Below are positions 1 to 64,000 of a DNA stretch of 64,000 bases, piece by piece. Positions within the stretch are counted from its first letter, which is position 1. The number at the start of each line of letters is the position of its first letter. The position numbers were made by a program, and so were the translations under genes. Where the stretch lies: assembly GCF_000316665.1 (NCBI RefSeq), contig NC_019678.1, positions 5,518,001-5,582,000 on the forward strand. The letters are read 5' to 3'. The DNA comes from Rivularia sp. PCC 7116 (GTDB lineage: Bacteria > Cyanobacteriota > Cyanobacteriia > Cyanobacteriales > Nostocaceae). The notes under the pieces were generated by a model. It was given only the letters and a program-made list of their open reading frames with translations. It was not told the origin of the DNA and searched no databases.

Positions 1-2
1 AT

Positions 3-149
3 TATTTAGCTTTAGCAATGTTCAAAACTTATGTCACAAATAATTCAGCTTTTCGCAGCTATTTAAATGCTAATTACATTAATTCTCTCGGTCAAGGTGA
101 TTTATTTTTACGAGTAGTTAACGAACTCAGTAGTGATAATTTAAGGTAA
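3..149 (+). CDS. C-terminal end of a truncated gene, unknown product
   Basis: An open frame enters from the left edge and stops at TAA 147-149, giving the last 48 residues (begins YLALAMFKTYV, ends VNELSSDNLR). The composition is ordinary soluble protein with no recognisable motif. The upstream part lies outside the window, so neither start nor family can be given. The frame is open from the first possible codon and codon use resembles the neighbours, which is the only support that it is coding. Confidence 0.5.
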   Translation, partial: YLALAMFKTYVTNNSAFRSYLNANYINSLGQGDLFLRVVNELSSDNLR

Positions 150-360
150 TTCAATAAAGGTGAGCAAAGAGGAGTAATTAAGGTTTTAATTATGAAATAA
201 ATTTGACTATTTTTATTTATACTTTTATTATGTCAACGTTTTGGTGCGTTAGATAATGTAGAAAAACTTTTCATATTAATAGATAAATTTTCGTGCATCT
301 AACACAACTTAAAAAAATATCGAACCAATTACCAATTACTAATTAACAATTACCAATTAT
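150..360. other. AT-rich spacer with TTACCAATTA-type tandem motif
   Basis: No gene is seen. The end (about 327-362) consists of repeats of the ACCAATTA/TTAACAATTA type. This short-repeat motif recurs beside many genes here (2313-2330, 3890-3920, 5343-5383, 30625-30668, 56041-56070). Confidence 0.5.
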
Positions 361-936
361 CTAATTAGTAAACTGCACCACTTTCTGTTCCAAAACCTGA
401 ATAAAACCGACAGCAATTTGAATTAGCGGCCAAGCTATTAAACAAATGAAACCAGCTTTGCGTGTGGTAATATTTAAGGCTTGAGTGACTGCTATAATTA
501 CAGCTAAAAGACTCCATAATGCTAAAATTAACTCTATGGGTCTTCCTAATAAAGGAATTAAAGTGAGAAAATTTAATACTTGAGGTGCATAGGCAAAACC
601 AATGGGACTTAATAGATTTCTCAGTTTAACTGGTGTTGATTTTATCCATTCCCCTATCTTCCAAATGGTTAAAGTCCAAATATAATAACCAATAATTATC
701 GAAAGTACATCAATTAAAAGCGCTAATAACAGTAAATATATTGAAGCTCGGTTAATTAATAATATAAATAGACTTCCGAAAGCATGAGAAACACCTGCCA
801 AAATCACAATCGTTAAAGCTAATTGATTATTGAAAGGTGTATTGCAAGCGTCATCGTAAAGCTGTTCATTTAAAAGTAAAGCATTTTTTATTGTATATAA
901 CAATTGCCATTTAGATCTATTTTGAGTTGGATTCAT
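361..936 (-). CDS. Yip1-like integral membrane protein
   Basis: 191 residues with about five hydrophobic segments (near 40-62, 64-92, 105-125, 130-155 and 160-180) after a short polar N-terminus. The topology and the motifs SPIGFAYAPQVLNFL and GRPIELILALWSLL resemble the Yip1 family found in many cyanobacteria; its bacterial function is not known. ATG at 936 is the only sensible start and keeps the hydrophilic leader. It is divergent from the next gene, with 93 bp between starts. The family call rests on remembered pattern similarity. Confidence 0.6.
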   Translation of the reverse strand: MNPTQNRSKWQLLYTIKNALLLNEQLYDDACNTPFNNQLALTIVILAGVSHAFGSLFILLINRASIYLLLLALLIDVLSIIIGYYIWTLTIWKIGEWIKSTPVKLRNLLSPIGFAYAPQVLNFLTLIPLLGRPIELILALWSLLAVIIAVTQALNITTRKAGFICLIAWPLIQIAVGFIQVLEQKVVQFTN

Positions 937-1029
937 TTGATTCCACTAGACGCTACCAGAAATTTGAATATAATCGAGTATTGATGAATATGCAATATTC
1001 AGTAGAAATATACTTGTTTATTATAGAAA

Positions 1030-2025
1030 ATGTTGAAAATTATCCAAAATATTTGGGAATGGCTGCGGGGAGAAACTTTAAAATTATTAATTTTTGCAGG
1101 TATATTATTAATTATTTGGGGAATTATTGCTCCCGTCGGTACTTTATCTTGGTGGTTAAGTACTGGTACTCAAGCTTTAGGATTAGATATAAATCCCACT
1201 CCTGATTTAATTAAAAATAATCATTTAGCTAAACCCGGAAATAAAAATTGTTACATCATCTTTCTACCCGGTGTCGGGGATTTCTCTGCTAATGAATTAA
1301 CTCAAGGAGAAGAAGTTTTTCTCAACCAATTAGCAACGCTGCATCCCCAATGTGCAATTGTAGACGATGTATTTCCCTACTCAGCAGCAAATAAAAGTTT
1401 GGGGGGACAGCGTTTTTTAGCTCCTGTATGGCGTTTTGCTTCTAAGGAACATGGCTGGTTGAAGAATGCAGATGTCTTAATTAAAATTCGTAACTTATGG
1501 CGTTTTGCTATTTCTGCCGATAATCGTTACGGTTCCGTTTATAACTTGGGAATTGCCAAAGCGATCGCCGAACGTATGAACGCTGCATCTTCGATAAATA
1601 CAGCATCTACACAACCTATCAAAATAATTCTTATCGGTACCAGCGGCGGAGCGCAAGTATCTTTAGGAGCAGTAGAATATTTATACAAGTGGTTAAATAC
1701 ACGGTTAATAGTCGTTTCAGTAGGTGGCAGTTTCGACGGTGAAACTGGTTTTAATCAAGTTGAAAAAGTATATCACCTGCGCGGTAGTCGAGATTGGGTT
1801 GAAGATGTTACCAAAATTATATTTGCAGACAGATGGTCTTGGATGGTAAATTCTCCTTTTATTCAAGCAGTAAGGCAGAAACGCTATCAAATAGTAGAAA
1901 CTGGCTCCCATACTCATGATGGTAAATATGGGTATTTTAGTACTGGGAAAATAGATAATACTCAAACAACTTATGTAGGCTTACTGTTAGAAAAAGTTGA
2001 TTGGTTGCCCATTTGGGATGATTAA
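1030..2025 (+). CDS. Membrane-anchored alpha/beta-hydrolase-like protein
   Basis: 331 residues. Residues about 14-36 form one hydrophobic segment, so the protein is probably anchored with its main domain on one side of the membrane. Two motifs suggest an alpha/beta-hydrolase fold: a beta strand plus turn CYIIFLPGVGDFS near residue 75, and IILIGTSGGAQVSLGA near 200, whose GTSGG fits the G-x-S-x-G nucleophile elbow. A late His in GSHTHDGKYGY (near 300) could complete a triad. The substrate is unknown. The start at 1030 is kept because the ORF just upstream (927-1205, other frame) shows no protein-like composition. Confidence 0.55.
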   Translation: MLKIIQNIWEWLRGETLKLLIFAGILLIIWGIIAPVGTLSWWLSTGTQALGLDINPTPDLIKNNHLAKPGNKNCYIIFLPGVGDFSANELTQGEEVFLNQLATLHPQCAIVDDVFPYSAANKSLGGQRFLAPVWRFASKEHGWLKNADVLIKIRNLWRFAISADNRYGSVYNLGIAKAIAERMNAASSINTASTQPIKIILIGTSGGAQVSLGAVEYLYKWLNTRLIVVSVGGSFDGETGFNQVEKVYHLRGSRDWVEDVTKIIFADRWSWMVNSPFIQAVRQKRYQIVETGSHTHDGKYGYFSTGKIDNTQTTYVGLLLEKVDWLPIWDD

Positions 2026-2315
2026 GATTGGTTCTGAATTACGTAATTTACTCATCGCAAGCAGTAGCTAGATGTTCTGCCTTCACCTTTATATGCGGCT
2101 CATCGGAAAGCGCTAAAATTCCGAGATTGCTTCTCTACAGTGCGTTTCGCTCGCAATGACAACTTTGCTTTACATAAGTCCTAATTGGGGTTAATAGAGC
2201 TGCAATAACCAACAGTTTAATTTCTCAGATTGTTTATAAATAAGGAAATAGAAAACAAAAATTATTGCAATGACAGTAAATCAATTACTCACAATCCCCA
2301 ATTCCCCATTCTCAA
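2026..2315. repeat. Spacer with a degenerate 'GCTTC...CGCAATGAC' palindrome
   Basis: Between convergent genes. Around 2127-2162 lies GATTGCTTCTCTACAGTGCG followed by a run ending CTCGCAATGACAAC. This is a degenerate copy of the palindromic family seen in full at 40756-40826 and 58453-58537. No ORF is supported. Confidence 0.5.
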
Positions 2316-3599
2316 TTACCAATTACCCAAAACTATCGCAATCATTGCAATACCAATCATAATTACCAACATGACTTTACCACCAGGGACGAGAGATTGA
2401 TTCAATTCCTTGTATTTATCTCTTTGCTTCCAAGCAATAGTAGCAGGAATTATACCTCCCAAAATTGAAACGCTGAAGGTGCCAGCATAATCCAAAGCTG
2501 TGTAAAAAATATTGGGGTTAATAGCAGAAAAACCCATTGGCGGAAATAAAATCAATGAAATTAACGGTAAACTAACTGTCGGAGTATCCGAAAACAAATT
2601 CATGTCTTTGAATAAATCCCGCAAACCGTAGAAAAAACCAATAAAAGACGTTGCGATCGCAAACTCGGAGAATATGGTAACTAAAATCCCCAACCATTGC
2701 CCCGCATCACCAGCACGCAATACCTGTAAAGGATCGAAAACGCTGCTGTTTCCAGAAATATTTTCTAACATCGTCGGAGTTACGCTTCCCAAAATCACCG
2801 CATTCCACAGCAAAAACATCGTTAACGGAATAGCAGAGCCCACAACGATGGATTGACGAACTTTATCAGCATCCCCTTCCAACTGAGTCGCAACCACCGG
2901 CACAATATTATGAAAAAACAGCGCTACTAACATTACCGATAACGCCGGAGGAAGCGCAGCCCAATCTTGAGACAACAAAGAATTTGGATTAACTTGCGTA
3001 GCACCTAACAATAGCAATCCAATAAACGAAGCGATAACGATTGCTACAAACAAGCTATTTAATCTTTCAATAAATCTGTCTCTACCCAGATATAAAACAC
3101 CGCCAAATATTAAAGCAAATCCCGTACTTCCCATCCATGCAGGTAACGCCGGTAAATCCCATATTCTTTCCACCGCAGAGATTAATATTTCCCCACCTTG
3201 AGAAACATAAGCTATCAACAAAGCATAATGTAGAAACAGGTAAGCAGCACCCGCAGCTTTAGCTTCGACTCCACCCAGCGTACTTTCAACCATTGCCAGC
3301 AAACCATTACTAGCACGTCCGTTGTAACGCATACCGTTTAAAGTCACCTCTGCAATCAGCAAAGCCGAAATTACAGCGTACAGCCAAACACCTATCAATA
3401 AAGCTGTAGAAGGCAAAACACCAGAAGGTAAAGTCACCGCAGGTAAAGCCAAAATTCCCGCACCTACCGTAGTTCCAGCAATCAGCGCCGTACTCCCAAA
3501 AACGCTACCCGGTTTGCGAACAAACTTATTTCCATCAAAGGAAACATTAGAAAACAACCGAGTAGTTTCCGGAACGTTCAACTTGTCAATTGTCTTCAT
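2316..3599 (-). CDS. Aromatic amino acid permease (HAAAP/TyrP-Mtr type)
   Basis: 427 residues and about 11 hydrophobic helices. The first helix carries the family-typical glycine-rich stretch GTTVGAGILALPAVT (near residues 42-56), followed by a helix with LLIAEVTLN. Members of the hydroxy/aromatic amino acid permease family (TyrP, Mtr, TnaB) are proton-coupled importers of tyrosine or tryptophan in the inner membrane; the substrate here cannot be read from the sequence. Length matches the family (about 400-430). ATG at 3599 begins a roughly 35-residue cytoplasmic tail. It is a single gene, convergent with the upstream hydrolase-like gene. Confidence 0.8.
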   Translation of the reverse strand: MKTIDKLNVPETTRLFSNVSFDGNKFVRKPGSVFGSTALIAGTTVGAGILALPAVTLPSGVLPSTALLIGVWLYAVISALLIAEVTLNGMRYNGRASNGLLAMVESTLGGVEAKAAGAAYLFLHYALLIAYVSQGGEILISAVERIWDLPALPAWMGSTGFALIFGGVLYLGRDRFIERLNSLFVAIVIASFIGLLLLGATQVNPNSLLSQDWAALPPALSVMLVALFFHNIVPVVATQLEGDADKVRQSIVVGSAIPLTMFLLWNAVILGSVTPTMLENISGNSSVFDPLQVLRAGDAGQWLGILVTIFSEFAIATSFIGFFYGLRDLFKDMNLFSDTPTVSLPLISLILFPPMGFSAINPNIFYTALDYAGTFSVSILGGIIPATIAWKQRDKYKELNQSLVPGGKVMLVIMIGIAMIAIVLGNW

Positions 3600-3923
3600 A
3601 AAAAGAAATATAAAGTTATGTTAACTATTTTAGCAAAATGTTGATGACTGCTTCAGGTTGAAATTACCCCACCCCCATCACCTCTCCTTGTCAACCTCAC
3701 CCCTATCCCCTCTTTTTATTGAGGAGAGGGGTATTTGATATTAAATTAATGCACCAATTGTTAAATAATTCTAATTAACGAAAAATCAACTCTTGTTTCA
3801 ACAATAAATAATGTTGGGTTACGGTGCGAATTAAACTTATAATTATCATCTAAATTGACTCATCGCACCTAACCCAAACTACAGATTATTCCTAATTACC
3901 CATTACCCATTACCAATTAATAT
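3600..3923. repeat. Repeat-filled spacer (CCTCACC...GAGAGG and TTGGGTTACG palindromes)
   Basis: Positions 3664-3731 hold a CCTCACCCC/CTTTTTATTGAGGAGAGGGG fold-back. Positions 3812-3883 hold a palindrome with arms GTTGGGTTACGGTGCGA and TCGCACCTAACCCAA, one member of the commonest dispersed palindrome family in this window. No gene is seen. Confidence 0.7.
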
Positions 3924-4556
3924 ATGTACGGAGCAAATCCAAACGAAAAACATCCGATGGAAGGATTTCCACAAATATGTTTTATCAAGAATACAGTCAA
4001 AAATCCGAATATAATTATTGGCGATTATACTTATTACGATGACTTAGAAGATTCCGAGAATTTTGAGCGTAACGTTCTTTATCATTTCCCTTTTATTGGC
4101 GATAAATTAATTATTGGTAAATTTTGCGCTTTAGCAACAGGTGTAAAGTTTATTATGAATGGTGCAAATCATAAAATATCGGGTTTTTCTACCTATCCAT
4201 TTCAAATATTTGGTAATGGTTGGGAAAAAGTCACGCCGCAACCAGATGAACTACCAAATAAAGGTGATACTGTCGTTGGTAACGATGTTTGGATTGGTTA
4301 TGAAGCTTTGATTATGCCAGGAGTACAAATTGGTGATGGTGCAATTATTGCTTCAAAATCCGTTGTTACCAAGGACGTTGCGGCATATACGGTTGTAGGT
4401 GGAAATCCAGCCAAATTTATAAAAAAACGCTTTGCTGATGATGTTATTGATAAGTTATTAAAAATTGCTTGGTGGAATTGGGATATTGAGAAAATTACCC
4501 GTAATTTAGAGAAAATTGTCGGTGATGATATTGAAGCTTTGAAAAATTGTATTTAA
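3924..4556 (+). CDS. Vat/CatB-type xenobiotic O-acetyltransferase
   Basis: 210 residues. It is a left-handed beta-helix acetyltransferase: hexapeptide repeats run from [13 protein letters not shown] to [36 protein letters not shown], with the family's loop [15 protein letters not shown] (His near residue 80 is the expected catalytic base). N-terminal [12 protein letters not shown] and C-terminal WWNWDIEKI are typical of the Vat (streptogramin A) and CatB (chloramphenicol) branch, which uses acetyl-CoA. Chromosomal relatives occur widely in cyanobacteria, so the natural substrate is uncertain and resistance should not be assumed. ATG 3924 follows a TACCAATTAA repeat directly, and no clear ribosome site is visible. 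Confidence 0.85.
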
Positions 4557-4563
4557 GAGAATT

Positions 4564-4636
4564 TGTAGGGTGTGTTACGGCTTCAAGAATGTATCGTAAA
4601 ATATTGTAAGTTAGATGTTGCCGTAACGCACCATTT
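4564..4636. repeat. Dispersed palindrome, GGTGTGTTACGG type
   Basis: The arms GGTGTGTTACGG and CCGTAACGCACC are separated by about 45 bases. Related copies lie at 5258-5335, 9203-9270, 10464-10532 and 43743-43826. It sits just after the acetyltransferase stop and could act as a transcript-end structure. Confidence 0.6.
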
Positions 4637-4672
4637 ATGTAAAAAATGAGTGATTAATTGAATAAATATCCT

Positions 4673-4764
4673 GTTTTAACCATAAATAAATGTTGGGAAG
4701 GGGCGCGAATAAAACTTAAAATCATCAACTAAATTTACTCATACCATCTAACCCAAGCTACAAA
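4673..4764. repeat. Palindrome copy, downstream flank of the zinc-ribbon gene
   Basis: Begins with GTTTTAACCATAAAT, then ATGTTGGGAAGGGGCGCGAA, and ends CTAACCCAAGCTACAAA. The same order of blocks occurs at 5142-5232. The last codons and TAG of the 134-residue gene fall inside the right arm. Confidence 0.7.
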
Positions 4765-5152
4765 CTTCTGCTTCGATCCCCTCACATTCTAAAAGCTTTT
4801 GTAAATAAAAAATCTCAATTTTTGTACCATTAACAATAGGCTTAGGGAAAAGCTTTAAAATATTGGATGCTTCTGTAATTGAAATTTCCAGAGCGTCACG
4901 CAATACTTTTACAGCTTTCACTTTGTTTAACTCAGGTTGTTTAATAAAAAGCTGATATTCGCCTTCTTCAGCCAATATTAACTGTCTAATATCATCAGGA
5001 GGAAAACCAATATCATCAGATTCTATCATTGAACTACAGAAGGGACATATATATGAAATGCTCCATCTAAGACGTTGATTCATAACTGTTTGTTGAACGC
5101 TGATATTTATTTTTTTCTTGCACTCATCGCAATAATCTTCAGTTTTAACCAT
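4748..5152 (-). CDS. Zinc-ribbon protein with ribosomal L7/L12 C-terminal-like domain
   Basis: 134 residues. The N-terminal half has two Cys pairs, C-x2-C at residues 8/11 and about 36/39 (CDEC, CPFC), consistent with a zinc ribbon. The C-terminal part resembles the L7/L12 C-terminal domain: KVKAVKVLRDALEISITEASN, then a proline-containing loop and KLLECEGIEAEV, matching the helix-loop-helix that in L7/L12 contacts translation GTPases. Whether it acts at the ribosome is unknown. ATG at 5152 lies inside one copy of a direct repeat (5142-5232) and the stop inside the other (4673-4764), so repeats frame the gene and the last residues are repeat-encoded. Confidence 0.6.
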   Translation of the reverse strand: MVKTEDYCDECKKKINISVQQTVMNQRLRWSISYICPFCSSMIESDDIGFPPDDIRQLILAEEGEYQLFIKQPELNKVKAVKVLRDALEISITEASNILKLFPKPIVNGTKIEIFYLQKLLECEGIEAEVCSLG

Positions 5153-5232
5153 AAATTATGTTGGGAAGGGGGCGCGAATTTCACTTATAATTCTCAACTA
5201 AATTGAATCGTCGCACCTAACCCAACCTACAA
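5142..5232. repeat. Palindrome copy, upstream flank of the zinc-ribbon gene
   Basis: A direct repeat of 4673-4764: GTTTTAACCATAAAT, ATGTTGGGAAGGGGGCGCG, then CGCACCTAACCCAACCTACAAA. Its first 11 bases overlap the start of the 134-residue gene. It is followed at 5258-5335 by another palindrome (GGTGCGTGACGC / GCGTCACAGCACC). Confidence 0.7.
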
Positions 5233-5383
5233 ATTAATCTACTTGAAATATTTTCATCATAATTGATTGGTGCGTGACGCTAAATATAACATATAACTAC
5301 GTTCAAATTTGTTTTATAGCGTCACAGCACCCTACAAAAAAATATTACCAATTACCCATTACCCATTACCAATTACCAATTAA

Positions 5384-6391
5384 TTAAACCTTCAAACCGT
5401 CATTAATCAATCCAGGTATAACATCTTTTTTATTTTTAGAAATCTCTAGAAAAGAACATTTTTCTAAAGGCGAATCAAATAAATGCAGGTCGAATTCATC
5501 AGATAAATCTTCAAATACTTTAATACCTCTGACGCTATTACCTCTGTTATCAATTAACGGAGAAAAAACTGCAATACCAGCCTTATCTGGAATTACACCA
5601 ATTATTCCTCCCGACACTCCACTTTTTGCCGGAATTCCCACCCGATAAGCCCATTCACCAGCATAGTTATACATGCCACAAGTATGCATAACGCTTAAAA
5701 TATCTCTGACATAACAGGATTTTACTGCTTGTTTATTCGTTATAGGATTAATGCCTCGATTTGCTAAAGTTGCAGCCATCACTGCTAAATCGTGACAGTT
5801 AACAACTAAAGAACATTGTTGAAAATATAGGTCTAAAATTTCATCAATATTATTTTCAATTATGCCAAAATTAAGCAGTAAATTTGCTAAAGCGCGGTTG
5901 CGGTGCCCGGTAGCTCGTTCGGACATAAATACAGGAGCATCAATAAATACATCATGTCCGATATAGCGACGGAACATTGCTAATAATCGATTCAGCTTTT
6001 CCGTACCATTAGCACCTTGAATTAAACCAGCAGTGGCAATTGCTCCAGCATTAACCATCGGATTATCTGGGCGTTTAGAATTTTCATCCAAGCGAATCAC
6101 AGAATTGAAGGGGTCCCCCGTAGGTTCTACCCCGATTTTTTCTAACAGTGTTTCGCGATCGCAGTCTTCTAATGCCATGCCGTAAACAAAAACTTTAGAT
6201 ATAGACTGAATCGTAAAATGCTCTCGGATGTCTCCAACTTCAAAAATCTCCCCTTCCTTAGTGACAATGGAGATTGCAAACCAATTGGGATTGGCTTTTG
6301 TTAACTCGGGAATATAGCTAGCCAAAGAACCATTATCAAAATCGCGATATTTTTCATAGAGATGCTTGATGAATTCTGGCAAGTCAGACAT
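5384..6391 (-). CDS. glsA: Glutaminase
   Basis: 335 residues; hydrolyses L-glutamine to glutamate and ammonia in the cytoplasm. It has the beta-lactamase-like fold: the S-x-x-K motif (QSISKVF, Ser63/Lys66) is the expected nucleophile pair, followed by [10 protein letters not shown], the [13 protein letters not shown] block and [16 protein letters not shown] near residues 255-270, all family signatures. Length is slightly above the usual 305-310 because of a C-terminal extension rich in Lys/Asn. ATG at 6391 is the natural start. It is monocistronic; its nitrogen-linked role suggests NtcA control, but I did not find a clear NtcA site upstream. Confidence 0.95.
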
Positions 6392-6715
6392 TTTGTATTC
6401 TATTTCTTTGATTACACTGATTTTAACTTGACATAAAACAAACTCATAAACTTAAAATCAATCGTTATGCTTCCCTCTCCTTAATAAGGAGAGGGATTGA
6501 GGGTGAGGTTTCATATTTAACAATTAAGCCAAGTAAGCAATCCCGTTTTTACATTACTTAACTTATATATATAAAAATTATTTTTTGGATAGCTATGTCG
6601 AAAATAGATTTTATATATATATAAACAAGTGCAAAATGTCCATTGTAGAAAATAGGGCAAAGTATTAATATACAACCCAACATTAACTACTTCCTTTTTA
6701 GGGAGAGTATAAAAG
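6392..6715. repeat. Divergent spacer with a CTCTCC...GGAGAGGG fold-back
   Basis: Positions 6471-6511 hold CTTCCCTCTCCTTAATAAGG followed by AGAGGGATTGAGGGTGAGG, a fold-back of the CCTCACCC family. About 6560-6630 has two TATATATATA tracts. Position 6700-6706 (AGGGAGA) is a good ribosome binding site for the gene at 6716. It must hold two divergent promoters, none identifiable with confidence. Confidence 0.5.
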
Positions 6716-8044
6716 ATGCTTGAAAGTATAAAAAAAATTGACAATCCTTTACTTAGAAGTACTGCATATGCAAGCATGGGTTTTGCAATTTCAACAATTG
6801 TAGCTGGTGCAGTTATCGGTTTAATCAATCCCAGAGACAAAGATGCAAATAAATTTGGTATTTTTTCCTCAGTTTTTGGTGTTGCTGGTGGTGCTGCTTT
6901 AGGTTTTGTGACAGCAGGAAAAGATACATCTGAGGAAGTTGAAAATAAACCAGTTCAAACGATAGCTAAAGTTACAGATGAAAGTTGGAAAGATTGGCGT
7001 AATTTTGTAGTATTCAAAAAAGTAAAAGAGAGCGATGGAATTACTTCTTTTTATCTTAAACCCCAGGATGAAGCGAAAATTCCCAGCTTTAAACCAGGTC
7101 AATTTTTAACTATTAAATTAGATATTCCAGGACAGGATAAACCTGTAATTCGTACTTACTCACTTTCCGATTATAGTCCAACAAATCAATATTATCGACT
7201 TTCAATTAAGCGCGAACCTGCTCCTAAAAATTTGGATGTTCCTCCAGGTATCGCTTCTAATTTTATGCATGATTGTATCGAAGAAGGTGCGATAATTCCG
7301 GCGAAGCCACCTAATGGAAGATTTTATCTCGATCCAGAGAAATCAACACCAGCAGTACTTATTAGTAATGGTGTGGGGATAACTCCCATGTATTGTATGG
7401 CAAAAGCTTGTGCCTTTGAAAATCCTCAGCGTGAAGTTTACTTTGTACATGGTGCAAGAAACGGTGATTTTCATGCTTTTCAACAAGAAGTAATGGGTTT
7501 AGGCAAACAAAATCCCAACTTTAAAGTACATTATCGCTACAGCCGTCCTCAAGATGGAGATGAAGAAAATTTTCACAGTGTTGGTTACGTTGACATCAAT
7601 TTAATTAAAGAATTAGCACATGAAAACGCAGAATTTTATTTATGTGGTTCCCCAGCATTTATGAATTCTTTGCGGGAAGGATTAAAAGAATGGGGAGTTC
7701 CCGAAAATCGGGTTTTCTTTGAATCTTTTAGTAAAGCTCCGAAAAAATCCTCTTCAGATTCTACTAATATTGCTAATGGTGTGGAAACAGCCGAAATTGA
7801 ATTTGCCCAATCCGGTAAAACCCTAACTTGGAATCAAGGAGACGGCACAATTTTAGAATTTGCAGAAGCTAACGGAATTAATCCTTCTTTTAGCTGTCGT
7901 GTAGGTGTATGTTTAACCTGTAGTTGTCAAATTAAAGAAGGTGAAGTTGCATATCAGGAAGAGCCTAACGGTACCCCCGATGACGGTGAAGTTTTGATTT
8001 GTATTTCTGTGCCGAAGACAGAAAAGGTTGTACTTGATATTTAA
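6716..8044 (+). CDS. Membrane-anchored FAD/NAD(P)H reductase with C-terminal 2Fe-2S ferredoxin domain
   Basis: 442 residues in three parts. Residues about 15-70 hold two hydrophobic, Ala/Gly-rich segments, a likely membrane anchor. Residues about 95-335 form a ferredoxin-reductase module: FAD motif RTYSLSDY and nucleotide motif ISNGVGITPM, with LCGSPAFM further on. Residues about 355-442 form a plant-type 2Fe-2S domain with C-x4-C-x2-C (SCRVGVCLTC, near 393-401) and a fourth Cys in LICISVP (near 429). This order matches Hcr and flavohaemoprotein-type electron-transfer enzymes, but without a globin domain. It likely passes electrons from NAD(P)H to an unidentified membrane or soluble acceptor. 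The ribosome site AGGGAGA lies 9 bases before ATG. Confidence 0.8.
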   Translation: MLESIKKIDNPLLRSTAYASMGFAISTIVAGAVIGLINPRDKDANKFGIFSSVFGVAGGAALGFVTAGKDTSEEVENKPVQTIAKVTDESWKDWRNFVVFKKVKESDGITSFYLKPQDEAKIPSFKPGQFLTIKLDIPGQDKPVIRTYSLSDYSPTNQYYRLSIKREPAPKNLDVPPGIASNFMHDCIEEGAIIPAKPPNGRFYLDPEKSTPAVLISNGVGITPMYCMAKACAFENPQREVYFVHGARNGDFHAFQQEVMGLGKQNPNFKVHYRYSRPQDGDEENFHSVGYVDINLIKELAHENAEFYLCGSPAFMNSLREGLKEWGVPENRVFFESFSKAPKKSSSDSTNIANGVETAEIEFAQSGKTLTWNQGDGTILEFAEANGINPSFSCRVGVCLTCSCQIKEGEVAYQEEPNGTPDDGEVLICISVPKTEKVVLDI

Positions 8045-8062
8045 TTGTTACTGTGGTTGTGT

Positions 8063-8089
8063 GAGACGGGGCGCACTGCGCTCCGTCTC
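8063..8089. terminator. Strong hairpin after the reductase gene
   Basis: Stem GAGACGGGGCGC with GCGCTCCGTCTC, a 3-base loop and one mismatch. It begins 18 bases after the stop. It belongs to a common cyanobacterial repeat type but could also end transcription; no long U tract follows. Confidence 0.5.
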
Positions 8090-8129
8090 TACAATAATTG
8101 TGGTTGCAAATCTAAAATCTAAAATTTAA

Positions 8130-9179
8130 ATGACTAATAATTCAAACAAAATTACTAATTTATTTAAACGTCTACCAGCTTCTTTATTCTTATGGATAGC
8201 GGTAATTATTTTTGGTGCTGCTAATGCGATTACTAAAAGATTGACAGAAATTGGTGCAGATAATTTGATGGATGGTAGAAATCCAATTTCTTTTTGTAAT
8301 GTCTTATTTGTCGGTAATGTTTGTGCTGCGTTGGTATTGTTTTTGATTTATGGCAGACAATTACATTCTAGTTACTGGAAACACCTAACTAAAAAAGACT
8401 GGTGGAGTTTATTTGGTGTTTCAATCTTATCTGGAGCTTTAGCACCTGCCTTAATTTTTGAAGCTCTTGCTCGCACTCAAGCCACTAATGTAGTTTTAAT
8501 TAGTAGACTGGAACCCCCTTTAGTACTAGCATTATCTTTTTTTATATTAGGAGAGAGAGTTAATCTTTTACAGGTAATAGGAGCAGTAGTTTCTTTTATC
8601 GGAATTTGTACAATCGTAATTCTCCAAACATTTTTGGAAAATATGATGACGGCAGAGGGATTTTTAGCTATTGGATTGGGAGAACTTTTAACGGCAGTAG
8701 GTGCTGTAAGTTTAGCAATTGCCACAATTCTAAGTAAAAAGAGTTTGGATAATATTTCACCGGGATTTTATAGTTTATTTCGCACCGTTTTAGGAGGAAT
8801 AGTCTTCTTTTTCGCGGCTATTGTATTATATGGACCAAATCATTTTACCAATGTTTTGTCACCATTTTTATGGCAGTGGATGTTGCTTTATGGTGCGGTA
8901 ATTGTTGCTTTAGGGCAATCATTTTGGTTTATCGGCTTGGAAGGTTCTCCATCTTCTAAAATATCTTTAGCTGGCTCTTTTATTCCCATTTCCGGAATAG
9001 TTGCAGCATATTTCGTGTTAGGAGAAGTTCCTAGTATTGCTCAATACGTCGGCGGTGGTATTGTAATTGTTGGTATTATTATCAGTCAAATTGGTATTCG
9101 TAAAGACAATAAGCGTCTTGCAAATCGCGAACAATCTGCGAAGCAAATGGATAATGAAGTCGGTTTTAAAGGAATTTAA
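8130..9179 (+). CDS. EamA/DMT-family transporter
   Basis: 349 residues and ten hydrophobic helices arranged as two EamA repeats (about 15-165 and 180-320). The first repeat has ARTQATNVVLISRLEPPLV, the second LGQSFWFIGLEGSPSSKISL, both typical of helix 3-4 of the drug/metabolite transporter fold. Family members export amino acids, metabolites or drugs across the inner membrane; the substrate is unknown. The hydrophilic tail of about 25 residues is Lys/Arg rich. It lies 85 bp after the reductase gene on the same strand, but the hairpin between them argues against one transcript. Confidence 0.85.
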   Translation: MTNNSNKITNLFKRLPASLFLWIAVIIFGAANAITKRLTEIGADNLMDGRNPISFCNVLFVGNVCAALVLFLIYGRQLHSSYWKHLTKKDWWSLFGVSILSGALAPALIFEALARTQATNVVLISRLEPPLVLALSFFILGERVNLLQVIGAVVSFIGICTIVILQTFLENMMTAEGFLAIGLGELLTAVGAVSLAIATILSKKSLDNISPGFYSLFRTVLGGIVFFFAAIVLYGPNHFTNVLSPFLWQWMLLYGAVIVALGQSFWFIGLEGSPSSKISLAGSFIPISGIVAAYFVLGEVPSIAQYVGGGIVIVGIIISQIGIRKDNKRLANREQSAKQMDNEVGFKGI

Positions 9180-9202
9180 TATCTTACTTGAGACAAATTT
9201 TA

Positions 9203-9270
9203 AGGTGTGTGACGGCTATGATTAATTATTAAAATCAATTAAATCAATAGATATTTTCGTCACGCACCAC
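9203..9270. repeat. Dispersed palindrome between convergent genes
   Basis: The arms GGTGTGTGACGG and CGTCACGCACC lie about 45 bases apart. It sits between the EamA stop and the stop of the convergent secreted-protein gene, a position suited to a shared transcript end. Confidence 0.5.
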
Positions 9271-9274
9271 AGAA

Positions 9275-9622
9275 TTAATTCCTCGATAATTCTTGTAATT
9301 GAGAATTAACAGCATTAATGTAACTATCATCATTAATTGTTTGAGCAGATAATCTACCAGTATCGACTCCAAGCTTAACTAAATCTTTTCCGCTGACTTC
9401 ACCAAATCTAATCGCCGTCAATAAAGAATTATAGCCAGAAACACCTTGCGGTTTAAATTCTCCTCGATAAGCAAAGGAAACTAAGTTAAAGGGAGTGATA
9501 TTTTTTTGAACCTGGTTTTGAGTCACATTCAAATTAGCAGCAGTTTTATTAGCTAAAGCAGGTGGTGTAGCAGAAGTTGCGATTAAAATTGTTCCAACAG
9601 CAGCAAGTAATAAACGTTCCAT
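9275..9622 (-). CDS. Small secreted hypothetical protein
   Basis: 115 residues from the ATG at 9622. A longer frame opens at 9691, but GGAG lies 8 bases before the 9622 ATG and the protein then begins MERLLLAAVGTILIA, a normal signal peptide ending near ALA-NKTA (about residue 24). The mature part contains two predicted short helices and the motif SGYNSLLTAIRFGEVSGKDL. No known catalytic motif is seen, and the function is unknown. It is exported or periplasmic by inference from the signal peptide. Confidence 0.65.
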   Translation of the reverse strand: MERLLLAAVGTILIATSATPPALANKTAANLNVTQNQVQKNITPFNLVSFAYRGEFKPQGVSGYNSLLTAIRFGEVSGKDLVKLGVDTGRLSAQTINDDSYINAVNSQLQELSRN

Positions 9623-9739
9623 AATTTCGCTCCAATATTTTCTAGATTTGTGTAATTCGGTTTGTTTTCCTTGATTTCTATAATGCTGCACCTACCTGAG
9701 ACAGCAATAAATGCTAAATGAGAAGTCAATAAGAGGTTT

Positions 9740-10285
9740 ATGAGAAATATGAGTAACTCTTTTCTACCGCAGCGGATTTGTGTAATAGGTACCAGCGGAG
9801 TGGGTAAAACAACTTTGGCTCGTCAAGTTGCTCAAAAACTAAATATTTCCCATTTCGAGTTAGATTCTCTCTTCTGGGAACCAAATTGGGTAATAGTACC
9901 TGCGGATATCTTCCGTCATCGCGTCGAAGAATCTTTGATGGGTAATAATTGGATTGTTGACGGTAATTACAGTAAAGTACGCGATATAGTTTGGGGAAAA
10001 GCTGACACTCTTGTTTGGCTGGATTATTCTTTTCCCCTGGTGATGAGTCGGATTATATGGCGAACTTTTCATCGGGTAGTCACCAAGCAGCAAGTCTGCA
10101 ATGGTAATTATGAAACTTGGAAAACAACTTTTTCAAAAGAATCTATTATTTTGTGGAGTTTGCAAACCTACCGCAGACGAAAAAGAGAATATCCGCTTTT
10201 AATTGAGCAGCCGGAATATTCGCATCTTAATATAGTGAGATTGACTTCTCCCCAAGCTGCGGAAGATTGGTTATCAGCTTTGTAA
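9740..10285 (+). CDS. P-loop kinase-like protein (FlaR/adenylate-kinase-like)
   Basis: 181 residues. The Walker A motif GTSGVGKTTLA is at residues about 17-27, followed by HFELDSLFWEPNW, the conserved Asp/Trp stretch of the DNA topology modulation protein FlaR group, and DGNYSKVRDIVWGKADTLVWLDY. Members are nucleotide or small-molecule kinase-like ATPases of unproven role. ATG 9740 is 3 bases after AAGAGG; a second ATG at 9749 has a 12-base gap, so the exact start is uncertain by three residues. The C-terminus ends before a large repeat block. Confidence 0.75.
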   Translation: MRNMSNSFLPQRICVIGTSGVGKTTLARQVAQKLNISHFELDSLFWEPNWVIVPADIFRHRVEESLMGNNWIVDGNYSKVRDIVWGKADTLVWLDYSFPLVMSRIIWRTFHRVVTKQQVCNGNYETWKTTFSKESIILWSLQTYRRRKREYPLLIEQPEYSHLNIVRLTSPQAAEDWLSAL

Positions 10286-10535
10286 AACCTCACCCTCGCT
10301 TTACCTGCGGTAAATCTCTCCCTCTCCTTATTAAGGAGAGGGTTGGGACAAATCTCTCCCTCTCCTTCACAAGGAGAGGGTTGGGGTGAGGTTGATAATT
10401 TATGGTTAATTGCACGGGCAAGGATGCCCATCCCACAAGAGTTTCAGCAATTGAAATTAATTGTAGGGTGTGTTAGGGCACAAATAAATATTGTTTGAAA
10501 ACTACCATTTAAATCATGCCCTAACGCACCATCCG
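10286..10535. repeat. Block of fold-back repeats between convergent genes
   Basis: Positions 10287-10394 contain two nested CCTCACCC ... GGGTGAGG fold-backs, each with CTCTCCTT-AAGGAGAGGG stems. Positions 10464-10532 hold a palindrome GGTGTGTTAGGGCA / TGCCCTAACGCACC. No gene is supported. Confidence 0.7.
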
Positions 10536-10609
10536 ATATTTCGGTGTAAACTTAGGAGTTAAAAAACCTTACTAGACGCAGAATCGAGAGAAGACGTGGA
10601 GAGAAATGA

Positions 10610-13519
10610 TTATTTTTGATTCCACTCTTGCAACTTTTTCTGAGCAAATTCTCGTAACTGCTCATCGGGGTCATTTTTTGCGCGATCGCGGAGTAGGGGT
10701 AATGTTTTGGGGTGGTTGGGGTAGTTTTCGAGAATTTCTTTGAGTGCTGCATATCTCGGGTTTAGCCAAAATTCGTGAATTTTACAGGAATCATTTTTAG
10801 CGCGATCGCACAAAAATTCAATTATTTCAGGTTCTTTTTTCCACCATTTGGAAATTACAACTATAGCTATTCTTCTAACTGCACGTGCATCATCATAGGA
10901 AGCGATATTTTTAAGAAACAAGAGCATTTCTACTTGTTGATTCCATCCTCTATACATTACGTTAATGGCTTCTCGTCTTATTACCCAACTGCTGTCGTTT
11001 TGTATACATTGTTTAAGAACTTCTAATGTCTTTGGCTCATGTTTGTATCTTTCTGCTAGTTCAATTATGGCACCTGTTCTTATATTTAAATTATTACTAA
11101 ATTGAGCAAGATTTATAAGCATCTGGAAATTATCTATATCTAAATGCTGTTTTACCAGTTCCCGCGATACTAATCGAGAGACAGCCCAATATCTGGTTTG
11201 ATTAACAATAGTCTTTAAGCACTCAATAGTTTTTTCGTCATCTTCCCAAACATTCAAAATAGTTGAAATAGCTTTAGTACAAATTTTTTGTCCTAAATCC
11301 CATTGGTGATTTGTTAAAGCTTTTGTTTCATGTTTATATTGACTTAAGTTTTTCAGATGATTAAATAATTTGTTGTCAATTGATACAATCACCTTCCTAT
11401 TCCTCACCTCACCCAAACATTCAGCCGCCAAAAACAAATTCTTAAAACTCTCTTCTTCCCCATCAATTACCATCAAAAGCTCAATAATCTCTCCCACAAA
11501 CCTCGCCTCAATCATCCCGGCAATCAATTTCAAAACTTCATGCCAAGATTCATCCATCCAGTGCTTACCAAAAACTTCTGCCTTCAACCTATCGATACTT
11601 AAAGTTTGCGTTTCTTTAAATTGCCAAACAAATTCCCAAGCACAGAAATATTCTAAAAATGTCCGATGTACAAAAGCGTAATAATCAGCACCTAGGTAAC
11701 ACAACATAAAATTGCGCGTTCTAAGTTGATTTATCATTAATTTAGCGGCTTCTCTTGGTTTATCAACTTCTATAGTTTTCAAATAATCTTTGAGAATTCT
11801 TTCTAAATCCCTTTCTTTTATTAAATTACCAGCTAAACCCTTTTCACTGGTTTGCATAAAATAGGCAACTTGACGTAACATTGCCTGCTTATCTTTATAA
11901 TCAATCGTTTTTGGATCTAATCTTTTATCTTCAATCAAAGTACGCTCTACATCCCACTGATGTAGCAATACTCTCGAAGATTGATTATAAAGTTCGGCTC
12001 TATCTCTTGGTAATTCTTGGTTGCGGTTAAGAATCGCCATCATTGTTAATAATAAAGGATTTCCGGCTAATTCTGCGATGGCTTTGGAATTCTCAATCCC
12101 TTTTTGCAATCGTTCTTTTTTTCTAATTTTATCTGCTTCGTCACTAAAAGTTAATTCATGCCAACGATAGATAAAATCTTGAATTTGTTCTGTTTCTAAA
12201 TATTGAATCATGAAATGCTTAAATTCAGCATCTCTTAGTCTTTGGGGTTTGTAACCAATCACCCGAGAAGTAACAATTACTTGTACGTTGGGATATTCAT
12301 TTGTGAAGCGATGAATATCTGTGATTACATCTTCCCTTTTTCCACTGTCAAATACTTCATCTAATCCATCAAACATCACTTTTACGTTACCAGCTTTAAG
12401 CTGTGTTTGTAGTTGATGTTGATTTAAATGATGTACAACACCGCTACATTTGTGAAAAAACTCGAGAAAATTGTTGCATTCTTTCTCATCCCGTCGGCGC
12501 ATATAGGTACGCAATTCAATTAATAAAGGTATTGGTTGAGAAATTAAATTATTTAAGGGTGATTCTGCCCAAGTTAATGCTAAATATTGTAATAATGTCG
12601 ATTTCCCAGAACCTGGATCGCCTAAAATAACTATATATTTATAAGTTTGTTTTTCGTTAATAATTTCTAATATAGAACGTATAGGTTGCTCAAGATAAAT
12701 TCTTTTAAAACGTTCTAAATCTTCTGCTTCAATTTCTGATTCGGCTTGTTGGCTTTCTCGTAATCGTCTTAAATGCTCTTTTGGTAGCTCGTGAACTTTG
12801 GGTACAACTTCATGTACTTCTCGCACATTTTGAGCAATAAACATTCCCCATAACTTCAGTTCGTTATAGGCATAACCTGTAGTATCTAAACTTTCTAATT
12901 TGAGCTTACCGTATGTTTCTTTTATCGCTTCCTGATATTCTAATAAGTCAAAACCAGGAATAATTCCGGCAGTTTCTTTTGTATTATCCTTGATTGCTTC
13001 TATATTTTGTGAATCAAGAATTATCCTGAGTTTATCTGAATCCCGAATGATTGCTTTAACTTTTTTAAGATAACGTTTACCAATTCGTTTCCAACCAAAC
13101 TCACCCGGCAAAGCTGGTAAATCTAATTCATACCATTTAGTTTCTAACCCTTTAGTATCTAAAGTTTCCCATTCATACTTAAAAGCACTTCCTAAAATCT
13201 CTTTAACATCTTTGTTGTGAATAAATGTTTTAAAAGGCTTAACAAACTGCTTCAATTCGTCATCTTCAATTTCAGCATCTTCCAATTCCTGCTGTACCAA
13301 CAACAAAAATTCTTTCAAAGCTTTACCAGCAGCAATATCTATATCTTGCTTTTGCAAACGCTTCAGTACATTACCGGGGATACCCTTAAATAAATCCTTA
13401 GTCCAATCTTTCGCTGCATCCTTAGCAATATTCCCCAAATCCTTCGACAACTCTTCCAAAATCGGTTTAAAAACGAACCCAGCAGCCTGCGCTACTCCCC
13501 AAACAACCAACAAATCCAT
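10610..13519 (-). CDS. NACHT-domain NTPase with HEAT-like repeats (bacterial NLR-type)
   Basis: 969 residues from ATG 13519 (the frame opens three codons earlier at a TTG). The helical N-terminal region of about 250 residues contains a Lys/Asp-rich stretch near 25-60 (LSKDLGNIAKDAAKDW) and no recognised effector domain. The NACHT module starts near 295: Walker A GDPGSGKSTLLQ (about 300), Walker B VKVMFDGLDEVFD (about 378), sensor TSRVIGYKPQRL (about 420), and a winged-helix region through about 650. The C-terminal third has ALK/HEAT-like helical repeats ending LREFAQKKLQEW. Such NACHT proteins are STAND NTPases, several of which act in anti-phage defence; here that role is inferred from architecture only. 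No adjacent effector or protease gene is seen. Confidence 0.85.
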   Translation of the reverse strand: MDLLVVWGVAQAAGFVFKPILEELSKDLGNIAKDAAKDWTKDLFKGIPGNVLKRLQKQDIDIAAGKALKEFLLLVQQELEDAEIEDDELKQFVKPFKTFIHNKDVKEILGSAFKYEWETLDTKGLETKWYELDLPALPGEFGWKRIGKRYLKKVKAIIRDSDKLRIILDSQNIEAIKDNTKETAGIIPGFDLLEYQEAIKETYGKLKLESLDTTGYAYNELKLWGMFIAQNVREVHEVVPKVHELPKEHLRRLRESQQAESEIEAEDLERFKRIYLEQPIRSILEIINEKQTYKYIVILGDPGSGKSTLLQYLALTWAESPLNNLISQPIPLLIELRTYMRRRDEKECNNFLEFFHKCSGVVHHLNQHQLQTQLKAGNVKVMFDGLDEVFDSGKREDVITDIHRFTNEYPNVQVIVTSRVIGYKPQRLRDAEFKHFMIQYLETEQIQDFIYRWHELTFSDEADKIRKKERLQKGIENSKAIAELAGNPLLLTMMAILNRNQELPRDRAELYNQSSRVLLHQWDVERTLIEDKRLDPKTIDYKDKQAMLRQVAYFMQTSEKGLAGNLIKERDLERILKDYLKTIEVDKPREAAKLMINQLRTRNFMLCYLGADYYAFVHRTFLEYFCAWEFVWQFKETQTLSIDRLKAEVFGKHWMDESWHEVLKLIAGMIEARFVGEIIELLMVIDGEEESFKNLFLAAECLGEVRNRKVIVSIDNKLFNHLKNLSQYKHETKALTNHQWDLGQKICTKAISTILNVWEDDEKTIECLKTIVNQTRYWAVSRLVSRELVKQHLDIDNFQMLINLAQFSNNLNIRTGAIIELAERYKHEPKTLEVLKQCIQNDSSWVIRREAINVMYRGWNQQVEMLLFLKNIASYDDARAVRRIAIVVISKWWKKEPEIIEFLCDRAKNDSCKIHEFWLNPRYAALKEILENYPNHPKTLPLLRDRAKNDPDEQLREFAQKKLQEWNQK

Positions 13520-13528
13520 CGCTTGCAA

Positions 13529-14092
13529 TTGTTAACTTTTTGCTACGAGTATAGCGAATTAAGTATAAAAATTACTTTTTCTTTCCCCTCCCCCAATACT
13601 GCTCGGTTAAGGGGAGATCCTCCCTAACCCTCCTTTTTAAGGAGGGAATAAAGCCCCCTTTTTAAGGGGGTTTGGGGGATCTAAAAATTTTGTTCAATTC
13701 CTTAACCGAGCAGTATTGCCCCCCTCTCCCAAACGCCTAACGCCGCAAACTTTATTACCACTACTTACAACATTTCTCAAAGCGTCACACATACTAGAAG
13801 AGGATGTCGTTATTTGATAAAATTTCTTAATAGCCGGGATAAAAGAATTGAGAACTTTAAAATCTGAATGAATTGTTAAGCGTTGCGAAGCCAATGTGAT
13901 GATGCGGGGATTTAACACTAAGGCACAAAGTACTCAAACCCTGTATTCCACTGCTAAAGCACGGGCAGCACCAAGTTAAATATCGAAAAATGTATCGGTA
14001 ATCTATTTCCGTAGTATTAACTTATGTATTTAATAAAGATATATTGTTAACATTAGTAAAAAAGCTGAAAAAATTTGGGGACTAATACTGCT
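13529..14092. other. Spacer with large fold-back element before hemH
   Basis: Most of 13588-13725 is the palindromic element described separately. The 74-residue minus-strand ORF at 13694-13918 overlaps that element and has no protein-like features. The remainder, 13920-14074, is AT-rich and should hold the hemH promoter. No further gene is seen. Confidence 0.5.
13594..13718. mobile_element. Fold-back (MITE-like) element with perfect 19-bp terminal inverted repeats
   Basis: The left end CAATACTGCTCGGTTAAGG (13594-13612) and right end CCTTAACCGAGCAGTATTG (13700-13718) are perfect reverse complements. Inside are two smaller palindromes, CCTCCTTTTTAAGGAGG and CCCCCTTTTTAAGGGGG. The 125-bp size, terminal repeats and lack of coding capacity fit a miniature inverted-repeat element; target duplications are not obvious. 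Confidence 0.75.
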
Positions 14093-15256
14093 ATGGGTCG
14101 TGTAGGCGTTTTATTACTTAATCTTGGTGGGCCGGATAAACTTGAGGATGTACAGCCGTTTCTTTACAACTTGTTTTCCGATCCGGAAATAATTCGTCTG
14201 CCTTTTAGCTGGCTGCAAAAACCTTTAGCCTGGTTTATCGCGACGCGACGGAGCAAAACCTCTCAAGAAAACTACCGCAAAATTGGTGGTGGCTCCCCGT
14301 TACGACAGATAACCGAAGCCCAGGGAGAAGCTTTAAAAGAGCAGTTGGCTCAAATTGGCGAAGAAGCCAATATTTATGTGGGAATGCGTTACTGGCATCC
14401 CTACACCGAAGAGGCGATCGCTCAAATTGTCGCTGATGGCATCGAACAATTAGTTATTCTACCGCTTTATCCCCAGTTTTCTATTAGTACCAGCGGTTCT
14501 AGTTACCGACTTCTTGAAAAGTTATGGCAGGAAAACCCCAAATTTCAGCAAATTGAATATTCTGTAATTGCTTCTTGGTACAAACAACCCGGTTATCTGC
14601 AAGCAATGGCTGAACTGATAGCGCAGGAGTTAGATCAGTTAGAAAACCCGGATGAAGGTCATATTTTCTTCAGCGCTCATGGGGTTCCTAAAAGTTATGT
14701 AGAAGAAGCTGGAGACCCCTATCAGCAGGAGATTGAAGAGTGTACGCAGTTAATTATGCAAACTCTCAATCGTCCAAACCCCCATACTTTAGCTTATCAA
14801 AGTCGTGTTGGCCCAGTGGAGTGGCTGCAACCATATACAGAAGAAGCCATCGAAGATTTAGCCCATAAAGGCGTTAACAATTTAGTAGTTGTACCGATTA
14901 GTTTTGTTTCCGAGCATATTGAAACCTTAGAAGAAATCGATATTGAATATCGTGAAGTAGCAGAGGAAGCAGGAATTAAAAATTTCCGTAGGGTTCCAGC
15001 ACTCAACGTACATCCAGTATTTATTCAGGCTTTAGCAAATTTAACTATTGATGCATTGAAGTCTCCGAGTATTTCACTTGCACAAGTTAATCAGATGAAG
15101 AAGAAAGTTAAAATTTATCCTCCAGAACGTTGGGAATGGGGTATCACTACTTCCGCAGAAATTTGGAACGGTAGAATAGCCATGCTCGGTTTTCTGGCTT
15201 TAATGATTGAAATACTCACCGGACATGGTTTATTACATGCAGTAGGGCTTTTGTAA
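14093..15256 (+). CDS. hemH: Ferrochelatase with C-terminal chlorophyll-binding-like helix
   Basis: 387 residues; inserts ferrous iron into protoporphyrin IX, the last step of protohaem synthesis. The start at ATG 14093 ([15 protein letters not shown]) matches the cyanobacterial family; the frame opens six codons earlier at a TTG. Key blocks are [27 protein letters not shown] with the active-site His, and [19 protein letters not shown]. The last roughly 45 residues ([22 protein letters not shown]) form the CAB/HLIP-like transmembrane helix with the E-x2-N-G-R-x-A-M-L-G chlorophyll-binding motif found on cyanobacterial and plastid enzymes, pointing to thylakoid association. Confidence 0.97.
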
Positions 15257-15298
15257 TTATTTACCAGTAATTACTCTGAATTTTGTTCGCAAAAAAAA

Positions 15299-15326
15299 TC
15301 GGTAGGACTTTTATAAGTCTTACCGA
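15299..15326. terminator. Rho-independent terminator after hemH
   Basis: A 12-bp stem TCGGTAGGACTT / AAGTCTTACCGA (one G-U pair) with loop TTAT. It has eight A residues before it and GTTT after, so it could work in both directions. It lies 43 bases after the stop. Confidence 0.85.
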
Positions 15327-15677
15327 GTTTAAAAATGCAATATTAAGAGAAGGTTTTAAAAAAAAAGGAATTAAATAAATTTAGTTTGGTGTTTCGTATA
15401 GATAATGTTTTCTTTTGCTTGGTATATATCAGTGATAACCGATATTTAAGAGCAAGTGCAAGGGGTAAATGCATATCTCATTGAAGCTTTATTAAATAAG
15501 TCGTTTTTTACATAATCATAAGTTACAAACAATACTGCTCAACAATATTTGTACTCATCATCGGTAACTTTTGAACTATTAAATTAAGCAATTAAACGGT
15601 TCGCATGATTATTTAGATTAAAGCTAGAGAAATATTTCTGGTATCTCTATGTAGAATTACTTTATTTTTTGACTATT

Positions 15678-15860
15678 AGGACTTATTTCATTTCTTTTTA
15701 GGAATAGCTGCAACTGGCACATTTCTGTTGTAAGGTGACGGCAAGCAATTAAAAATTTTTAATCAGAACCCTTTGATACTAAATTTAATTTTGAACGTAA
15801 TAATAAAGGTTGTAGTATCACGCACCAACCTATTTTTGTGACGCTTGCTGCCATTCCTGC
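15678..15860. repeat. Divergent, enlarged AGGACTTA-type element
   Basis: It shares blocks with the compact elements at 24341, 25093 and 31425: AGGACTTA at the left end, CAACTGGCACATTT, TTGTAAGGTGACGG, GAACGTAATAATAA, TCACGCACCAA and a right end GACGCTTGCTGCCATTCCTG. It is longer and has lost the clean right terminal repeat. Confidence 0.5.
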
Positions 15861-16042
15861 TTTTGTATCGGAATTACTTAAATTTTAAACGTTGCCAAAT
15901 TTTCTTTTTCTTCCTCTGTGTTCTCTAGATTAAAAAGTTTATCTAGTTAGGAACACCGAACTACACCTCCGGTGAACGGCAACGCAATGGCTTCCCAACA
16001 CCGTACTTTATATCGCTATCGCTACCTGACGTAACCAACTTT

Positions 16043-16150
16043 TATATAGCAGTTTTCAGTTGAATAGAATACACTCCTCTCCTGGCGGAAGGAGAGGGGA
16101 AGGGGGTGAGGTTGATCGGAGTGTATTGCACTCAAATGAAATGCGGTATA
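16043..16150. mobile_element. TATAGC-ended fold-back element, copy 1
   Basis: The ends TATATAGCAGTTTTCAGTTG and CAAATGAAATGCGGTATA are imperfect inverted repeats, followed inward by ACACTCC / GGAGTGT and a CTCTCCT...AGGAGAGG core with GGGTGAGG. Related elements lie at 17381-17524 and 61642-61770. Confidence 0.6.
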
Positions 16151-16558
16151 TTACTCACCTCGCCAGTTTATCTTTAATGTTGATTATGATTACTGGTTGA
16201 ATTTCTCTCTAAATATGAAATCAACTTAAATGAAGGTAAACTTAAACAAATTCTCAAGAATTTTACTGAAAGAATAAGCATAATAGTTAGTTTACATTTC
16301 TCTGTAATAGGGTAATGTTTTGAATAGTTTTTGTATTTGAAATTTTATCTATAGGTTTTATTACTGAAAATAGCCCTACTTTTGAGTTAAAAATGGCTTA
16401 TTATTGTAATTTAAATGTAAATTAGATAGTTTTTTGAAAGCTAAAGTAAAAGTATTTGATTACCCCTTGCACTTCTGTTTAATAGTGAATTATCACTGAA
16501 ATATAGACAAACAAGTCTAAAACGAAAACAAATTTTTAAGAGAGTAAGGGAATTAAAA

Positions 16559-17269
16559 ATGAAATTATTTAATAAGTTAACAGTTGCTGCTGTTGGTGTA
16601 GTTTTAGGTTTAGCTGCGATTCCTGGAGAAGCTAACGCTGCATCCTTCGGGAAGAATATGGTTATCAATGGTGAATTTGAAGATACAAAAGTAGATGATA
16701 ATGATTGGCTTAGAACAGATGCTGGTAATGTGTCTGGCTGGCAAACAACTGATGAAGATGGTGAAATCGAATTGTGGAATCAAAGCTTCAACAGTGTAAA
16801 TGGAGGTAAAGGTAGTGATGGTAAAGATACTGGCAACCATCTCGAAACAAACTTAGATGGAATTGCAACAATTAGTCAGACTTTTACACTCGCAGAAGAT
16901 TTTGGTCAAAACGCGATATTCTCCTTCGATGCATGGAGTCGTAAAAACGGAACAGGTAAGGTGTCAGTATTTGGTTCGGAATCTGGTAGTCTCCTGAATG
17001 AAGCAATTTCAATGAATGGTACATCTTGGACTGAAAATCTATTTAAATTAGATGTATTCGCAGGTGAAGAAATCACCATTGCATTCCAAGGAAATGAGGC
17101 GGATAGTATTGATTCACCACATATCGATCAGGTTTTCTTTGGGGCGAATAACGATCCTAAATTTGTACAGGCTGCTGTACCTGAGCCCGCTTCTATATTA
17201 GGTATATTAGCTGTTGGTGCATTCGGTAGTGCTTCTACTCTTAAGCGCAAAAAGAAGCAACAAGCATAA
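16559..17269 (+). CDS. PEP-CTERM sorting-domain protein, exported
   Basis: 236 residues. Signal peptide at residues 1-27 (hydrophobic AAVGVVLGLAAIPGEANA). The central jelly-roll-like region begins NMVINGEFEDTKVDD and carries many Asp/Asn/Gly residues, as in the choice-of-anchor or DUF642-like domains common in cyanobacterial PEP-CTERM proteins. The C-terminus is a textbook PEP-CTERM signal: VPEPASILG (motif near 213), a hydrophobic helix and a basic tail RKKKQQ. Such proteins are recognised and cleaved by exosortase and move to the cell surface or matrix. No exosortase gene is in this window. Confidence 0.9.
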   Translation: MKLFNKLTVAAVGVVLGLAAIPGEANAASFGKNMVINGEFEDTKVDDNDWLRTDAGNVSGWQTTDEDGEIELWNQSFNSVNGGKGSDGKDTGNHLETNLDGIATISQTFTLAEDFGQNAIFSFDAWSRKNGTGKVSVFGSESGSLLNEAISMNGTSWTENLFKLDVFAGEEITIAFQGNEADSIDSPHIDQVFFGANNDPKFVQAAVPEPASILGILAVGAFGSASTLKRKKKQQA

Positions 17270-17319
17270 AATAATGACTTCAAAATAAAGTAGACTTTAG
17301 TCGATATTAAACAATTCTA

Positions 17320-17356
17320 AGAAAAGAGCAGTTACCACAAGTCACTGCTCTTTTCT
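17320..17356 (+). terminator. Terminator-like hairpin after the PEP-CTERM gene
   Basis: A perfect 13-bp stem AGAAAAGAGCAGT / ACTGCTCTTTTCT with an 11-base loop, 50 bases after the stop. The right arm itself supplies the T-rich run. Confidence 0.8.
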
Positions 17357-17380
17357 GCATGTAATAAAAACTCATTCATT

Positions 17381-17524
17381 ATATATAGCCTTTCCTAATC
17401 TATTGAGGTACACCTCAAAACCTCACCCCCCTTAACAAGGAGAGGGGAGATAAAGCACAGCTTTATCGGGGGTGAGGTAATTTTTGTACCTCAGTTGCTT
17501 GATAAACGCTATAGCTCTATATAG
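17381..17524. mobile_element. TATAGC-ended fold-back element, copy 2
   Basis: The outer ends ATATATAGC and GCTATAGCTCTATAT, the inner arms GAGGTACA / TGTACCTC, and a CCTCACCCCCC...GGGGGTGAGG core with GGAGAGGGGAGATAAAGC form a 144-bp fold-back between the hairpin and the DUF4126 gene. Confidence 0.55.
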
Positions 17525-17557
17525 AATAATTTTGTTATTGCCTATCGCTCCTAATTC

Positions 17558-18100
17558 CTAACTCTTCTTCTCTCGATACCAGTCATACCAAAGTTTACCG
17601 CTATAAATTGCGAACCATAACAAAAGTAGGGCAATTAAGCCCCCAGGTGTGGGAGCGCCGAAAGCGAATAATACCAACGCAATGCATAAAGCATCTTGAA
17701 TGAAGACAAACCATAAAGGTAAACCCCGCAAGCGGAAAAACCAGCCGAGTTGAACTAGTTGGAGTACCAAAGCAAATAAACCTCCAGTTATACCAATCAA
17801 CCAAGTTGGAGCTTGGGTTGCTGCAACTACAGCTAAACCCATGATTGCACCCATGACGGGAGAAAATAATATTTCTACTATTTGCAATATTCGTTGTCCC
17901 ATGAGCTTTTTTGAAGCAGTAAGCTCAATGACAGACCAACTTGTCAGTATACCTAGTAAAAACGAGGAAGAAATATTGGATAAAACAGGCACTTCCGACC
18001 AAAGCTGTTGACCTTGCAAAAGTCCGAAAAACAATACCGGAAGCGCTATTCGTATTCCAACCGCCGCAGAAGCAGAAAGAACAGCCAAGAGTTCTATCAT
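17558..18100 (-). CDS. DUF4126-family membrane protein
   Basis: 180 residues from ATG 18100 (MIELLAVLSASAAVGIRIALP). The frame extends to a TTG at 18133 and another ATG at 18127, but the shorter start removes an atypical leader. About five hydrophobic segments. The first helix with SASAAVGIRIALPVLFFGLL and the loop after it resemble DUF4126 proteins, small membrane proteins of unknown role. The C-terminus is basic (YDWYREKKS). It is convergent with the PEP-CTERM gene, and no operon partner is seen. Confidence 0.65.
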   Translation of the reverse strand: MIELLAVLSASAAVGIRIALPVLFFGLLQGQQLWSEVPVLSNISSSFLLGILTSWSVIELTASKKLMGQRILQIVEILFSPVMGAIMGLAVVAATQAPTWLIGITGGLFALVLQLVQLGWFFRLRGLPLWFVFIQDALCIALVLFAFGAPTPGGLIALLLLWFAIYSGKLWYDWYREKKS

Positions 18101-18356
18101 ATAGGCACCCAGAAAGTTTAATTGCATATACAAGTAATCAATTAGACATTCAAGTACGTATTTAGTTTAACCGGAAAATTTTGAGTTGGGAATTGGGCAT
18201 CGGGCATTGGTAATTGGGGAAGAGTAAGAATAAAAGCCTTGTAGAGATGCCCGTGTTTTCGTGTCTGGGACATTTAAATTCATAACGAGGTAGGCAACGC
18301 CATTTATTTTCTGGTTATTCATACCAATTACCTATTACCTATTACCCACTACCGAT

Positions 18357-19652
18357 TTAAATTCCTAATCTTTGATAAACTTCATCTAAGTGCTGTAGAT
18401 GGTGTTTGGGGTCGAAACAGGCTTCTATTTCTGAGGATGATAGTTTGTCTGTAACGCGAGAATCTTTGGCAATTAGCTCATGAAAATTACCGTCTTTGGT
18501 ATTCCATGCTGTATGAGCGCTTTGTTGAACTACTTGGTAAGCTTCTTCGCGGTTCATTCCTTTTTCAACTAAGGTTAATAGTACTCTTTGACTGAATACG
18601 ACTCCACCGTAGCAGTTCATATTTTGCGCCATGTTCTCGGGATATACCAACAAATTTTTAACTAAATTGACTGATTCCTTTAACATGAAATGGGTCAAAA
18701 TACAAGAGTCGGGGAGAATTACTCTTTCTACGGAACTGTGAGAAATATCTCTTTCGTGCCATAATGCGACGTTTTCTAAAGCTGCAACGGCGTTTCCGCG
18801 CACGATTCTTGCCATTCCGGTTAGTCTTTCGGAACGGATGGGGTTGCGTTTGTGAGGCATTGCAGAAGAGCCTTTTTGTCCTTTGGAGAAAAATTCTTCC
18901 ACTTCGAGGACATCTGTTCTTTGTAAGTTGCGGATTTCTACTGCGAAACGTTCTAGGGATGCGGTTGTTAAAGCCAATTGTTGGAGGAAATCGGCATGGC
19001 GATCGCGGGAGATAACTTGAGTGGATGCGGTGTCTGGTTGAAGTCCGAGTTTTTCACAAGCAAGAGCTTCTACGCGGGGTTCGATATTGGCGTAAGTTCC
19101 CACAGCACCGGAAATTTGTCCGACGGCGATAGTTTTGCGGAGGGTATGCAAGCGCTGTTGGTTGCGTAAAACTTCAGCTAACCATCCAGCAAGTTTAAAA
19201 CCAAAGGTAATGGGTTCGGCATGGATACCGTGAGAGCGTCCAATCATTACAGTGTAGCGATGTTCGCGAGCCTTTTCGCGAATAGCTGTAATTAATTCTT
19301 CCTGCTTTTGGATAATTAAATCTAAACTAGCGAGCATTTGTAGCGCTAAAGCAGTATCTAATACGTCAGAGCTTGTCATTCCTAAATGAATGTAGCGTCC
19401 AGCGTCACCTACATATTCGTTGACGTTGGTTAGGAAAGCAATTACATCATGACGGACTTCAGCTTCAATTTCCAGCACTCGCTTCACATCAAAATTCGCC
19501 TTAGCCTTAATTTCCCGTACAGCTTCGGCAGGAATATAACCTAAATCAGCTTGTGCTTCACAAACTGCAATTTCCACTTGCAGCCAAGTTTGAAACCTGT
19601 AAGAATCAGTCCAGATATTGCCCATCTCGGGCAGAGTATAGCGTTCAATCAA
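18357..19652 (-). CDS. purB: Adenylosuccinate lyase
   Basis: 431 residues from the TTG at 19652, giving MIERYTLPEMG as in close cyanobacterial homologues; the frame opens seven codons earlier at another TTG. It performs two steps of purine synthesis: SAICAR to AICAR plus fumarate, and adenylosuccinate to AMP plus fumarate. The fumarase/aspartase-superfamily signature KGSSAMPHKRNPIRSE sits near residue 265 with its catalytic Ser loop, and GRSHGIHAEPITFG near 135 holds the base His. The N-terminal TSSDVLDTALALQ block is also typical. It is a single gene, followed upstream by a spacer of GTTAGTGGTTAGTG repeats. Confidence 0.97.
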   Translation of the reverse strand: MIERYTLPEMGNIWTDSYRFQTWLQVEIAVCEAQADLGYIPAEAVREIKAKANFDVKRVLEIEAEVRHDVIAFLTNVNEYVGDAGRYIHLGMTSSDVLDTALALQMLASLDLIIQKQEELITAIREKAREHRYTVMIGRSHGIHAEPITFGFKLAGWLAEVLRNQQRLHTLRKTIAVGQISGAVGTYANIEPRVEALACEKLGLQPDTASTQVISRDRHADFLQQLALTTASLERFAVEIRNLQRTDVLEVEEFFSKGQKGSSAMPHKRNPIRSERLTGMARIVRGNAVAALENVALWHERDISHSSVERVILPDSCILTHFMLKESVNLVKNLLVYPENMAQNMNCYGGVVFSQRVLLTLVEKGMNREEAYQVVQQSAHTAWNTKDGNFHELIAKDSRVTDKLSSSEIEACFDPKHHLQHLDEVYQRLGI

Positions 19653-19888
19653 CGTTCGCGCCACCGAATACAACTAATTTATTGTACAGGTTGTTAGGAG
19701 TTAGTTGTTAGTGGTTAGTGGTTAGTTATAGATTTACTAACTAGCTTACTAACGGCGGAAGAAGCGATAAAATTAAAATTCAGCTTCGTAGTCCGTACCG
19801 AAGGTTGTCCCGGATAGACTTTAGGGCTATCGCATTAATTTTATTATGGTTATAGTTTGAAAACACGCCCTAGGGGTTAGGTCTTTCG

Positions 19889-22450
19889 TTAATCCAAAGA
19901 TTTTAAACCAATAGCAATTTTACTATGCTGTTCAATTTGTCCCATAACCTGCTTAGCTCGCTTAATTACCGTTGCTGGTAAACCTGCCAATCTTCCCGCT
20001 TCAATACCGTAAGATTTATCAGCACCACCTGGTTGTACTTGATGTAAAAAGATAATTTGCTCCGGCATTTCTTTCACCGTCACCTGATAATTAGCAACGT
20101 TATCCAACAAAGATGCTAATTCGTTGAGTTCGTGATAGTGAGTTGCGAAAATTGTTCTGGCTAAAAGTTCTGTGGCTATATATTCTCCTACTGCCCATGC
20201 GATAGAAAGTCCGTCAAAAGTTGCCGTACCTCTGCCAATTTCATCTAATAATACCAACGACTTTGAAGTACCGTGATTGAGAATATTCGCCGTCTCGTTC
20301 ATTTCCACCATAAAAGTCGATTGTCCGGTAGCTAAATCATCCACCGCACCTACACGAGTAAATATGCGATCGCAAACACCTAGAGTTGCTGAGGTTGCTG
20401 GAATATAGCTGCCAACCTGCGCCATTAATTGAATTAATCCCACCTGACGCAAGTAACAACTTTTACCGCTGGCATTTGGGCCAGTTAAAATAATTAAATC
20501 GGGAGAATTGTTCGTATCTCCATTTTCTTCCCTTCCCAAATAAGTTGAATTTGGTACAAAGAAACCAGCGGGTAGAGATTGTTCAACTACCGGGTGTCTG
20601 CCATCAATAATTGTAATTTCTCTTCCTTCAACGATTTCCGGACGACAATAACCTTGAAATACCGCTAATTCAGCTAAACCGCACAACACATCAGCAGCAG
20701 CGACAGCACGGGAAATATTGCGGATAATTTCAGCTTGAGAACCAACTTCTTCCCTTAAAGCAAGAAAAATATCAAATTCCAACTTATTCAAATCATCCCT
20801 TGCAGTTAAAATTCTTGCTTCCCTTTCCTTTAATTCGGGAGTAATATATCGTTCTTCATTAGTTAAAGTTTGCTTGCGAATATAATTATCCGGTACCTTC
20901 TCAGCTAAAGCGCGAGAAACGCTGAGATAATAACCAAAAGTTTTGTTATAACCAACCTTTAGTTTGGGAATTCCCGTTCTTTCCCTTTCATCAATCTCTA
21001 GATTAGCAATCCACTTTTGGTCTTCTTCAACTAATTCTTTTCTTTCATCTAATAAAGGATTTATCCCTTCCCTAATTAAACCACCTTCCTTAATTTGTAT
21101 CGGAGGAGATTCCACAATATGAGCTTTTATCTTATCCGCTAACTCTTGCATACTTGGCGGAACTTTTTGCAAAGCTTTCAAAAAAGGAGAACGAGCATCC
21201 TTAACTAAATTACCCAACTGCGGTAACTTTGATAAAGAATCAGCCAAAGCAAACAAATCCCTGGCATTGGCAGTACCAGAGCCAGAGCGCCCCGATAACC
21301 TTTCTAAATCGTAAATCTGTTTTAACAACCCCCGTAAATCTTGACGTAAAGTTGTATTTTCCGTTAATTCCTGTATCGTATCCTGCCTAGCTTTAATTCC
21401 CTTAATATCCAACAACGGCTGCAATAACCATCTTTTTAAAGCACGTCCACCCATTGCCGTAGTTGTTCTATCCATAGCCCAGGATAACGAACCATGATAA
21501 GTACCGTCGCGAATTGTTTGGGTAATTTCAAGGTTGCGTCTGGTTGAATAATCTACAACTAAAAAGTCAGTAAAAGTATAGGTTCGTAAAGGTTGCAAAG
21601 GAACCTTATTTTCCTTCTGAGTTTCCTCCAAATATTCCAATAAACCACCAGCAGCACGAACGGCTAAAGTCAGACTGTCGCAACCAAACCCTTCCAGAGA
21701 GCGGACTTTAAACTTTAGTAATAACCGACTTCTAGCTTCCCCACTCGAAAAAGGAACCTGCGATCGCAACGAATAACAAAAAGAAGTAGGCAGACATTCT
21801 GGTAAACTATTGGACTTTTCACCAGGTCGAAGTAGGGCACCTAAATCCGGAGCATTGGTAGGAAATAACACCTCACTCGGCTGCAATCGCATCAACTCTT
21901 GAGTTAAATGCTCCAAATTATTAGTTTGAGTAGTTAAAAATTCTCCAGTAGAAATATCGGCATAAGCCAAACCCCAATTATCCCCTGCAATTACCACAGC
22001 AGCTAAATAATTGTTGCGACTTGCTTTCAACATCCCATCTTCTAACAAAGTACCGGGAGTTAATATTCTGGTAATTTCCCTTTTCACCAAACGACCACCA
22101 GTTACCTGAGAAGCATCTTCAACCTGGTCGCAAATTACTACCGCATAACCTTTTTCTACTAAGCCAGTAGCATGACGCTCCCAAGAATGATGGGGAACAC
22201 CACTCATCGCTACCCTTCCCACATCAGCACCAGCTTGTTTACTAGTTAAAACCAGTTCTAATTCTTGAGCTAAGGTGACAGCATCTTCAAAATAACATTC
22301 AAAAAAATCACCTACCCGGTAAAAAAGCACCGCATGAGGATGTTTTTCCTTGGTTTCAACATAATGCTGGTACATCTGACTCAGCTTACTGATATCCACC
22401 GTGCGATGGTCAACGATCGTTGTTGTACTTTGGTTTTTAGATGCAGTCAT
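19889..22450 (-). CDS. mutS: DNA mismatch repair protein MutS
   Basis: 853 residues from ATG 22450 ([11 protein letters not shown]); the frame runs 25 codons further to a TTG but that leader is not protein-like. It recognises mismatches as a dimer and clamps on DNA using ATP. The mismatch-binding motif F-x-E is in [14 protein letters not shown] (near residue 48). ABC-type ATPase motifs are [14 protein letters not shown] (Walker A, near 665; Ala-Ser and Cys replace the more usual Met-Ser and Thr), [13 protein letters not shown] (Walker B, near 745) and FATHYHEL. The C-terminal dimer helix ends [12 protein letters not shown]. Confidence 0.97.
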
Positions 22451-23186
22451 GGATGAAGGATACAGATTGCCAGCGGACAATATATGATAATAACCCGATA
22501 CCAGAATTATCCGGAAGTCCCTCAAGGTTTATTTATCTTTCGTTGATTTTATTAAAGTTTGTAGAAAACCTTTTAATTTTTGGCATCAAGTTGACTACAG
22601 GTTATTTGCTGCATTTTTTACAATTGCTATTTGTATAAAACCGGGTTTTTCTCAATATAATTACTATTTTCATTTTATTAGAGTAAAATAAAAGACTTTT
22701 TTAACGCAGAGGGAAGGGAGGTAAGCGCAAAGGGACGCAGAGTTTTTTCTCAGATTTTGTGTTACGCCGAAAGCATCAAGCTTCGCTTATCGCAACGGAA
22801 GGTTGAGGAGGTATTACTTTTAATTGAGTTACTTATTTAATTCAATATTTATTTTTCAAGCGTCTTGATACTGATTTATAAATTTTATTTTAGTATCAAA
22901 GATATTTTTACTTTACAAAACTCAATACTCTCACATGCAATTCATGGGTTTGAAGCTATATATTGTGATAAAAAATTACAAAAATATTGTTAGTTGAGAA
23001 TGACATCAATTATATTGCAAGTCTTATCATTTAATTAACGGAATTACGTTGTTAGAGCGGCTGTATAAAAATGTTGTCAAAATTTTAAATAATTTTTTGA
23101 TATAATCAGTTGGGATTATTATATGCTTATTTTTGATAAAATAGCATCAAGCATCAATATCAATATTGATTATGGATAAATTTGGT
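22451..23186. other. Non-coding AT-rich stretch
   Basis: The 65-residue plus-strand ORF at 22441-22638 overlaps the mutS start and looks random. The only structure is GCAGAGGGAAGGGAGG plus CGCAAAGGGACGCAGAG at about 22706-22742, a CGCAGAG-type short repeat. Nothing else is recognisable. Confidence 0.5.
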
Positions 23187-24260
23187 TTAAGTTTGTATAT
23201 CAAAATCTTCCGGGTCAATTCCCCAGTTAATCCAAGTTATTGCAGTTCTAGCTGAATTAATATCTGGGGGAACTCTTAAAAAATGAATAAATCCGGAACT
23301 TGGACAAGTCATTTTTAATAAATGCATCGGTTCTGAATAATTTTGAGGATGTTCGGGAATATATTCTGTATATTTATCGATTTTTAATAAAGTGTATTCT
23401 TTCCAGGAATCTAATTCGATGACTCCTAATTCCCGACAAATTTTGTTGTAACCGATTGCTTGAATTAAAACTCGACGTAATTCAGCGTTTTCTTCTGATA
23501 ATAGCCAGTGCGATTGCCATTGTGATGAAGGAATGCAACCATATTTTTCTGGCAACCAAACGCCGTGATGAGCATAAACTTTGAATCCATCAGCGTATTC
23601 GATTGTAGGTTTTCCATCTGCGTGAAGGTTGTTTTGTTCGTCGAATTGGAGATTAAAAGGACGTTGGCAAATTAAACAAATACCTTGAAAACTAAATACC
23701 CACCAACACTCATTAAGTATTTCTTGTAAAATCTCCCATTTTTGTTTATAAAAAGGTAACTTTAAAACTGAAATACAAAAATCGTGAAAAGCACCGCGAA
23801 CGGGAACCCAATTTATTGGATGAGAGTAACTATGAATATACTTTGGATAGACATATATTCCTTTTTCGTATAGTTCGTTATATATAGCAGATTCTAGTAT
23901 GTTTCTTTTTTCTAAGCTAATATTTCCTAATTTGTTCATAATTTCAATTGCTTTTTTATCGAAAATTAAATCGTATATATGATTTTTGAATATATGTCCC
24001 AAGTGGTTAAATATGTATATATCATTGAAATCAGTATGTATTTTATCTAGTTTTTCGCAAATTCCATAAGGACTATCAAAAAACAGAAGTTCCGGCTCAT
24101 CTTCATCTATGAACTTATAAAAATATTTTACTGTTTTTGCGGCTTTATTTTTATCAATCCTTTCAGTTGAAAGCGCAATTTTGAGCCATTTATCTCGATA
24201 AACTGGAATTAATGCTTCTTGTTCGGGTGTTAGTTGGGTAATTATTTCATTTTCCGACAT
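23187..24260 (-). CDS. DUF6745-like protein of unknown function
   Basis: 357 residues, soluble, no signal peptide. The C-terminal half has the pattern HADGKPTIEYADGFKVYAHH followed by GVWLPEKYG, which I associate with the DUF6745 family of cyanobacteria and actinomycetes. CLICQRP just before adds a C-x2-C pair. The N-terminal region (LTPEQEALIPVYRDKWLKIA) is the usual opening of that family. No enzyme motif is seen. ATG 24260 gives the expected MSENEIITQLTPEQ start. Base composition matches the surroundings, so recent transfer is not indicated. Confidence 0.55.
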   Translation of the reverse strand: MSENEIITQLTPEQEALIPVYRDKWLKIALSTERIDKNKAAKTVKYFYKFIDEDEPELLFFDSPYGICEKLDKIHTDFNDIYIFNHLGHIFKNHIYDLIFDKKAIEIMNKLGNISLEKRNILESAIYNELYEKGIYVYPKYIHSYSHPINWVPVRGAFHDFCISVLKLPFYKQKWEILQEILNECWWVFSFQGICLICQRPFNLQFDEQNNLHADGKPTIEYADGFKVYAHHGVWLPEKYGCIPSSQWQSHWLLSEENAELRRVLIQAIGYNKICRELGVIELDSWKEYTLLKIDKYTEYIPEHPQNYSEPMHLLKMTCPSSGFIHFLRVPPDINSARTAITWINWGIDPEDFDIQT

Positions 24261-25037
24261 GATGGAATATTTTTAATTTTTTCAAGGTTGATATTTAAAG
24301 TACTCCCATGTCGGAAGTTAAAGTTTCAGTTATATTAATAGGACTTACGCAACCGGCACATTTTTCTTGTAGGGTGCTGTGACACTTTGAGTAACTGTGA
24401 ACGTAGTAACAATGTTTTCAGTGTCACGCACCAAATGGGCATTGTGACAATTGCGGCCATTCCTGATTAAATTCGGTTACATCGGCTTGGAAAAATTCCC
24501 AAGCATAAGATTTTCTCGTTCTGAATTTTTTATTTGTAAGTTGGGTTAAACTCAAATCTTGTAACATCGTTAGAAACTTAGATTTGGTATTAAGTTCAAA
24601 GATTGCGAATAAAATATTTTTCTACGATTCCCAACCATTTAAATAATTCGACTGAAAAATACGTAGGTTAGATGTTTGCTGCTCAAAGTAGATTAAAACC
24701 CCGCCGCTTCAGTAAGCTATTTTTTGTATCGCTCCACCGGTAATATCCGGTTTTTACTTTCTCCAGAAGATATTCTATCACGAAGTAGAACCTATTCAAG
24801 TCAAAATATTTTCAACGAATCATTAACTCCAATCAAATTCAGCATCTTGCCAACAAGAGGGCAACACTTTTAATCAAGCTTTCCCAGGAAATTGCAAACA
24901 AAAACCCCAATATTATTAAAAGTTCGTAGATTGAATTACTCGAAGATAACAGGTGATTATTACGATAATTTTCCTATGGTGTCTTCTCCTTCATCAATAT
25001 CTCAGATAACAAGATATATTGCTCAAAGTCTGGCGGA
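24261..25037. other. Non-coding spacer with one MITE-like element
   Basis: Apart from the element at 24341-24464 nothing is supported. The plus-strand 80-residue ORF at 24892-25134 runs into repeat DNA at its 3' end and has no recognisable protein pattern. Confidence 0.45.
24341..24464. mobile_element. AGGACTTACGCAA-type MITE, copy 1
   Basis: The left end GGACTTACGCAACCGGCACA is followed by GTAGGGTGCTGTGACACTT, GTGAACGTAGTAACAA, AGTGTCACGCACCAA and TTGTGACAATTGCGGCCATTCC. The inner arms GTGCTGTGACACT / AGTGTCACGCAC are inverted repeats. The right end has diverged from the TAAGTCC form. Confidence 0.65.
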
Positions 25038-25240
25038 TGTTGGGTTACGACGCTATATAAATTACCAACAAAAACTCCAAATTATAAAAGCCAGCACTTA
25101 CGCAACCGGCATATTTTCTTGTAGGGTGCTGTGACACTTTGACTCACTTTGAACGTAGTTATATGGTTTTCAGTGTCACGCACCAACCAAGTATTATGAC
25201 AATTGTGTAAGTCCTAAAAGCGTCTAACCCAACCTACAAT
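25038..25240. repeat. TTGGGTTACG palindrome interrupted by a MITE (filled site)
   Basis: The left arm TGTTGGGTTACGACGCTATA starts at 25039 and the right arm GCGTCTAACCCAACCTAC ends near 25238. The insert 25093-25215 splits it. The uninterrupted version lies at 26106-26176, where TATAAAAGC runs straight into TTCTAACCCAACC. Confidence 0.75.
25093..25215. mobile_element. AGGACTTACGCAA-type MITE, copy 2 (inserted)
   Basis: A 123-bp element with ends GCACTTACGCAACCGG and TGTGTAAGTCCT. It is flanked on both sides by AAAAG, while the paralogous uninserted site at about 26152-26162 has a single AAAAG. This is consistent with a 5-bp target duplication. The inner arms GGTGCTGTGACACTTTGA and CAGTGTCACGCACC fold back. 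Confidence 0.75.
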
Positions 25241-25783
25241 TAATTCAAGTTGAAATTTCGCATAAAAATGTCAGAAATAATAAAGGTAGAATTTTTGAAA
25301 TCATGGTTGTTGAAAAAATCGAGTCAAATCCAGAAAATTGTGGGTGAATTACAACAAGCGATCGCCTTTTTAAGGGGTAAGGCAATTAATTACAGTTAAT
25401 GCGTAATATTTCCGATAGAATTTCTCTCTCACTCCCTCCCTCAATCAATGCCGGGAATCATAAAGCCAAACTAACCCACTCTATATTGCTTGGGTGTTAT
25501 CCCGGTTAATTGGCGAAATTTTCTACTTAAATGGCTGTGGCTGCTGAAACCACATTCTAAAGCAATATCTACAATTAATCTATCTTTTTGTTTCAACAAT
25601 AGTTTGGCTCTTTCTACCCGTTGCTGAAGTAAATATTGGTAGGGAGACATGCCGATTGACTGTTTGAATAAATGGCTGAAGTGAAATTGACTAATGTCGA
25701 GCAACCGGGCTAAATCGGCAAGTTTGATATCTTTATCTAAATGTGCATCAATATAATCTAAAATTTGCTGTAATTGATGCAGT
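25223..25783. repeat. Duplicated segment, copy 1 (truncated)
   Basis: 561 bp nearly identical to 26161-26720. The few differences I see include TTGAAATTTCG versus TTCAATTTCA, GTGGG versus TTGGG, one extra T in CCTTTTTAAGG, TCTATC versus TCTGTC and ACTGTTTG versus ACTGCTTG. It carries the 3' end of an araC-type gene and its downstream DNA. Confidence 0.9.
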
Positions 25784-25812
25784 TTGTAGGTTGGGTTAGA
25801 CACCAAAATCAA
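25471..25812 (-). pseudogene. Truncated duplicate of the AraC regulator (DNA-binding half only)
   Basis: Encodes the last roughly 104 residues of the AraC-type protein at 26408-27259, identical from LHQLQQILDYIDAHL to the end GITPKQYRVG, so both helix-turn-helix motifs are intact. The ligand-binding half is gone: at 25783 the homology stops and a TTGGGTTAGACACC palindrome begins, which supplies the first residues MILVSNPTYK of the open frame. It could yield a 113-residue DNA-binding fragment if expressed, but no ribosome site is evident. Confidence 0.8.
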
Positions 25813-25860
25813 TATTGATAGAAATCAGCAGCTTTAATTATGGTGTCGTAACCCAACATC
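25788..25860. repeat. TTGGGTTACG palindrome at the duplication junction
   Basis: The arms GTAGGTTGGGTTAGACACCA and TGGTGTCGTAACCCAACATC flank about 30 bases. It marks the exact point where the first AraC copy is cut off. Confidence 0.8.
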
Positions 25861-26105
25861 AACCTTTATTAAATAAATAAAAATATTGTTCTTCAGCAGT
25901 TGGTATGCTAATTAAATAGTCGTTTTAAGGCAGAAGGCAGAGGGCACAGGGCAGAAGGGAAAGAATAACTGTATAACGTTAATAATATGAGTAAAAATTT
26001 TGAAACCCTTACAAAAGAAATGTTTCACAATTTTAAACCAAATATCTAGCATACTATGTAATGAAGAGCCAAAAATATTGTTCTTCTGATATACGATAGT
26101 TCCTA
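25861..26105. other. Spacer between the two duplicated segments
   Basis: No gene. It contains a short direct repeat (AAAATATTGTTCTTC at about 25880 and 26073) and a GGCAGAAGGCAGAGGGCACA purine repeat near 25930. Confidence 0.45.
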
Positions 26106-26176
26106 TGTTGGGTTACGACGCTATATAAATTGTTGATTAAAACCCTAAATTATAAAAGCTTCTAACCCAACCTACA
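26106..26176. repeat. TTGGGTTACG palindrome, uninterrupted (empty site)
   Basis: Left arm TGTTGGGTTACGACGCTATA, right arm AGCTTCTAACCCAACCTAC. It equals 25038-25240 without the MITE. Confidence 0.75.
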
Positions 26177-26720
26177 ATTAATTCAAGTTTCAATTTCACA
26201 TAAAAATGTCAGAAATAATAAAGGTAGAATTTTTGAAATCATGGTTGTTGAAAAAATCGAGTCAAATCCAGAAAATTTTGGGTGAATTACAACAAGCGAT
26301 CGCCTTTTAAGGGGTAAGGCAATTAATTACAGTTAATGCGTAATATTTCCGATAGAATTTCTCTCTCACTCCCTCCCTCAATCAATGCCGGGAATCATAA
26401 AGCCAAACTAACCCACTCTATATTGCTTGGGTGTTATCCCGGTTAATTGGCGAAATTTTCTACTTAAATGGCTGTGGCTGCTGAAACCACATTCTAAAGC
26501 AATATCTACAATTAATCTGTCTTTTTGTTTCAACAATAGTTTGGCTCTTTCTACCCGTTGCTGAAGTAAATATTGGTAGGGAGACATGCCGATTGACTGC
26601 TTGAATAAATGGCTGAAGTGAAATTGACTAATGTCGAGCAACCGGGCTAAATCGGCAAGTTTGATATCTTTATCTAAATGTGCATCAATATAATCTAAAA
26701 TTTGCTGTAATTGATGCAGT
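26161..26720. repeat. Duplicated segment, copy 2 (within intact gene)
   Basis: The paralogue of 25223-25783. Its upper half is the 3' part of the intact araC-type gene, and its lower half (26161-26407) is downstream DNA. Confidence 0.9.
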
Positions 26721-27259
26721 GGTAAGCCACCCTCGTAAGTTGTTAGCTGAGGTTTGGTGGCTGCGTGCTGTCTGAGTAAATTGACTGCTAAGACGTTGGT
26801 TAGGGAATCAATATATAGTCCGTTAGCTGAATTTTGTTGCTGCAATTCTGCGAATAGCATCATGGCGATTGCTTCAATTTGCGGACTTTGAGTGCGAAAT
26901 TCCGATATTAATTGTAGTCGGTTTGGGTCTTTTTCTAAAGTTTCTCTGGCGACGTTTTCTATAAATTGAGTTTTTACCCGAATTTGTAAGTAATTATCGT
27001 AACTATCCCACCGAGCAAAAAAAGGTGTATTTGCGGGTGTAATTGACATATATCCTTGTCCATATAATCCCGTGTAGCTGTCATCTCCATGAATTTGTAG
27101 CAAACGAACTGGACGAGGAGACAGAGATAAACTTATGACATGTTCGTCGGGGAAAAGACAATTACCCTCTCCCGCAGGATGTTGGAATTGTTGAACTCGA
27201 ATATTTTCCCAGGTTTGGAATGGACAAGATATTTTCGCTTGTATATCTGGATTTTTCAT
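26408..27259 (-). CDS. AraC-family transcriptional regulator
   Basis: 283 residues from ATG 27259 (the frame opens three codons earlier at a TTG). The N-terminal half is a cupin-like sensing domain (about 1-170; DEHVISLSLSPRPVRL, YGQGYMSITPANTPFFARW). The C-terminal about 100 residues hold two helix-turn-helix units: LADLARLLDISQFHFSHLFK and IVDIALECGFSSHSHLSRKF, ending GITPKQYR. Such proteins bind a ligand and activate nearby genes. The divergent NmrA-like gene, 146 bp away, is the likely target. The last 104 codons are duplicated at 25471-25783. Confidence 0.92.
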   Translation of the reverse strand: MKNPDIQAKISCPFQTWENIRVQQFQHPAGEGNCLFPDEHVISLSLSPRPVRLLQIHGDDSYTGLYGQGYMSITPANTPFFARWDSYDNYLQIRVKTQFIENVARETLEKDPNRLQLISEFRTQSPQIEAIAMMLFAELQQQNSANGLYIDSLTNVLAVNLLRQHAATKPQLTTYEGGLPLHQLQQILDYIDAHLDKDIKLADLARLLDISQFHFSHLFKQSIGMSPYQYLLQQRVERAKLLLKQKDRLIVDIALECGFSSHSHLSRKFRQLTGITPKQYRVG

Positions 27260-27405
27260 TTGTAACAACTTGCCGACACATCATATAAATTTTAAAAAAT
27301 TTGAAAATTGAGCGCAAGAATGTGAAAGTATCGCAAGAATCGGATAGTTGAGCATTGATGTTTTCCCTAAGCTGAAAGAGTAATTAATCGAGAGCAATCG
27401 AAAAG
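27260..27405. promoter_or_regulatory. Shared divergent promoter region
   Basis: 146 bp between the araC-type and NmrA-like starts, AT-rich with the A/T run AAATTTTAAAAAATTTGAAA at its left. Two GCGCAAGAATG / CGCAAGAATCG half-sites, about 19 bp apart (near 27313 and 27332), could be tandem AraC half-sites; this is inference from position and spacing. Confidence 0.4.
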
Positions 27406-28035
27406 ATGAATTTACTTATTTTTGGCGCGACAGGAAGTGTAGGTTGTTTGGTTGTTGAGCAGGCACTTGAAAAGGGACATATGGTAACTGCTTTTGTACG
27501 CAATCCTGAAAAACTCGATATCAAACATGAAAATCTCCAGGTAGTGAAAGGAGATGTCATGGATACAAATTCAGTGGAGAAAGCGGTACAAGGTAAAGAT
27601 GCAGTGGTTTGTGTATTGGGAGCGGGTAAGAAAACAAAGGGAACAATTCGCTCGGAAGGTACGCAACAGATTATTAAGGCTATGGAAAAAGCAGGTATCC
27701 AACGCCTTATCTGTCAATCAACCCTTGGTGCTGGGGATAGTTGGGAGAATCTCAACTTCTTTTGGAAATATATCATGTTTGGATTCCTCTTGCGAGATGT
27801 ATTTAAAGACCATGAAAAGCAAGAGGATTATGTTAAGCAAAGTAAATTAAACTGGACTATTATTCGCCCTTCAGCTTTTATAGATGGGGAGCAAACTGGT
27901 AATTACAGACATGGTTTTTCTGGTGACGATCAAACTTCAAAATTGAAAATTTCTCGTGCTGATGTTGCTGATTTCATCTTAAAGCAATTGACTGATAAAT
28001 CCTATCTTTACAAAACACCAGCTTTGTCCTATTAA
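27406..28035 (+). CDS. NmrA-like NAD(P)-binding oxidoreductase
   Basis: 209 residues. The Rossmann motif is at the very N-terminus, LLIFGATGSVGCLVVEQAL (GATGSVG, residues 7-13), then HMVTAFVRNPEKL and VVKGDVMD, as in the atypical SDR/NmrA group. It lacks the classical Tyr-x3-Lys catalytic pair, so it may be a redox sensor or a reductase of a small substrate. It is divergent from the AraC regulator and is followed within 16 bp by the remnant of a DUF1772 gene, suggesting a once longer operon under AraC control. Confidence 0.82.
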   Translation: MNLLIFGATGSVGCLVVEQALEKGHMVTAFVRNPEKLDIKHENLQVVKGDVMDTNSVEKAVQGKDAVVCVLGAGKKTKGTIRSEGTQQIIKAMEKAGIQRLICQSTLGAGDSWENLNFFWKYIMFGFLLRDVFKDHEKQEDYVKQSKLNWTIIRPSAFIDGEQTGNYRHGFSGDDQTSKLKISRADVADFILKQLTDKSYLYKTPALSY

Positions 28036-28050
28036 AAGTTTCAAAATTAA

Positions 28051-28164
28051 TCGAATTTGGGTACAATTGGTGCGATCGTTGCCTTTAATGTTCCTTTGAA
28101 CGATGCTCTCGCTGCGATCGCGCCAAAAACTGTCCAAGAAGCAAAGCTTGTACTAGATAAATAA
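28051..28164 (+). pseudogene. Fragment of a DUF1772 (anthrone-oxygenase-like) membrane protein
   Basis: A 37-codon open stretch ends TAA 28162-28164 and reads GTIGAIVAFNVPLNDALAAI then APKTVQEAKLVLDK. NVPLNxALA is the hallmark loop of DUF1772 proteins, normally in the middle of a roughly 150-residue membrane protein. There is no start and no downstream helices. It directly follows the NmrA-like gene, where an intact DUF1772 gene could have been. Confidence 0.6.
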
Positions 28165-28307
28165 TGGTACTTCCCAAATTACATTTGATTTGGGCAGATG
28201 GGGGATATGCAGAAAGACTAATTGATTGGGTTAGATACGAAGATTGGTTGACTTTCCCACCTAAATCTTCTGTGCATGTCAATCATCCAACAAATAGGTA
28301 TCGCTAA
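28164..28307 (+). pseudogene. Remnant of an IS5-type (DDE) transposase
   Basis: A 47-codon fragment begins MVLPKLHLIWADGGYAERL then IDWVRYEDWLTFP and ends TAA 28305-28307. The WADGGY block holds the second catalytic Asp of IS5/IS4-like transposases. The N-terminal half is absent, and the 3' part after WLTFP no longer resembles a transposase. No terminal inverted repeats could be identified. Confidence 0.7.
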
Positions 28308-28436
28308 TATTTAAAAATACTAAAATTTTAACCTTCATTAGCACCATTCATTTCTCTGAATTTATAGTGTTCTGAGTTAGCAGTCTCCAACTGAAGCATA
28401 TCTAAGCACGACATTGGATTTCTAACTGAGATTACC

Positions 28437-28916
28437 CTAAAGATTGATGCATTTTCCATTAGGCAATGCTTTATTTGCAACCCATTTGTAAACCCTTTCG
28501 CCAATACGCAGAGTTCTACTCAAATTAACATCAGTTACTTTGGCATTTCTATAGCATAGTCGTTTACTAGCTAAGTTGAAAGAAGTAATATCTGCGCGAA
28601 TTTTTACATTTCCATGTGCATCGCGGCGTATTTTGCGTTTCAAAGTAACCTTAGTTTTAGCTTTGATACGACATCCATCAAAGGAAACTGTTTCTACCCG
28701 ACGAATTATTAGTCTTTTGCGTCTATTTATTTTGTAACTTTTACCTGCTACCCCCTTATTCATTTCTGACAAAATCTGTGACTGAAAACGATTCCCAAAT
28801 GATTCAACTCCTCTACAGTTAATTGCAGCAGTTGATGGCTTGTTAATCAGAGGAAGAATACTCAGAGCAATAAAACTTCCCAAAATAATCTTGGAGTTCA
28901 AATTTAGTGATTTCAT
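28437..28916 (-). CDS. Small secreted hypothetical protein
   Basis: 159 residues. The signal peptide is about 1-30 (IILGSFIALSILPLINKPSTAA). The mature protein is very basic (many Lys/Arg; KINRRKRLIIRRVE) with four Cys residues (CRG, GCRIK, LCYR, KCINL), suggesting two disulphides in an exported, cationic protein. No family is recognised. AAGAG just before the ATG at 28916 is a plausible ribosome site. Confidence 0.6.
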   Translation of the reverse strand: MKSLNLNSKIILGSFIALSILPLINKPSTAAINCRGVESFGNRFQSQILSEMNKGVAGKSYKINRRKRLIIRRVETVSFDGCRIKAKTKVTLKRKIRRDAHGNVKIRADITSFNLASKRLCYRNAKVTDVNLSRTLRIGERVYKWVANKALPNGKCINL

Positions 28917-29276
28917 CTCTTAGAGTTTATTGATTTCGTGGATTTTATGTTTGTTCTATTCTTGTATACGTATGACTCCGATAATTTATGCTGCGTTAAT
29001 TATTTTTTTGATATACTGCCTTGCAGCGGTACGCAGTTATATCTCTGGTGCTAGGTACACATTGCCCTCTCCCATCATCTTCATGGAATACTAGCTACCA
29101 ACTCGAAATAACCCAGAAATAGCGCCGGGAGAAAATAATAAGCAGGCTTGTTATTTCCCGTTTTGGAACAATCTGCTCGTAATTGGTATCATCCAACATT
29201 TGCATTTGCTGCAATTGTAACGATATGCTTTTGCGGTTATTAGTTCTTTTATTTTTGGGATATCTCGAAAAATATT
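28917..29276. other. Divergent spacer, nothing recognised
   Basis: 360 bp between the secreted-protein gene and the SpmAB-like gene. I see no repeat family member, hairpin or ORF that can be supported. It must hold promoters for both sides. Confidence 0.4.
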
Positions 29277-30623
29277 ATGGCTCAATCAAACTCACCATCA
29301 CAAAAACCAAGCGCAATTAATATTGTTTTTGTTGGTTTTATTGTAGTTGCAGTTATTTTTGCAGCTTATACCAATAATATGGAAGCTGTTACAGAAGCTA
29401 GTTTTGAGTTGGCTAAAACAGCTGTTAATTTATCTATTGGTTTAATTGGAGTTATGGCTCTGTGGCTGGGTTTAGTGCGCGTTTTGGAAGCTGGTGGTTT
29501 AATGTATACTATTGCAAAAGTTCTTAAACCTTTGATGGTAAAACTGTTTCCCGATGTACCAGCAACTCATCCAGCAATGGGAGCAATAATTCTTAATATT
29601 TCTGCAAATATGTTGGGTTTGGGAAACGCTGCGACTCCCTTCGGAATTAAAGCAATGGTTGAGCTGAATAAAATCAATCCCTTGAAAGGTACTGCCACAA
29701 ATGCTATGTGTTTGTTTCTAGCAATTAACACTTCTAGCGTAACTTTACTACCTTTAAATGTAATTGGTGTCAGGGCTGCGGCTAATAGCGAAAATCCGGC
29801 GGCGATTTGGATACCTACTTTAATTGCAACTTTATGCTCTACATTTGTTGGTGTTTCAGTTGCTTTGTGGTTGGGTAGAAGAAGTAAAAAATCGGAAGTT
29901 GCACCATTAGAATCAGATTCGATTGCAGAAGCTGAAAATACAGAAACAGAAGCAGAAGGATTTGAAGAGCCAGATTATTCTCATCTTCTTTATCCTGTAG
30001 GAAAAACTTCTCAAATTATTGCTTGGTTGTTTATTCTGGGATTTCTTGGAAGTTGGGTTTATGGAGTCATCAAGGCTGGTAGTCTTGGAGGATTTTTCAA
30101 CCAAGATTTCCTTTCCCATTGGCTAATGCCCGCTCTTATCCTACTAATTGTAACTTATGGAGTGGGAAGGGGAGTAAAAGTTTATGAAGCAGTCACCGAA
30201 GGAGCCAAACAGGGATTTAATATTGCTATTAGCGTAATTCCTTTTTTAGTAGCAATTTTAGTAGCAATTGGCATGTTTCGGGCATCGGGAGCAATGGAAG
30301 TGATTGCTAAGGCTTTAAATCCTATTACTAGCTTAATTAAACTTCCGGCAGAAGTACTCCCGATGGCTTTAATACGTCCCCTCTCTGGTGGAGGTGCATT
30401 CGGAATCATGAGCGAAGTTGTGGAGAAAGCCCCAGATTCTTACAGTGCTTTTGTAGCTTCCACCATGATGGGAAGTACTGAAACGACTTTTTATGTACTT
30501 GCAGTTTATTTTGGTGCCGTAGGAATTACTCGCATTCGTCATGCTTTGGTTGCCGCTTTATTAGCTGATGCAACTGGGTTAATTGCTGCTTGTTTTCTAT
30601 CTTCTATCTTTTATCAGGGTTAG
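29277..30623 (+). CDS. Fused SpmA-SpmB nucleoside-recognition (Gate-domain) membrane protein
   Basis: 448 residues. The first half (about 1-205) matches spore maturation protein A: LSIGLIGVMALWLGLVRVLE, ANMLGLGNAATPFGIKAM, AINTSSVTLLPLNVIG. The second half (about 240-448) matches SpmB: GFNIAISVIPFLVAILVAIG, ALIRPLSGGGAFGIM, and STMMGSTETTFYVLAVYFG. The linker (about 205-235) is acidic (ESDSIAEAENTETEAEG). Both halves carry the Gate domain of nucleoside-transporter-like proteins. In Bacilli these are separate genes needed for spore core dehydration; cyanobacteria form no endospores, so the role here is unknown. Multi-pass inner membrane. Confidence 0.85.
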   Translation: MAQSNSPSQKPSAINIVFVGFIVVAVIFAAYTNNMEAVTEASFELAKTAVNLSIGLIGVMALWLGLVRVLEAGGLMYTIAKVLKPLMVKLFPDVPATHPAMGAIILNISANMLGLGNAATPFGIKAMVELNKINPLKGTATNAMCLFLAINTSSVTLLPLNVIGVRAAANSENPAAIWIPTLIATLCSTFVGVSVALWLGRRSKKSEVAPLESDSIAEAENTETEAEGFEEPDYSHLLYPVGKTSQIIAWLFILGFLGSWVYGVIKAGSLGGFFNQDFLSHWLMPALILLIVTYGVGRGVKVYEAVTEGAKQGFNIAISVIPFLVAILVAIGMFRASGAMEVIAKALNPITSLIKLPAEVLPMALIRPLSGGGAFGIMSEVVEKAPDSYSAFVASTMMGSTETTFYVLAVYFGAVGITRIRHALVAALLADATGLIAACFLSSIFYQG

Positions 30624-31867
30624 GTAATTGGTAATAGGTAATTGGTAATTGGTAATTGGTAATTGGGCATGAGATTATTAAGTAATATCATGTCCATTTA
30701 AATATTTGTATTGACATTCCTCAGTTTAAAGGCATAGGGATATACCAAATATGCTGAGAAATCAAGTGACATTAATACAGTTATCTAACAATAAATATAA
30801 TTTTTATTTTAAGATTGCTAAGTAGGTGGATCAAATTAAATATAAAACCTCACCCTGCCTCCGGCTTCCCTCTCCTTAGTAAGGAGAGGGATTGAGAAGC
30901 CACTGCGTTGGGCGGGTTCCCCGACTTATAGCAAGTGGCGTGGTGAGGTTTTATCTTATATTTAATTATGCCTACCTACTTAATCAGAAATTCAATACTT
31001 AAAGAAAACGGCTTATCATAAATATCTTAAATTATTATCTCATCAAAAATAGATTCCTAATAAATTGTGCATCTATAGGCATTTATATTATCTTTATTTT
31101 TCCAGATTTTCAGTAAAGTTTTGATATTCTTCAAAAAAGTGATTTTTATTGTATATAGTCATACTTTATTTTGTCCGGAATTATTGGTTTCATATAATTT
31201 ATGTATTTAGTAGTGATAATGCAAAAAGGTTGTTTCAATAATAAACCTTCAGATTGAAAAACAGGTTTATAGTTAAACAAATACTCTCATATTTATCTCT
31301 TGCTGATATAAATAAGTTTTCTCAAACAGTATTCAAGCATTATATGTACTTTATGAATAGCTCTAAAATTTGATAAATATAATGTCTTGATTGAAAATGA
31401 ATTGGGTGCTAATTATTAATAATTGGACTTATGCAGATGGCATATTTTACTGTAGGGTGCTGTGACATTTAGATTAATTTTCAACGTAATAATAAGGCAA
31501 TCAAGGTACGGCACCATCCGAGTCTTGTGACAATTGCGTAAGTCCTGAATAATTTAAACCAGTTTCAACAAAAAAATAAATCTAACTATCTAAGTCGTCA
31601 TCAGGAATTAGGAATTAACTACGTATCTACATTCTCACCAACGAAGTCAGGTAATTCCTGGCCATATTATTGTTTGATTGCTGAATCCTGAAGTTATTAA
31701 TCAATAGACAATAGGTCATATTATCTATACGTTTAAGACTGACTAAAAACTAAATGCATCTCTAATTATCTCAAAATAATACATAGAGAAATCACAGCCT
31801 AGAATTCTCTATCGCTTCGACTGTAAAAGCATTACAGAAATCAAAAAGTCAAAAAAGGATAAAAATA
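30624..31867. other. 1.2-kb repeat-rich region before the RHS gene
   Basis: Positions 30623-30668 are GGTAATTGGTAATTGG tandem repeats. Positions 30845-30957 are a CCTCACCCTGCC...GTGGTGAGGTTTTAT fold-back. Positions 31425-31546 are a MITE-like element. The rest is very AT-rich without a supportable ORF. The site AAAGGA (31854-31859) lies 8 bases before the RHS start. Confidence 0.55.
31425..31546. mobile_element. AGGACTTACGCAA-type MITE, copy 3
   Basis: 122 bp with left end GGACTTATGCAGATGGCA and right end TGACAATTGCGTAAGTCC, which are imperfect inverted repeats (GGACTTACGCAA form). Internal blocks TGTAGGGTGCTGTGACA and CAACGTAATAATAAGG match the other copies. Confidence 0.7.
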
Positions 31868-34800
31868 ATGGCAAATAAGGAAATATTTAGTAGTAACAGT
31901 ACATTCGATCAAAACGAAGAAATAATAAATTATTTAGACGGTGAAAGTAGCGAAGGTGTTTATGGTTTAGAAATTGACACTGCATCTTTACAGAGTAGTA
32001 GTACAGCGTATAATTATGCCTTAACAGAATTAGAATTAGAGTATCTTTTAACAGAAGATGATAATCCAAATACTCAGAATTATTTTCCTCAATTAGCTAC
32101 TAATTTTACTCAAAACAATTTTGATTCTCTTACAGGAAATAACACAAATAATCTTTTAGTCGGTACATTAGAATCAAATTCGTCAATCACAGAGAATGAT
32201 GTTACCTCTGCATCTGGGTTTTCTGCATCAAATCCGCAATTGTATGCAATCAGAACAGAGAAAGAAATTAGGATAAATAATGGTGGTGACTTAGATGGAA
32301 ATCCCCTTGATATTAGTGACGATGCTTTAATTTATGCTGCTCGCGGATTTACGATTAATGGAGATATTACCCTACCGGTAAAACGAGATGAAAATGGTAA
32401 TCCTCTACGAGATAATTCAGGTAAGTTAATTTTAGTAGATAATGCCGTTTCCGTTGCATCGGGTTACACAACTATCAACGCTCCTAATAATCAGTACTCT
32501 AATTTAGTACCTCCACAAATAGTAGACGAACAAGTAATTGATATTCCTGCTTATTCAGATTTAAAACAGCAAACATTAGATAGGATAATCCCTGCTGGCA
32601 CATCAACCGTAAGCATTAATTCTCGACAAAACCCTCTAAATAATTCTCAAGATTGGACGCAGGCGTTTCCATCACCTGGTACCGAAGATAATCCAACAGT
32701 TGTAAGAGTTACGGGTGGGGGATTAAATATTCCCGACAATATTAATATCAGCAATTACGTTATTACCGTAGAAAATGGAGATATCAACTTTAATGGCAAC
32801 AACTACAATTTTGATAATGTTGTATTGATTGCTGAAAACGGTAATATCAATTTAGCTGGAGTACAAGCAAAAGATTTATCTGTATTTGCTTCTGGCTCTA
32901 TCAATATGAACAGTCAAGCAAAGTATGCAGGTTCAACTTTACTTGCGACGCTCAGCAATAACGGCAGTATAAACTTCAATGGTTCGACAGCTTCTACCGA
33001 CTCTAATGATAATGTTAAAGTCGTTTCTCAAGGTAGGATTACGTTTAACGCTGCATCCGATACCCGTGGCTCTTTTGAAAGTGTAGGCGATTTTACTTTC
33101 AATAATAATTCTACTTTGTACGGCACTATTAACGCTAAGGGTTTTATTACTTTTAATAATGGTGCTAATGTTGTCTCAATTTCAGATGTACCTGTAAATT
33201 TACCTACCGTTAATGCTTCTTTAGCCAACGATACAGGAGCTAGCGACAGCGACGGAATAACACTCGATCCCACCATTAGCGGACAAATAGAAGATGCTAC
33301 TTCTCTTCAAGGCAATCTGAACGGAAATGGTTTTGTTGATATCAGCGATGCTCTAAATGAAGATGGAAGTTTTACTATCTCTTTAGAGCAATATGATGTT
33401 TTAAGTAATAGTTCCTTGCCAGATGGGGACTATATTCTGGAATTAAAGGCTGGGAATGATTCAGGTGGGGAATCTGATGTAATAACGGTAAACTTTACCC
33501 TCGACAGAACTCCACCACCAATAGACTTCGATTTAGCTCCCGAAAGCGATACAGGTGAATTAGGAGATAGAACCACAACCGAACGTATTGTTACTTTGGT
33601 TGGACAAACCGAACCGGGACTAGAAATGGTGTTGGTAGAAACCCAACAAATGGTTACTGCTGATAGTGATGGGAATTTTAGCTTTACAGATGTTCCTATG
33701 CCAAGCGCCGGACAAGCACCATTTACAGTTGTGAGTGTGGATGAAGCTGGAAATCAAGCAAGAACACAAAAGTTCTTCATCAGAGAAGGAATTAACGGCG
33801 CACCAGAGATTATTAGCAACCCAGAATTAATTTTTGATACTGAAAACCAAGATACTTATACTTACCAAATTGAAGCAGTTGACCCCGATAACGATACACT
33901 GACCTATAGTTTGCTCAACGGACTTCAAGGGGTTGAGATTGACGAGAATGGTTTGCTTACCTTTAAACCCGATGGTGCTTTGCGTCCCTCTTATGACTTT
34001 AATATTGAAGTCAGTGACGGTAGGGGTGGTACGGATACTCAAGCTTTTACTGTAGATGTTCCTGCTCTAGCTAATCTCGGAACCATCAAAGGTATTAAAT
34101 GGAATGATTTAAATGGGAATGGGGTTAGAGATAGTGAACTGGTACAAGGAGCTAATCCTGATGTTGTCTACGTTTTAGACGTATCCGGTAGTGCTGATTT
34201 TGATTTTGTAGGTTCTCCCATTGGTGACTTCAATAATGATGGTTTAGAAAATACTAGATTAGACGCAGAAATTGCTGCATTTATTGCTCTTAACGAACAA
34301 TTAAATAACCAAGGACTGGGGGATAACGCACAAGTTGGCATTGTTGTATACAGTGGTCTTACCGCTAATGCGGACATGAATTTGGTTGCAGATGGTTTGC
34401 AGTTAACGACTACACCGGGAGCCGATAGTAATAACGATGGTACAACGGATGTAGAAGAGATATTACGCTCTATTCGCTCTGGAGCATTTGGTGTAGGTAA
34501 TAGAACTGGAACTAATCCAGAAGCTGCTCTACAAAAAGTAGAAGAGACTTTTACCGCGATCGGAACGCAATCAGGAAATGGTAATGTAATCTTCTTAACC
34601 GACGGCGAACAGAATCGAGGTGGTTCAATTTCTGATGAAGTAGAGCGTTTAGAAGCGCAAGGATTTAATTTATCAGCCTTTGGAGTAGGGGATGATGCTT
34701 CTTTGCGCGTTATTCAAACTATCGATACTGATGGTATTAAATTTACTTCTATCGATGGAATATTAGATGCATTTGGTGGCGTTGGAGCAGGTAGTAAAAG

Positions 34801-37800
34801 TGTTCTAGAACCAGGATTAGCTGGAGTTAGCGTTTATTTAGATAGCAATAATAACGGGATACTTGATAACGGGGAAGCAGTACAGATAACCGCAGCAGAT
34901 GACCCAAGTACCACGGATATTGATGAAACTGGGCAATATGAATTTACCAACCTTGTACCTGGTACTTATATTGTTCGTGAAATAGTTCCAGATGGATTTG
35001 AGCAAACATTTCCAAGCAATACTGAAGGGTTTACGATTGAAGTAGGTGCAGGAGAAATTGTTGAAAATATTGATTTTGGTAACATAGAAATTGCAATCAA
35101 TCAAGACCCAATTATCACTTCAACACCAATTATAGAAGCAGTTGTGGGTCAACCCTATGAATATCTTGTACGAGCCAATGACCCTGATGGAGATACATTA
35201 ACTTATAACCTTAATGAAGCCCCACAGGGGATGGTTATCAATCCTCAAACAGGTCAAATTTCCTATACACCAACAATAACGGCTACCACACTCAATTTTG
35301 ATACCTCTGATAATCAAGTTAGACCTGGTATAGACAACCAAGCAGCTTTCACTGTTGATGATCAAGGTTTTACTTTTACAAATACAATCGCTAACTATGC
35401 CATAGGTGAGGGGTTTAATATATTTTTAAACCGACCATTGGGACCTGTATTCCGCAGTGCTGTAAGCTTCGACCTGAGTTCTTTAAGTAGTCCGGTTACT
35501 TCTGCTAAGTTGCAGTTACAAAAGAATCGTACCAGTGGAGACCCGATTGAAACTTTAGGGTTATTTGAAGTTGCCACTGATACCAATCAGCTTTATACAA
35601 GCGATATCGTATCCCCAGAAATTTTCGAGGATTTAGGAACTGGTACAAGCTATGGTAATTTTGATGTGGCAACAGGAGGTAATCCCAGCGAAATCCTTGA
35701 ATTTGAACTTAATGAAGAAGCAATCGCAGCTATTAATGCCGCTAGTGGAAATTTCTTCTCCATCGGACTTTCTCTTCTGAGCGCTAATCCGAACAATACC
35801 AACGAAGCAGCCGAATATCTTTTTGCTTTTAGCAATAATACTGGAATTCAGCGGCTGGTATTAGAAACTGAGAACAAGGAAACAGTTGAAGTTCTTGTTA
35901 GCGATGGTAAGGGTGGTGAAGCGACTCAAAATTACATCTTAAACATTGTTGAAAGTTCAAATAACCAAGCACCTGTTATCACCTCAATTCCCGAACTAAG
36001 TATTGCTTTAGGAGAAACCTACGAATATCAAGTAGAAGCAACAGATGCTGATGGAGATGCCCTTAACTATAGCTTAATCAACTTCCCCGATGGATTGGAA
36101 ATAGATGATTCCGGTAAAATAACTTGGAATCCTACAGAAATTGGCGAGTTTGAACTTGAAATTGAAGTCAGCGATGCAAAAGGTGGAGTTGATACTCAGG
36201 TTTACAAGCTTAAGGTACTCAATGACTTATCTGAAGATACAGAAGCTCCCCAAGTCGAAATCGCATTTAATGGTACTGTTTTTGAACTGGGAGAAAGTTT
36301 AAACCTACAAATTCAAGGGTTTGATAATGTTGGCTTGGCAGATTTAGACCTTTCCTTTAACGGTAATTCCTTAACTCTTAACCCTGATACTGTTGCTAAT
36401 GGAATAATAAATACTGCTTCTGTAACGCTGAATAATATAGGAGTATTTGAGCTACTGGCTACAGCTACCGATTTAGCCGGGAATACCGATACAGAAGCTA
36501 TTTCAGTTCGCGTAATTGACCCCACCGACACTACCGCACCAATTACCGAAATTGACCTCACCCAATTCCAAGAAAACGGCACCATAATTGATGCTCCTAC
36601 CGATATCATTGGTACTATCAACGACGATAATTTAGAATACTATCGACTGGAAATTGCTCCAGTTAATTTGATTGACCTGAATAACCCTGCTGCTGATGAC
36701 CCCGATTACCGGGTATTGGCTGAAGGTAACGGCAATATTGAAAACGGGGTAATTGGACAAGTTGACCCCAGATTCCTTGCCAATGACAGTTACCATTTAC
36801 GAGTTGTTACCCAAGACTTTAGTGGTAATATCAACATTCAAGGTCTCGGGGTTTCAATTAATGGTGAAATCAAACCGGGACGCTTCACTCAGGAATTTGT
36901 TGACCTCTCAATTCCAGTTGCAGGACTACCAATTGAGGTAAAACGAGTTTACGATAGCTTGCAATCGAACCAAATCGGCGATTTTGGTTATGGCTGGAAT
37001 CTCGGAGTACAAGATGCTCGCATTCAAGAATCAGTACCCGTCACCGACCAAAATGGTTTAAGTCTTTTCACCTCAACACCATTTCAAGTAGGAAGCACCG
37101 TTACGCTGACTAATCCGGAAGGACGACGAGTTACATTTACTTTCCAACCAGAAATCACCGGAGTTAGCTTACTTGGACCAATTTGGTCTCCCAGATTTGT
37201 AGCCGAACCAGGAGTCTTTGACAAGCTTGAAGTTGATAATATTCCTTTAAGCATTCGTTCTGATGGTACTGCGGGACTTTTCCTCTTCGGTTTCTCCTAC
37301 AATCCGTCCGAATACCGTCTCACAACCAAAGATGGCACGGCTTATAAATACGACCAGTTTGATGGTTTGATTGATATTACCGACCGTAACGGCAATACTC
37401 TTACCTACAGCGACTCAGGTATTGTAAGTTCCACCGGAGAATCAGTAGAATTCCGTCGCGATGCAGAAGGTCGAATTACTGAAATAGTTGACACAGCTGG
37501 TGAGTCAATTGAGTATGATTACGATACCAACGGCGATTTAGTTTCTGTAACTGACCGGACTGATAATACAACTGAACTGGTTTACGAACAGCCACAACTT
37601 CCTCATTATTTGACAGAGGTAAAAGACCCATTGGGAAGAAGTGGGATTCGTAACGAATATAACGAACAGGGTCAGCTTGCTCGGATTATTGACGCTGATG
37701 GTAATGCTTTAGACTTAAATTTTGATACCGCCGATTCATCTCAAACTGTTACAGATCCACTTGGGAATGACACGACTTTTGTCTTTGACGAACGCGGTAA

Positions 37801-40387
37801 TGTGGTTAAAGAAGTCGATGCAGAAGGTGGAATAACGCTGAACACTTATGATTCGGAGAACAATTTAGCAAGCGTTACTGACCCACGCGGCAATACTACT
37901 ACCTTTACTTATGATGACCGTGGAAATCTGTTGACTGAAACAGATGCGCTTGGCAACACTAATACATTTACCTACAACGACCTGAATCAGGTATTAACTA
38001 CCACCGATGCCAAAGGTAACATTACTACCAATCGTTATGACAGTCGCGGTAATTTAGTAGAACGGGAAGATGCAGTTGGTAACATTACCCGGTATAGCTA
38101 CGATGCAAGCGGCAATCTGGAAACAGTTACAGATGCTAACAACAATGAAACGAACTATCGTTATGATAGCTTGGGTCGCCTCACAGAAGTTGAAGATGCA
38201 ATTGGGGCAATCGTCAGATTTACCTATGACGATACCGGAAATATAAACAGTTTCGCCACACCGTTAGGCAATACTACCAGCTTCGACTACAACGCAGAAG
38301 GTCAACTGGTAAAAGTAACAGATGCGAAAGGAAATATTACTCAGATTGAGTACAATGCTGCTGGCGATCGCACTGCCATAGTTGATGCTAATGGTCGTCG
38401 TACCGAATTTGTTTACAACAATCGCGGCTTACAAACTGAGATTCGCTTTACCGATGGTACGGTCAGTCAAACGGCTTATGATGCCTTGGATAGAGTGGTT
38501 AAAGAAATTGACCAAAACGGCAACGAAACCGAGTTTGAATATGATGGAGTAGCTCGCTTAATTTCGGTTGTTGATGCGTTAGGGAACAAAACCCAGTATG
38601 GTTATGACGCAAGCGGAAACCAGATTACTCAAACTGATGCGCTTGGACGTACCACTGAGTTTGAATACGATGCGCTCAATCGTCTGACTGAAACGGAATT
38701 ACCCCTGGGACAAACTGAAACTCTTACTTACGATGTAGTTGATAATTTAACAAGTTTAACCAACTTCAACGGTGAAACAATTACCTACGAATACGACCCG
38801 AACAACTTGCTGAGTGCGGTACGTCTACCCGATGCTCCTGATGAAATTTACACCTATACAGCAACAGGTGAAATTAGTACTATTACCGACGCTCGCGGTA
38901 CTACCCAGTACGAGTATGATGACCTGGATCAACTATTAAGACGTACCGAACCTGATGGAGTCGCTATTGCTTATACTTATGACCTTGATAGCAATATCAC
39001 CACCTTAACTACTCCGACTGGTACTGTTAATTATACTTACGACGAACTAGGTTTCCTAGAAACAGTTACAGACCGTCAAAACAACCTCACCACCTACAGC
39101 TATGACTTAGTTGGCAACTTGATTCAAACCGAGTTTGCTAATGGAATAATTGAAACTCGTCAGTATGACCTGCTCAATCGTCCTATCGTAATTGAAAATA
39201 CCAACAGCGACGGTAACATTATCTCTAGCTACGAGTACACTTTGGATAATGTTGGCAACCGATTGGTACTTGAAGAAAATACAGGACGTAGAGTTGAGTA
39301 TAGCTATGATGACCTCTATCGCTTAACTCAAGAAAGCGTTACTGACGCAACAAACGGCAACGAAACTACAAACTATGTCTACGATAATATAGGCAATCGC
39401 CAAAGTCGTACCAGCACAACCAACGGTACAACCACCTATACCTATGATGATAATGACCGACTGCTGACTGAAACCAACGACGGAATTGTTACCAACTATA
39501 GCTACGATGACGCAGGTAATTTAATTACCACTGCCACAAATGGTGAAACTCAACTTACTTACACCTGGAATAGTAAAGGTGAACTCAGTCAAGCGGTTGT
39601 GAATGAAAACGGTAGCGAGCAAACCATTGAGTTTCAATATAATACCGACGGTATCCGCGTTGCGACTACGGTTGATGGGGAAACAACTAATTTCTTAATT
39701 GATACAACCCAGCAAGAATTTGCTCAGGTGATTGAAGAATATAGTGCGGGTAATACCGATGTTATCTATACACATGGGCTTGATTTAATTAGCCAGCAAC
39801 GGAATGGGGAGACATCGTTTTATCATGCAGATGGTTTAGGAAGTACGCGGATTATTACAGATAATGCCGGTAATATTGCGAATGCTTACATTTATAATCC
39901 TTATGGAAGTATAAGTAAGCAAACAGAGATTGTTCGGAACAGTTACAAATATACTGGGGAGCAGTTTGATCCAGAACTTCAGAACTACTACTTGAGGGCT
40001 AGGTATTACGATCCATCTACTGGAAGGTTTACTTCTAGAGATCCATTTGAAGGAATTCCTCAACGTCCACTTTCACTAAACAAATATATTTACACTGAAG
40101 GAAATCCAATCAATGCAATTGATCCAAGTGGAGAAGTAAGTGCAATTCAATTTGGAATACTTGCCGGAACCGTAGGTGGAGCAGTTGCTATAAATGGGTT
40201 GAACACATGTGAGGCTATATTGCAAAGAGAATTTTCTACTTTCGACCGTATATTTGCATTCACTAGCTCTTTCCTTATTACAGCCTTCACAGTAACTACT
40301 TTTGGAGCTTTAGCTACTCTTTTAGCCCGTGGTATTGCAGGTGGAGCACTAGCGGCATTTATTGTTTGTCCGTTTGGTAGAGAATAA
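31868..40387 (+). CDS. Giant RHS/YD-repeat surface protein with vWA, SdrD-B-like and cadherin-like domains
   Basis: 2839 residues, no signal peptide visible (begins MANKEIFSSNST). About 1-430 is Asn-rich and repetitive, probably beta-helical. About 430-735 has Ig/cadherin-like modules. About 738-1076 is an SdrD-B-like unit (GTIKGIKWNDLNGNGVRD ... GVSVYLDSNNNGILDNG) with a von Willebrand A domain inside it (about 761-978; MIDAS-like DVSGSAD, later FLTDGEQ). About 1085-1380 is a cadherin-like unit holding a roughly 195-residue insert; another such module ends near 1460. About 1670-2755 holds dozens of YD repeats (YDxxGNL), closed by the RHS core YYLRARYYDPSTGRFTSRDP and AIDPSGE. The last 83 residues are a hydrophobic, non-repetitive tail, the usual place of a variable toxin. 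Such proteins act at cell surfaces or in contact-dependent competition; no immunity gene follows. Confidence 0.9.
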   Translation: MANKEIFSSNSTFDQNEEIINYLDGESSEGVYGLEIDTASLQSSSTAYNYALTELELEYLLTEDDNPNTQNYFPQLATNFTQNNFDSLTGNNTNNLLVGTLESNSSITENDVTSASGFSASNPQLYAIRTEKEIRINNGGDLDGNPLDISDDALIYAARGFTINGDITLPVKRDENGNPLRDNSGKLILVDNAVSVASGYTTINAPNNQYSNLVPPQIVDEQVIDIPAYSDLKQQTLDRIIPAGTSTVSINSRQNPLNNSQDWTQAFPSPGTEDNPTVVRVTGGGLNIPDNINISNYVITVENGDINFNGNNYNFDNVVLIAENGNINLAGVQAKDLSVFASGSINMNSQAKYAGSTLLATLSNNGSINFNGSTASTDSNDNVKVVSQGRITFNAASDTRGSFESVGDFTFNNNSTLYGTINAKGFITFNNGANVVSISDVPVNLPTVNASLANDTGASDSDGITLDPTISGQIEDATSLQGNLNGNGFVDISDALNEDGSFTISLEQYDVLSNSSLPDGDYILELKAGNDSGGESDVITVNFTLDRTPPPIDFDLAPESDTGELGDRTTTERIVTLVGQTEPGLEMVLVETQQMVTADSDGNFSFTDVPMPSAGQAPFTVVSVDEAGNQARTQKFFIREGINGAPEIISNPELIFDTENQDTYTYQIEAVDPDNDTLTYSLLNGLQGVEIDENGLLTFKPDGALRPSYDFNIEVSDGRGGTDTQAFTVDVPALANLGTIKGIKWNDLNGNGVRDSELVQGANPDVVYVLDVSGSADFDFVGSPIGDFNNDGLENTRLDAEIAAFIALNEQLNNQGLGDNAQVGIVVYSGLTANADMNLVADGLQLTTTPGADSNNDGTTDVEEILRSIRSGAFGVGNRTGTNPEAALQKVEETFTAIGTQSGNGNVIFLTDGEQNRGGSISDEVERLEAQGFNLSAFGVGDDASLRVIQTIDTDGIKFTSIDGILDAFGGVGAGSKSVLEPGLAGVSVYLDSNNNGILDNGEAVQITAADDPSTTDIDETGQYEFTNLVPGTYIVREIVPDGFEQTFPSNTEGFTIEVGAGEIVENIDFGNIEIAINQDPIITSTPIIEAVVGQPYEYLVRANDPDGDTLTYNLNEAPQGMVINPQTGQISYTPTITATTLNFDTSDNQVRPGIDNQAAFTVDDQGFTFTNTIANYAIGEGFNIFLNRPLGPVFRSAVSFDLSSLSSPVTSAKLQLQKNRTSGDPIETLGLFEVATDTNQLYTSDIVSPEIFEDLGTGTSYGNFDVATGGNPSEILEFELNEEAIAAINAASGNFFSIGLSLLSANPNNTNEAAEYLFAFSNNTGIQRLVLETENKETVEVLVSDGKGGEATQNYILNIVESSNNQAPVITSIPELSIALGETYEYQVEATDADGDALNYSLINFPDGLEIDDSGKITWNPTEIGEFELEIEVSDAKGGVDTQVYKLKVLNDLSEDTEAPQVEIAFNGTVFELGESLNLQIQGFDNVGLADLDLSFNGNSLTLNPDTVANGIINTASVTLNNIGVFELLATATDLAGNTDTEAISVRVIDPTDTTAPITEIDLTQFQENGTIIDAPTDIIGTINDDNLEYYRLEIAPVNLIDLNNPAADDPDYRVLAEGNGNIENGVIGQVDPRFLANDSYHLRVVTQDFSGNINIQGLGVSINGEIKPGRFTQEFVDLSIPVAGLPIEVKRVYDSLQSNQIGDFGYGWNLGVQDARIQESVPVTDQNGLSLFTSTPFQVGSTVTLTNPEGRRVTFTFQPEITGVSLLGPIWSPRFVAEPGVFDKLEVDNIPLSIRSDGTAGLFLFGFSYNPSEYRLTTKDGTAYKYDQFDGLIDITDRNGNTLTYSDSGIVSSTGESVEFRRDAEGRITEIVDTAGESIEYDYDTNGDLVSVTDRTDNTTELVYEQPQLPHYLTEVKDPLGRSGIRNEYNEQGQLARIIDADGNALDLNFDTADSSQTVTDPLGNDTTFVFDERGNVVKEVDAEGGITLNTYDSENNLASVTDPRGNTTTFTYDDRGNLLTETDALGNTNTFTYNDLNQVLTTTDAKGNITTNRYDSRGNLVEREDAVGNITRYSYDASGNLETVTDANNNETNYRYDSLGRLTEVEDAIGAIVRFTYDDTGNINSFATPLGNTTSFDYNAEGQLVKVTDAKGNITQIEYNAAGDRTAIVDANGRRTEFVYNNRGLQTEIRFTDGTVSQTAYDALDRVVKEIDQNGNETEFEYDGVARLISVVDALGNKTQYGYDASGNQITQTDALGRTTEFEYDALNRLTETELPLGQTETLTYDVVDNLTSLTNFNGETITYEYDPNNLLSAVRLPDAPDEIYTYTATGEISTITDARGTTQYEYDDLDQLLRRTEPDGVAIAYTYDLDSNITTLTTPTGTVNYTYDELGFLETVTDRQNNLTTYSYDLVGNLIQTEFANGIIETRQYDLLNRPIVIENTNSDGNIISSYEYTLDNVGNRLVLEENTGRRVEYSYDDLYRLTQESVTDATNGNETTNYVYDNIGNRQSRTSTTNGTTTYTYDDNDRLLTETNDGIVTNYSYDDAGNLITTATNGETQLTYTWNSKGELSQAVVNENGSEQTIEFQYNTDGIRVATTVDGETTNFLIDTTQQEFAQVIEEYSAGNTDVIYTHGLDLISQQRNGETSFYHADGLGSTRIITDNAGNIANAYIYNPYGSISKQTEIVRNSYKYTGEQFDPELQNYYLRARYYDPSTGRFTSRDPFEGIPQRPLSLNKYIYTEGNPINAIDPSGEVSAIQFGILAGTVGGAVAINGLNTCEAILQREFSTFDRIFAFTSSFLITAFTVTTFGALATLLARGIAGGALAAFIVCPFGRE

Positions 40388-40862
40388 TTTTCTAAGGGGT
40401 AGGTTGGGTTGAACGAAGTGAAACCCAACATTGCTCTGGGTTTCGTCTCTCAACCCAGCCTACGATTTTTAGGTGATATAAGAGCGGAAGGGGAGTAATC
40501 AACCCTAATATTCTCCACCCCAGCCCAAGCGGTTAATATCAACTTTGTCCTGGAAAAAATTCGGAGATGTCGAAATTGCAAACCCCAGCCAAGCAAATTT
40601 ATCTACCGATGGCTAGTTTTTAATTAGGCGAACAAAAATATTTACTGCCATTATTCGCTACGCTAACGCGCAGCGTCTCCCAAAGGAAAGTAGTAATCCC
40701 AGCCCTTACGGTTGCTTCGCTTGATATCATGTTCGCTAAATCGCTTACGATATGTCATTGCGAGCGAAGTGAAGCAATCACAACAATGGGATTGCTTCGT
40801 TCCACTCCGTTTCACTCGCAATGACATTAGGCAATTAATTGTGTTTAACTATCTCAATCCTG
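40388..40862. repeat. Repeat spacer after the RHS gene, no immunity ORF
   Basis: Positions 40401-40466 are a GTAGGTTGGGTTGAACG...CAACCCAGCCTACG palindrome with an inner GTGAAACCCAAC / GGGTTTCGTC part. Positions 40756-40826 are a TGTCATTGCGAGCGAAGTG / CACTCGCAATGACA palindrome. The 66-residue ORF 40712-40912 is a reading of that palindrome. I find no credible small gene here on either strand. Confidence 0.6.
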
Positions 40863-41459
40863 TTAAGCAACACTCCAACTTACATAAGGCAACCCCGCCG
40901 CTGTCTCCTTAACCTTTTGGGCATTACTTACCAATTGCCCGCAAGCATCCCAAGTACCGGAAATAAACATATTTTTCGCACCTTCACCCATATTTACAGA
41001 TGCTGAAAAATCACCGCACTGTACTGTCATAGCTTGTAAATCTACCGCGATTTCTGCTTGAGGATTATCTGTCAACATCTTTTGTAATTGTTGAACTGTA
41101 TCAGCATCAGCGGTAACGCAAGGAACTCCCATCGCTACGCAATTACCAAAAAATATTTCGGCAAAACTTTCTCCAACTAAAGCCTTAATTCCCCATTTAG
41201 CAAGTGCTTGAGGCGCATGTTCTCTGGAAGAACCACAACCGAAGTTACGGTTAACTATTAGTATGCTTGCATTTTTATACTGCGTTTGGTCAAAAGGGTG
41301 TTTTCCATCAAGCCCTTTTCTATCATCCTCAAAAGCATGTTCTCCCAAACCATCAAAGGTAACGCAACGCAAAAACCGCGCTGGAATAATTCTATCTGTA
41401 TCGATGTCATTTCCTATTAAAGGAATACCGTTTCCGGAAACTGTTTTAACTTCACTCAT
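40863..41459 (-). CDS. leuD: 3-isopropylmalate dehydratase small subunit
   Basis: 198 residues from ATG 41459 ([14 protein letters not shown]); the frame extends 30 codons upstream but only through tandem repeats (reads [14 protein letters not shown]), so that leader is rejected. With LeuC it isomerises 2-isopropylmalate to 3-isopropylmalate in leucine synthesis. The swivel-domain motifs are [15 protein letters not shown] and [17 protein letters not shown]. It lies downstream of leuC on the same strand with a 235-bp repeat-filled gap, so co-transcription is likely but interrupted by repeats. Confidence 0.96.
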
Positions 41460-41694
41460 AATAATTTTGGGGATTGGGAATTGGTAATTGGTAATTGGGA
41501 ATTGGGAATTGGGCATGGCATTGGGCATTGGGCATTGGGCATTGGGCATTGGCAGAGAGGAGACAAGGAGACAGACAAGGAAAAAAACTGTTTTTAACTT
41601 CTAACTTCCAATTCCTAACTCCTAACTCCTAACTCCTAACTCCTAACTCCTAACTCCTAACTCCTAACTCCTTCCAACTAACCACTAACAACTA
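41460..41694. repeat. Short tandem repeats between leuC and leuD
   Basis: Positions 41614-41669 contain eight perfect copies of the heptamer CCTAACT. Positions 41465-41560 contain GGTAATTGGGAATTGGGCAT and four GGGCATT repeats. Such short tandemly repeated repetitive sequences are typical of heterocystous cyanobacteria. Both lie inside the presumed leuCD transcript. Confidence 0.9.
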
Positions 41695-43101
41695 TCAACT
41701 AACAAATTCACGTACATCTGCAACGGTACCTTTAATTGCTGCTGCTGCAACCATTGCGGGACTCATTAATAAAGTACGTCCGGATGCGGAACCTTGTCTT
41801 CCTTTAAAGTTGCGGTTGGAGGAGGAAGCACTGATTTGTCTTCCCTGCAATTTGTCGGGGTTCATTGCCAGACACATGGAACATCCGGGTTCTCGCCATT
41901 CAAATCCGGCTGCTTCAAAGATTTTATCTAAACCTTCGGCTTCGGCTTGTTGTTTGACTCTTTCGGAACCGGGAACTACAAAAGCTTTGATTCCTTCTGC
42001 TACATGATGTCCTTTGGCAATTTTCGCGGCTTCTCGTAAGTCACTGATTCTACCGTTGGTACAACTGCCAATAAAGCAAACGTCTATTTTTGTACCTGCG
42101 ATGGGGGCACCAGGAGCTAAATCCATGTAGCTATAGGCTTCCTGGGCAATAACGCGGTCATCTGTTGGTAATTCTTCGGGTTTTGGTATAGCTTGATTTA
42201 CCCCTATACCTTGTCCGGGAGTGATTCCCCAAGTAACGGTAGGTGGAATATCTGCGGCATCAAATACAACCACGTCATCGTATGTTGCATCCGCGTCGCT
42301 ACGGACGGAATTCCACCAAGCAACGGCTTTATCCCAATCTTCTCCTTTGGGGGCAAAGTCTTTACCTTTGAGGTATTCGTAAGTAACTTTATCGGGATTA
42401 ACGTAACCGCATCTCGCACCGCCTTCGATGGACATATTACATGCAGTCATGCGTTCTTCCATGCTCATTTGTTCAAAGGTGGTACCCGCAAATTCGTAGG
42501 CATATCCCACTCCACCTTTCACGCCCAGAGTACGAATAATATGTAAAACTACATCTTTGGCGTAAACGCCCGGTTTTAAATTTCCGTTAACTTCAATTTT
42601 GCGAACTTTTAACTTAGATAACGCCAAAGTTTGCGAAGCCAATACATCCCGCACTTGAGAAGTACCAATACCGAAGGCGATCGCACCAAAAGCGCCGTGA
42701 GTTGAAGTGTGACTATCACCACAAGCAATAGTCATTCCCGGTTGAGTAAGCCCTTGCTCTGGGGCAATTACGTGAACAATTCCTTGATTACCCGTACCAA
42801 TATTGTAAAAAGTTATGCCATTTTCTTGACAATTTGTTTCTAGCGCTTGCATCATCTCTTCTGCCAAAGTATCGGCAAAAGGACGCGCTTGATTATCAGT
42901 AGGTACAATATGGTCAACTGTAGCTACAGTACGTTCCGGAAATAATACCTTTAAACCCCGTTCCCTAAGCATGGCAAAGGCTTGAGGACTCGTTACTTCA
43001 TGAATTAGATGCAGCCCAATAAACAGTTGTGTTTGTCCGGAAGCAAGGGTACCAACTGTATGTAAATCCCAAACTTTATCAAATAACGTGCCTTTGCTCA
43101 T
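41695..43101 (-). CDS. leuC: 3-isopropylmalate dehydratase large subunit
   Basis: 468 residues, full family length. An aconitase-type 4Fe-4S enzyme: cluster ligands are in [16 protein letters not shown] (near residue 350) and [13 protein letters not shown] (C-x2-C, near 410). Other family blocks are [30 protein letters not shown] and [12 protein letters not shown]. It catalyses the isomerisation step of leucine synthesis with LeuD. ATG at 43101 ([17 protein letters not shown]) agrees with homologues. It is the first gene of the leuC-leuD pair. Confidence 0.97.
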
Positions 43102-43346
43102 ACCTCAATCCGTTTATTAAGAGTCGGGTTTATTGATGTTATCAAAAAATCGCAACACACGGTAGGGAGGAGAGAGATTTTGAAAGTAAGGAGTAAAGAG
43201 TTTTGAGCCGGTGCAAAGACGTAGTCTCAAACAATGTGAAATCAAGACTTAATATTTTTATCAAACAAGTCAACAAAGCACAGGTAATCTTTTTCCGCGA
43301 CTCGCTACTCTTAACTGCTAACTGTTCACTGCTCACTGCTAACTGC

Positions 43347-43682
43347 TCAATGATTGCTATTTTGTCTTTCGTTAAGTTCTTTTAATTGACGCTCCATAGC
43401 ATCGAAAGCATGACGAATTACTGCATCTACTGGTTCGTACTGAATCCCATCATCCGGGCTGCGATCTACAGCTAGTTCGTGAGAAGGTGGTACTGTAATA
43501 TCTAAACGCACTCGATATGGAGAACCGCTACTGGGATGGTCGTGTGCTTTTTCGATAGCTACGCGACAACTGCTGATATGGTCGCAAAATTTTTCTAATT
43601 TAGTAATCTTAGAGTTTACTAGTTCATCTAAAGCACCTGTTTTTTCTACACCGCGATAAGTAATTTCTGGCTGTACGTTCAT
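43347..43682 (-). CDS. HPF/RaiA-family ribosome hibernation factor
   Basis: 111 residues. The opening MNVQPEITYRGVEKTGALDE and the pattern KITKLEKFCDHISSCRVAIE fit the beta-alpha-beta-beta-beta-alpha fold of the sigma-54 modulation/HPF family, which binds the 30S decoding site when growth slows. It is the short form, lacking the long C-terminal dimerisation domain of cyanobacterial LrtA, and so is probably a second paralogue. It is preceded upstream (43703-43856) by a fold-back element. The start ATG 43682 is unambiguous. Confidence 0.8.
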   Translation of the reverse strand: MNVQPEITYRGVEKTGALDELVNSKITKLEKFCDHISSCRVAIEKAHDHPSSGSPYRVRLDITVPPSHELAVDRSPDDGIQYEPVDAVIRHAFDAMERQLKELNERQNSNH

Positions 43683-44242
43683 AAAATTTTACTTTGTATA
43701 TATATAGGAATCCGTTTTGAATATTGAAAAAATCTAGGTATTTGTAGGGTGTGTTACGACGCTAGTCTAACGCACCGAAACCCTTACATCATGGTGCGTT
43801 GCGCTTCGCGACAACACACCCTACGTATATTTCAAAAATCAATTAGGATTCCTATAGTTTGCAACCCGTCTAAGCAGAATAATAACGCATAGACGGTTAA
43901 TTAGTTTTAATGCAAATGCTCCTTATTTGACTTCTTTCTAAAAGATGAAATTTTGCGAATAGTATTCTATCTTACGTAGGATATTTAATCGCGAATTTAT
44001 TCTGTATTATTCTAAATACTTTTATTTTCAAACATAATTAATTACAAATTAAATTTGTATAATACGTGTTACTTTCATATAGAATATTTACAATTTTATA
44101 AAATAAATTTAATAACTCTTTTTATCTTCGTACATAATGTTTATTTCGTATACATTTATTAAACGATATTATCTGTAATATTAGTTGGAAATGCCTCAGT
44201 TGATATTAATAATTTATAAGAAATAAATACTTAATTGCAAAA
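43683..44242. other. Divergent spacer with one fold-back element
   Basis: Positions 43703-43856 are the fold-back element listed next. Positions 43857-44242 are very AT-rich with no supportable ORF. Confidence 0.5.
43703..43856. mobile_element. MITE-like element with TATAGGAATCC ends
   Basis: 154 bp with perfect 11-bp terminal inverted repeats TATAGGAATCC (43703-43713) and GGATTCCTATA (43846-43856). Nested inside are GTAGGGTGTGTTACGACG and its counterpart ACAACACACCCTAC, the same arms used by the GGTGTGTTACGG palindromes elsewhere. Confidence 0.75.
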
Positions 44243-45130
44243 ATGAGAAACTCGATTTATTCGCAATTAGAAGCTTATTTAGTTTCTAATGCAGCTATAG
44301 ATTGGCAAACAGGAAGCATTCCTAAATGTCAAATTCCTATTTATTCTAAAGGTATGCAAGCTAACGAATACTTTTTTAGCAATCCTTTATGGAATAAGAA
44401 ATATTTAGACAAGACTCATCGCAGCTTACCCTTTAAACAACGCTGGCAAGCAGCAATGGGTAGTTGGGACGATAAAATAGTGGTAGACATTGGCTGCGGA
44501 CCTGGTAATGTATATGCAACTGTAGGTGGCTCTCCAAAGTTGTTAATCGGTATTGATATTTCTTTAGGGGCTTTAAAGCTAGCTCGTAATCTTGGCTATA
44601 CGCCAATTTTAGCTGATGCTCATCATCTACCATTGATTGATGGATTTGCCGATATAGTAGTTCTAAATGCAACAATTCACCATTGTGATGACATGCAGAG
44701 AGTTCTAGCAGAAGCTGCTCGTATATTACGTCCCGGTGGTTTACTATTTACTGATGAAGATCCTCAAGTTAGTGCTTGGCAGCTCAAAAGCTTTGGTTTA
44801 TATATACGCAATATCCGTTATCCTATCTATCGAGCTATTAAGAGTAAACATTATTTACCATCAGAAGAAAGAATTGCTAGATGGAAATCTGAAGTTCAGA
44901 ATCAGATTCCTGGAGATGGTGTAACTTCAGAACTGTATCACCAAGTTTTACAGCCGTTAGGATTTGATATAAACCTATATTTACATAACTACGAAAGTGG
45001 CGCTGAGGTTCTTAATGGTGAAATAGGTAAGTCATCTTGGAGATTAAGATTAAGCCAATGGTTATCAGGTATTAATCCCAATTCTCCAGAAGCAGCGCAA
45101 TCTATTATGTGTATTGCCAGACGTAACTGA
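44243..45130 (+). CDS. Class I SAM-dependent methyltransferase
   Basis: 295 residues. SAM motif I is VVDIGCGPGNVYATVGG (near residues 77-93), an acidic strand end LLIGIDISLGALKLAR follows, then ADIVVLNATIHHCDD and the post-motif ARILRPGGLLFTDEDP. The C-terminal third (from about 190) is a cap-like region with QNQIPGDGVTSELYH. The N-terminal 70 residues (SKGMQANEYFFSNPLWNKKY) could bind the acceptor. Substrate unknown. It lies alone between a long AT-rich spacer and an exported hydrolase gene; no operon partner is clear. Confidence 0.85.
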   Translation: MRNSIYSQLEAYLVSNAAIDWQTGSIPKCQIPIYSKGMQANEYFFSNPLWNKKYLDKTHRSLPFKQRWQAAMGSWDDKIVVDIGCGPGNVYATVGGSPKLLIGIDISLGALKLARNLGYTPILADAHHLPLIDGFADIVVLNATIHHCDDMQRVLAEAARILRPGGLLFTDEDPQVSAWQLKSFGLYIRNIRYPIYRAIKSKHYLPSEERIARWKSEVQNQIPGDGVTSELYHQVLQPLGFDINLYLHNYESGAEVLNGEIGKSSWRLRLSQWLSGINPNSPEAAQSIMCIARRN

Positions 45131-45338
45131 TTATTTAGGATTTCCTATATATCCGGATTCAAAGAATCCATTGCGAGATAGGTTAAAAATCAATTACTGT
45201 ATATACTGCTAACAATTAATTAATTTTTGCAAAAGAATTATATTCAATCCTATTCTGATAATTTTTCATGCTTAAATCAGCTTTGTTTCGGGATTTTGCT
45301 GTAAAACCGGAGAAAGAGACACAACAAGCAGGAAAAGC

Positions 45339-46901
45339 ATGAGTTCAATTCGTATTGAAGCGGAAAATTATCAGGATGCTATCGACAGCACTATTGGTAA
45401 CAATGGTGGAGAATATCGCTTTGAGGATGTTGATATTCAATCAAGTAGGGATATCGATGGTGGTTATTCTCTGGGTTGGATTGATTCGGGTGAGTGGTTG
45501 ACTTACAATTTTACTGTTCCGACATCGGGAGAATATCGCTTAGTTTCCCGTATGGCTTCGGCACGAGATGGCAATCACAGCTTTACAGCAACTCTGGCAG
45601 GGCAGCAAACAAATTTTAATGTGGATAATACTGGCGGCTGGTGGAATTGGCAAAATGTCGAGTCTGCCAAAACTTTCTCGTTGGATGCAGGTAGTCATGA
45701 AATGCGTCTGGATATGCTCGGAAGTGTTTTCAATATCAACTACCTTGAGTTAATCCCCGTGTCTTCAATAAATAACAATAGCAGTAATTTAATTCATGGA
45801 GGTACGGGTAATAATTCCTTTTACGGCAGCAACGGAATAGATACTATTACCTATGATGCAGCAAGTTCTAGCATTGTTGCAGATTTAGGTAAAGGCAAAG
45901 TAATCCATAATTCAACAAATTCTTCTATGCAACCGTTTAAAATAATGCCTCTGGGTGATTCCAATACAGAAGGTTGGGGAAGCTGGGATTTAGGTGCTTA
46001 CCGCGATGATTTATGGAAGTTGTTTGACAACAGTAACTATAATATAGACTTTGTTGGTCCTCATAAAACAGGTCCTTCAGGCTTTGATAGAGATAATGCT
46101 GGATTCAGTGGATGGAAAATCGGTGAAATTGACAGTGCTGTAGATGGTTGGTTGAATGATGCTCAACCGGATATGGTGCTATTAATGATTGGTACTAACG
46201 ACATACTTCGCGATGATAATATCACTCAAGCACCCAGTCGTCTCAACAATCTGATAGATAATATTACCTATCAATTACCAGACACTCAGCTTTTAGTGGC
46301 TTCCATTCCCCCAATTAGCCGCACCGAATCACAAAAACAGCAGGCTATAACATTTAATTCACATTTACCAGGCATTATTGATAGTAAAGCTGCTCAAGGT
46401 AAAAATGTCAGTTTCGTAGATGTATATAGTGGATTAACGGCAGATGACTTACAGGATGGAGTTCATCCCACTGTAGAAGGTTATAGCAAGATTGCCGATA
46501 CTTGGTATGATGCAATTCTCGAACAAAACATTCCTCAAGATAGCTCCCAAGATACAATCAGCAACATCGAAAATATCATTGGTTCAAATTACGATGATGT
46601 AATTATAGGTAGCGCTGGTGCAAATGTAATTCAAGGTGGTGCTGGCAATGACACCTTAACCGGCGGCGGTAGTAGCGACACCTTTGTTTTAGGATTAGGA
46701 GAAGGAATTGATACTATCACCGATTTTGCAGTTGGTGAAGATTCTCTTCAACTATCAGATAATTTAAGTTTTCAAGATATTACCATTATTTATGGTTCCG
46801 GTAATGGCTACAACGACACCACGATTATCTATCAAGATGAAGCTTTAGCTGTATTAACTGGAATGGAAGCAGGTAGTCTTTCTGGCAGTGATTTTGTGTG
46901 A
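45339..46901 (+). CDS. Exported CBM6 - SGNH hydrolase - RTX repeat protein
   Basis: 520 residues. About 4-140 is a carbohydrate-binding module (CBM6-like; IRIEAENYQDA, GWIDSGEWLTYNF). About 205-395 is an SGNH/GDSL-type esterase: block I IMPLGDSNTEGWGS (Asn instead of Leu after Ser), block III LLMIGTNDI, block V DGVHPTVEGYSKIAD with the Asp-His pair. About 415-520 is a haemolysin-type calcium-binding RTX region (NVIQGGAGNDTLTGGGSSDT). An RTX fragment also precedes the esterase (LIHGGTGNNSFYGSNG). No signal peptide is present, so type I secretion is expected. It is likely a polysaccharide deacetylase or esterase acting outside the cell. AGGA lies 5 bases before ATG. Confidence 0.88.
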   Translation: MSSIRIEAENYQDAIDSTIGNNGGEYRFEDVDIQSSRDIDGGYSLGWIDSGEWLTYNFTVPTSGEYRLVSRMASARDGNHSFTATLAGQQTNFNVDNTGGWWNWQNVESAKTFSLDAGSHEMRLDMLGSVFNINYLELIPVSSINNNSSNLIHGGTGNNSFYGSNGIDTITYDAASSSIVADLGKGKVIHNSTNSSMQPFKIMPLGDSNTEGWGSWDLGAYRDDLWKLFDNSNYNIDFVGPHKTGPSGFDRDNAGFSGWKIGEIDSAVDGWLNDAQPDMVLLMIGTNDILRDDNITQAPSRLNNLIDNITYQLPDTQLLVASIPPISRTESQKQQAITFNSHLPGIIDSKAAQGKNVSFVDVYSGLTADDLQDGVHPTVEGYSKIADTWYDAILEQNIPQDSSQDTISNIENIIGSNYDDVIIGSAGANVIQGGAGNDTLTGGGSSDTFVLGLGEGIDTITDFAVGEDSLQLSDNLSFQDITIIYGSGNGYNDTTIIYQDEALAVLTGMEAGSLSGSDFV

Positions 46902-46951
46902 ATTTAGTTGTTAGTGCTTAGGAAAGTCCCCAACTGTTAACTGTTCACTGT

Positions 46952-47770
46952 TTAAAGCTGTAATTCTGCTAACCCTAAATACTTAACTCCTTCGGGTGTG
47001 GTTTCAAAACGACAGGGCAATACTTCTAATCCCATAGATACAGCTTGACGTAATAATCTACCATATAATGGGTCGGCATTATCACCGGGTGCAAAATGGG
47101 TGCAGTCGCTACGATTAATAAAATACAACATGACTCCACGACAAGAGGGTAAAAGTGCCATTAATTCCCGTAGATGCTTTTGTCCTCTTGTCGTTTCGGT
47201 ATCGGGAAATAAAGCTAATCTTTTATCAGTCCAAGTTGTATTTTTGACTTCTAAATATATCAGACGATTATCATTTTTTGGTAAGGTTATATTCTTTGTC
47301 GCCACAGAATTTGTATCTTCTAAATTATCTGTTAACGCAATTTGATTTGATAAATTAATTTCTTGCTGAGAAGGAAGCAAACAAAAATCTACTCGGCTTT
47401 TTCTATCTTGCCCGTAAACAACTTCGCTTTTAACTTCGTCGTATTTTCCTAATTCTGGAAAAATATATTTTTGCAGAGCTATTTTAATAATTTTATTCGG
47501 TAAACCTGTATTTACACCTACCCAAGTTGGTTCGTTATCGTGTAATTGAATCATTTCCCAGGTGTAAGCTAATTTACGTTTGGGGTTGTCAGATTTTGAT
47601 AGCTGTACTGAGTTTCCGGGGATATATACACCTTTCATGGGGCCAGTATTTGGGCAGTGGGCTGTTACAATTTCTCCAGAATCAAGTTCTACATCTGCGA
47701 AGAATCGCTTGTAGCGTTTTACTAAAGTTCCTGGATATAAAGTTGGGTAGCGGTAGATAAAGTCAGTCAT
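46952..47770 (-). CDS. sfsA: DNA/RNA nuclease SfsA (sugar fermentation stimulation protein)
   Basis: 272 residues. The N-terminal OB-like part has LVKRYKRFFADVELDSGEIV, AHCPNTGPMKGV and PGNSVQLSKS. The nuclease-like part has VDFCLL, YLEVKNTTW and FPDTETTRGQKHLREL, all SfsA signatures. The usual length is about 235-245; the excess is a low-complexity insertion after VDFCLLPS (about residues 131-165), absent from typical members. The Glu-x-Lys of YLEVKN is conserved, so activity is expected to be kept. The physiological role of SfsA is poorly defined. Monocistronic. Confidence 0.93.
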   Translation of the reverse strand: MTDFIYRYPTLYPGTLVKRYKRFFADVELDSGEIVTAHCPNTGPMKGVYIPGNSVQLSKSDNPKRKLAYTWEMIQLHDNEPTWVGVNTGLPNKIIKIALQKYIFPELGKYDEVKSEVVYGQDRKSRVDFCLLPSQQEINLSNQIALTDNLEDTNSVATKNITLPKNDNRLIYLEVKNTTWTDKRLALFPDTETTRGQKHLRELMALLPSCRGVMLYFINRSDCTHFAPGDNADPLYGRLLRQAVSMGLEVLPCRFETTPEGVKYLGLAELQL

Positions 47771-47981
47771 GTTAATAGTTAGGAGTTTGGAGTTTGGAAT
47801 TAGGAATTAGGAGTTGCTAATTATGAATTTAAAACTCAATGCCCAATGCCCATGCCCAATGCCCCATGCCCAATGCCCCATGCCCAATGCCCCATGCCCA
47901 ATGCCCAATTCCCATGCCCAATTCATAATTCGTCGGTTAGGATATGTATCTATAATTATGAATTGAGTCAATTTAACTGTT
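47771..47981. repeat. Tandem CCCAATG/CCCATG repeats before the TPR gene
   Basis: About 47838-47925 is built of near-perfect CCCAATGCCCCATG units (about 14 bp), another short tandem repeat. It lies between divergent genes, within 60 bp of the TPR gene start, so it may touch promoter spacing. Confidence 0.8.
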
Positions 47982-49256
47982 ATGGAACAAGAGTTTTTTG
48001 ATAAGGGTTTAGAAAAGGCGAAGCAGAAAGACTATGCTGGCGCTATTGAAGAATTTACCAAAGCACTGCAAGGGAATTCTGAGTTTGTCGAAGCTTATTA
48101 TCAACGAGGTTTAGCATACTACGATTTGGGACATGTAGCTCAAGCGGTTTTTGATTATGATCGGGTGTTAAAACGGGATTCTTATAATGTAGAGGCATAT
48201 TATTGTCGTGCTTTAGCTCGGTTAGCGCTGAAGAATTTACCCGGTGCTTTAAAGGATGTAAATAAAGTTATTGAAATTAATTCTTGTAAACCTGGTGCTT
48301 ACAATTTACGAGGTGTGATAGAGCGTAAATTGGGGAATATTGAAAATGCGATCGCTAATTTTAAGCAGGCTGCAAATTTATATTTGGAGCAGAAGGATAC
48401 TGAAAACGCAAAGCGGTGTTTGGAGAAGGTGAAGCAGCTACAACCCCGGAAACAAGAGGTTGTTTTAGAGAAGCCGCAGTTACAAAATACACCGTTAATA
48501 ACTGAGAAAGATTATTTTACGTCTTTATTAGAAAAGGCAGAGAAGGGAAGTACCCGCGAAGCGATGGAAGATTTGAATTGGGTGTTAAGAGCAGATGCTC
48601 AAGATGGGAAAGCTTACTGCTGTCGCGGGGTTGTGTATTGCAAAGAAGGTAAATATCAGCAAGCAATCGCAGATTTTAATACAGCGCTACAGTTGAATTT
48701 TCACGATGCTGTAGTTTATCGCAATCGCGGTAAAGCCCGGTTGCAGATGGGAGATAATCAAGGTGCGATAGCTGATTTTAATCAAGCTCTAAAAATAGAG
48801 CCGGAAGATGATTTAATTTATGTTGCTAGAGGTAATGCTTATCAAGCTATAGGTCATTATTTAGGTGCAATTGAAGATTATAATACAGCGCTACAGATGA
48901 ATCCTACTAGTGCGAGTGCTTTTTACAATCGCGGTTTATGTAATGTGCGGATGGAAGAAATTCCCCAAGCAATTAATGATTTTCAACAGGCTGCAAGTAT
49001 ATATTGCGAACAGGAAGATTGGGATAATTATAAAGTAGTTTCCCAAAGTTTGAAAAAACTTAGTACTCCGTCTGCTGAAGTGAATGAGAAAAATAACTAT
49101 GAAAGATTGCGCTATCGCTTGTTAAGATTAGTCGGTGGACAATGGGAAATTGCACAAAGATTAATCGAACAAGCCAGATATTATTATCCCGGTATGTCAG
49201 AGGAATGGTATATCGAAACGGTTATTCATGATTTAGAAAGGGATAAGGGTAGGTAA
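47982..49256 (+). CDS. TPR-repeat protein
   Basis: 424 residues. About eight tetratricopeptide repeats: four in 1-150 (AGAIEEFTKALQGNSEFVEA, AVFDYDRVLKRDSYNVEA) and four in 180-350 (QAIADFNTALQLNFHDAVVY, GAIADFNQALKIEPEDDLIY). The spacer (about 150-180) is charged. The C-terminal about 60 residues (LVGGQWEIAQRLIEQARYYY, SEEWYIETVIHDLERDKG) are a motif shared by many cyanobacterial TPR proteins. No enzyme domain or signal peptide; likely a cytoplasmic protein-protein interaction scaffold. Confidence 0.88.
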   Translation: MEQEFFDKGLEKAKQKDYAGAIEEFTKALQGNSEFVEAYYQRGLAYYDLGHVAQAVFDYDRVLKRDSYNVEAYYCRALARLALKNLPGALKDVNKVIEINSCKPGAYNLRGVIERKLGNIENAIANFKQAANLYLEQKDTENAKRCLEKVKQLQPRKQEVVLEKPQLQNTPLITEKDYFTSLLEKAEKGSTREAMEDLNWVLRADAQDGKAYCCRGVVYCKEGKYQQAIADFNTALQLNFHDAVVYRNRGKARLQMGDNQGAIADFNQALKIEPEDDLIYVARGNAYQAIGHYLGAIEDYNTALQMNPTSASAFYNRGLCNVRMEEIPQAINDFQQAASIYCEQEDWDNYKVVSQSLKKLSTPSAEVNEKNNYERLRYRLLRLVGGQWEIAQRLIEQARYYYPGMSEEWYIETVIHDLERDKGR

Positions 49257-49299
49257 TACTAATTTTAAATTTTATCTGTTTCCTACTCCTTGCTCCCTA

Positions 49300-50457
49300 T
49301 TAAGTTAATGTAACCTTGGCAGTCATGGGATTTGATACATTACTGTAGGATTTCAACAGTATTTGAGCGGTATCTACTGCTTCAATTTCCCTAATCATAA
49401 ATTCAATCATGGGTTTAGCAATAGAGCAGATTAATTCGCCTGTTTGATTGTAAATTCTTTCGCTGGGGCAAGCCTCTACAATTGGTAACTGATTGCAAGT
49501 TAAATCAAATGGGCATTTACGACAAGTAGCAGCGCGTTGTTTTCTAATCTTACAAACTTGCTGATATTCTTGAGAGTTAAATATTTCTGTTAGCGACTGT
49601 TGAAAAATATTTCCCATTAAACCTTCGGGAAGATAAGCTTCACCATCATTGTAAATATCTCCGTTAAGGTTAATAATCAATGCCCATTCTCTTTGGGCTG
49701 GATTATATTCATAAATTTTTTGCTTTGTTAAATATCGGGATGCGGCGGTAAAGTAATCGTAGAGAGGATAAATTTTGATTTTACTGGGAGACGCAAACTG
49801 TTTTTTAGCTACTTGTTGATATACTTGAATAATTTCTTGGGGAGTTAGAGCAAGATTTTTAACTCTTTCATCGCTTTCTGAATTAAGGCTAAAAATAGGT
49901 AAGATACGATAATCTATATTTAATTGATTGTAAAAATCAAAAGTCTGTAAAGCATGATTGTAGTTTTGACGATGCAAAACAGTAATTGCACCAAAAGGAA
50001 TTTCATTATCAATTAGTTTCTGAATATTTGGCAATACTTTATCTTGACTATCTTTTCCTTTGATATCTACTCTTTGATTGCCAAAAACATCAAACGAGAT
50101 ACCCAAATGTAAATTTAGTTCTTGGATTAAGTCAATAGTACGTTGCGGTAAATTAACTAAATTACTTTGTACCGAGTTTGAATATTCAATTCCTTGAGAA
50201 GCAAGATATTTTTTTTGCAATTGAACAAAAGTACGCAAATAGTCAGGAGGTAGTAACAGCGGTTCGCCTCCATGTAATATAAAATGAGGTTTAAACTCAT
50301 CTGGATTGGGCTGTAAATGAATATATTCAGCTAAACCTTGGAAAAAGAATTCTAATTTCTCCAATGACATCTTTTCTTTATTTGCCAGTTCTGTATATTC
50401 GTAACAGTAGTTGCAGCGTAAGTTGCAGAGTTTACTTAGTTTAATAATAAAGTGCAT
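49300..50457 (-). CDS. Radical SAM/SPASM peptide maturase, GrrM/OscB-like
   Basis: 385 residues. The SAM-cluster motif C-x3-C-x2-C is at Cys11, Cys15 and Cys18 (KLCNLRCNYCYEY); the GGE motif ILHGGEPLLLP follows near residue 65. The C-terminal SPASM region has CRKCPFDLTCNQLP and CPSERIYNQTGELICSIA, ligands for auxiliary 4Fe-4S clusters. The opening and the motifs LGISFDVFGNQRV and NGDIYNDGEAYLPEGLMGN resemble the GrrM/OscB family that forms cyclophane links in Gly-rich RiPP precursors. No Gly-rich GrrA/OscA precursor is seen beside it. Upstream on the same strand, 111 bp away, is an exported protein with duplicated C-x4-C-D-P motifs, a possible substrate. Confidence 0.85.
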   Translation of the reverse strand: MHFIIKLSKLCNLRCNYCYEYTELANKEKMSLEKLEFFFQGLAEYIHLQPNPDEFKPHFILHGGEPLLLPPDYLRTFVQLQKKYLASQGIEYSNSVQSNLVNLPQRTIDLIQELNLHLGISFDVFGNQRVDIKGKDSQDKVLPNIQKLIDNEIPFGAITVLHRQNYNHALQTFDFYNQLNIDYRILPIFSLNSESDERVKNLALTPQEIIQVYQQVAKKQFASPSKIKIYPLYDYFTAASRYLTKQKIYEYNPAQREWALIINLNGDIYNDGEAYLPEGLMGNIFQQSLTEIFNSQEYQQVCKIRKQRAATCRKCPFDLTCNQLPIVEACPSERIYNQTGELICSIAKPMIEFMIREIEAVDTAQILLKSYSNVSNPMTAKVTLT

Positions 50458-50507
50458 AATTTCTCGATTTGTAGGTTATATATCAATTTTCAGTTGGGTT
50501 CAACATA

Positions 50508-50552
50508 GTCGAAACCTCACCCCTTCCCCTCTCCTTCATAAGGAGAGGGAAA
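50508..50552. repeat. CCTCACCCC fold-back between the exported protein and the maturase gene
   Basis: CCTCACCCCTTCCCCTCTCC followed by TTCATAAGGAGAGGG, one more member of the CTCTCC family. It lies in the only gap of the presumed two-gene operon and could cause partial termination. Confidence 0.5.
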
Positions 50553-50568
50553 TAAAAAACAAACAATA

Positions 50569-51327
50569 TTATCGTTGAACGCTAGCAAAAATTGCTTTTA
50601 CATCTACCCTTTGAGGAATTGATAAATCACTTTTCTCATTAAAAGTAAATTTTCCTTGAGGAGGATCGCAAACTTTCGGATCGCAATTTATTTCTTGTCC
50701 TTTAATTGGTAGCTTTTGATTTTCTAAAATATATAAACCATCGGGAATTTTGACTCGCTGTTCCTCTACATCAAACGCAAAAACTTTACGTTCTTCAATA
50801 ATTAATTGAACAATTCCTAATTTATTAGCCAGCTTTTCTATTGGTAAATAACTAGCTTCTGGGTCTAAAACTAATGTCCAGCCTTGGTCCCAAGGGTCGC
50901 AAGGACCACCTCCACACTGTATCCAAATATCCTTATCTTTCTCTTCTTTCGATGTACCAAAGTAACCATCTATTTCCCGCCAGATTCCTTCTTCAACAAC
51001 TAATTTACCTCTTTTAGGAAACTCATAAATACCATCTGGAGCAACGGTTTTTTCTCCATTAGTAACTAAGAAAACTCGTCTATCCTTCATCAAGACTGAA
51101 CTAGCTTCATACTCTTTAATTAGAATCTCTGGAGTTAAAGGTTTTCCCTTAGCTAACAATGTACCTTCAGACAGCTTCAACTCTTGTGCGACAGCTTTTG
51201 GAGAGATGTTAGCGTTAAGGAATTGAGCCACTTGTCCAACCAGCCCCTGATTATATAAGCTGGCAAATCCTCCTGCGATTAAGATAGCTGTAACAATTGT
51301 GGTCTTACCTTTATTATTTCTCTGCAT
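50569..51327 (-). CDS. Exported protein with two C-x4-C-D-P repeats, candidate maturase substrate
   Basis: 252 residues, not recognised. The N-terminal hydrophobic segment is 10-24 (signal peptide or anchor; AVAQ near 45-48 may be a cleavage zone). The body is two related units: residues 83-152 (RRVFLVTNG ... PDGIYEF ... CGGGPCDPWDQGW) and 181-229 (RKVFAFDVE ... PDGLYIL ... CDPKVCDPPQG). Each has R-x-V-F, then P-D-G-[IL]-Y, then C-x4-C-D-P (Cys138/143 and Cys215/220). Those are the only cysteines. It is upstream of the radical SAM gene on the same strand. The Trp, Tyr and Phe residues near the Cys motifs are possible modification sites, but nothing in the sequence proves it. It could equally be a periplasmic structural protein. 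Confidence 0.65.
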   Translation of the reverse strand: MQRNNKGKTTIVTAILIAGGFASLYNQGLVGQVAQFLNANISPKAVAQELKLSEGTLLAKGKPLTPEILIKEYEASSVLMKDRRVFLVTNGEKTVAPDGIYEFPKRGKLVVEEGIWREIDGYFGTSKEEKDKDIWIQCGGGPCDPWDQGWTLVLDPEASYLPIEKLANKLGIVQLIIEERKVFAFDVEEQRVKIPDGLYILENQKLPIKGQEINCDPKVCDPPQGKFTFNEKSDLSIPQRVDVKAIFASVQR

Positions 51328-51975
51328 AATTAATTCAAAAAATCGCTGGTTTTGTGATTGTAGTTAAGTATTATTACACTAACCTAGTTTTATAGAATGT
51401 AACAATAAAAACATAATAACTTCAAGTATATTGAAGCAATGCAAATTACTGCAAAGCTCAATATGACTTTCAATTATTTCTACATATGTTTGGAGTTAGA
51501 TTTTTATGCAGCTTTTGAGAAATGAAAATAAATAACAATCTATCTCTCCTCTGCCATCCTCGGAAGAGTCTCAATTTTTATTTATATTACAGTGGGTTAT
51601 ACCAATTCTGTATGAGGCTGCGCTAAACGCCCTCACTCTGTAAGAGTGGGGCTAACCAAACAAAGCCCCTCTTCAGGGGCTGAATTCGGCGCATCTTTAT
51701 AAAGAAATGGTATTAGAAGTAATCAGGCTAGTACTCTACCAAGCCAGCTTTGCCGTGTAAAGATAGGGAGGGGGAGGAGGGGAAGAGGGGGTAGAAAATA
51801 ATTTTTTCTCGTGGTTAACCCCGCATAGTTGCCTTGGCAGACTACTAATTACGCAAACTTCAAACAAACTTTATGATATATAGAATTATTTACTAATGTA
51901 AATCTGAAATTCTGTAAGTAGATTATGTAGATATACGATTAACAGCTATATAAAGTCTGGTTTGGAGGATTTTGA
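51328..51975. other. Divergent 650-bp spacer with hairpins
   Basis: Between the exported protein and the VIT/PEP-CTERM gene. About 51630-51690 holds GCCCTCACTCTGTAAGAGTG with GGGC, and GCCCCTCTTCAGGGGC, two compact hairpins. About 51765-51800 is a G-rich GGGAGGGGGAGGAGGGGAAG run. No Gly-rich precursor-like ORF is visible on either strand. GGAGG at 51964-51968 is the ribosome site of the next gene. Confidence 0.5.
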
Positions 51976-54702
51976 GTGAAAACTTTTTGGAATGTAATTT
52001 TTCAAGCTATCTTTTGGCTATGGAATTTAGTTTTTTTGACAATAGTATATTTCTGGATATTACCTTTTCTAGCACCATTTTTATTTATTTCAACTTTATC
52101 AGGTGAAACTCCACTCGAATTTTCTTTAACTGTAGTTACTTTGATTGCAATTCCTACAGCTTGTACCATTATTGGTGCTAAAAAATTTATTAAACAACCA
52201 TTAAAGCTTATCCGTTTATTTTATGGTGTAGAAGCACCGTTATTTGTATTATGTTGCTTGCGGTTATTTATAATCCGAGAAACAACACCGGCGAGCGTTC
52301 ATATTATCGCTACTGCGGGTTTATCTATTGCAGCCTTTTTCGTAAATTTATTGTGGGGATATAACAACCGAAGTAAAACAGGTTTGCAGTGGATGCAGAT
52401 GCTAGCAAACAGTTTAATGATGCTATTTGGTGTGTATGCAGGAGCTTTATTACTGTTTTATGCTTTACCCTTTACAGTCGCTTTTACCAAAGAATTTTTC
52501 AAATTTGAGTGGGTAGATGGATTTTTATCTTCTGTGAGCTATGGAGGAATTTACGTACTTTTATTTTTCCTATTCTTTGCTTTAAGTAGTGCTTTATTCG
52601 CTATCATGCCTTCAGTCATGTCGGGGATGTATCTTTATTCCGGACAAAAACATATCCGAGCATTTGCCGCACAACATGGTAACAAAAAGGCTTTAGCAGG
52701 TATTAGTGGGGTTTTAACTGCTTCTGTAATTTTATTTGTTTCCTTACAGCAACAGCCGCAGGTACGGGCATTTTCCTTATTGAATAATTCTGCAACTACA
52801 GACAGTAGCCGCCAAGTTTTATTATCAAAATCCAATGAAATTAAATCGGGTTTGGTAAATGCTTATTTATCTTCCTATCGCTATCTGAGTAGCAGAAAAG
52901 ATAGTAATAATATCAGCGCTATGTATCGCGATTCTCTAGGATTAAACAAACCGGCAGCAGATTCGGTACAAGAAATTTACAACTTTTTAATATCACCTTT
53001 TTTGTATAATGGTTCCGAACAAGATATTGAGAAAGCAGAGAAACTTTACGAAGATTTTTTTGATAAAGCCATTCAAAAAGCTGAAGCACCAGCAATTACT
53101 CATGCCGTACAATCAACTTTTAATCAACAAGAAGTTAAAGCCGGTTTACTAAATATCAACGAGAAAAAAGTTTGGTTGGAATCCCAGGAAATTACAGTCA
53201 AAGAAAAAGGCGATCGCGCTGAAGTTGAACTCTACGAACTGTATAAAAACCAAACGCCAGAAGTTCAAGAAATATTTTATTACTTTTCGTTACCAGAAAG
53301 TGCAGTAATTACAGGTTTATGGTTAGGAGATACCAACGATAGAAATAAACGTTATGAATTCACAGTTTCTCCCAGAGGTGCGGCACAAAAGGTTTATACT
53401 TCTCAAGTAAGGAGAGAACGTCCTGTAGATCCAGCATTATTAGAACAAGTAGGACCTAGACATTATCGCTTAAGAGCATTTCCGATTCCTCGTAATAATG
53501 TACGACAAATAGAAAATCAACCGCCAATTCCCACAGAAATGAATCTGTGGTTAACCTATCAAGTCATGGTTGATGATAAAGGTGTTGCTTTACCAACTTT
53601 AGGAGAAAAGCGTAATATATATTGGACGAATAAAACCAAACGCATTCGCAACGGTAAACAGGTAAAAATAGATAAAGATGCTTGGTTAGAAGACTATATC
53701 AAAGTAGGAAAATCACAACCAAAATCTCACGAAGTTGAATTAACTGAAGGTTACAAAATTACAGCAAAACCGTTATCAAAGAAAGATTATTCCTTACCTG
53801 AAAATAAAAAAATTGCTTTAATTCTTGATTCTTCCCGCAGCATGGATTCCCACGTCAAGGAATTATCGCAAAATTTAACGTGGCTAAAAAAACATCACAA
53901 AAATAACGATGCAGACTTGTATATTGCCGCTTCCGGAACAAAACCGCAGCGTTTAGACGACATCCATAAATTCAAAGCTGATAAATTCACATTTTACGGA
54001 AGCTTGCAAACTCCCGAAATGTTGAAGCAATTCAATCAACTGCGAGGAGACACATCTTATGACGCAATATTACTCTTAACAGATGCCGGAAGTTACGAAT
54101 TGTCCAAAAATAACAAAGATATTCCTGAAACTTCTGCGCCTTTATGGATGGTACACAACGGTAAACTACCTTTTTCATATACCGACGGCATGATTAAAGC
54201 AATTCAAGATAGCGGTGGTGGAGTTTCGACTTCAGTTTCCGAAGTATTGCAAAGAATTGCCACAAAAAATAAACTGGGAGATTCAGTAATTGACGTAGTT
54301 GATGGTTACGCTTGGTACTTGGAAAAATCCGAGAATAATTCAACCCAAAAATCAAATAATTTTCAACAACTTGCAGCTAGACAATTAATAAGAGGATTGA
54401 GCAAACAAGTTAAATTAGATAACTTAAAAGGCTTAGATGCAATTCATGCTGTAGCTAAGAAGTATAAACTAGTTTCGCCTTATTCTTCGATGTTAGTGTT
54501 AGTAAATGACGAACAAAGACGTTTATTAAAAGAAGCAGAAGCATCAAAAGATAGATTTGATAGAAAATTAGAAAGTGGAAAAGAAGATTTAACTAAACCT
54601 AGTAATCCTTTAAAAGCCAGTTCACCAGAACCTTCTAATGGATTGGTGTTAGCTGGAAGTGGGTTATTGTTGCTTTGGATTGTGAAGCGGAAAAAGAAAT
54701 AG
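51976..54702 (+). CDS. Multi-pass membrane protein with VIT and vWA domains and PEP-CTERM-like tail (TIGR02921-type)
   Basis: 908 residues, starting at GTG 51976 with GGAGG 7 bases upstream. The N-terminal 270 residues hold about seven transmembrane helices. About 395-511 is a VIT-like domain (VELYELYKNQTPEVQEIFYY, RPVDPALLEQVGPRHYRLRAF). About 610-760 is a vWA domain with intact MIDAS DSSRSMDS and later LLTDAG. The last 26 residues (SPEPSNGLVLAGSGL, then a basic RKKK tail) form a PEP-CTERM-like signal. This matches the unusual multi-pass PEP-CTERM family TIGR02921 of unknown function. It is divergent from the maturase pair. Confidence 0.88.
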   Translation: MKTFWNVIFQAIFWLWNLVFLTIVYFWILPFLAPFLFISTLSGETPLEFSLTVVTLIAIPTACTIIGAKKFIKQPLKLIRLFYGVEAPLFVLCCLRLFIIRETTPASVHIIATAGLSIAAFFVNLLWGYNNRSKTGLQWMQMLANSLMMLFGVYAGALLLFYALPFTVAFTKEFFKFEWVDGFLSSVSYGGIYVLLFFLFFALSSALFAIMPSVMSGMYLYSGQKHIRAFAAQHGNKKALAGISGVLTASVILFVSLQQQPQVRAFSLLNNSATTDSSRQVLLSKSNEIKSGLVNAYLSSYRYLSSRKDSNNISAMYRDSLGLNKPAADSVQEIYNFLISPFLYNGSEQDIEKAEKLYEDFFDKAIQKAEAPAITHAVQSTFNQQEVKAGLLNINEKKVWLESQEITVKEKGDRAEVELYELYKNQTPEVQEIFYYFSLPESAVITGLWLGDTNDRNKRYEFTVSPRGAAQKVYTSQVRRERPVDPALLEQVGPRHYRLRAFPIPRNNVRQIENQPPIPTEMNLWLTYQVMVDDKGVALPTLGEKRNIYWTNKTKRIRNGKQVKIDKDAWLEDYIKVGKSQPKSHEVELTEGYKITAKPLSKKDYSLPENKKIALILDSSRSMDSHVKELSQNLTWLKKHHKNNDADLYIAASGTKPQRLDDIHKFKADKFTFYGSLQTPEMLKQFNQLRGDTSYDAILLLTDAGSYELSKNNKDIPETSAPLWMVHNGKLPFSYTDGMIKAIQDSGGGVSTSVSEVLQRIATKNKLGDSVIDVVDGYAWYLEKSENNSTQKSNNFQQLAARQLIRGLSKQVKLDNLKGLDAIHAVAKKYKLVSPYSSMLVLVNDEQRRLLKEAEASKDRFDRKLESGKEDLTKPSNPLKASSPEPSNGLVLAGSGLLLLWIVKRKKK

Positions 54703-55140
54703 GGGATTGAACATAATACAAACCTCACCCCGCCCTGCGGGCACCCCTCTCCTTATTAAGTAGAGGGGAAGTTAGTAGTTAGTAGGTTGGGTTAGACACG
54801 TTCGCGAAGCGTGTCCGGAGGACATAAACAAATTCAGGTTGTAATTAAAATTTGTGTTTATCGTGTCGTAACCCAACATTAAAATTGCGGATAAATATAA
54901 TGTTGGGTTACGTTTCAAATATAGATTATTTGTTTAGAACTAATTGATAGTTAACCTAACCCAACCTACGAATATATCTCTATTACTTCTTTCCTCTGCG
55001 TACTCTGCGCCCTCTGCGGTTTTTTTTAATCCGTAATTTATTGAATTGAGAAAATATTAACTAATTGACGTTGGGTTACGGTTCAAATTTACGTTATTTG
55101 TTTACAACTAATTGATAGTTAACCTAACCCAACCTACGAA
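54703..55140. repeat. Cluster of CCTCACCCC and TTGGGTTACG palindromes
   Basis: Positions 54722-54768 are a CTCTCC fold-back. Positions 54783-54880, 54901-54970 and 55069-55138 are three palindromes with arms GTTGGGTTACG / CTAACCCAACCTACG; the last two are almost identical to each other. Between them, near 54987-55025, is a CTCTGCG short repeat. No gene. Confidence 0.8.
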
Positions 55141-55824
55141 TTACCAATTACCAACTAAAGAAACAACTTCCTGTAAATCGGTAATAAAATAATCTGCTTC
55201 TTGCTTAACTTTTTCTCTCACTGCATATCTACCAAAACCGATAAACATATCAATAACGGGTTTGCTTTCTAAATCGCTGACACCATCACCAATAGCTACT
55301 ATTTTGTTGGGAGAATATTTCTCTCGTAAACTTTTGACAACTTCGGGTTTACCACCGTTACGTGTTGAGGGATAATTGTGGTCAAAGTCGCGATAGCTGC
55401 CATCTTCGTTAAAATAAAGGTCAACAGCTTCGATAAATTCTACACCAAGATAATCGGCTAAAGGTTTGATTGCTTGACGATAACCACCACTCAAAATAAT
55501 TGGTGTCCAACCTCGATCTTTCAAAGTTGTAATAACCTGCTTCGCGGAAGGTTCAACTGTATCGATATATAACTTACCAACTTTAGAAACAGAATCGGCA
55601 GAAGGTTGAATAATTTCCAAACGTTTTGCAAAAATACTTTCTAAAGCAATCTTCCCTTCCATAGCTTGGGCAGTCATTTTCTCAATTTCTTGAGTAGCTG
55701 ACTCACCAGCAGCACGTGCTAACTCATCAACCCCTTCAATACTGCTCAAAGTACTGTCGCAATCAAAAATAATAATCTTATCGTATTGGCTCGTCATATC
55801 TTCAAAACCCATAACCACGAGCAT
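55141..55824 (-). CDS. HAD-family phosphatase, phosphoserine phosphatase-like
   Basis: 227 residues. HAD motif I is IIIFDCDSTLSSIEGVDELA (nucleophile Asp plus Asp two residues later, followed by the SerB-like S-x-I-E-G-V-D-E cap start), motif II is ILSGGYRQAI, and motif III/IV is KVVAIGDGVSDL-like (NKIVAIGDGVSDLESK). This is the arrangement of SerB, which releases serine from phosphoserine; a related sugar or lipid phosphatase is possible. Three candidate starts (55824, 55812, 55797) precede motif I, and the last gives MTSQYDKIIIFD, the most compact. Its stop lies directly after a palindrome and its start beside another pair. Confidence 0.82.
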   Translation of the reverse strand: MLVVMGFEDMTSQYDKIIIFDCDSTLSSIEGVDELARAAGESATQEIEKMTAQAMEGKIALESIFAKRLEIIQPSADSVSKVGKLYIDTVEPSAKQVITTLKDRGWTPIILSGGYRQAIKPLADYLGVEFIEAVDLYFNEDGSYRDFDHNYPSTRNGGKPEVVKSLREKYSPNKIVAIGDGVSDLESKPVIDMFIGFGRYAVREKVKQEADYFITDLQEVVSLVGNW

Positions 55825-55857
55825 CTTATCAATATTTGGTTGTTAATTGTTAGTTAG

Positions 55858-56024
55858 TAGGTTGGGTTAGACACGAAAAGTCAATTTCCCTTGTAACAGA
55901 AATCTTTGATAATCGTGTCGTAACCCAACACCATGATTGTGAGTGAATATTATGTTGGGTTACGGTTCAAATTTAAGTTATTGCTTTACAAGCAAATTTG
56001 CAGTGAACCTAACCCAACCTACAA
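55858..56024. repeat. Two tandem TTGGGTTACG palindromes
   Basis: Positions 55858-55930 have arms GTAGGTTGGGTTAGACACG and CGTGTCGTAACCCAAC. Positions 55952-56024 have arms TGTTGGGTTACGGTTC and GAACCTAACCCAACCTAC. The same pairing occurs at 54783-54970 on the other side of the phosphatase gene. Confidence 0.8.
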
Positions 56025-56086
56025 ACTAATTTCCCTGTTAACAATTACCAATTACCCATTGCCAATTACCAACTTATAATTATTAA

Positions 56087-58042
56087 ATGCGATTTTTATC
56101 TTTATTTTTTGCTACTCTGCTTGCAGTAATCTTACTACCTATCCCGATGGTTGCTGCTGTTACTCCTATTACTCCTGGAGACAATCTTGTTGTTGAGGGA
56201 ATTCCGTCAATTCCTTCAGATATAGTACAGAAAGTTGAACGCTATACTCAGTTTCGTTCTGCTGGTATTTCTAGCTGGCATCCCACAAAGCGTGAAATGC
56301 TGATTTCCACCCGTTTTGCAGATACGCGACAAACACATTATGTTAAATCTCCCCTGGCTACTCGTCAACAGTTAACGTTCTTTCCAGAACCCGTTCGCGG
56401 TGCGAGTTTTCAACCTAGCGACGGTAATTATTTTGTCTTTAGTAAAGATGCTGGAGGTAATGAATTTAACCAAAATTATCGCTATGACTTAGATACCGGG
56501 GAAACTACTCTATTAACCGATGGTGAATCAAAAAACAGTCGTGGTGTATGGTCTAACCGTGGCGATCGCATGATTTACACTTCCACTCGCCGCACGGGTA
56601 ATGATGCTGATTTTTACATTATTAATCCGCAAATTCCCGCAAGCAATAAGTTGTTAACCCAAAATGAAGGTGGTGGCTGGTACGGTTTGGATTGGTCGCC
56701 AAATGATGATAAATATTTAGCGTTGCAGTATGTTTCGGTGAATGAAAGTTATCTATGGTTGGTTGATACTTCTACAGGTGAGAAGCAACGGCTATTACCT
56801 TCATATGGTGAAGAAAAGATTTCTTACGACGGCGGTTATTTTAGTAAAGATGGCAAAGGCTTATATGTAATTACAGATAGGGATTCCGAGTTTTCCCGGT
56901 TGGCTTATGTTGAACTCGATACTTTGCAGCATACCTATCTCAGCAAAAAATTTCGTTGGGATGTCACAGATTTTGACCTTTCCGACGACGGTAATTTCTT
57001 AGCTTTCGTTACTAACGAAGATGGTACTGGAGTATTACACATATTAAATACTGCTACCCGTCGTTTCAAACGTTTACCAAAGCTTCCTATCGGTCAAGTT
57101 TACGGTATCAGATGGCATAATAATAACCAAGATTTAGGTTTTACACTGATTTCAGCGAAATATACTGCCGATGCTTACTCTTTAAATATTCGCAACAACA
57201 AAGTTGAGCGTTGGACATTAAGCGAAACTGGTGGTTTAAATACTAGCAGCTTCTCAGATGCTGAATTAGTAAGGTGGAAGAGTTTCGACGGTAGAACAAT
57301 TTCCGGCTTTTTATATCGTCCTCCCGCTAAGTTTACCGGAAAACGTCCGGTTATTATCAACATTCACGGCGGTCCGGAATCGCAGTTTCGTCCTTCTTTT
57401 TTGGGAAGATATAATTACTACCTGAATGAGTTGGGGGTTGCGGTTATATTTCCTAATGTCAGGGGTTCGACGGGATACGGCAAGACTTTTACTAAGTTAG
57501 ATAATGGTTTTCGTCGGGAAGATTCTGTTAAAGATATCGGTACATTACTTGATTGGATAGCAACGCAACCGGAATTAGATGCAGATAAAATTTTAGTTAC
57601 TGGGGGAAGTTATGGTGGCTATATGTCTTTGGCTGTGGCGACGAAATACAGTGATAAAATTAAAGCTGCAATTGATATTGTGGGGATTTCCAATTTTGTC
57701 ACCTTCCTCGAAAATACCAAAGGTTATCGCAGAGATTTGCGACGGGTGGAATATGGAGACGAAAGAGATCCAAAAATGCGAGAGTTTCTAGAGAAAATTT
57801 CTCCGACAAATAATGCTGAGAATATCAAAGTGCCGTTATTTGTAATTCACGGTAAAAATGACCCCAGAGTACCGTTAATAGAAGCCGAACAAATAGTAGA
57901 AACAGTGAGAAAGAATGATGTCCCGGTGTGGTATTTAATGGCGAAAGATGAAGGGCATGGATTTAGGAAGAAGAAGAATATTGACTTTCAGTTTTATTCT
58001 ACCGTGATGTTTATTAAGGAGTTTTTGATTGGTAATGGGTGA
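56087..58042 (+). CDS. S9-family prolyl oligopeptidase-type serine peptidase, exported
   Basis: 651 residues. The signal peptide is about 1-24 (FATLLAVILLPIPMVAAV). About 50-390 is a beta-propeller with WSPNDDKYLALQ-type blades (TolB-like). About 400-651 is an alpha/beta-hydrolase domain: INIHGGPESQF oxyanion block, nucleophile elbow VTGGSYGGYMSLAV (Ser near 508), Asp in HGKNDPRVP (near 592) and His in KDEGHGF (near 624). This is the dipeptidyl aminopeptidase/acylaminoacyl-peptidase arrangement, cleaving short peptides, here probably in the periplasm. Preceded by paired palindromes; monocistronic. Confidence 0.93.
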   Translation: MRFLSLFFATLLAVILLPIPMVAAVTPITPGDNLVVEGIPSIPSDIVQKVERYTQFRSAGISSWHPTKREMLISTRFADTRQTHYVKSPLATRQQLTFFPEPVRGASFQPSDGNYFVFSKDAGGNEFNQNYRYDLDTGETTLLTDGESKNSRGVWSNRGDRMIYTSTRRTGNDADFYIINPQIPASNKLLTQNEGGGWYGLDWSPNDDKYLALQYVSVNESYLWLVDTSTGEKQRLLPSYGEEKISYDGGYFSKDGKGLYVITDRDSEFSRLAYVELDTLQHTYLSKKFRWDVTDFDLSDDGNFLAFVTNEDGTGVLHILNTATRRFKRLPKLPIGQVYGIRWHNNNQDLGFTLISAKYTADAYSLNIRNNKVERWTLSETGGLNTSSFSDAELVRWKSFDGRTISGFLYRPPAKFTGKRPVIINIHGGPESQFRPSFLGRYNYYLNELGVAVIFPNVRGSTGYGKTFTKLDNGFRREDSVKDIGTLLDWIATQPELDADKILVTGGSYGGYMSLAVATKYSDKIKAAIDIVGISNFVTFLENTKGYRRDLRRVEYGDERDPKMREFLEKISPTNNAENIKVPLFVIHGKNDPRVPLIEAEQIVETVRKNDVPVWYLMAKDEGHGFRKKKNIDFQFYSTVMFIKEFLIGNG

Positions 58043-58547
58043 TTGGTAATGGGTAATTGGGCATGGGGAGCATCCTAATTTTTAATAAATATTTAACCCC
58101 ACAGGCTATAAGCCTGGGGCTAATATTGCCAAGCCCACCTTCGTGGGCTAAGAAATCTTGTAGCCCACGAAGGTGGGCTTCGTTTATGTAGCCCCAGGCT
58201 TATAGCCTGCGGGGTTTTGACACAATTGGGATGCTCTCAATTTGAATTGATTAAATCATTGTTTAATAATTGTAGGGTGCTGTGACACTTAGAGAAATTT
58301 TGAAAGTGAAAAAGAAGTTTTATAGTGTCACGCACCTGAAGAACCATTTTTATAATTGTAGGGTACTAATTTAAATTTCCTCTCTCTAACTCTTCCTCTG
58401 CGCTCTCTGCGCTCTCTGCGGTTTTTTTCTCATTCCGATGTAACCAAAGAAAACCGTCATTGCGACGAAGGAAGCAATCCCAATATCTCCACTACCAACG
58501 AGTTAATGCGATTGCTTCGTTTCACTCGCAATGACAAAAACTAATAA
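58043..58547. repeat. Spacer made almost wholly of palindromic and short repeats
   Basis: Positions 58095-58217 are a long composite palindrome. Positions 58272-58345 are a GTAGGGTGCTGTGACACTTA / AGTGTCACGCACC element. Positions 58392-58432 are CTCTGCG tandem units. Positions 58453-58537 are a GTCATTGCGACGAAGGAAGC / TCACTCGCAATGAC palindrome. No gene. Confidence 0.75.
58095..58217. repeat. Nested long palindrome of about 123 bp
   Basis: The outer arms AACCCCACAGGCTATAAGCC and GGCTTATAGCCTGCGGGGTT differ at one base. The inner arms AAGCCCACCTTCGTGGGCTA and TAGCCCACGAAGGTGGGCTT are perfect reverse complements. It could form a very stable cruciform or transcript hairpin after the peptidase gene. 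Confidence 0.85.
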
Positions 58548-60971
58548 TCATCCCTCACTTTCTCCCTTCTTTTCACGTAAATATTCCAAATTATTGCGAT
58601 AAAGCACAGTATCCGGATGAGTTTCTCCGAAAATCTGTTCCACAATCTCCAAAGCTTGGATATAAAGGGGTTCTGCTTGTTCGTACTTTCCCATGTTTTT
58701 ATAAAAATAAGCTAAATTGTTCAAACTGCCTGCAGTGTCGGGATGATTTTCTCCCTGAAGTTGTTTTGTTAATTGCAAAGCTTGGATGTAAAGGGGCTCT
58801 GCTTTTTCGTACTTTCCTTGGTTGTCGTATAAGCAAGCTAAATTGTTAAAAATGCTTGCAGTGTCGGGATGGTTTTCTCCGAAAAGCTTTTTTCTTAATT
58901 GCAAAGCTTGGATACAAAGTGATTCTGCTTGTTCGTATTTTCCTTGATTGGAATAGAGTAAAGCTAAATTGTTCAAACTGGTTGCTGTGTGAGGATGATT
59001 AATTCCGAGAAGTTGTTTTCTTAATTCCAAAGCTTGGATATAAAGGGGTTCTGCTTGTTCGTACTTTCCTTGGTTGTAGTATAAGCAAGCTAAATTGTTT
59101 ATACTGCTTGCAGTGTGGGGATGATTTTCTCCGAGAAGTTGTTTTCTTAATTGCAAAGCTTGGATATAAAGAGGTTCTGCTTGCTCGTGTTTTCCTTGGT
59201 TGTCGTACAAACAAGCTAAATTGTTCAAACTGTTTGCGTAGGAAGGATGATTTTCTCCGAGAAGTTGTTTTCTTAATTGCAAAGCTTGGATATAAAGAGG
59301 TTCTGCTTGTTCGTATCTTCCCATCTTGTTGTAGAGATAAGCTAAATTATTTAGGCATTGTGCAACAAGGGTATGATTTTTTCCTAGTTGCTGTTCATAT
59401 GACTCCAAAGCTTCGATGTAAAGAGGTTCTGCTTGTTCGTATTTTCCTTGAGATTCGTAGAGTGAAGCTAAATTGTTCAAGCCAAGCGCAAAACGGGGAT
59501 GGGTTTTTCCAAGTAGCTGTTTTGTTAATTGCAAAGCTTGAATGAAAAGTGGTTCTGCTGCTGAGTATTTTCCTTGCTCGGAGTAGAGTCTAGCTAAATA
59601 GTTCAAGCTAACGGCAAAACGGGAATGGTTTTGTCCAAGTTGTTGTTTTATTAATTGCAAAGCTTGAATGAAAAGTGGTTCTGCTGCTGAATACTTTCCT
59701 TGGCATTGATAGATTGCTGCTAACTTGTTTAAGCTCATCCCAAAATCGGGATGATTTTCTCCTAAACGCGATCGCACTGTTGATAGACATTGTTCATACC
59801 AAGGTTGTGCTAATGCATACAAACCTTGTTCTTGGTAAAACCTCCCTATATCATAAAAAGCCCAATATAGATTTTCATCGCTAACTCCATCAAGATGATT
59901 TTCAAGGACTTCTGTAAAATGAGGAATCGCATTTTTCACAGAATTACGAAATTCTAGAGTTGGTGTTTTGGAAATTGTTTCACCAATTTCAATAAAAGTA
60001 TCGGTAAATGCTTGTTTAAATTCATTTGCTTGTACTGATGCTTGTAATTTAACTTTCAAAAACTCGCGAATTAAAGGATGAATTTGATAGCTAGCTTCTC
60101 CTTCTTCTAACCTTTTAATGACATTGCGTCCATGAAGTAACTTTTTCGCATTTTTAACATCTTTCTTTTTCCAACTTAACGACTCGCTAACAGACTCTAC
60201 ATACTCCCAAGCAATTTCATTGGGATTGAATAAACTTAATAACTCTCCAACTTCCCGAGTCTTTTTCTCAAGTTTTTCCCAAGTTAAATTGAATGCAGCT
60301 TGAACTCCTAGTCTAGCTGTCATTTCTGTATTTTCTAAATCATCTGACTCGGGATTGATAGCTTCATTGTTCAATCGCTCCTCTTGCAACTCTTCCAACA
60401 TATCAGCGATTGATAAATCCGCATCTTCTACCAAATATCTTCCAACTAATTCCAAACCAAGAGGTAAATAACCCAACCATTTACATAAATCTTTGGCTGT
60501 TTCAAGTTCCTTGTCAATCCGTTTATCTTCCTCACCTAAAATACCTCTCAACAACGACAACGCTTCATCTTCTGAAAGAATATCAAGGGTTATATCAACT
60601 AAATTTGTATCTAACCCTCGTTGACGAGTGGTAATTAATAACTTAAAACGTTGATTATCAGTTCTTGGTAATAGTTTTTTGATTTCTTTGTATTCGGTTA
60701 CATCATCTAAGATTACCAATACCAAACCTTGAGGTGGCTGCCAATTTTGCCAACACCAAGCTACTTGTTCCTCAAGAGTCAGCGGATTTTCTTGGATATC
60801 TTTTTGTGGAACTTCCAAACGCATTTTCTGCTGGATAAATTGAATAATTTCCGCAGCTAAATTGGTATCTCTAACATTTAACCAACAAATCCCCCCAGAA
60901 TAATCATCGTAGTATTTTCGTGCGTACTGTATCGCTAATTCAGTTTTCCCAACACCACCCATTCCCGACAC
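58548..60971 (-). CDS. NB-ARC/TPR protein, C-terminal portion after an in-frame TGA
   Basis: 807 codons from GTG 60971, the first possible initiator, which has no ribosome site. P-loop GMGGVGKTELAIQYARKYY; Walker B-like LVLVILDDVTEY; KLLITTRQRGLD; a GLPL-like CKWLGYLPLGLELVGRYL; then a winged-helix region to about 330. From about 370 there are ten 42-residue kinesin-light-chain-like TPRs (NNLACLYDNQGKYEQAEPLY). The same frame stays open upstream to the TGA at 61125-61127, and those 51 codons encode the NB-ARC border GNPNFVGRINELVKVHEEL, so the domain begins before any start codon. It is probably one gene with 61125-61562, now split. Such STAND proteins act as sensors or immune receptors. Confidence 0.8.
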   Translation of the reverse strand: MSGMGGVGKTELAIQYARKYYDDYSGGICWLNVRDTNLAAEIIQFIQQKMRLEVPQKDIQENPLTLEEQVAWCWQNWQPPQGLVLVILDDVTEYKEIKKLLPRTDNQRFKLLITTRQRGLDTNLVDITLDILSEDEALSLLRGILGEEDKRIDKELETAKDLCKWLGYLPLGLELVGRYLVEDADLSIADMLEELQEERLNNEAINPESDDLENTEMTARLGVQAAFNLTWEKLEKKTREVGELLSLFNPNEIAWEYVESVSESLSWKKKDVKNAKKLLHGRNVIKRLEEGEASYQIHPLIREFLKVKLQASVQANEFKQAFTDTFIEIGETISKTPTLEFRNSVKNAIPHFTEVLENHLDGVSDENLYWAFYDIGRFYQEQGLYALAQPWYEQCLSTVRSRLGENHPDFGMSLNKLAAIYQCQGKYSAAEPLFIQALQLIKQQLGQNHSRFAVSLNYLARLYSEQGKYSAAEPLFIQALQLTKQLLGKTHPRFALGLNNLASLYESQGKYEQAEPLYIEALESYEQQLGKNHTLVAQCLNNLAYLYNKMGRYEQAEPLYIQALQLRKQLLGENHPSYANSLNNLACLYDNQGKHEQAEPLYIQALQLRKQLLGENHPHTASSINNLACLYYNQGKYEQAEPLYIQALELRKQLLGINHPHTATSLNNLALLYSNQGKYEQAESLCIQALQLRKKLFGENHPDTASIFNNLACLYDNQGKYEKAEPLYIQALQLTKQLQGENHPDTAGSLNNLAYFYKNMGKYEQAEPLYIQALEIVEQIFGETHPDTVLYRNNLEYLREKKGESEG
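58590..59850. repeat. 126-bp period DNA repeat encoding the TPR array
   Basis: Ten consecutive 42-codon units, the six central ones highly alike at DNA level (repeated GGTTCTGCTTGTTCGTA and TTTCCTTG blocks on the plus strand). This favours repeat gain or loss by recombination or slippage. Antisense ORFs over it are shadows. Confidence 0.8.
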
Positions 60972-61124
60972 AGCAGAAATAGCGACTCTATTATTTTTGT
61001 GTTGATATAATTCCTCATGTACTTTGACAAGTTCATTTATTCGTCCGACAAAATTTGGATTACCAATTTTTGGTATATATTTGATGGGATGATACTTTGT
61101 CGGTTCCCTTCCCGACGACTGTAG

Positions 61125-61562
61125 TCAAGAATTGGGATTATTGTAATTAATAGTAATAGGGCTATCTTTTACACCTTGAAAAATGGGTGCTTTGTTATCT
61201 TTATTATTATATTGATTTCCTTCTCCACTATTAACAATTAGTACATTTTCACCCTGCATTTCACCGATATTAATTTCTTGCTGAATCTCACGGGCTAGGT
61301 TTTGTACTTCTTGAGCAAAACTTGTATCCCATTCCATTTCTTTCTCTAAGTATTGAGCAACTAAATCCAAATCTTGCCCAGAGCCTTTATCCGCAGCAGT
61401 TAAAGCATTTTGTGCTGCTTGATTGTTACCGAATTTCAGCCAAATCTTTTTGCGTAGCGAGTCAATTTTATTCCAAGTTGCCTCAGTAAACTTTTCAATG
61501 GACTTTTCAAAAGCTTTAGTAAAAGCAAGAGTCGCGATCGCACTGGCTGTAATAGCTTCCAT
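61125..61562 (-). CDS. N-terminal portion of the NB-ARC/TPR gene, ending in TGA-C
   Basis: 145 residues from ATG 61562 (the frame opens at a TTG five codons earlier). Ala/Thr-rich hydrophobic start (MEAITASAIATLAFTKAFEK), then a helical, charged region with QNALTAADKGSGQDLDLVAQ and an Asn/Gly-rich tail QYNNKDNKAPIFQGVKDSPI ending in NSGEGN/TINYNN-type sequence. This leader-plus-linker resembles the N-terminal region that cyanobacterial NB-ARC-TPR proteins carry on the same chain. It ends at TGA 61125-61127 followed by CTA. The next 51 codons in the same frame run into the NB-ARC P-loop, so the stop cuts a once continuous gene. Confidence 0.75.
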   Translation of the reverse strand: MEAITASAIATLAFTKAFEKSIEKFTEATWNKIDSLRKKIWLKFGNNQAAQNALTAADKGSGQDLDLVAQYLEKEMEWDTSFAQEVQNLAREIQQEINIGEMQGENVLIVNSGEGNQYNNKDNKAPIFQGVKDSPITINYNNPNS

Positions 61563-61641
61563 AACCGTTTTTATCAAGGGGAAATTACATTACAGGATAC
61601 ATAAATAATTTTAAATATTCCGTAAAAGTAAAAATTCTTGA

Positions 61642-61770
61642 ATATAGCGGTTTTCACTTGAGTGTAATACAGCTTCGGAACCTCACCCCGCCTTCCCTTC
61701 CCCTCTCCTTATTAAGGAGAAGGGAAGGGAAGTCGTTTCGTGTATTCTATTCAACTGAAAATGGCTATAT
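61642..61770. mobile_element. TATAGC-ended fold-back element, copy 3
   Basis: 129 bp. The ends ATATAGCGGTTTTCACTTGA and CAACTGAAAATGGCTATAT are inverted repeats with few mismatches. Inward are GTGTAATACA / TGTATTCTAT and a CTCTCCTTATTAAGGAGA core. It is the best preserved member of this family in the window. Confidence 0.75.
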
Positions 61771-61845
61771 TTTCGGTAATTTTAGAGCGAGCGGGGAGTA
61801 GCATTTTAACAATGCCCCATGCCCTATCCCCCATGCCCAATTATT

Positions 61846-62469
61846 TTATCCTTTCAACATAGTTTTAATTTGATCGATTAAACTCGTACCACCCCAAATC
61901 AAAGCTGCAAAAACCGAACCAATTAAAATTGCAGCGATCGCACAAATAGTTAAACCTCCCAAACTAATTGCACCGTCGTCTTCTAATAATCCAAATCCGG
62001 TTACAAATATGCCAATTGCTGGTAAGGTATTTGTTCCGGGAATGGGAATCATCATGAAGCTTGACATTAAAGCAATGGCTAATCCAATAATGATTTTTCC
62101 GGGAATAGTAGTACAAACGAATGGTAAACGGGGACGACTTACTGCTTCGATTTTCTGTAAAAGAGGTATTCCAGCTTTGATAAATTTTTGTGCTGTTTCA
62201 AGTTTGATAGGACGTTTTGCGAATTTTTCAGGTAGCCAGGGTTCTTGACGACCTATAATTAATTGCGCTGCTAAGACTATCATGATAATTCCGAAGGGAA
62301 TTGATATAACTGGTGCCGGGAGCGGTAAAGCTGAAGGTAAAGAGAGGATGACAAACAAAAATCCGAAAATTCTTTCCCCTGCTAAATCTAGGACATTTTC
62401 TAAAGTTACGGTATCACCACGTTTCTCTTCAAAAAAAAACCGGTTCAATTCCTTGGACAGTTTAGCCAT
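61846..62469 (-). CDS. ExoD-family membrane protein (exopolysaccharide synthesis)
   Basis: 207 residues. The N-terminal cytoplasmic part has LENVLDLAGERIFGFLFVIL; about four hydrophobic segments follow (LPSALPLPAPVISIPFGIIM, GLAIALMSSFMMIPIPGTNT, LPAIGIFVTGFGLLEDDG, AILIGSVFAALIWGG). The P-L-P-x-P-x-x-x-I-P and I-P-G-T-N-T-L-P-A motifs are ExoD hallmarks. ExoD was named for a rhizobial exopolysaccharide mutant; its biochemical function is unknown. ATG at 62469 fits the family start. Divergent from the ABC-2 permease. Confidence 0.88.
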   Translation of the reverse strand: MAKLSKELNRFFFEEKRGDTVTLENVLDLAGERIFGFLFVILSLPSALPLPAPVISIPFGIIMIVLAAQLIIGRQEPWLPEKFAKRPIKLETAQKFIKAGIPLLQKIEAVSRPRLPFVCTTIPGKIIIGLAIALMSSFMMIPIPGTNTLPAIGIFVTGFGLLEDDGAISLGGLTICAIAAILIGSVFAALIWGGTSLIDQIKTMLKG

Positions 62470-62551
62470 AAGATTATTAAGAATACAGTTTTATCAAGCA
62501 CAATATACAACCTGAAGATTAACTATACCGGAAGCGCTGCTTGTTTTCATC

Positions 62552-63334
62552 ATGGGAAGATACTTAAAAGTTATTAGATTGTTCTGGAGTGCTGCTATTG
62601 CGGCTGAAATGGAGTACCGTGTCAATTTTGTTATTGCGACTCTCAGCAGCGTGGGAAACCTTGCAGGGAGCTTGTTTAGCTTGTTTTTGTTTTACCGTAC
62701 TGGCTATACTTTTTCTGGTTGGCAATGGGAAGCTGCTTTAATTGTCGTGGGAATCTACACTTTATTGCAGGGCTTTGCAGAAACTTTCCTTTCTCCCAAT
62801 TTAAACCGCATTGTTCGTCACGTACAGGAAGGAACTTTAGATTTTGTCTTGCTAAAACCCATTCGCAGTCAATTTTGGCTTTCTTCCCACACCGTTTCAC
62901 CTTGGGGAATCTCGGATTTGATTTTCGGTACGATTATGATTATTTACGCTGGTAATCGCCTGGGTTTGGGAATCGGTGATTATCTTGTGAGCATTCCGGC
63001 GCTGTTTTTTGGTTTGGTAATTCTTTATAGCTTGTGGTTTATGTTGGGAGCTACGAGTATTTGGTTTGTGAAAATATATAATGTCACGGAAGTTTTAAGA
63101 GGGTTATTGGAAGCGGGTAGGTTTCCGATGGTGGCTTATCCAGCAACTTTTCGGATATTTTTTACTTTTGTGGTTCCGGTGGCATTTTTAACTACGGTAC
63201 CTGCGGAAGCGATGCTTGGTAGAACTCAAATTTCTTGGGTTATAGGTGCGGGAATTTTAGCTTTAGTGTTGTTTTTTGTTTCGTCGAGATTTTGGCGGTT
63301 TGCGTTGAGATATTATACTAGTGCTTCGAGCTAG
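62552..63334 (+). CDS. ABC-2 type transporter permease (DUF990-like)
   Basis: 260 residues and six hydrophobic helices. The sequence FWSAAIAAEMEYRVNFVIAT near the start, FVLLKPIRSQFWLSSHTVSP in the middle and VAFLTTVPAEAMLG near 215 are the usual features of the DUF990/ABC-2 permease group, in which two permeases and one ATPase form an exporter. The ATPase and the partner permease are not in this window; in cyanobacteria they are often elsewhere. The substrate is unknown. ATG 62552; no strong ribosome site. It is followed after 76 bp by a PCMT-like gene on the same strand. Confidence 0.85.
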   Translation: MGRYLKVIRLFWSAAIAAEMEYRVNFVIATLSSVGNLAGSLFSLFLFYRTGYTFSGWQWEAALIVVGIYTLLQGFAETFLSPNLNRIVRHVQEGTLDFVLLKPIRSQFWLSSHTVSPWGISDLIFGTIMIIYAGNRLGLGIGDYLVSIPALFFGLVILYSLWFMLGATSIWFVKIYNVTEVLRGLLEAGRFPMVAYPATFRIFFTFVVPVAFLTTVPAEAMLGRTQISWVIGAGILALVLFFVSSRFWRFALRYYTSASS

Positions 63335-63410
63335 GGGTTTAGGTAATAATATTTTTAAACGCAGAATGGCACAGAGTCGCGCTGAGTTTAAGGAAGAGAG
63401 AGGATTTAAA

Positions 63411-64000
63411 TGGTATTAAATCTTTTAAATCAATTGGTAAGTGAATTAAAAGAACTAGGTGCCATACAATCTATTGAGGTGGAAAAGGCATTTAGCAAAG
63501 TTTTACGTCATAAATTACTAGAAACTTTTTATCTTCCCAGGGATTTACAACAACCAATTGAACATAAATCAAGTAATCCAGATTCGGAACATTTAAAGCT
63601 GATTTACTCTAATAATTCTCTTGTTACTCGTATAAGTAATGGTTTCCCATCAAGTTCAACATCCGAACCTTTGTTAATGGCTCGTATGATTGAATTGCTG
63701 GCGCTCTCTCCCAATCTTAAAGTGTTAGAAGTTGGCACAGGTACGGGTTATAATTCTGCACTGATATCGGAAATAGTTGGCAATCAAAATCTAGTTGTCT
63801 CGGTAGATATTCAAGAGGATGTCATTGCTCAAACTAAAAGATTACTGTCTAATGCAGGCTATCCAAATATTAATTTAGTGTTGCGCGATGGCTTTTACGG
63901 TGTCGAAGAAGAAGCACCATACGATAGAATTATTGCAACTGTTGGGTGTTTTGATATTTCACCTCACTGGGTAAATCAGCTTTCGACTTCTGGTTTAATG
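63411..64000 (+). CDS. PCMT-like protein methyltransferase, clipped at the window edge
   Basis: 196 codons, open to the right edge. ATG 63411 is preceded by GAGAGG at a good distance. The first about 60 residues are a helical leader (LLNQLVSELKELGAIQSIEV). Then NNSLVTRISNGFPSSSTSEP leads into LMARMIELL and the SAM motif VLEVGTGTGYNSALISEIVG (near residue 105), with VVSVDIQED next and YDRIIATVGC later. This is the protein-L-isoaspartate O-methyltransferase fold; the leader and the FPSSSTSEP variant suggest a specialised homologue rather than the housekeeping repair enzyme, though that is inference. The C-terminus is outside the window. Confidence 0.82.

What the first reader, a model, noticed from the sequence alone, without database searches (positions are those of the whole stretch)
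49300..51327. Candidate undescribed peptide-modification pair: GrrM-like radical SAM maturase plus an exported protein with duplicated C-x4-C-D-P units
Seen: a radical SAM/SPASM protein with intact C-x3-C-x2-C, and upstream on the same strand a 252-residue exported protein made of two units, each R-x-V-F ... P-D-G-[IL]-Y ... C-x4-C-D-P. Known: GrrM/OscB enzymes modify Gly-rich precursors (GrrA/OscA). No such precursor is seen nearby. Inference: the duplicated Cys/aromatic motif protein may be the alternative substrate or a partner binding the modified product.
Basis: partly seen in the sequence, partly recalled or inferred. Interest (0 to 1): 0.7.

Follow-up and report, generated by a model that had tools for sequence, protein, structure and literature searches.

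The report
Radical-SAM enzyme with exported protein substrate
This cyanobacterium carries a two-gene cassette: an exported protein and an enzyme that most likely staples tryptophan side chains in it, which would be an unusually large, protein-sized relative of known ring-containing peptides.

Summary
In detail: a 385-aa radical SAM/SPASM protein (49300-50457, -) and, upstream, a 252-aa exported-type protein of two units (50569-51327, -). The pairing is real: in 217 family genomes the enzyme clade and the exported-protein family occur in the same 9; in 388 order genomes again in the same 9. Of 24 family genes found, 21 lie at an enzyme locus. "GrrM-like" is not supported: 83.7 bits against a cut-off of 310; sulfatase maturase and DynA score higher, also below cut-off. 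The likely site is not C-x4-C-D-P but Trp-x-[Glu/Gln/Asp/Arg]: 39 of 42 Trp in 15 relatives against 40% in shuffles. Two unlinked paralogues keep a Cys pair but have no Trp and no C-terminal element. I propose a triceptide-like system: the maturase docks on a C-terminal helix, cross-links Trp(i) to residue i+2, and the product is exported as a large protein. The cross-link is inferred, not shown. Of two held-out members one fits and one does not. More distant enzymes pair with signal-peptide or Nif11-leader precursors with Phe/Trp-x-polar motifs. New variant of a known kind.

The parts
49300..50457 (-). radical SAM/SPASM maturase, 385 aa
   Evidence: found with the exported-protein family
50404..50427 (-). 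C11-x3-C15-x2-C18 radical SAM cluster motif
   Evidence: invariant in the 23 aligned rows, window included
49426..49524 (-). C-terminal SPASM cysteines C312, C315, C321, C344: the only four further invariant Cys, fitting one auxiliary Fe-S cluster (inferred)
50569..51327 (-). 252-aa exported-type protein, proposed substrate
51184..51327 (-). N-terminal export region, residues 1-48, ending in an A-x-A-type site (AVAQ); conserved GL..Q....L pattern
   Evidence: alignments; export inferred from sequence
50986..51138 (-). unit 1 domain (RRVF ... PDGIY ... VVEEG), about residues 64-114
   Evidence: limits approximate
50872..50982 (-). Trp segment with W116-R-E, W135-I-Q, W146-D-Q, W150-T-L, residues 116-152: proposed modification sites (first three)
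50893..50916 (-). first C-x4-C-D-P, residues 138-145
50704..50847 (-). unit 2 domain (RKVF ... PDGLY), about residues 161-208
   Evidence: limits approximate; internal duplication also seen in two L044 genes
50662..50685 (-). second C-x4-C-D-P, residues 215-222, no Trp in this unit
50578..50601 (-). C-terminal element VKAIFASV, residues 243-250, proposed enzyme recognition helix
   Evidence: 17 of 18 linked family members match the pattern

Best explanation
The two genes form a minimal modification system that works like a triceptide (three-residue cyclophane) pathway, with a precursor that is a protein rather than a small peptide. The exported protein is made with a signal peptide, one or two small repeated domains, a Trp-rich segment and a short C-terminal element. 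The radical SAM enzyme binds the C-terminal element (inferred). It then abstracts hydrogen from residue i+2 of Trp-x-[Glu/Gln/Asp/Arg] motifs and joins that carbon to the Trp ring, losing 2 Da per ring (inferred). The product is exported, cut at A-x-A, and remains outside as a roughly 200-residue protein with one or more strained rings beside, in many members, a Cys pair (inferred). Shown by sequence: the pairing, the motif enrichment, the C-terminal element, and the absence of both Trp and element in two unlinked paralogues. Not shown: the bond, the order of steps, and the biological role.
For: Co-occurrence: 9 of 217 family genomes have each gene, the same 9; 9 of 388 order genomes have the exported family, the same 9 as have the clade-A enzyme; 3 of 15 in another family have each, the same 3 (these three are also in the order set). 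Fisher p 4e-16 and 2e-18, not corrected for shared descent. Motif: 39 of 42 Trp have D/E/N/Q/R/K at +2 in 15 linked precursors (3 near-copies dropped; 48 of 54 with them), shuffle mean 0.40, 0 of 2000 shuffles as high; no other offset from -3 to +4 exceeds 0.57. C-terminal element in 17 of 18 (500 shuffles: mean 1.2, largest 5). Two unlinked paralogues (L070, L072) have no Trp and no element but keep a Cys pair. A third (L074) is short, lacks the domain and Trp, and follows the same 371-aa gene that precedes the linked pair in G130 (L039), with no enzyme after it. Held-out G754, not used for the profile, has WGE, WLR, WNK and an end VIDTWNKI (read by eye). More distant enzymes (29-35% identity) have upstream precursors with a polar residue at +2 for 68 of 88 W/F (0 of 2000 shuffles) and AVDTF-type ends in 12 of 16; one of these has a Nif11 RiPP leader above its cut-off. 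Cross-links between i and i+2 by SPASM enzymes are the known triceptide chemistry (PMC11002830, passages read).
Against: No mass or NMR data. The best-scoring profiles are sulfatase maturase and DynA, not the known cyclophane families, and none reaches its cut-off. The +2 residue is often Gln or Glu, whereas the review passages I read name Asn, Asp, Arg, Ser and Ala as partners. One window Trp (WTL) and two others among the 42 do not fit (WLW, WEC). Held-out member G813 fails: 142 aa, WKL, no C-terminal element; it may be truncated. 3 of 24 family genes are unlinked. The two informative paralogues come from one genus and may reflect one event. Both structure models were too poor to use. Distant-clade precursors were picked by eye as the upstream ORF, and the C-terminal pattern was widened after seeing them. 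Genome searches score only a limited number of first-look candidates per genome, so weak members could be missed.
Confidence: 0.6

Rival explanations
1. The enzyme modifies the Trp segment with a different chemistry: a Trp ether or C-N bond as in daropeptides or dynobactin, a larger ring, or epimerisation.
For: DynA and DarE profiles outscore GrrM (134.6 and 107.4 against 83.7 bits). Darobactin and dynobactin cross-links involve Trp (PMC11002830 and PMC9055067, passages).
Against: The polar residue sits at +2 in 39 of 42 Trp, while +3 is polar in only 9 of 42. That spacing fits a three-residue ring better than the Trp i to Asn i+3 bond of dynobactin.
Confidence: 0.2
2. The enzyme forms thioether cross-links on the Cys pairs (ranthipeptide-like, or like the quinohemoprotein amine dehydrogenase maturase).
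For: Two C-x4-C-D-P motifs in the window protein, and close Cys pairs in 12 of 18 linked members. PapB (66.7 bits) and TIGR03906 (36.8 bits) profiles match below cut-off.
Against: 6 of 18 linked members have no close Cys pair; two unlinked paralogues keep a pair but have no Trp and no C-terminal element.
Confidence: 0.07
3. The true substrate is elsewhere, and the exported protein is a partner that binds or presents the product.
For: No direct biochemical link; short ORFs of 20-55 aa exist around the pair, and their conservation was not tested.
Against: The exported protein itself carries the variable Trp motifs and the C-terminal element, and both are absent in two unlinked paralogues. In the more distant clade the gene in the same position is, in the one case scanned and matched, a Nif11-leader RiPP precursor (L021).
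Confidence: 0.08
4. The enzyme is an anaerobic sulfatase maturase making formylglycine.
For: TIGR03942 is the top profile (134.7 bits), and the closest solved structures by sequence are anSME and the ChlB radical SAM domain.
Against: Score far below the cut-off of 349.45; earlier SPASM cysteines of anSME have no counterpart; no sulfatase recognised by eye among the ORFs listed at 42000-60000.
Confidence: 0.03

Closest known systems
Triceptides / three-residue cyclophane-forming enzymes (XncB, OscB/GrrM, MscB, YxdB, HaaB, YhhB)
   Same: SPASM radical SAM enzyme next to a precursor rich in aromatic-x-polar triplets
   Different: No known cyclophane-maturase profile reaches its cut-off; the 18 linked precursors analysed are 171-295 aa with one or two domain units, and the +2 residue is often Glu or Gln; ligands of only one auxiliary cluster are invariant
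Dynobactin maturase DynA and darobactin maturase DarE
   Same: Among the highest-scoring profiles; act on Trp in a precursor
   Different: 134.6 against a cut-off of 450 and 107.4 against 650; spacing of the motif differs
Anaerobic sulfatase maturating enzyme (4k36, 4k37)
   Same: Closest solved structure by profile search, E 3.8e-27; by single sequence it ties with ChlB radical SAM domain 9gm3, E 7e-9 to 9e-9
   Different: Earlier SPASM cysteines of anSME absent here; its substrate is a sulfatase
MicC alpha-ketoglutarate oxygenase (PDB 9vkm)
   Same: A profile of six oxygenase-like proteins from beside more distant relatives of this enzyme matches it, E 1.9e-37; a similar region is fused to two such enzymes in G668 (by eye)
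   Different: No such gene noticed by eye next to the window pair or in the clade-A ORFs printed (L045-L047 and L054 were fetched but not read); no paper on MicC was found
Nif11-leader RiPP precursors (TIGR03798)
   Same: One precursor of the more distant clade matches above cut-off (L021, 36.2 bits against 32.3)
   Different: The window protein has a signal-peptide-like N-terminus instead

Membership tests
GrrM/OscB maturase with GrrA/OscA precursor | Enzyme reaches TIGR04261 cut-off (310 bits) | tested here: not met
   83.7 bits, 82.3 in the genome search; the same profile rings below cut-off in 9 of 14 control genomes
GrrM/OscB maturase with GrrA/OscA precursor | GrrA-type Gly-rich precursor (TIGR04260) in the genome | tested here: not met
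   0 matches in own genome; the profile rang in 1 of 14 control genomes, below cut-off
Triceptide (three-residue cyclophane) | SPASM radical SAM enzyme linked to a precursor gene | tested here: met
Triceptide (three-residue cyclophane) | Aromatic-x-polar triplets enriched in the precursor | tested here: met
   39 of 42 Trp, 0 of 2000 shuffles as high
Triceptide (three-residue cyclophane) | Reaches a curated profile of a known cyclophane maturase | tested here: not met
   GrrM 83.7, AmcB 74.9, YhhB 74.6, FxsB 65.5, XyeB 34.9 bits, all far below cut-off
Triceptide (three-residue cyclophane) | C-C bond from ring to beta carbon of i+2 | not testable with these tools
   needs MS/NMR
Dynobactin/darobactin maturase | DynA cut-off 450, DarE cut-off 650 | tested here: not met
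   134.6 and 107.4 bits
Anaerobic sulfatase maturase | TIGR03942 cut-off 349.45 bits | tested here: not met
   134.7 bits
Anaerobic sulfatase maturase | Two auxiliary clusters (feature recalled) | tested here: not met
   only C312, C315, C321, C344 are invariant besides the radical SAM motif; earlier SPASM cysteines missing in the alignment to 4k36
Ranthipeptide/thioether systems | Conserved Cys plus acceptor residue in the precursor | tested here: not met
   no close Cys pair in 6 of 18 linked members

The most novel reading that the evidence does not exclude
An undescribed family of protein-sized triceptides. A secreted, domain-bearing cyanobacterial protein carries Trp-x-Glu/Gln cyclophanes as built-in staples, put in by a one-auxiliary-cluster maturase guided by a C-terminal follower helix. 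The same follower logic would serve a second clade that swaps signal-peptide and Nif11 leaders.
Probability: 0.4. Interest if true: 0.68.

Novelty: new variant of a known kind. Interest (0 to 1): 0.52.

Why it matters
If true, it extends ring-forming radical SAM chemistry from short peptides to exported, domain-bearing proteins, with Glu/Gln as likely bond partners and a recognition site at the C-terminus in place of a leader. It offers a test set: linked precursors with 1 to 5 Trp, members without a Cys pair, and unlinked paralogues as natural negatives. It would also name a substrate for an enzyme clade whose scanned members reach no curated NCBIfam cut-off.

Tried and rejected
GrrM membership: rejected on score and on absence of GrrA. 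Sulfatase maturase: rejected on score and cysteine pattern. Cys pair as target: set back by its patchy presence and by the unlinked paralogues. A hidden short precursor: ORFs of at least 20 aa around the pair were listed and none stood out by eye; their conservation was not tested. Pfam, NCBIfam and PHROGs for the exported protein and the relatives scanned: nothing above a cut-off, and no PHROGs match at E up to 0.1 for two of them. PDB by profile for the exported family: nothing at E up to 1. Structure predictions with four close sequences: mean pLDDT 47.6 and 43.1; no fold search was run on them. Promoter and terminator scan of 49200-52000: counts near those of shuffles. A first C-terminal pattern written for clade A found 0 of 16 in the distant clade; I widened it after looking at those sequences, so 12 of 16 there is a fitted description with shuffles as the only control. 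The pattern for clade A was likewise written from the sequences it was counted in (17 of 18). Of the held-out members, G754 carries a similar end read by eye (its W in place of F/L would miss the written pattern) and G813 has none. Literature: searches listed no paper whose title or abstract start describes this family; of the papers listed I read passages of three (PMC11002830, PMC9062424, PMC9055067). The two main triceptide papers were seen only as citations in PMC11002830.

Full report
What is there. The window lies in a cyanobacterial genome of 8.73 Mb in 3 contigs. Its three close relatives in the genome collection are Plectonema cf. radiosum, Rivularia and Richelia records. On the minus strand a 252-aa exported-type protein (50569-51327) is followed, 111 bases later, by a 385-aa radical SAM/SPASM protein (49300-50457). 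Both look constrained: dN 0.156, dS 0.712 and dN 0.084, dS 0.741 against L025. The flanking genes, a TIGR02921 PEP-CTERM-family membrane protein and a TPR-type repeat protein (my reading of the sequence), are also seen beside the pair in L023-L025 (by eye).

The enzyme. It carries the radical SAM motif and a SPASM domain over Pfam cut-offs. None of the 25 NCBIfam models shown reaches its cut-off: sulfatase maturase 134.7 (cut-off 349.45), DynA 134.6 (450), DarE 107.4 (650), GrrM 83.7 (310). In an alignment of 23 rows the only further invariant cysteines are C312, C315, C321 and C344. Against the sulfatase maturase chain 4k36 the first three of these match cysteines of the C-terminal SPASM part, and the earlier SPASM cysteines have no counterpart; reading this as one auxiliary cluster kept and one lost rests on recalled knowledge of anSME. 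By single sequence the ChlB radical SAM domain (9gm3) and anSME score alike. The relatives split into clade A (14 rows, 52-87% identity to the window) and clade B (9 rows, 29-34%), separated with full support in an unrooted tree of these 23 rows. No other family was in that tree.

The pairing. A single-sequence search for the exported protein finds it in 6 of 118 family genomes, all among the 12 of 118 with an enzyme match. With a profile of 14 members, 9 of 388 order genomes have the exported family; they are the 9 clade-A genomes among the 15 of 388 with an enzyme match. In 217 family genomes, 9 have the clade-A enzyme (E up to 1e-90) and the same 9 have the exported family. In another family 3 of 15 have both. 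A phylum sample gives the enzyme, both clades together, in 10 of 386, one of them outside the order. Presence is patchy even within the window's genus: G083, G805, G807 and G808 have neither. Over I count 24 exported-family genes, of which 21 lie at an enzyme locus; the three others are G130 at 1096428 and G301 at 1622193 and 1038414. The searches score a limited number of first-look candidates, so weak members may be missed.

Anatomy of the exported family. The 14 aligned members share an export-type N-terminus with invariant G, L and Q (GL..Q) and an A-x-A-like end, then a small domain with an invariant G-x-Y. After it come a Trp segment and, in 17 of 18 linked members, a C-terminal element such as VRDTFERI. 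The window protein's duplication has a parallel: G129 has five family genes in one locus, one truncated and two with the whole unit repeated. In the window only unit 1 has Trp.

The Trp motif. In 15 linked members (three near-copies dropped), 39 of 42 Trp are followed at +2 by D, E, N, Q, R or K; shuffling gives 0.40 on average and never as high in 2000 tries; with the near-copies it is 48 of 54. The exceptions among the 42 are window W150 (WTL), WLW in L043 and WEC in L044. Phe and Tyr show no such bias in clade A (43 of 164 at +2). The 18 linked members analysed leave out a truncated G129 gene and the two held-out genes described below.

Natural negatives. Two unlinked paralogues (L070, L072) keep the export region, the domain and a Cys pair (CVGGSCD) but have no Trp and no C-terminal element. 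The third (L074) is short, without domain or Trp; it follows the same 371-aa gene that precedes the linked pair of G130 (L039), with no enzyme after it. So Trp and C-terminal element track the enzyme, and the Cys pair does not. All three are from one genus, so they may reflect few events.

Held-out members. G754, G813 and G806 were found after the profile was made. G806 is a near-copy of the window's genus type. G754 fits: WGE, WLR, WNK and an end VIDTWNKI. G813 does not: 142 aa, WKL, no C-terminal element, perhaps truncated.

The wider clade. Upstream of clade-B enzymes I picked by eye 16 exported or Nif11-like peptides from 15 loci. In them 68 of 88 W or F have a polar residue at +2 (0 of 2000 shuffles), and 12 of 16 end in an AVDTF-like element. 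Of these peptides, three were scanned and one (L021) matches the Nif11 leader above its cut-off; others look Nif11-like by eye. Several loci have a downstream oxygenase-like gene; a profile of six matches MicC, PDB 9vkm (E 1.9e-37), with invariant H-x-D and distal H. In G668 a similar region is fused to the enzyme in two genes (by eye). This ties the wider clade to RiPP maturation.

Mechanism. The best reading is a triceptide-like system: docking on the C-terminal element, a bond from the Trp ring to residue i+2, then export. Triceptide enzymes bond i and i+2, with Trp to Arg, Asn or Asp (PMC11002830, passages). Here Glu and Gln are common at +2, which would be a new partner. I put 0.8 on the exported protein being the substrate and 0.6 on the full statement.

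Limits. No chemistry was tested, both structure models were poor, co-occurrence p values ignore descent, patterns were written from the sequences they were counted in, and the main triceptide papers were not readable here.

Noticed in passing
L044 (G129:C1:2824457-2840197), 4574-11786: Segmental duplication: two near-identical enzyme copies, five exported-family genes (one truncated), and an ORF at 7167-7676 whose start matches the beginning of the reductase-like ORF at 11789-12721 and whose end differs.
   Followed up: partly
L082 and L087 (G668): Clade-B radical SAM enzyme fused to an oxygenase-like region in two adjacent genes, with a Nif11-like peptide ending SAVELFQSLVSES upstream.
   Followed up: partly
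L021, L019, L018, L053, L017, L022: Oxygenase-like proteins of about 300 aa beside clade-B enzymes, invariant H-x-D and distal H; two scanned have no Pfam match; a profile of the six matches PDB 9vkm MicC.
   Followed up: partly
window 50527-50549 and six other places (6473, 10320, 10358, 30868, 54745, 61701): Palindromic repeat CCCTCTCCTT-NNN-AAGGAGAGGG, 7 matches with up to 2 mismatches, 0 expected; one copy lies between the two genes and folds as a hairpin.
   Followed up: partly
L070, L072, L074: Exported-family paralogues away from any enzyme: two keep a Cys pair but have no Trp, one is short and sits in the place where G130 has the linked pair; their own role is unknown.
   Followed up: partly
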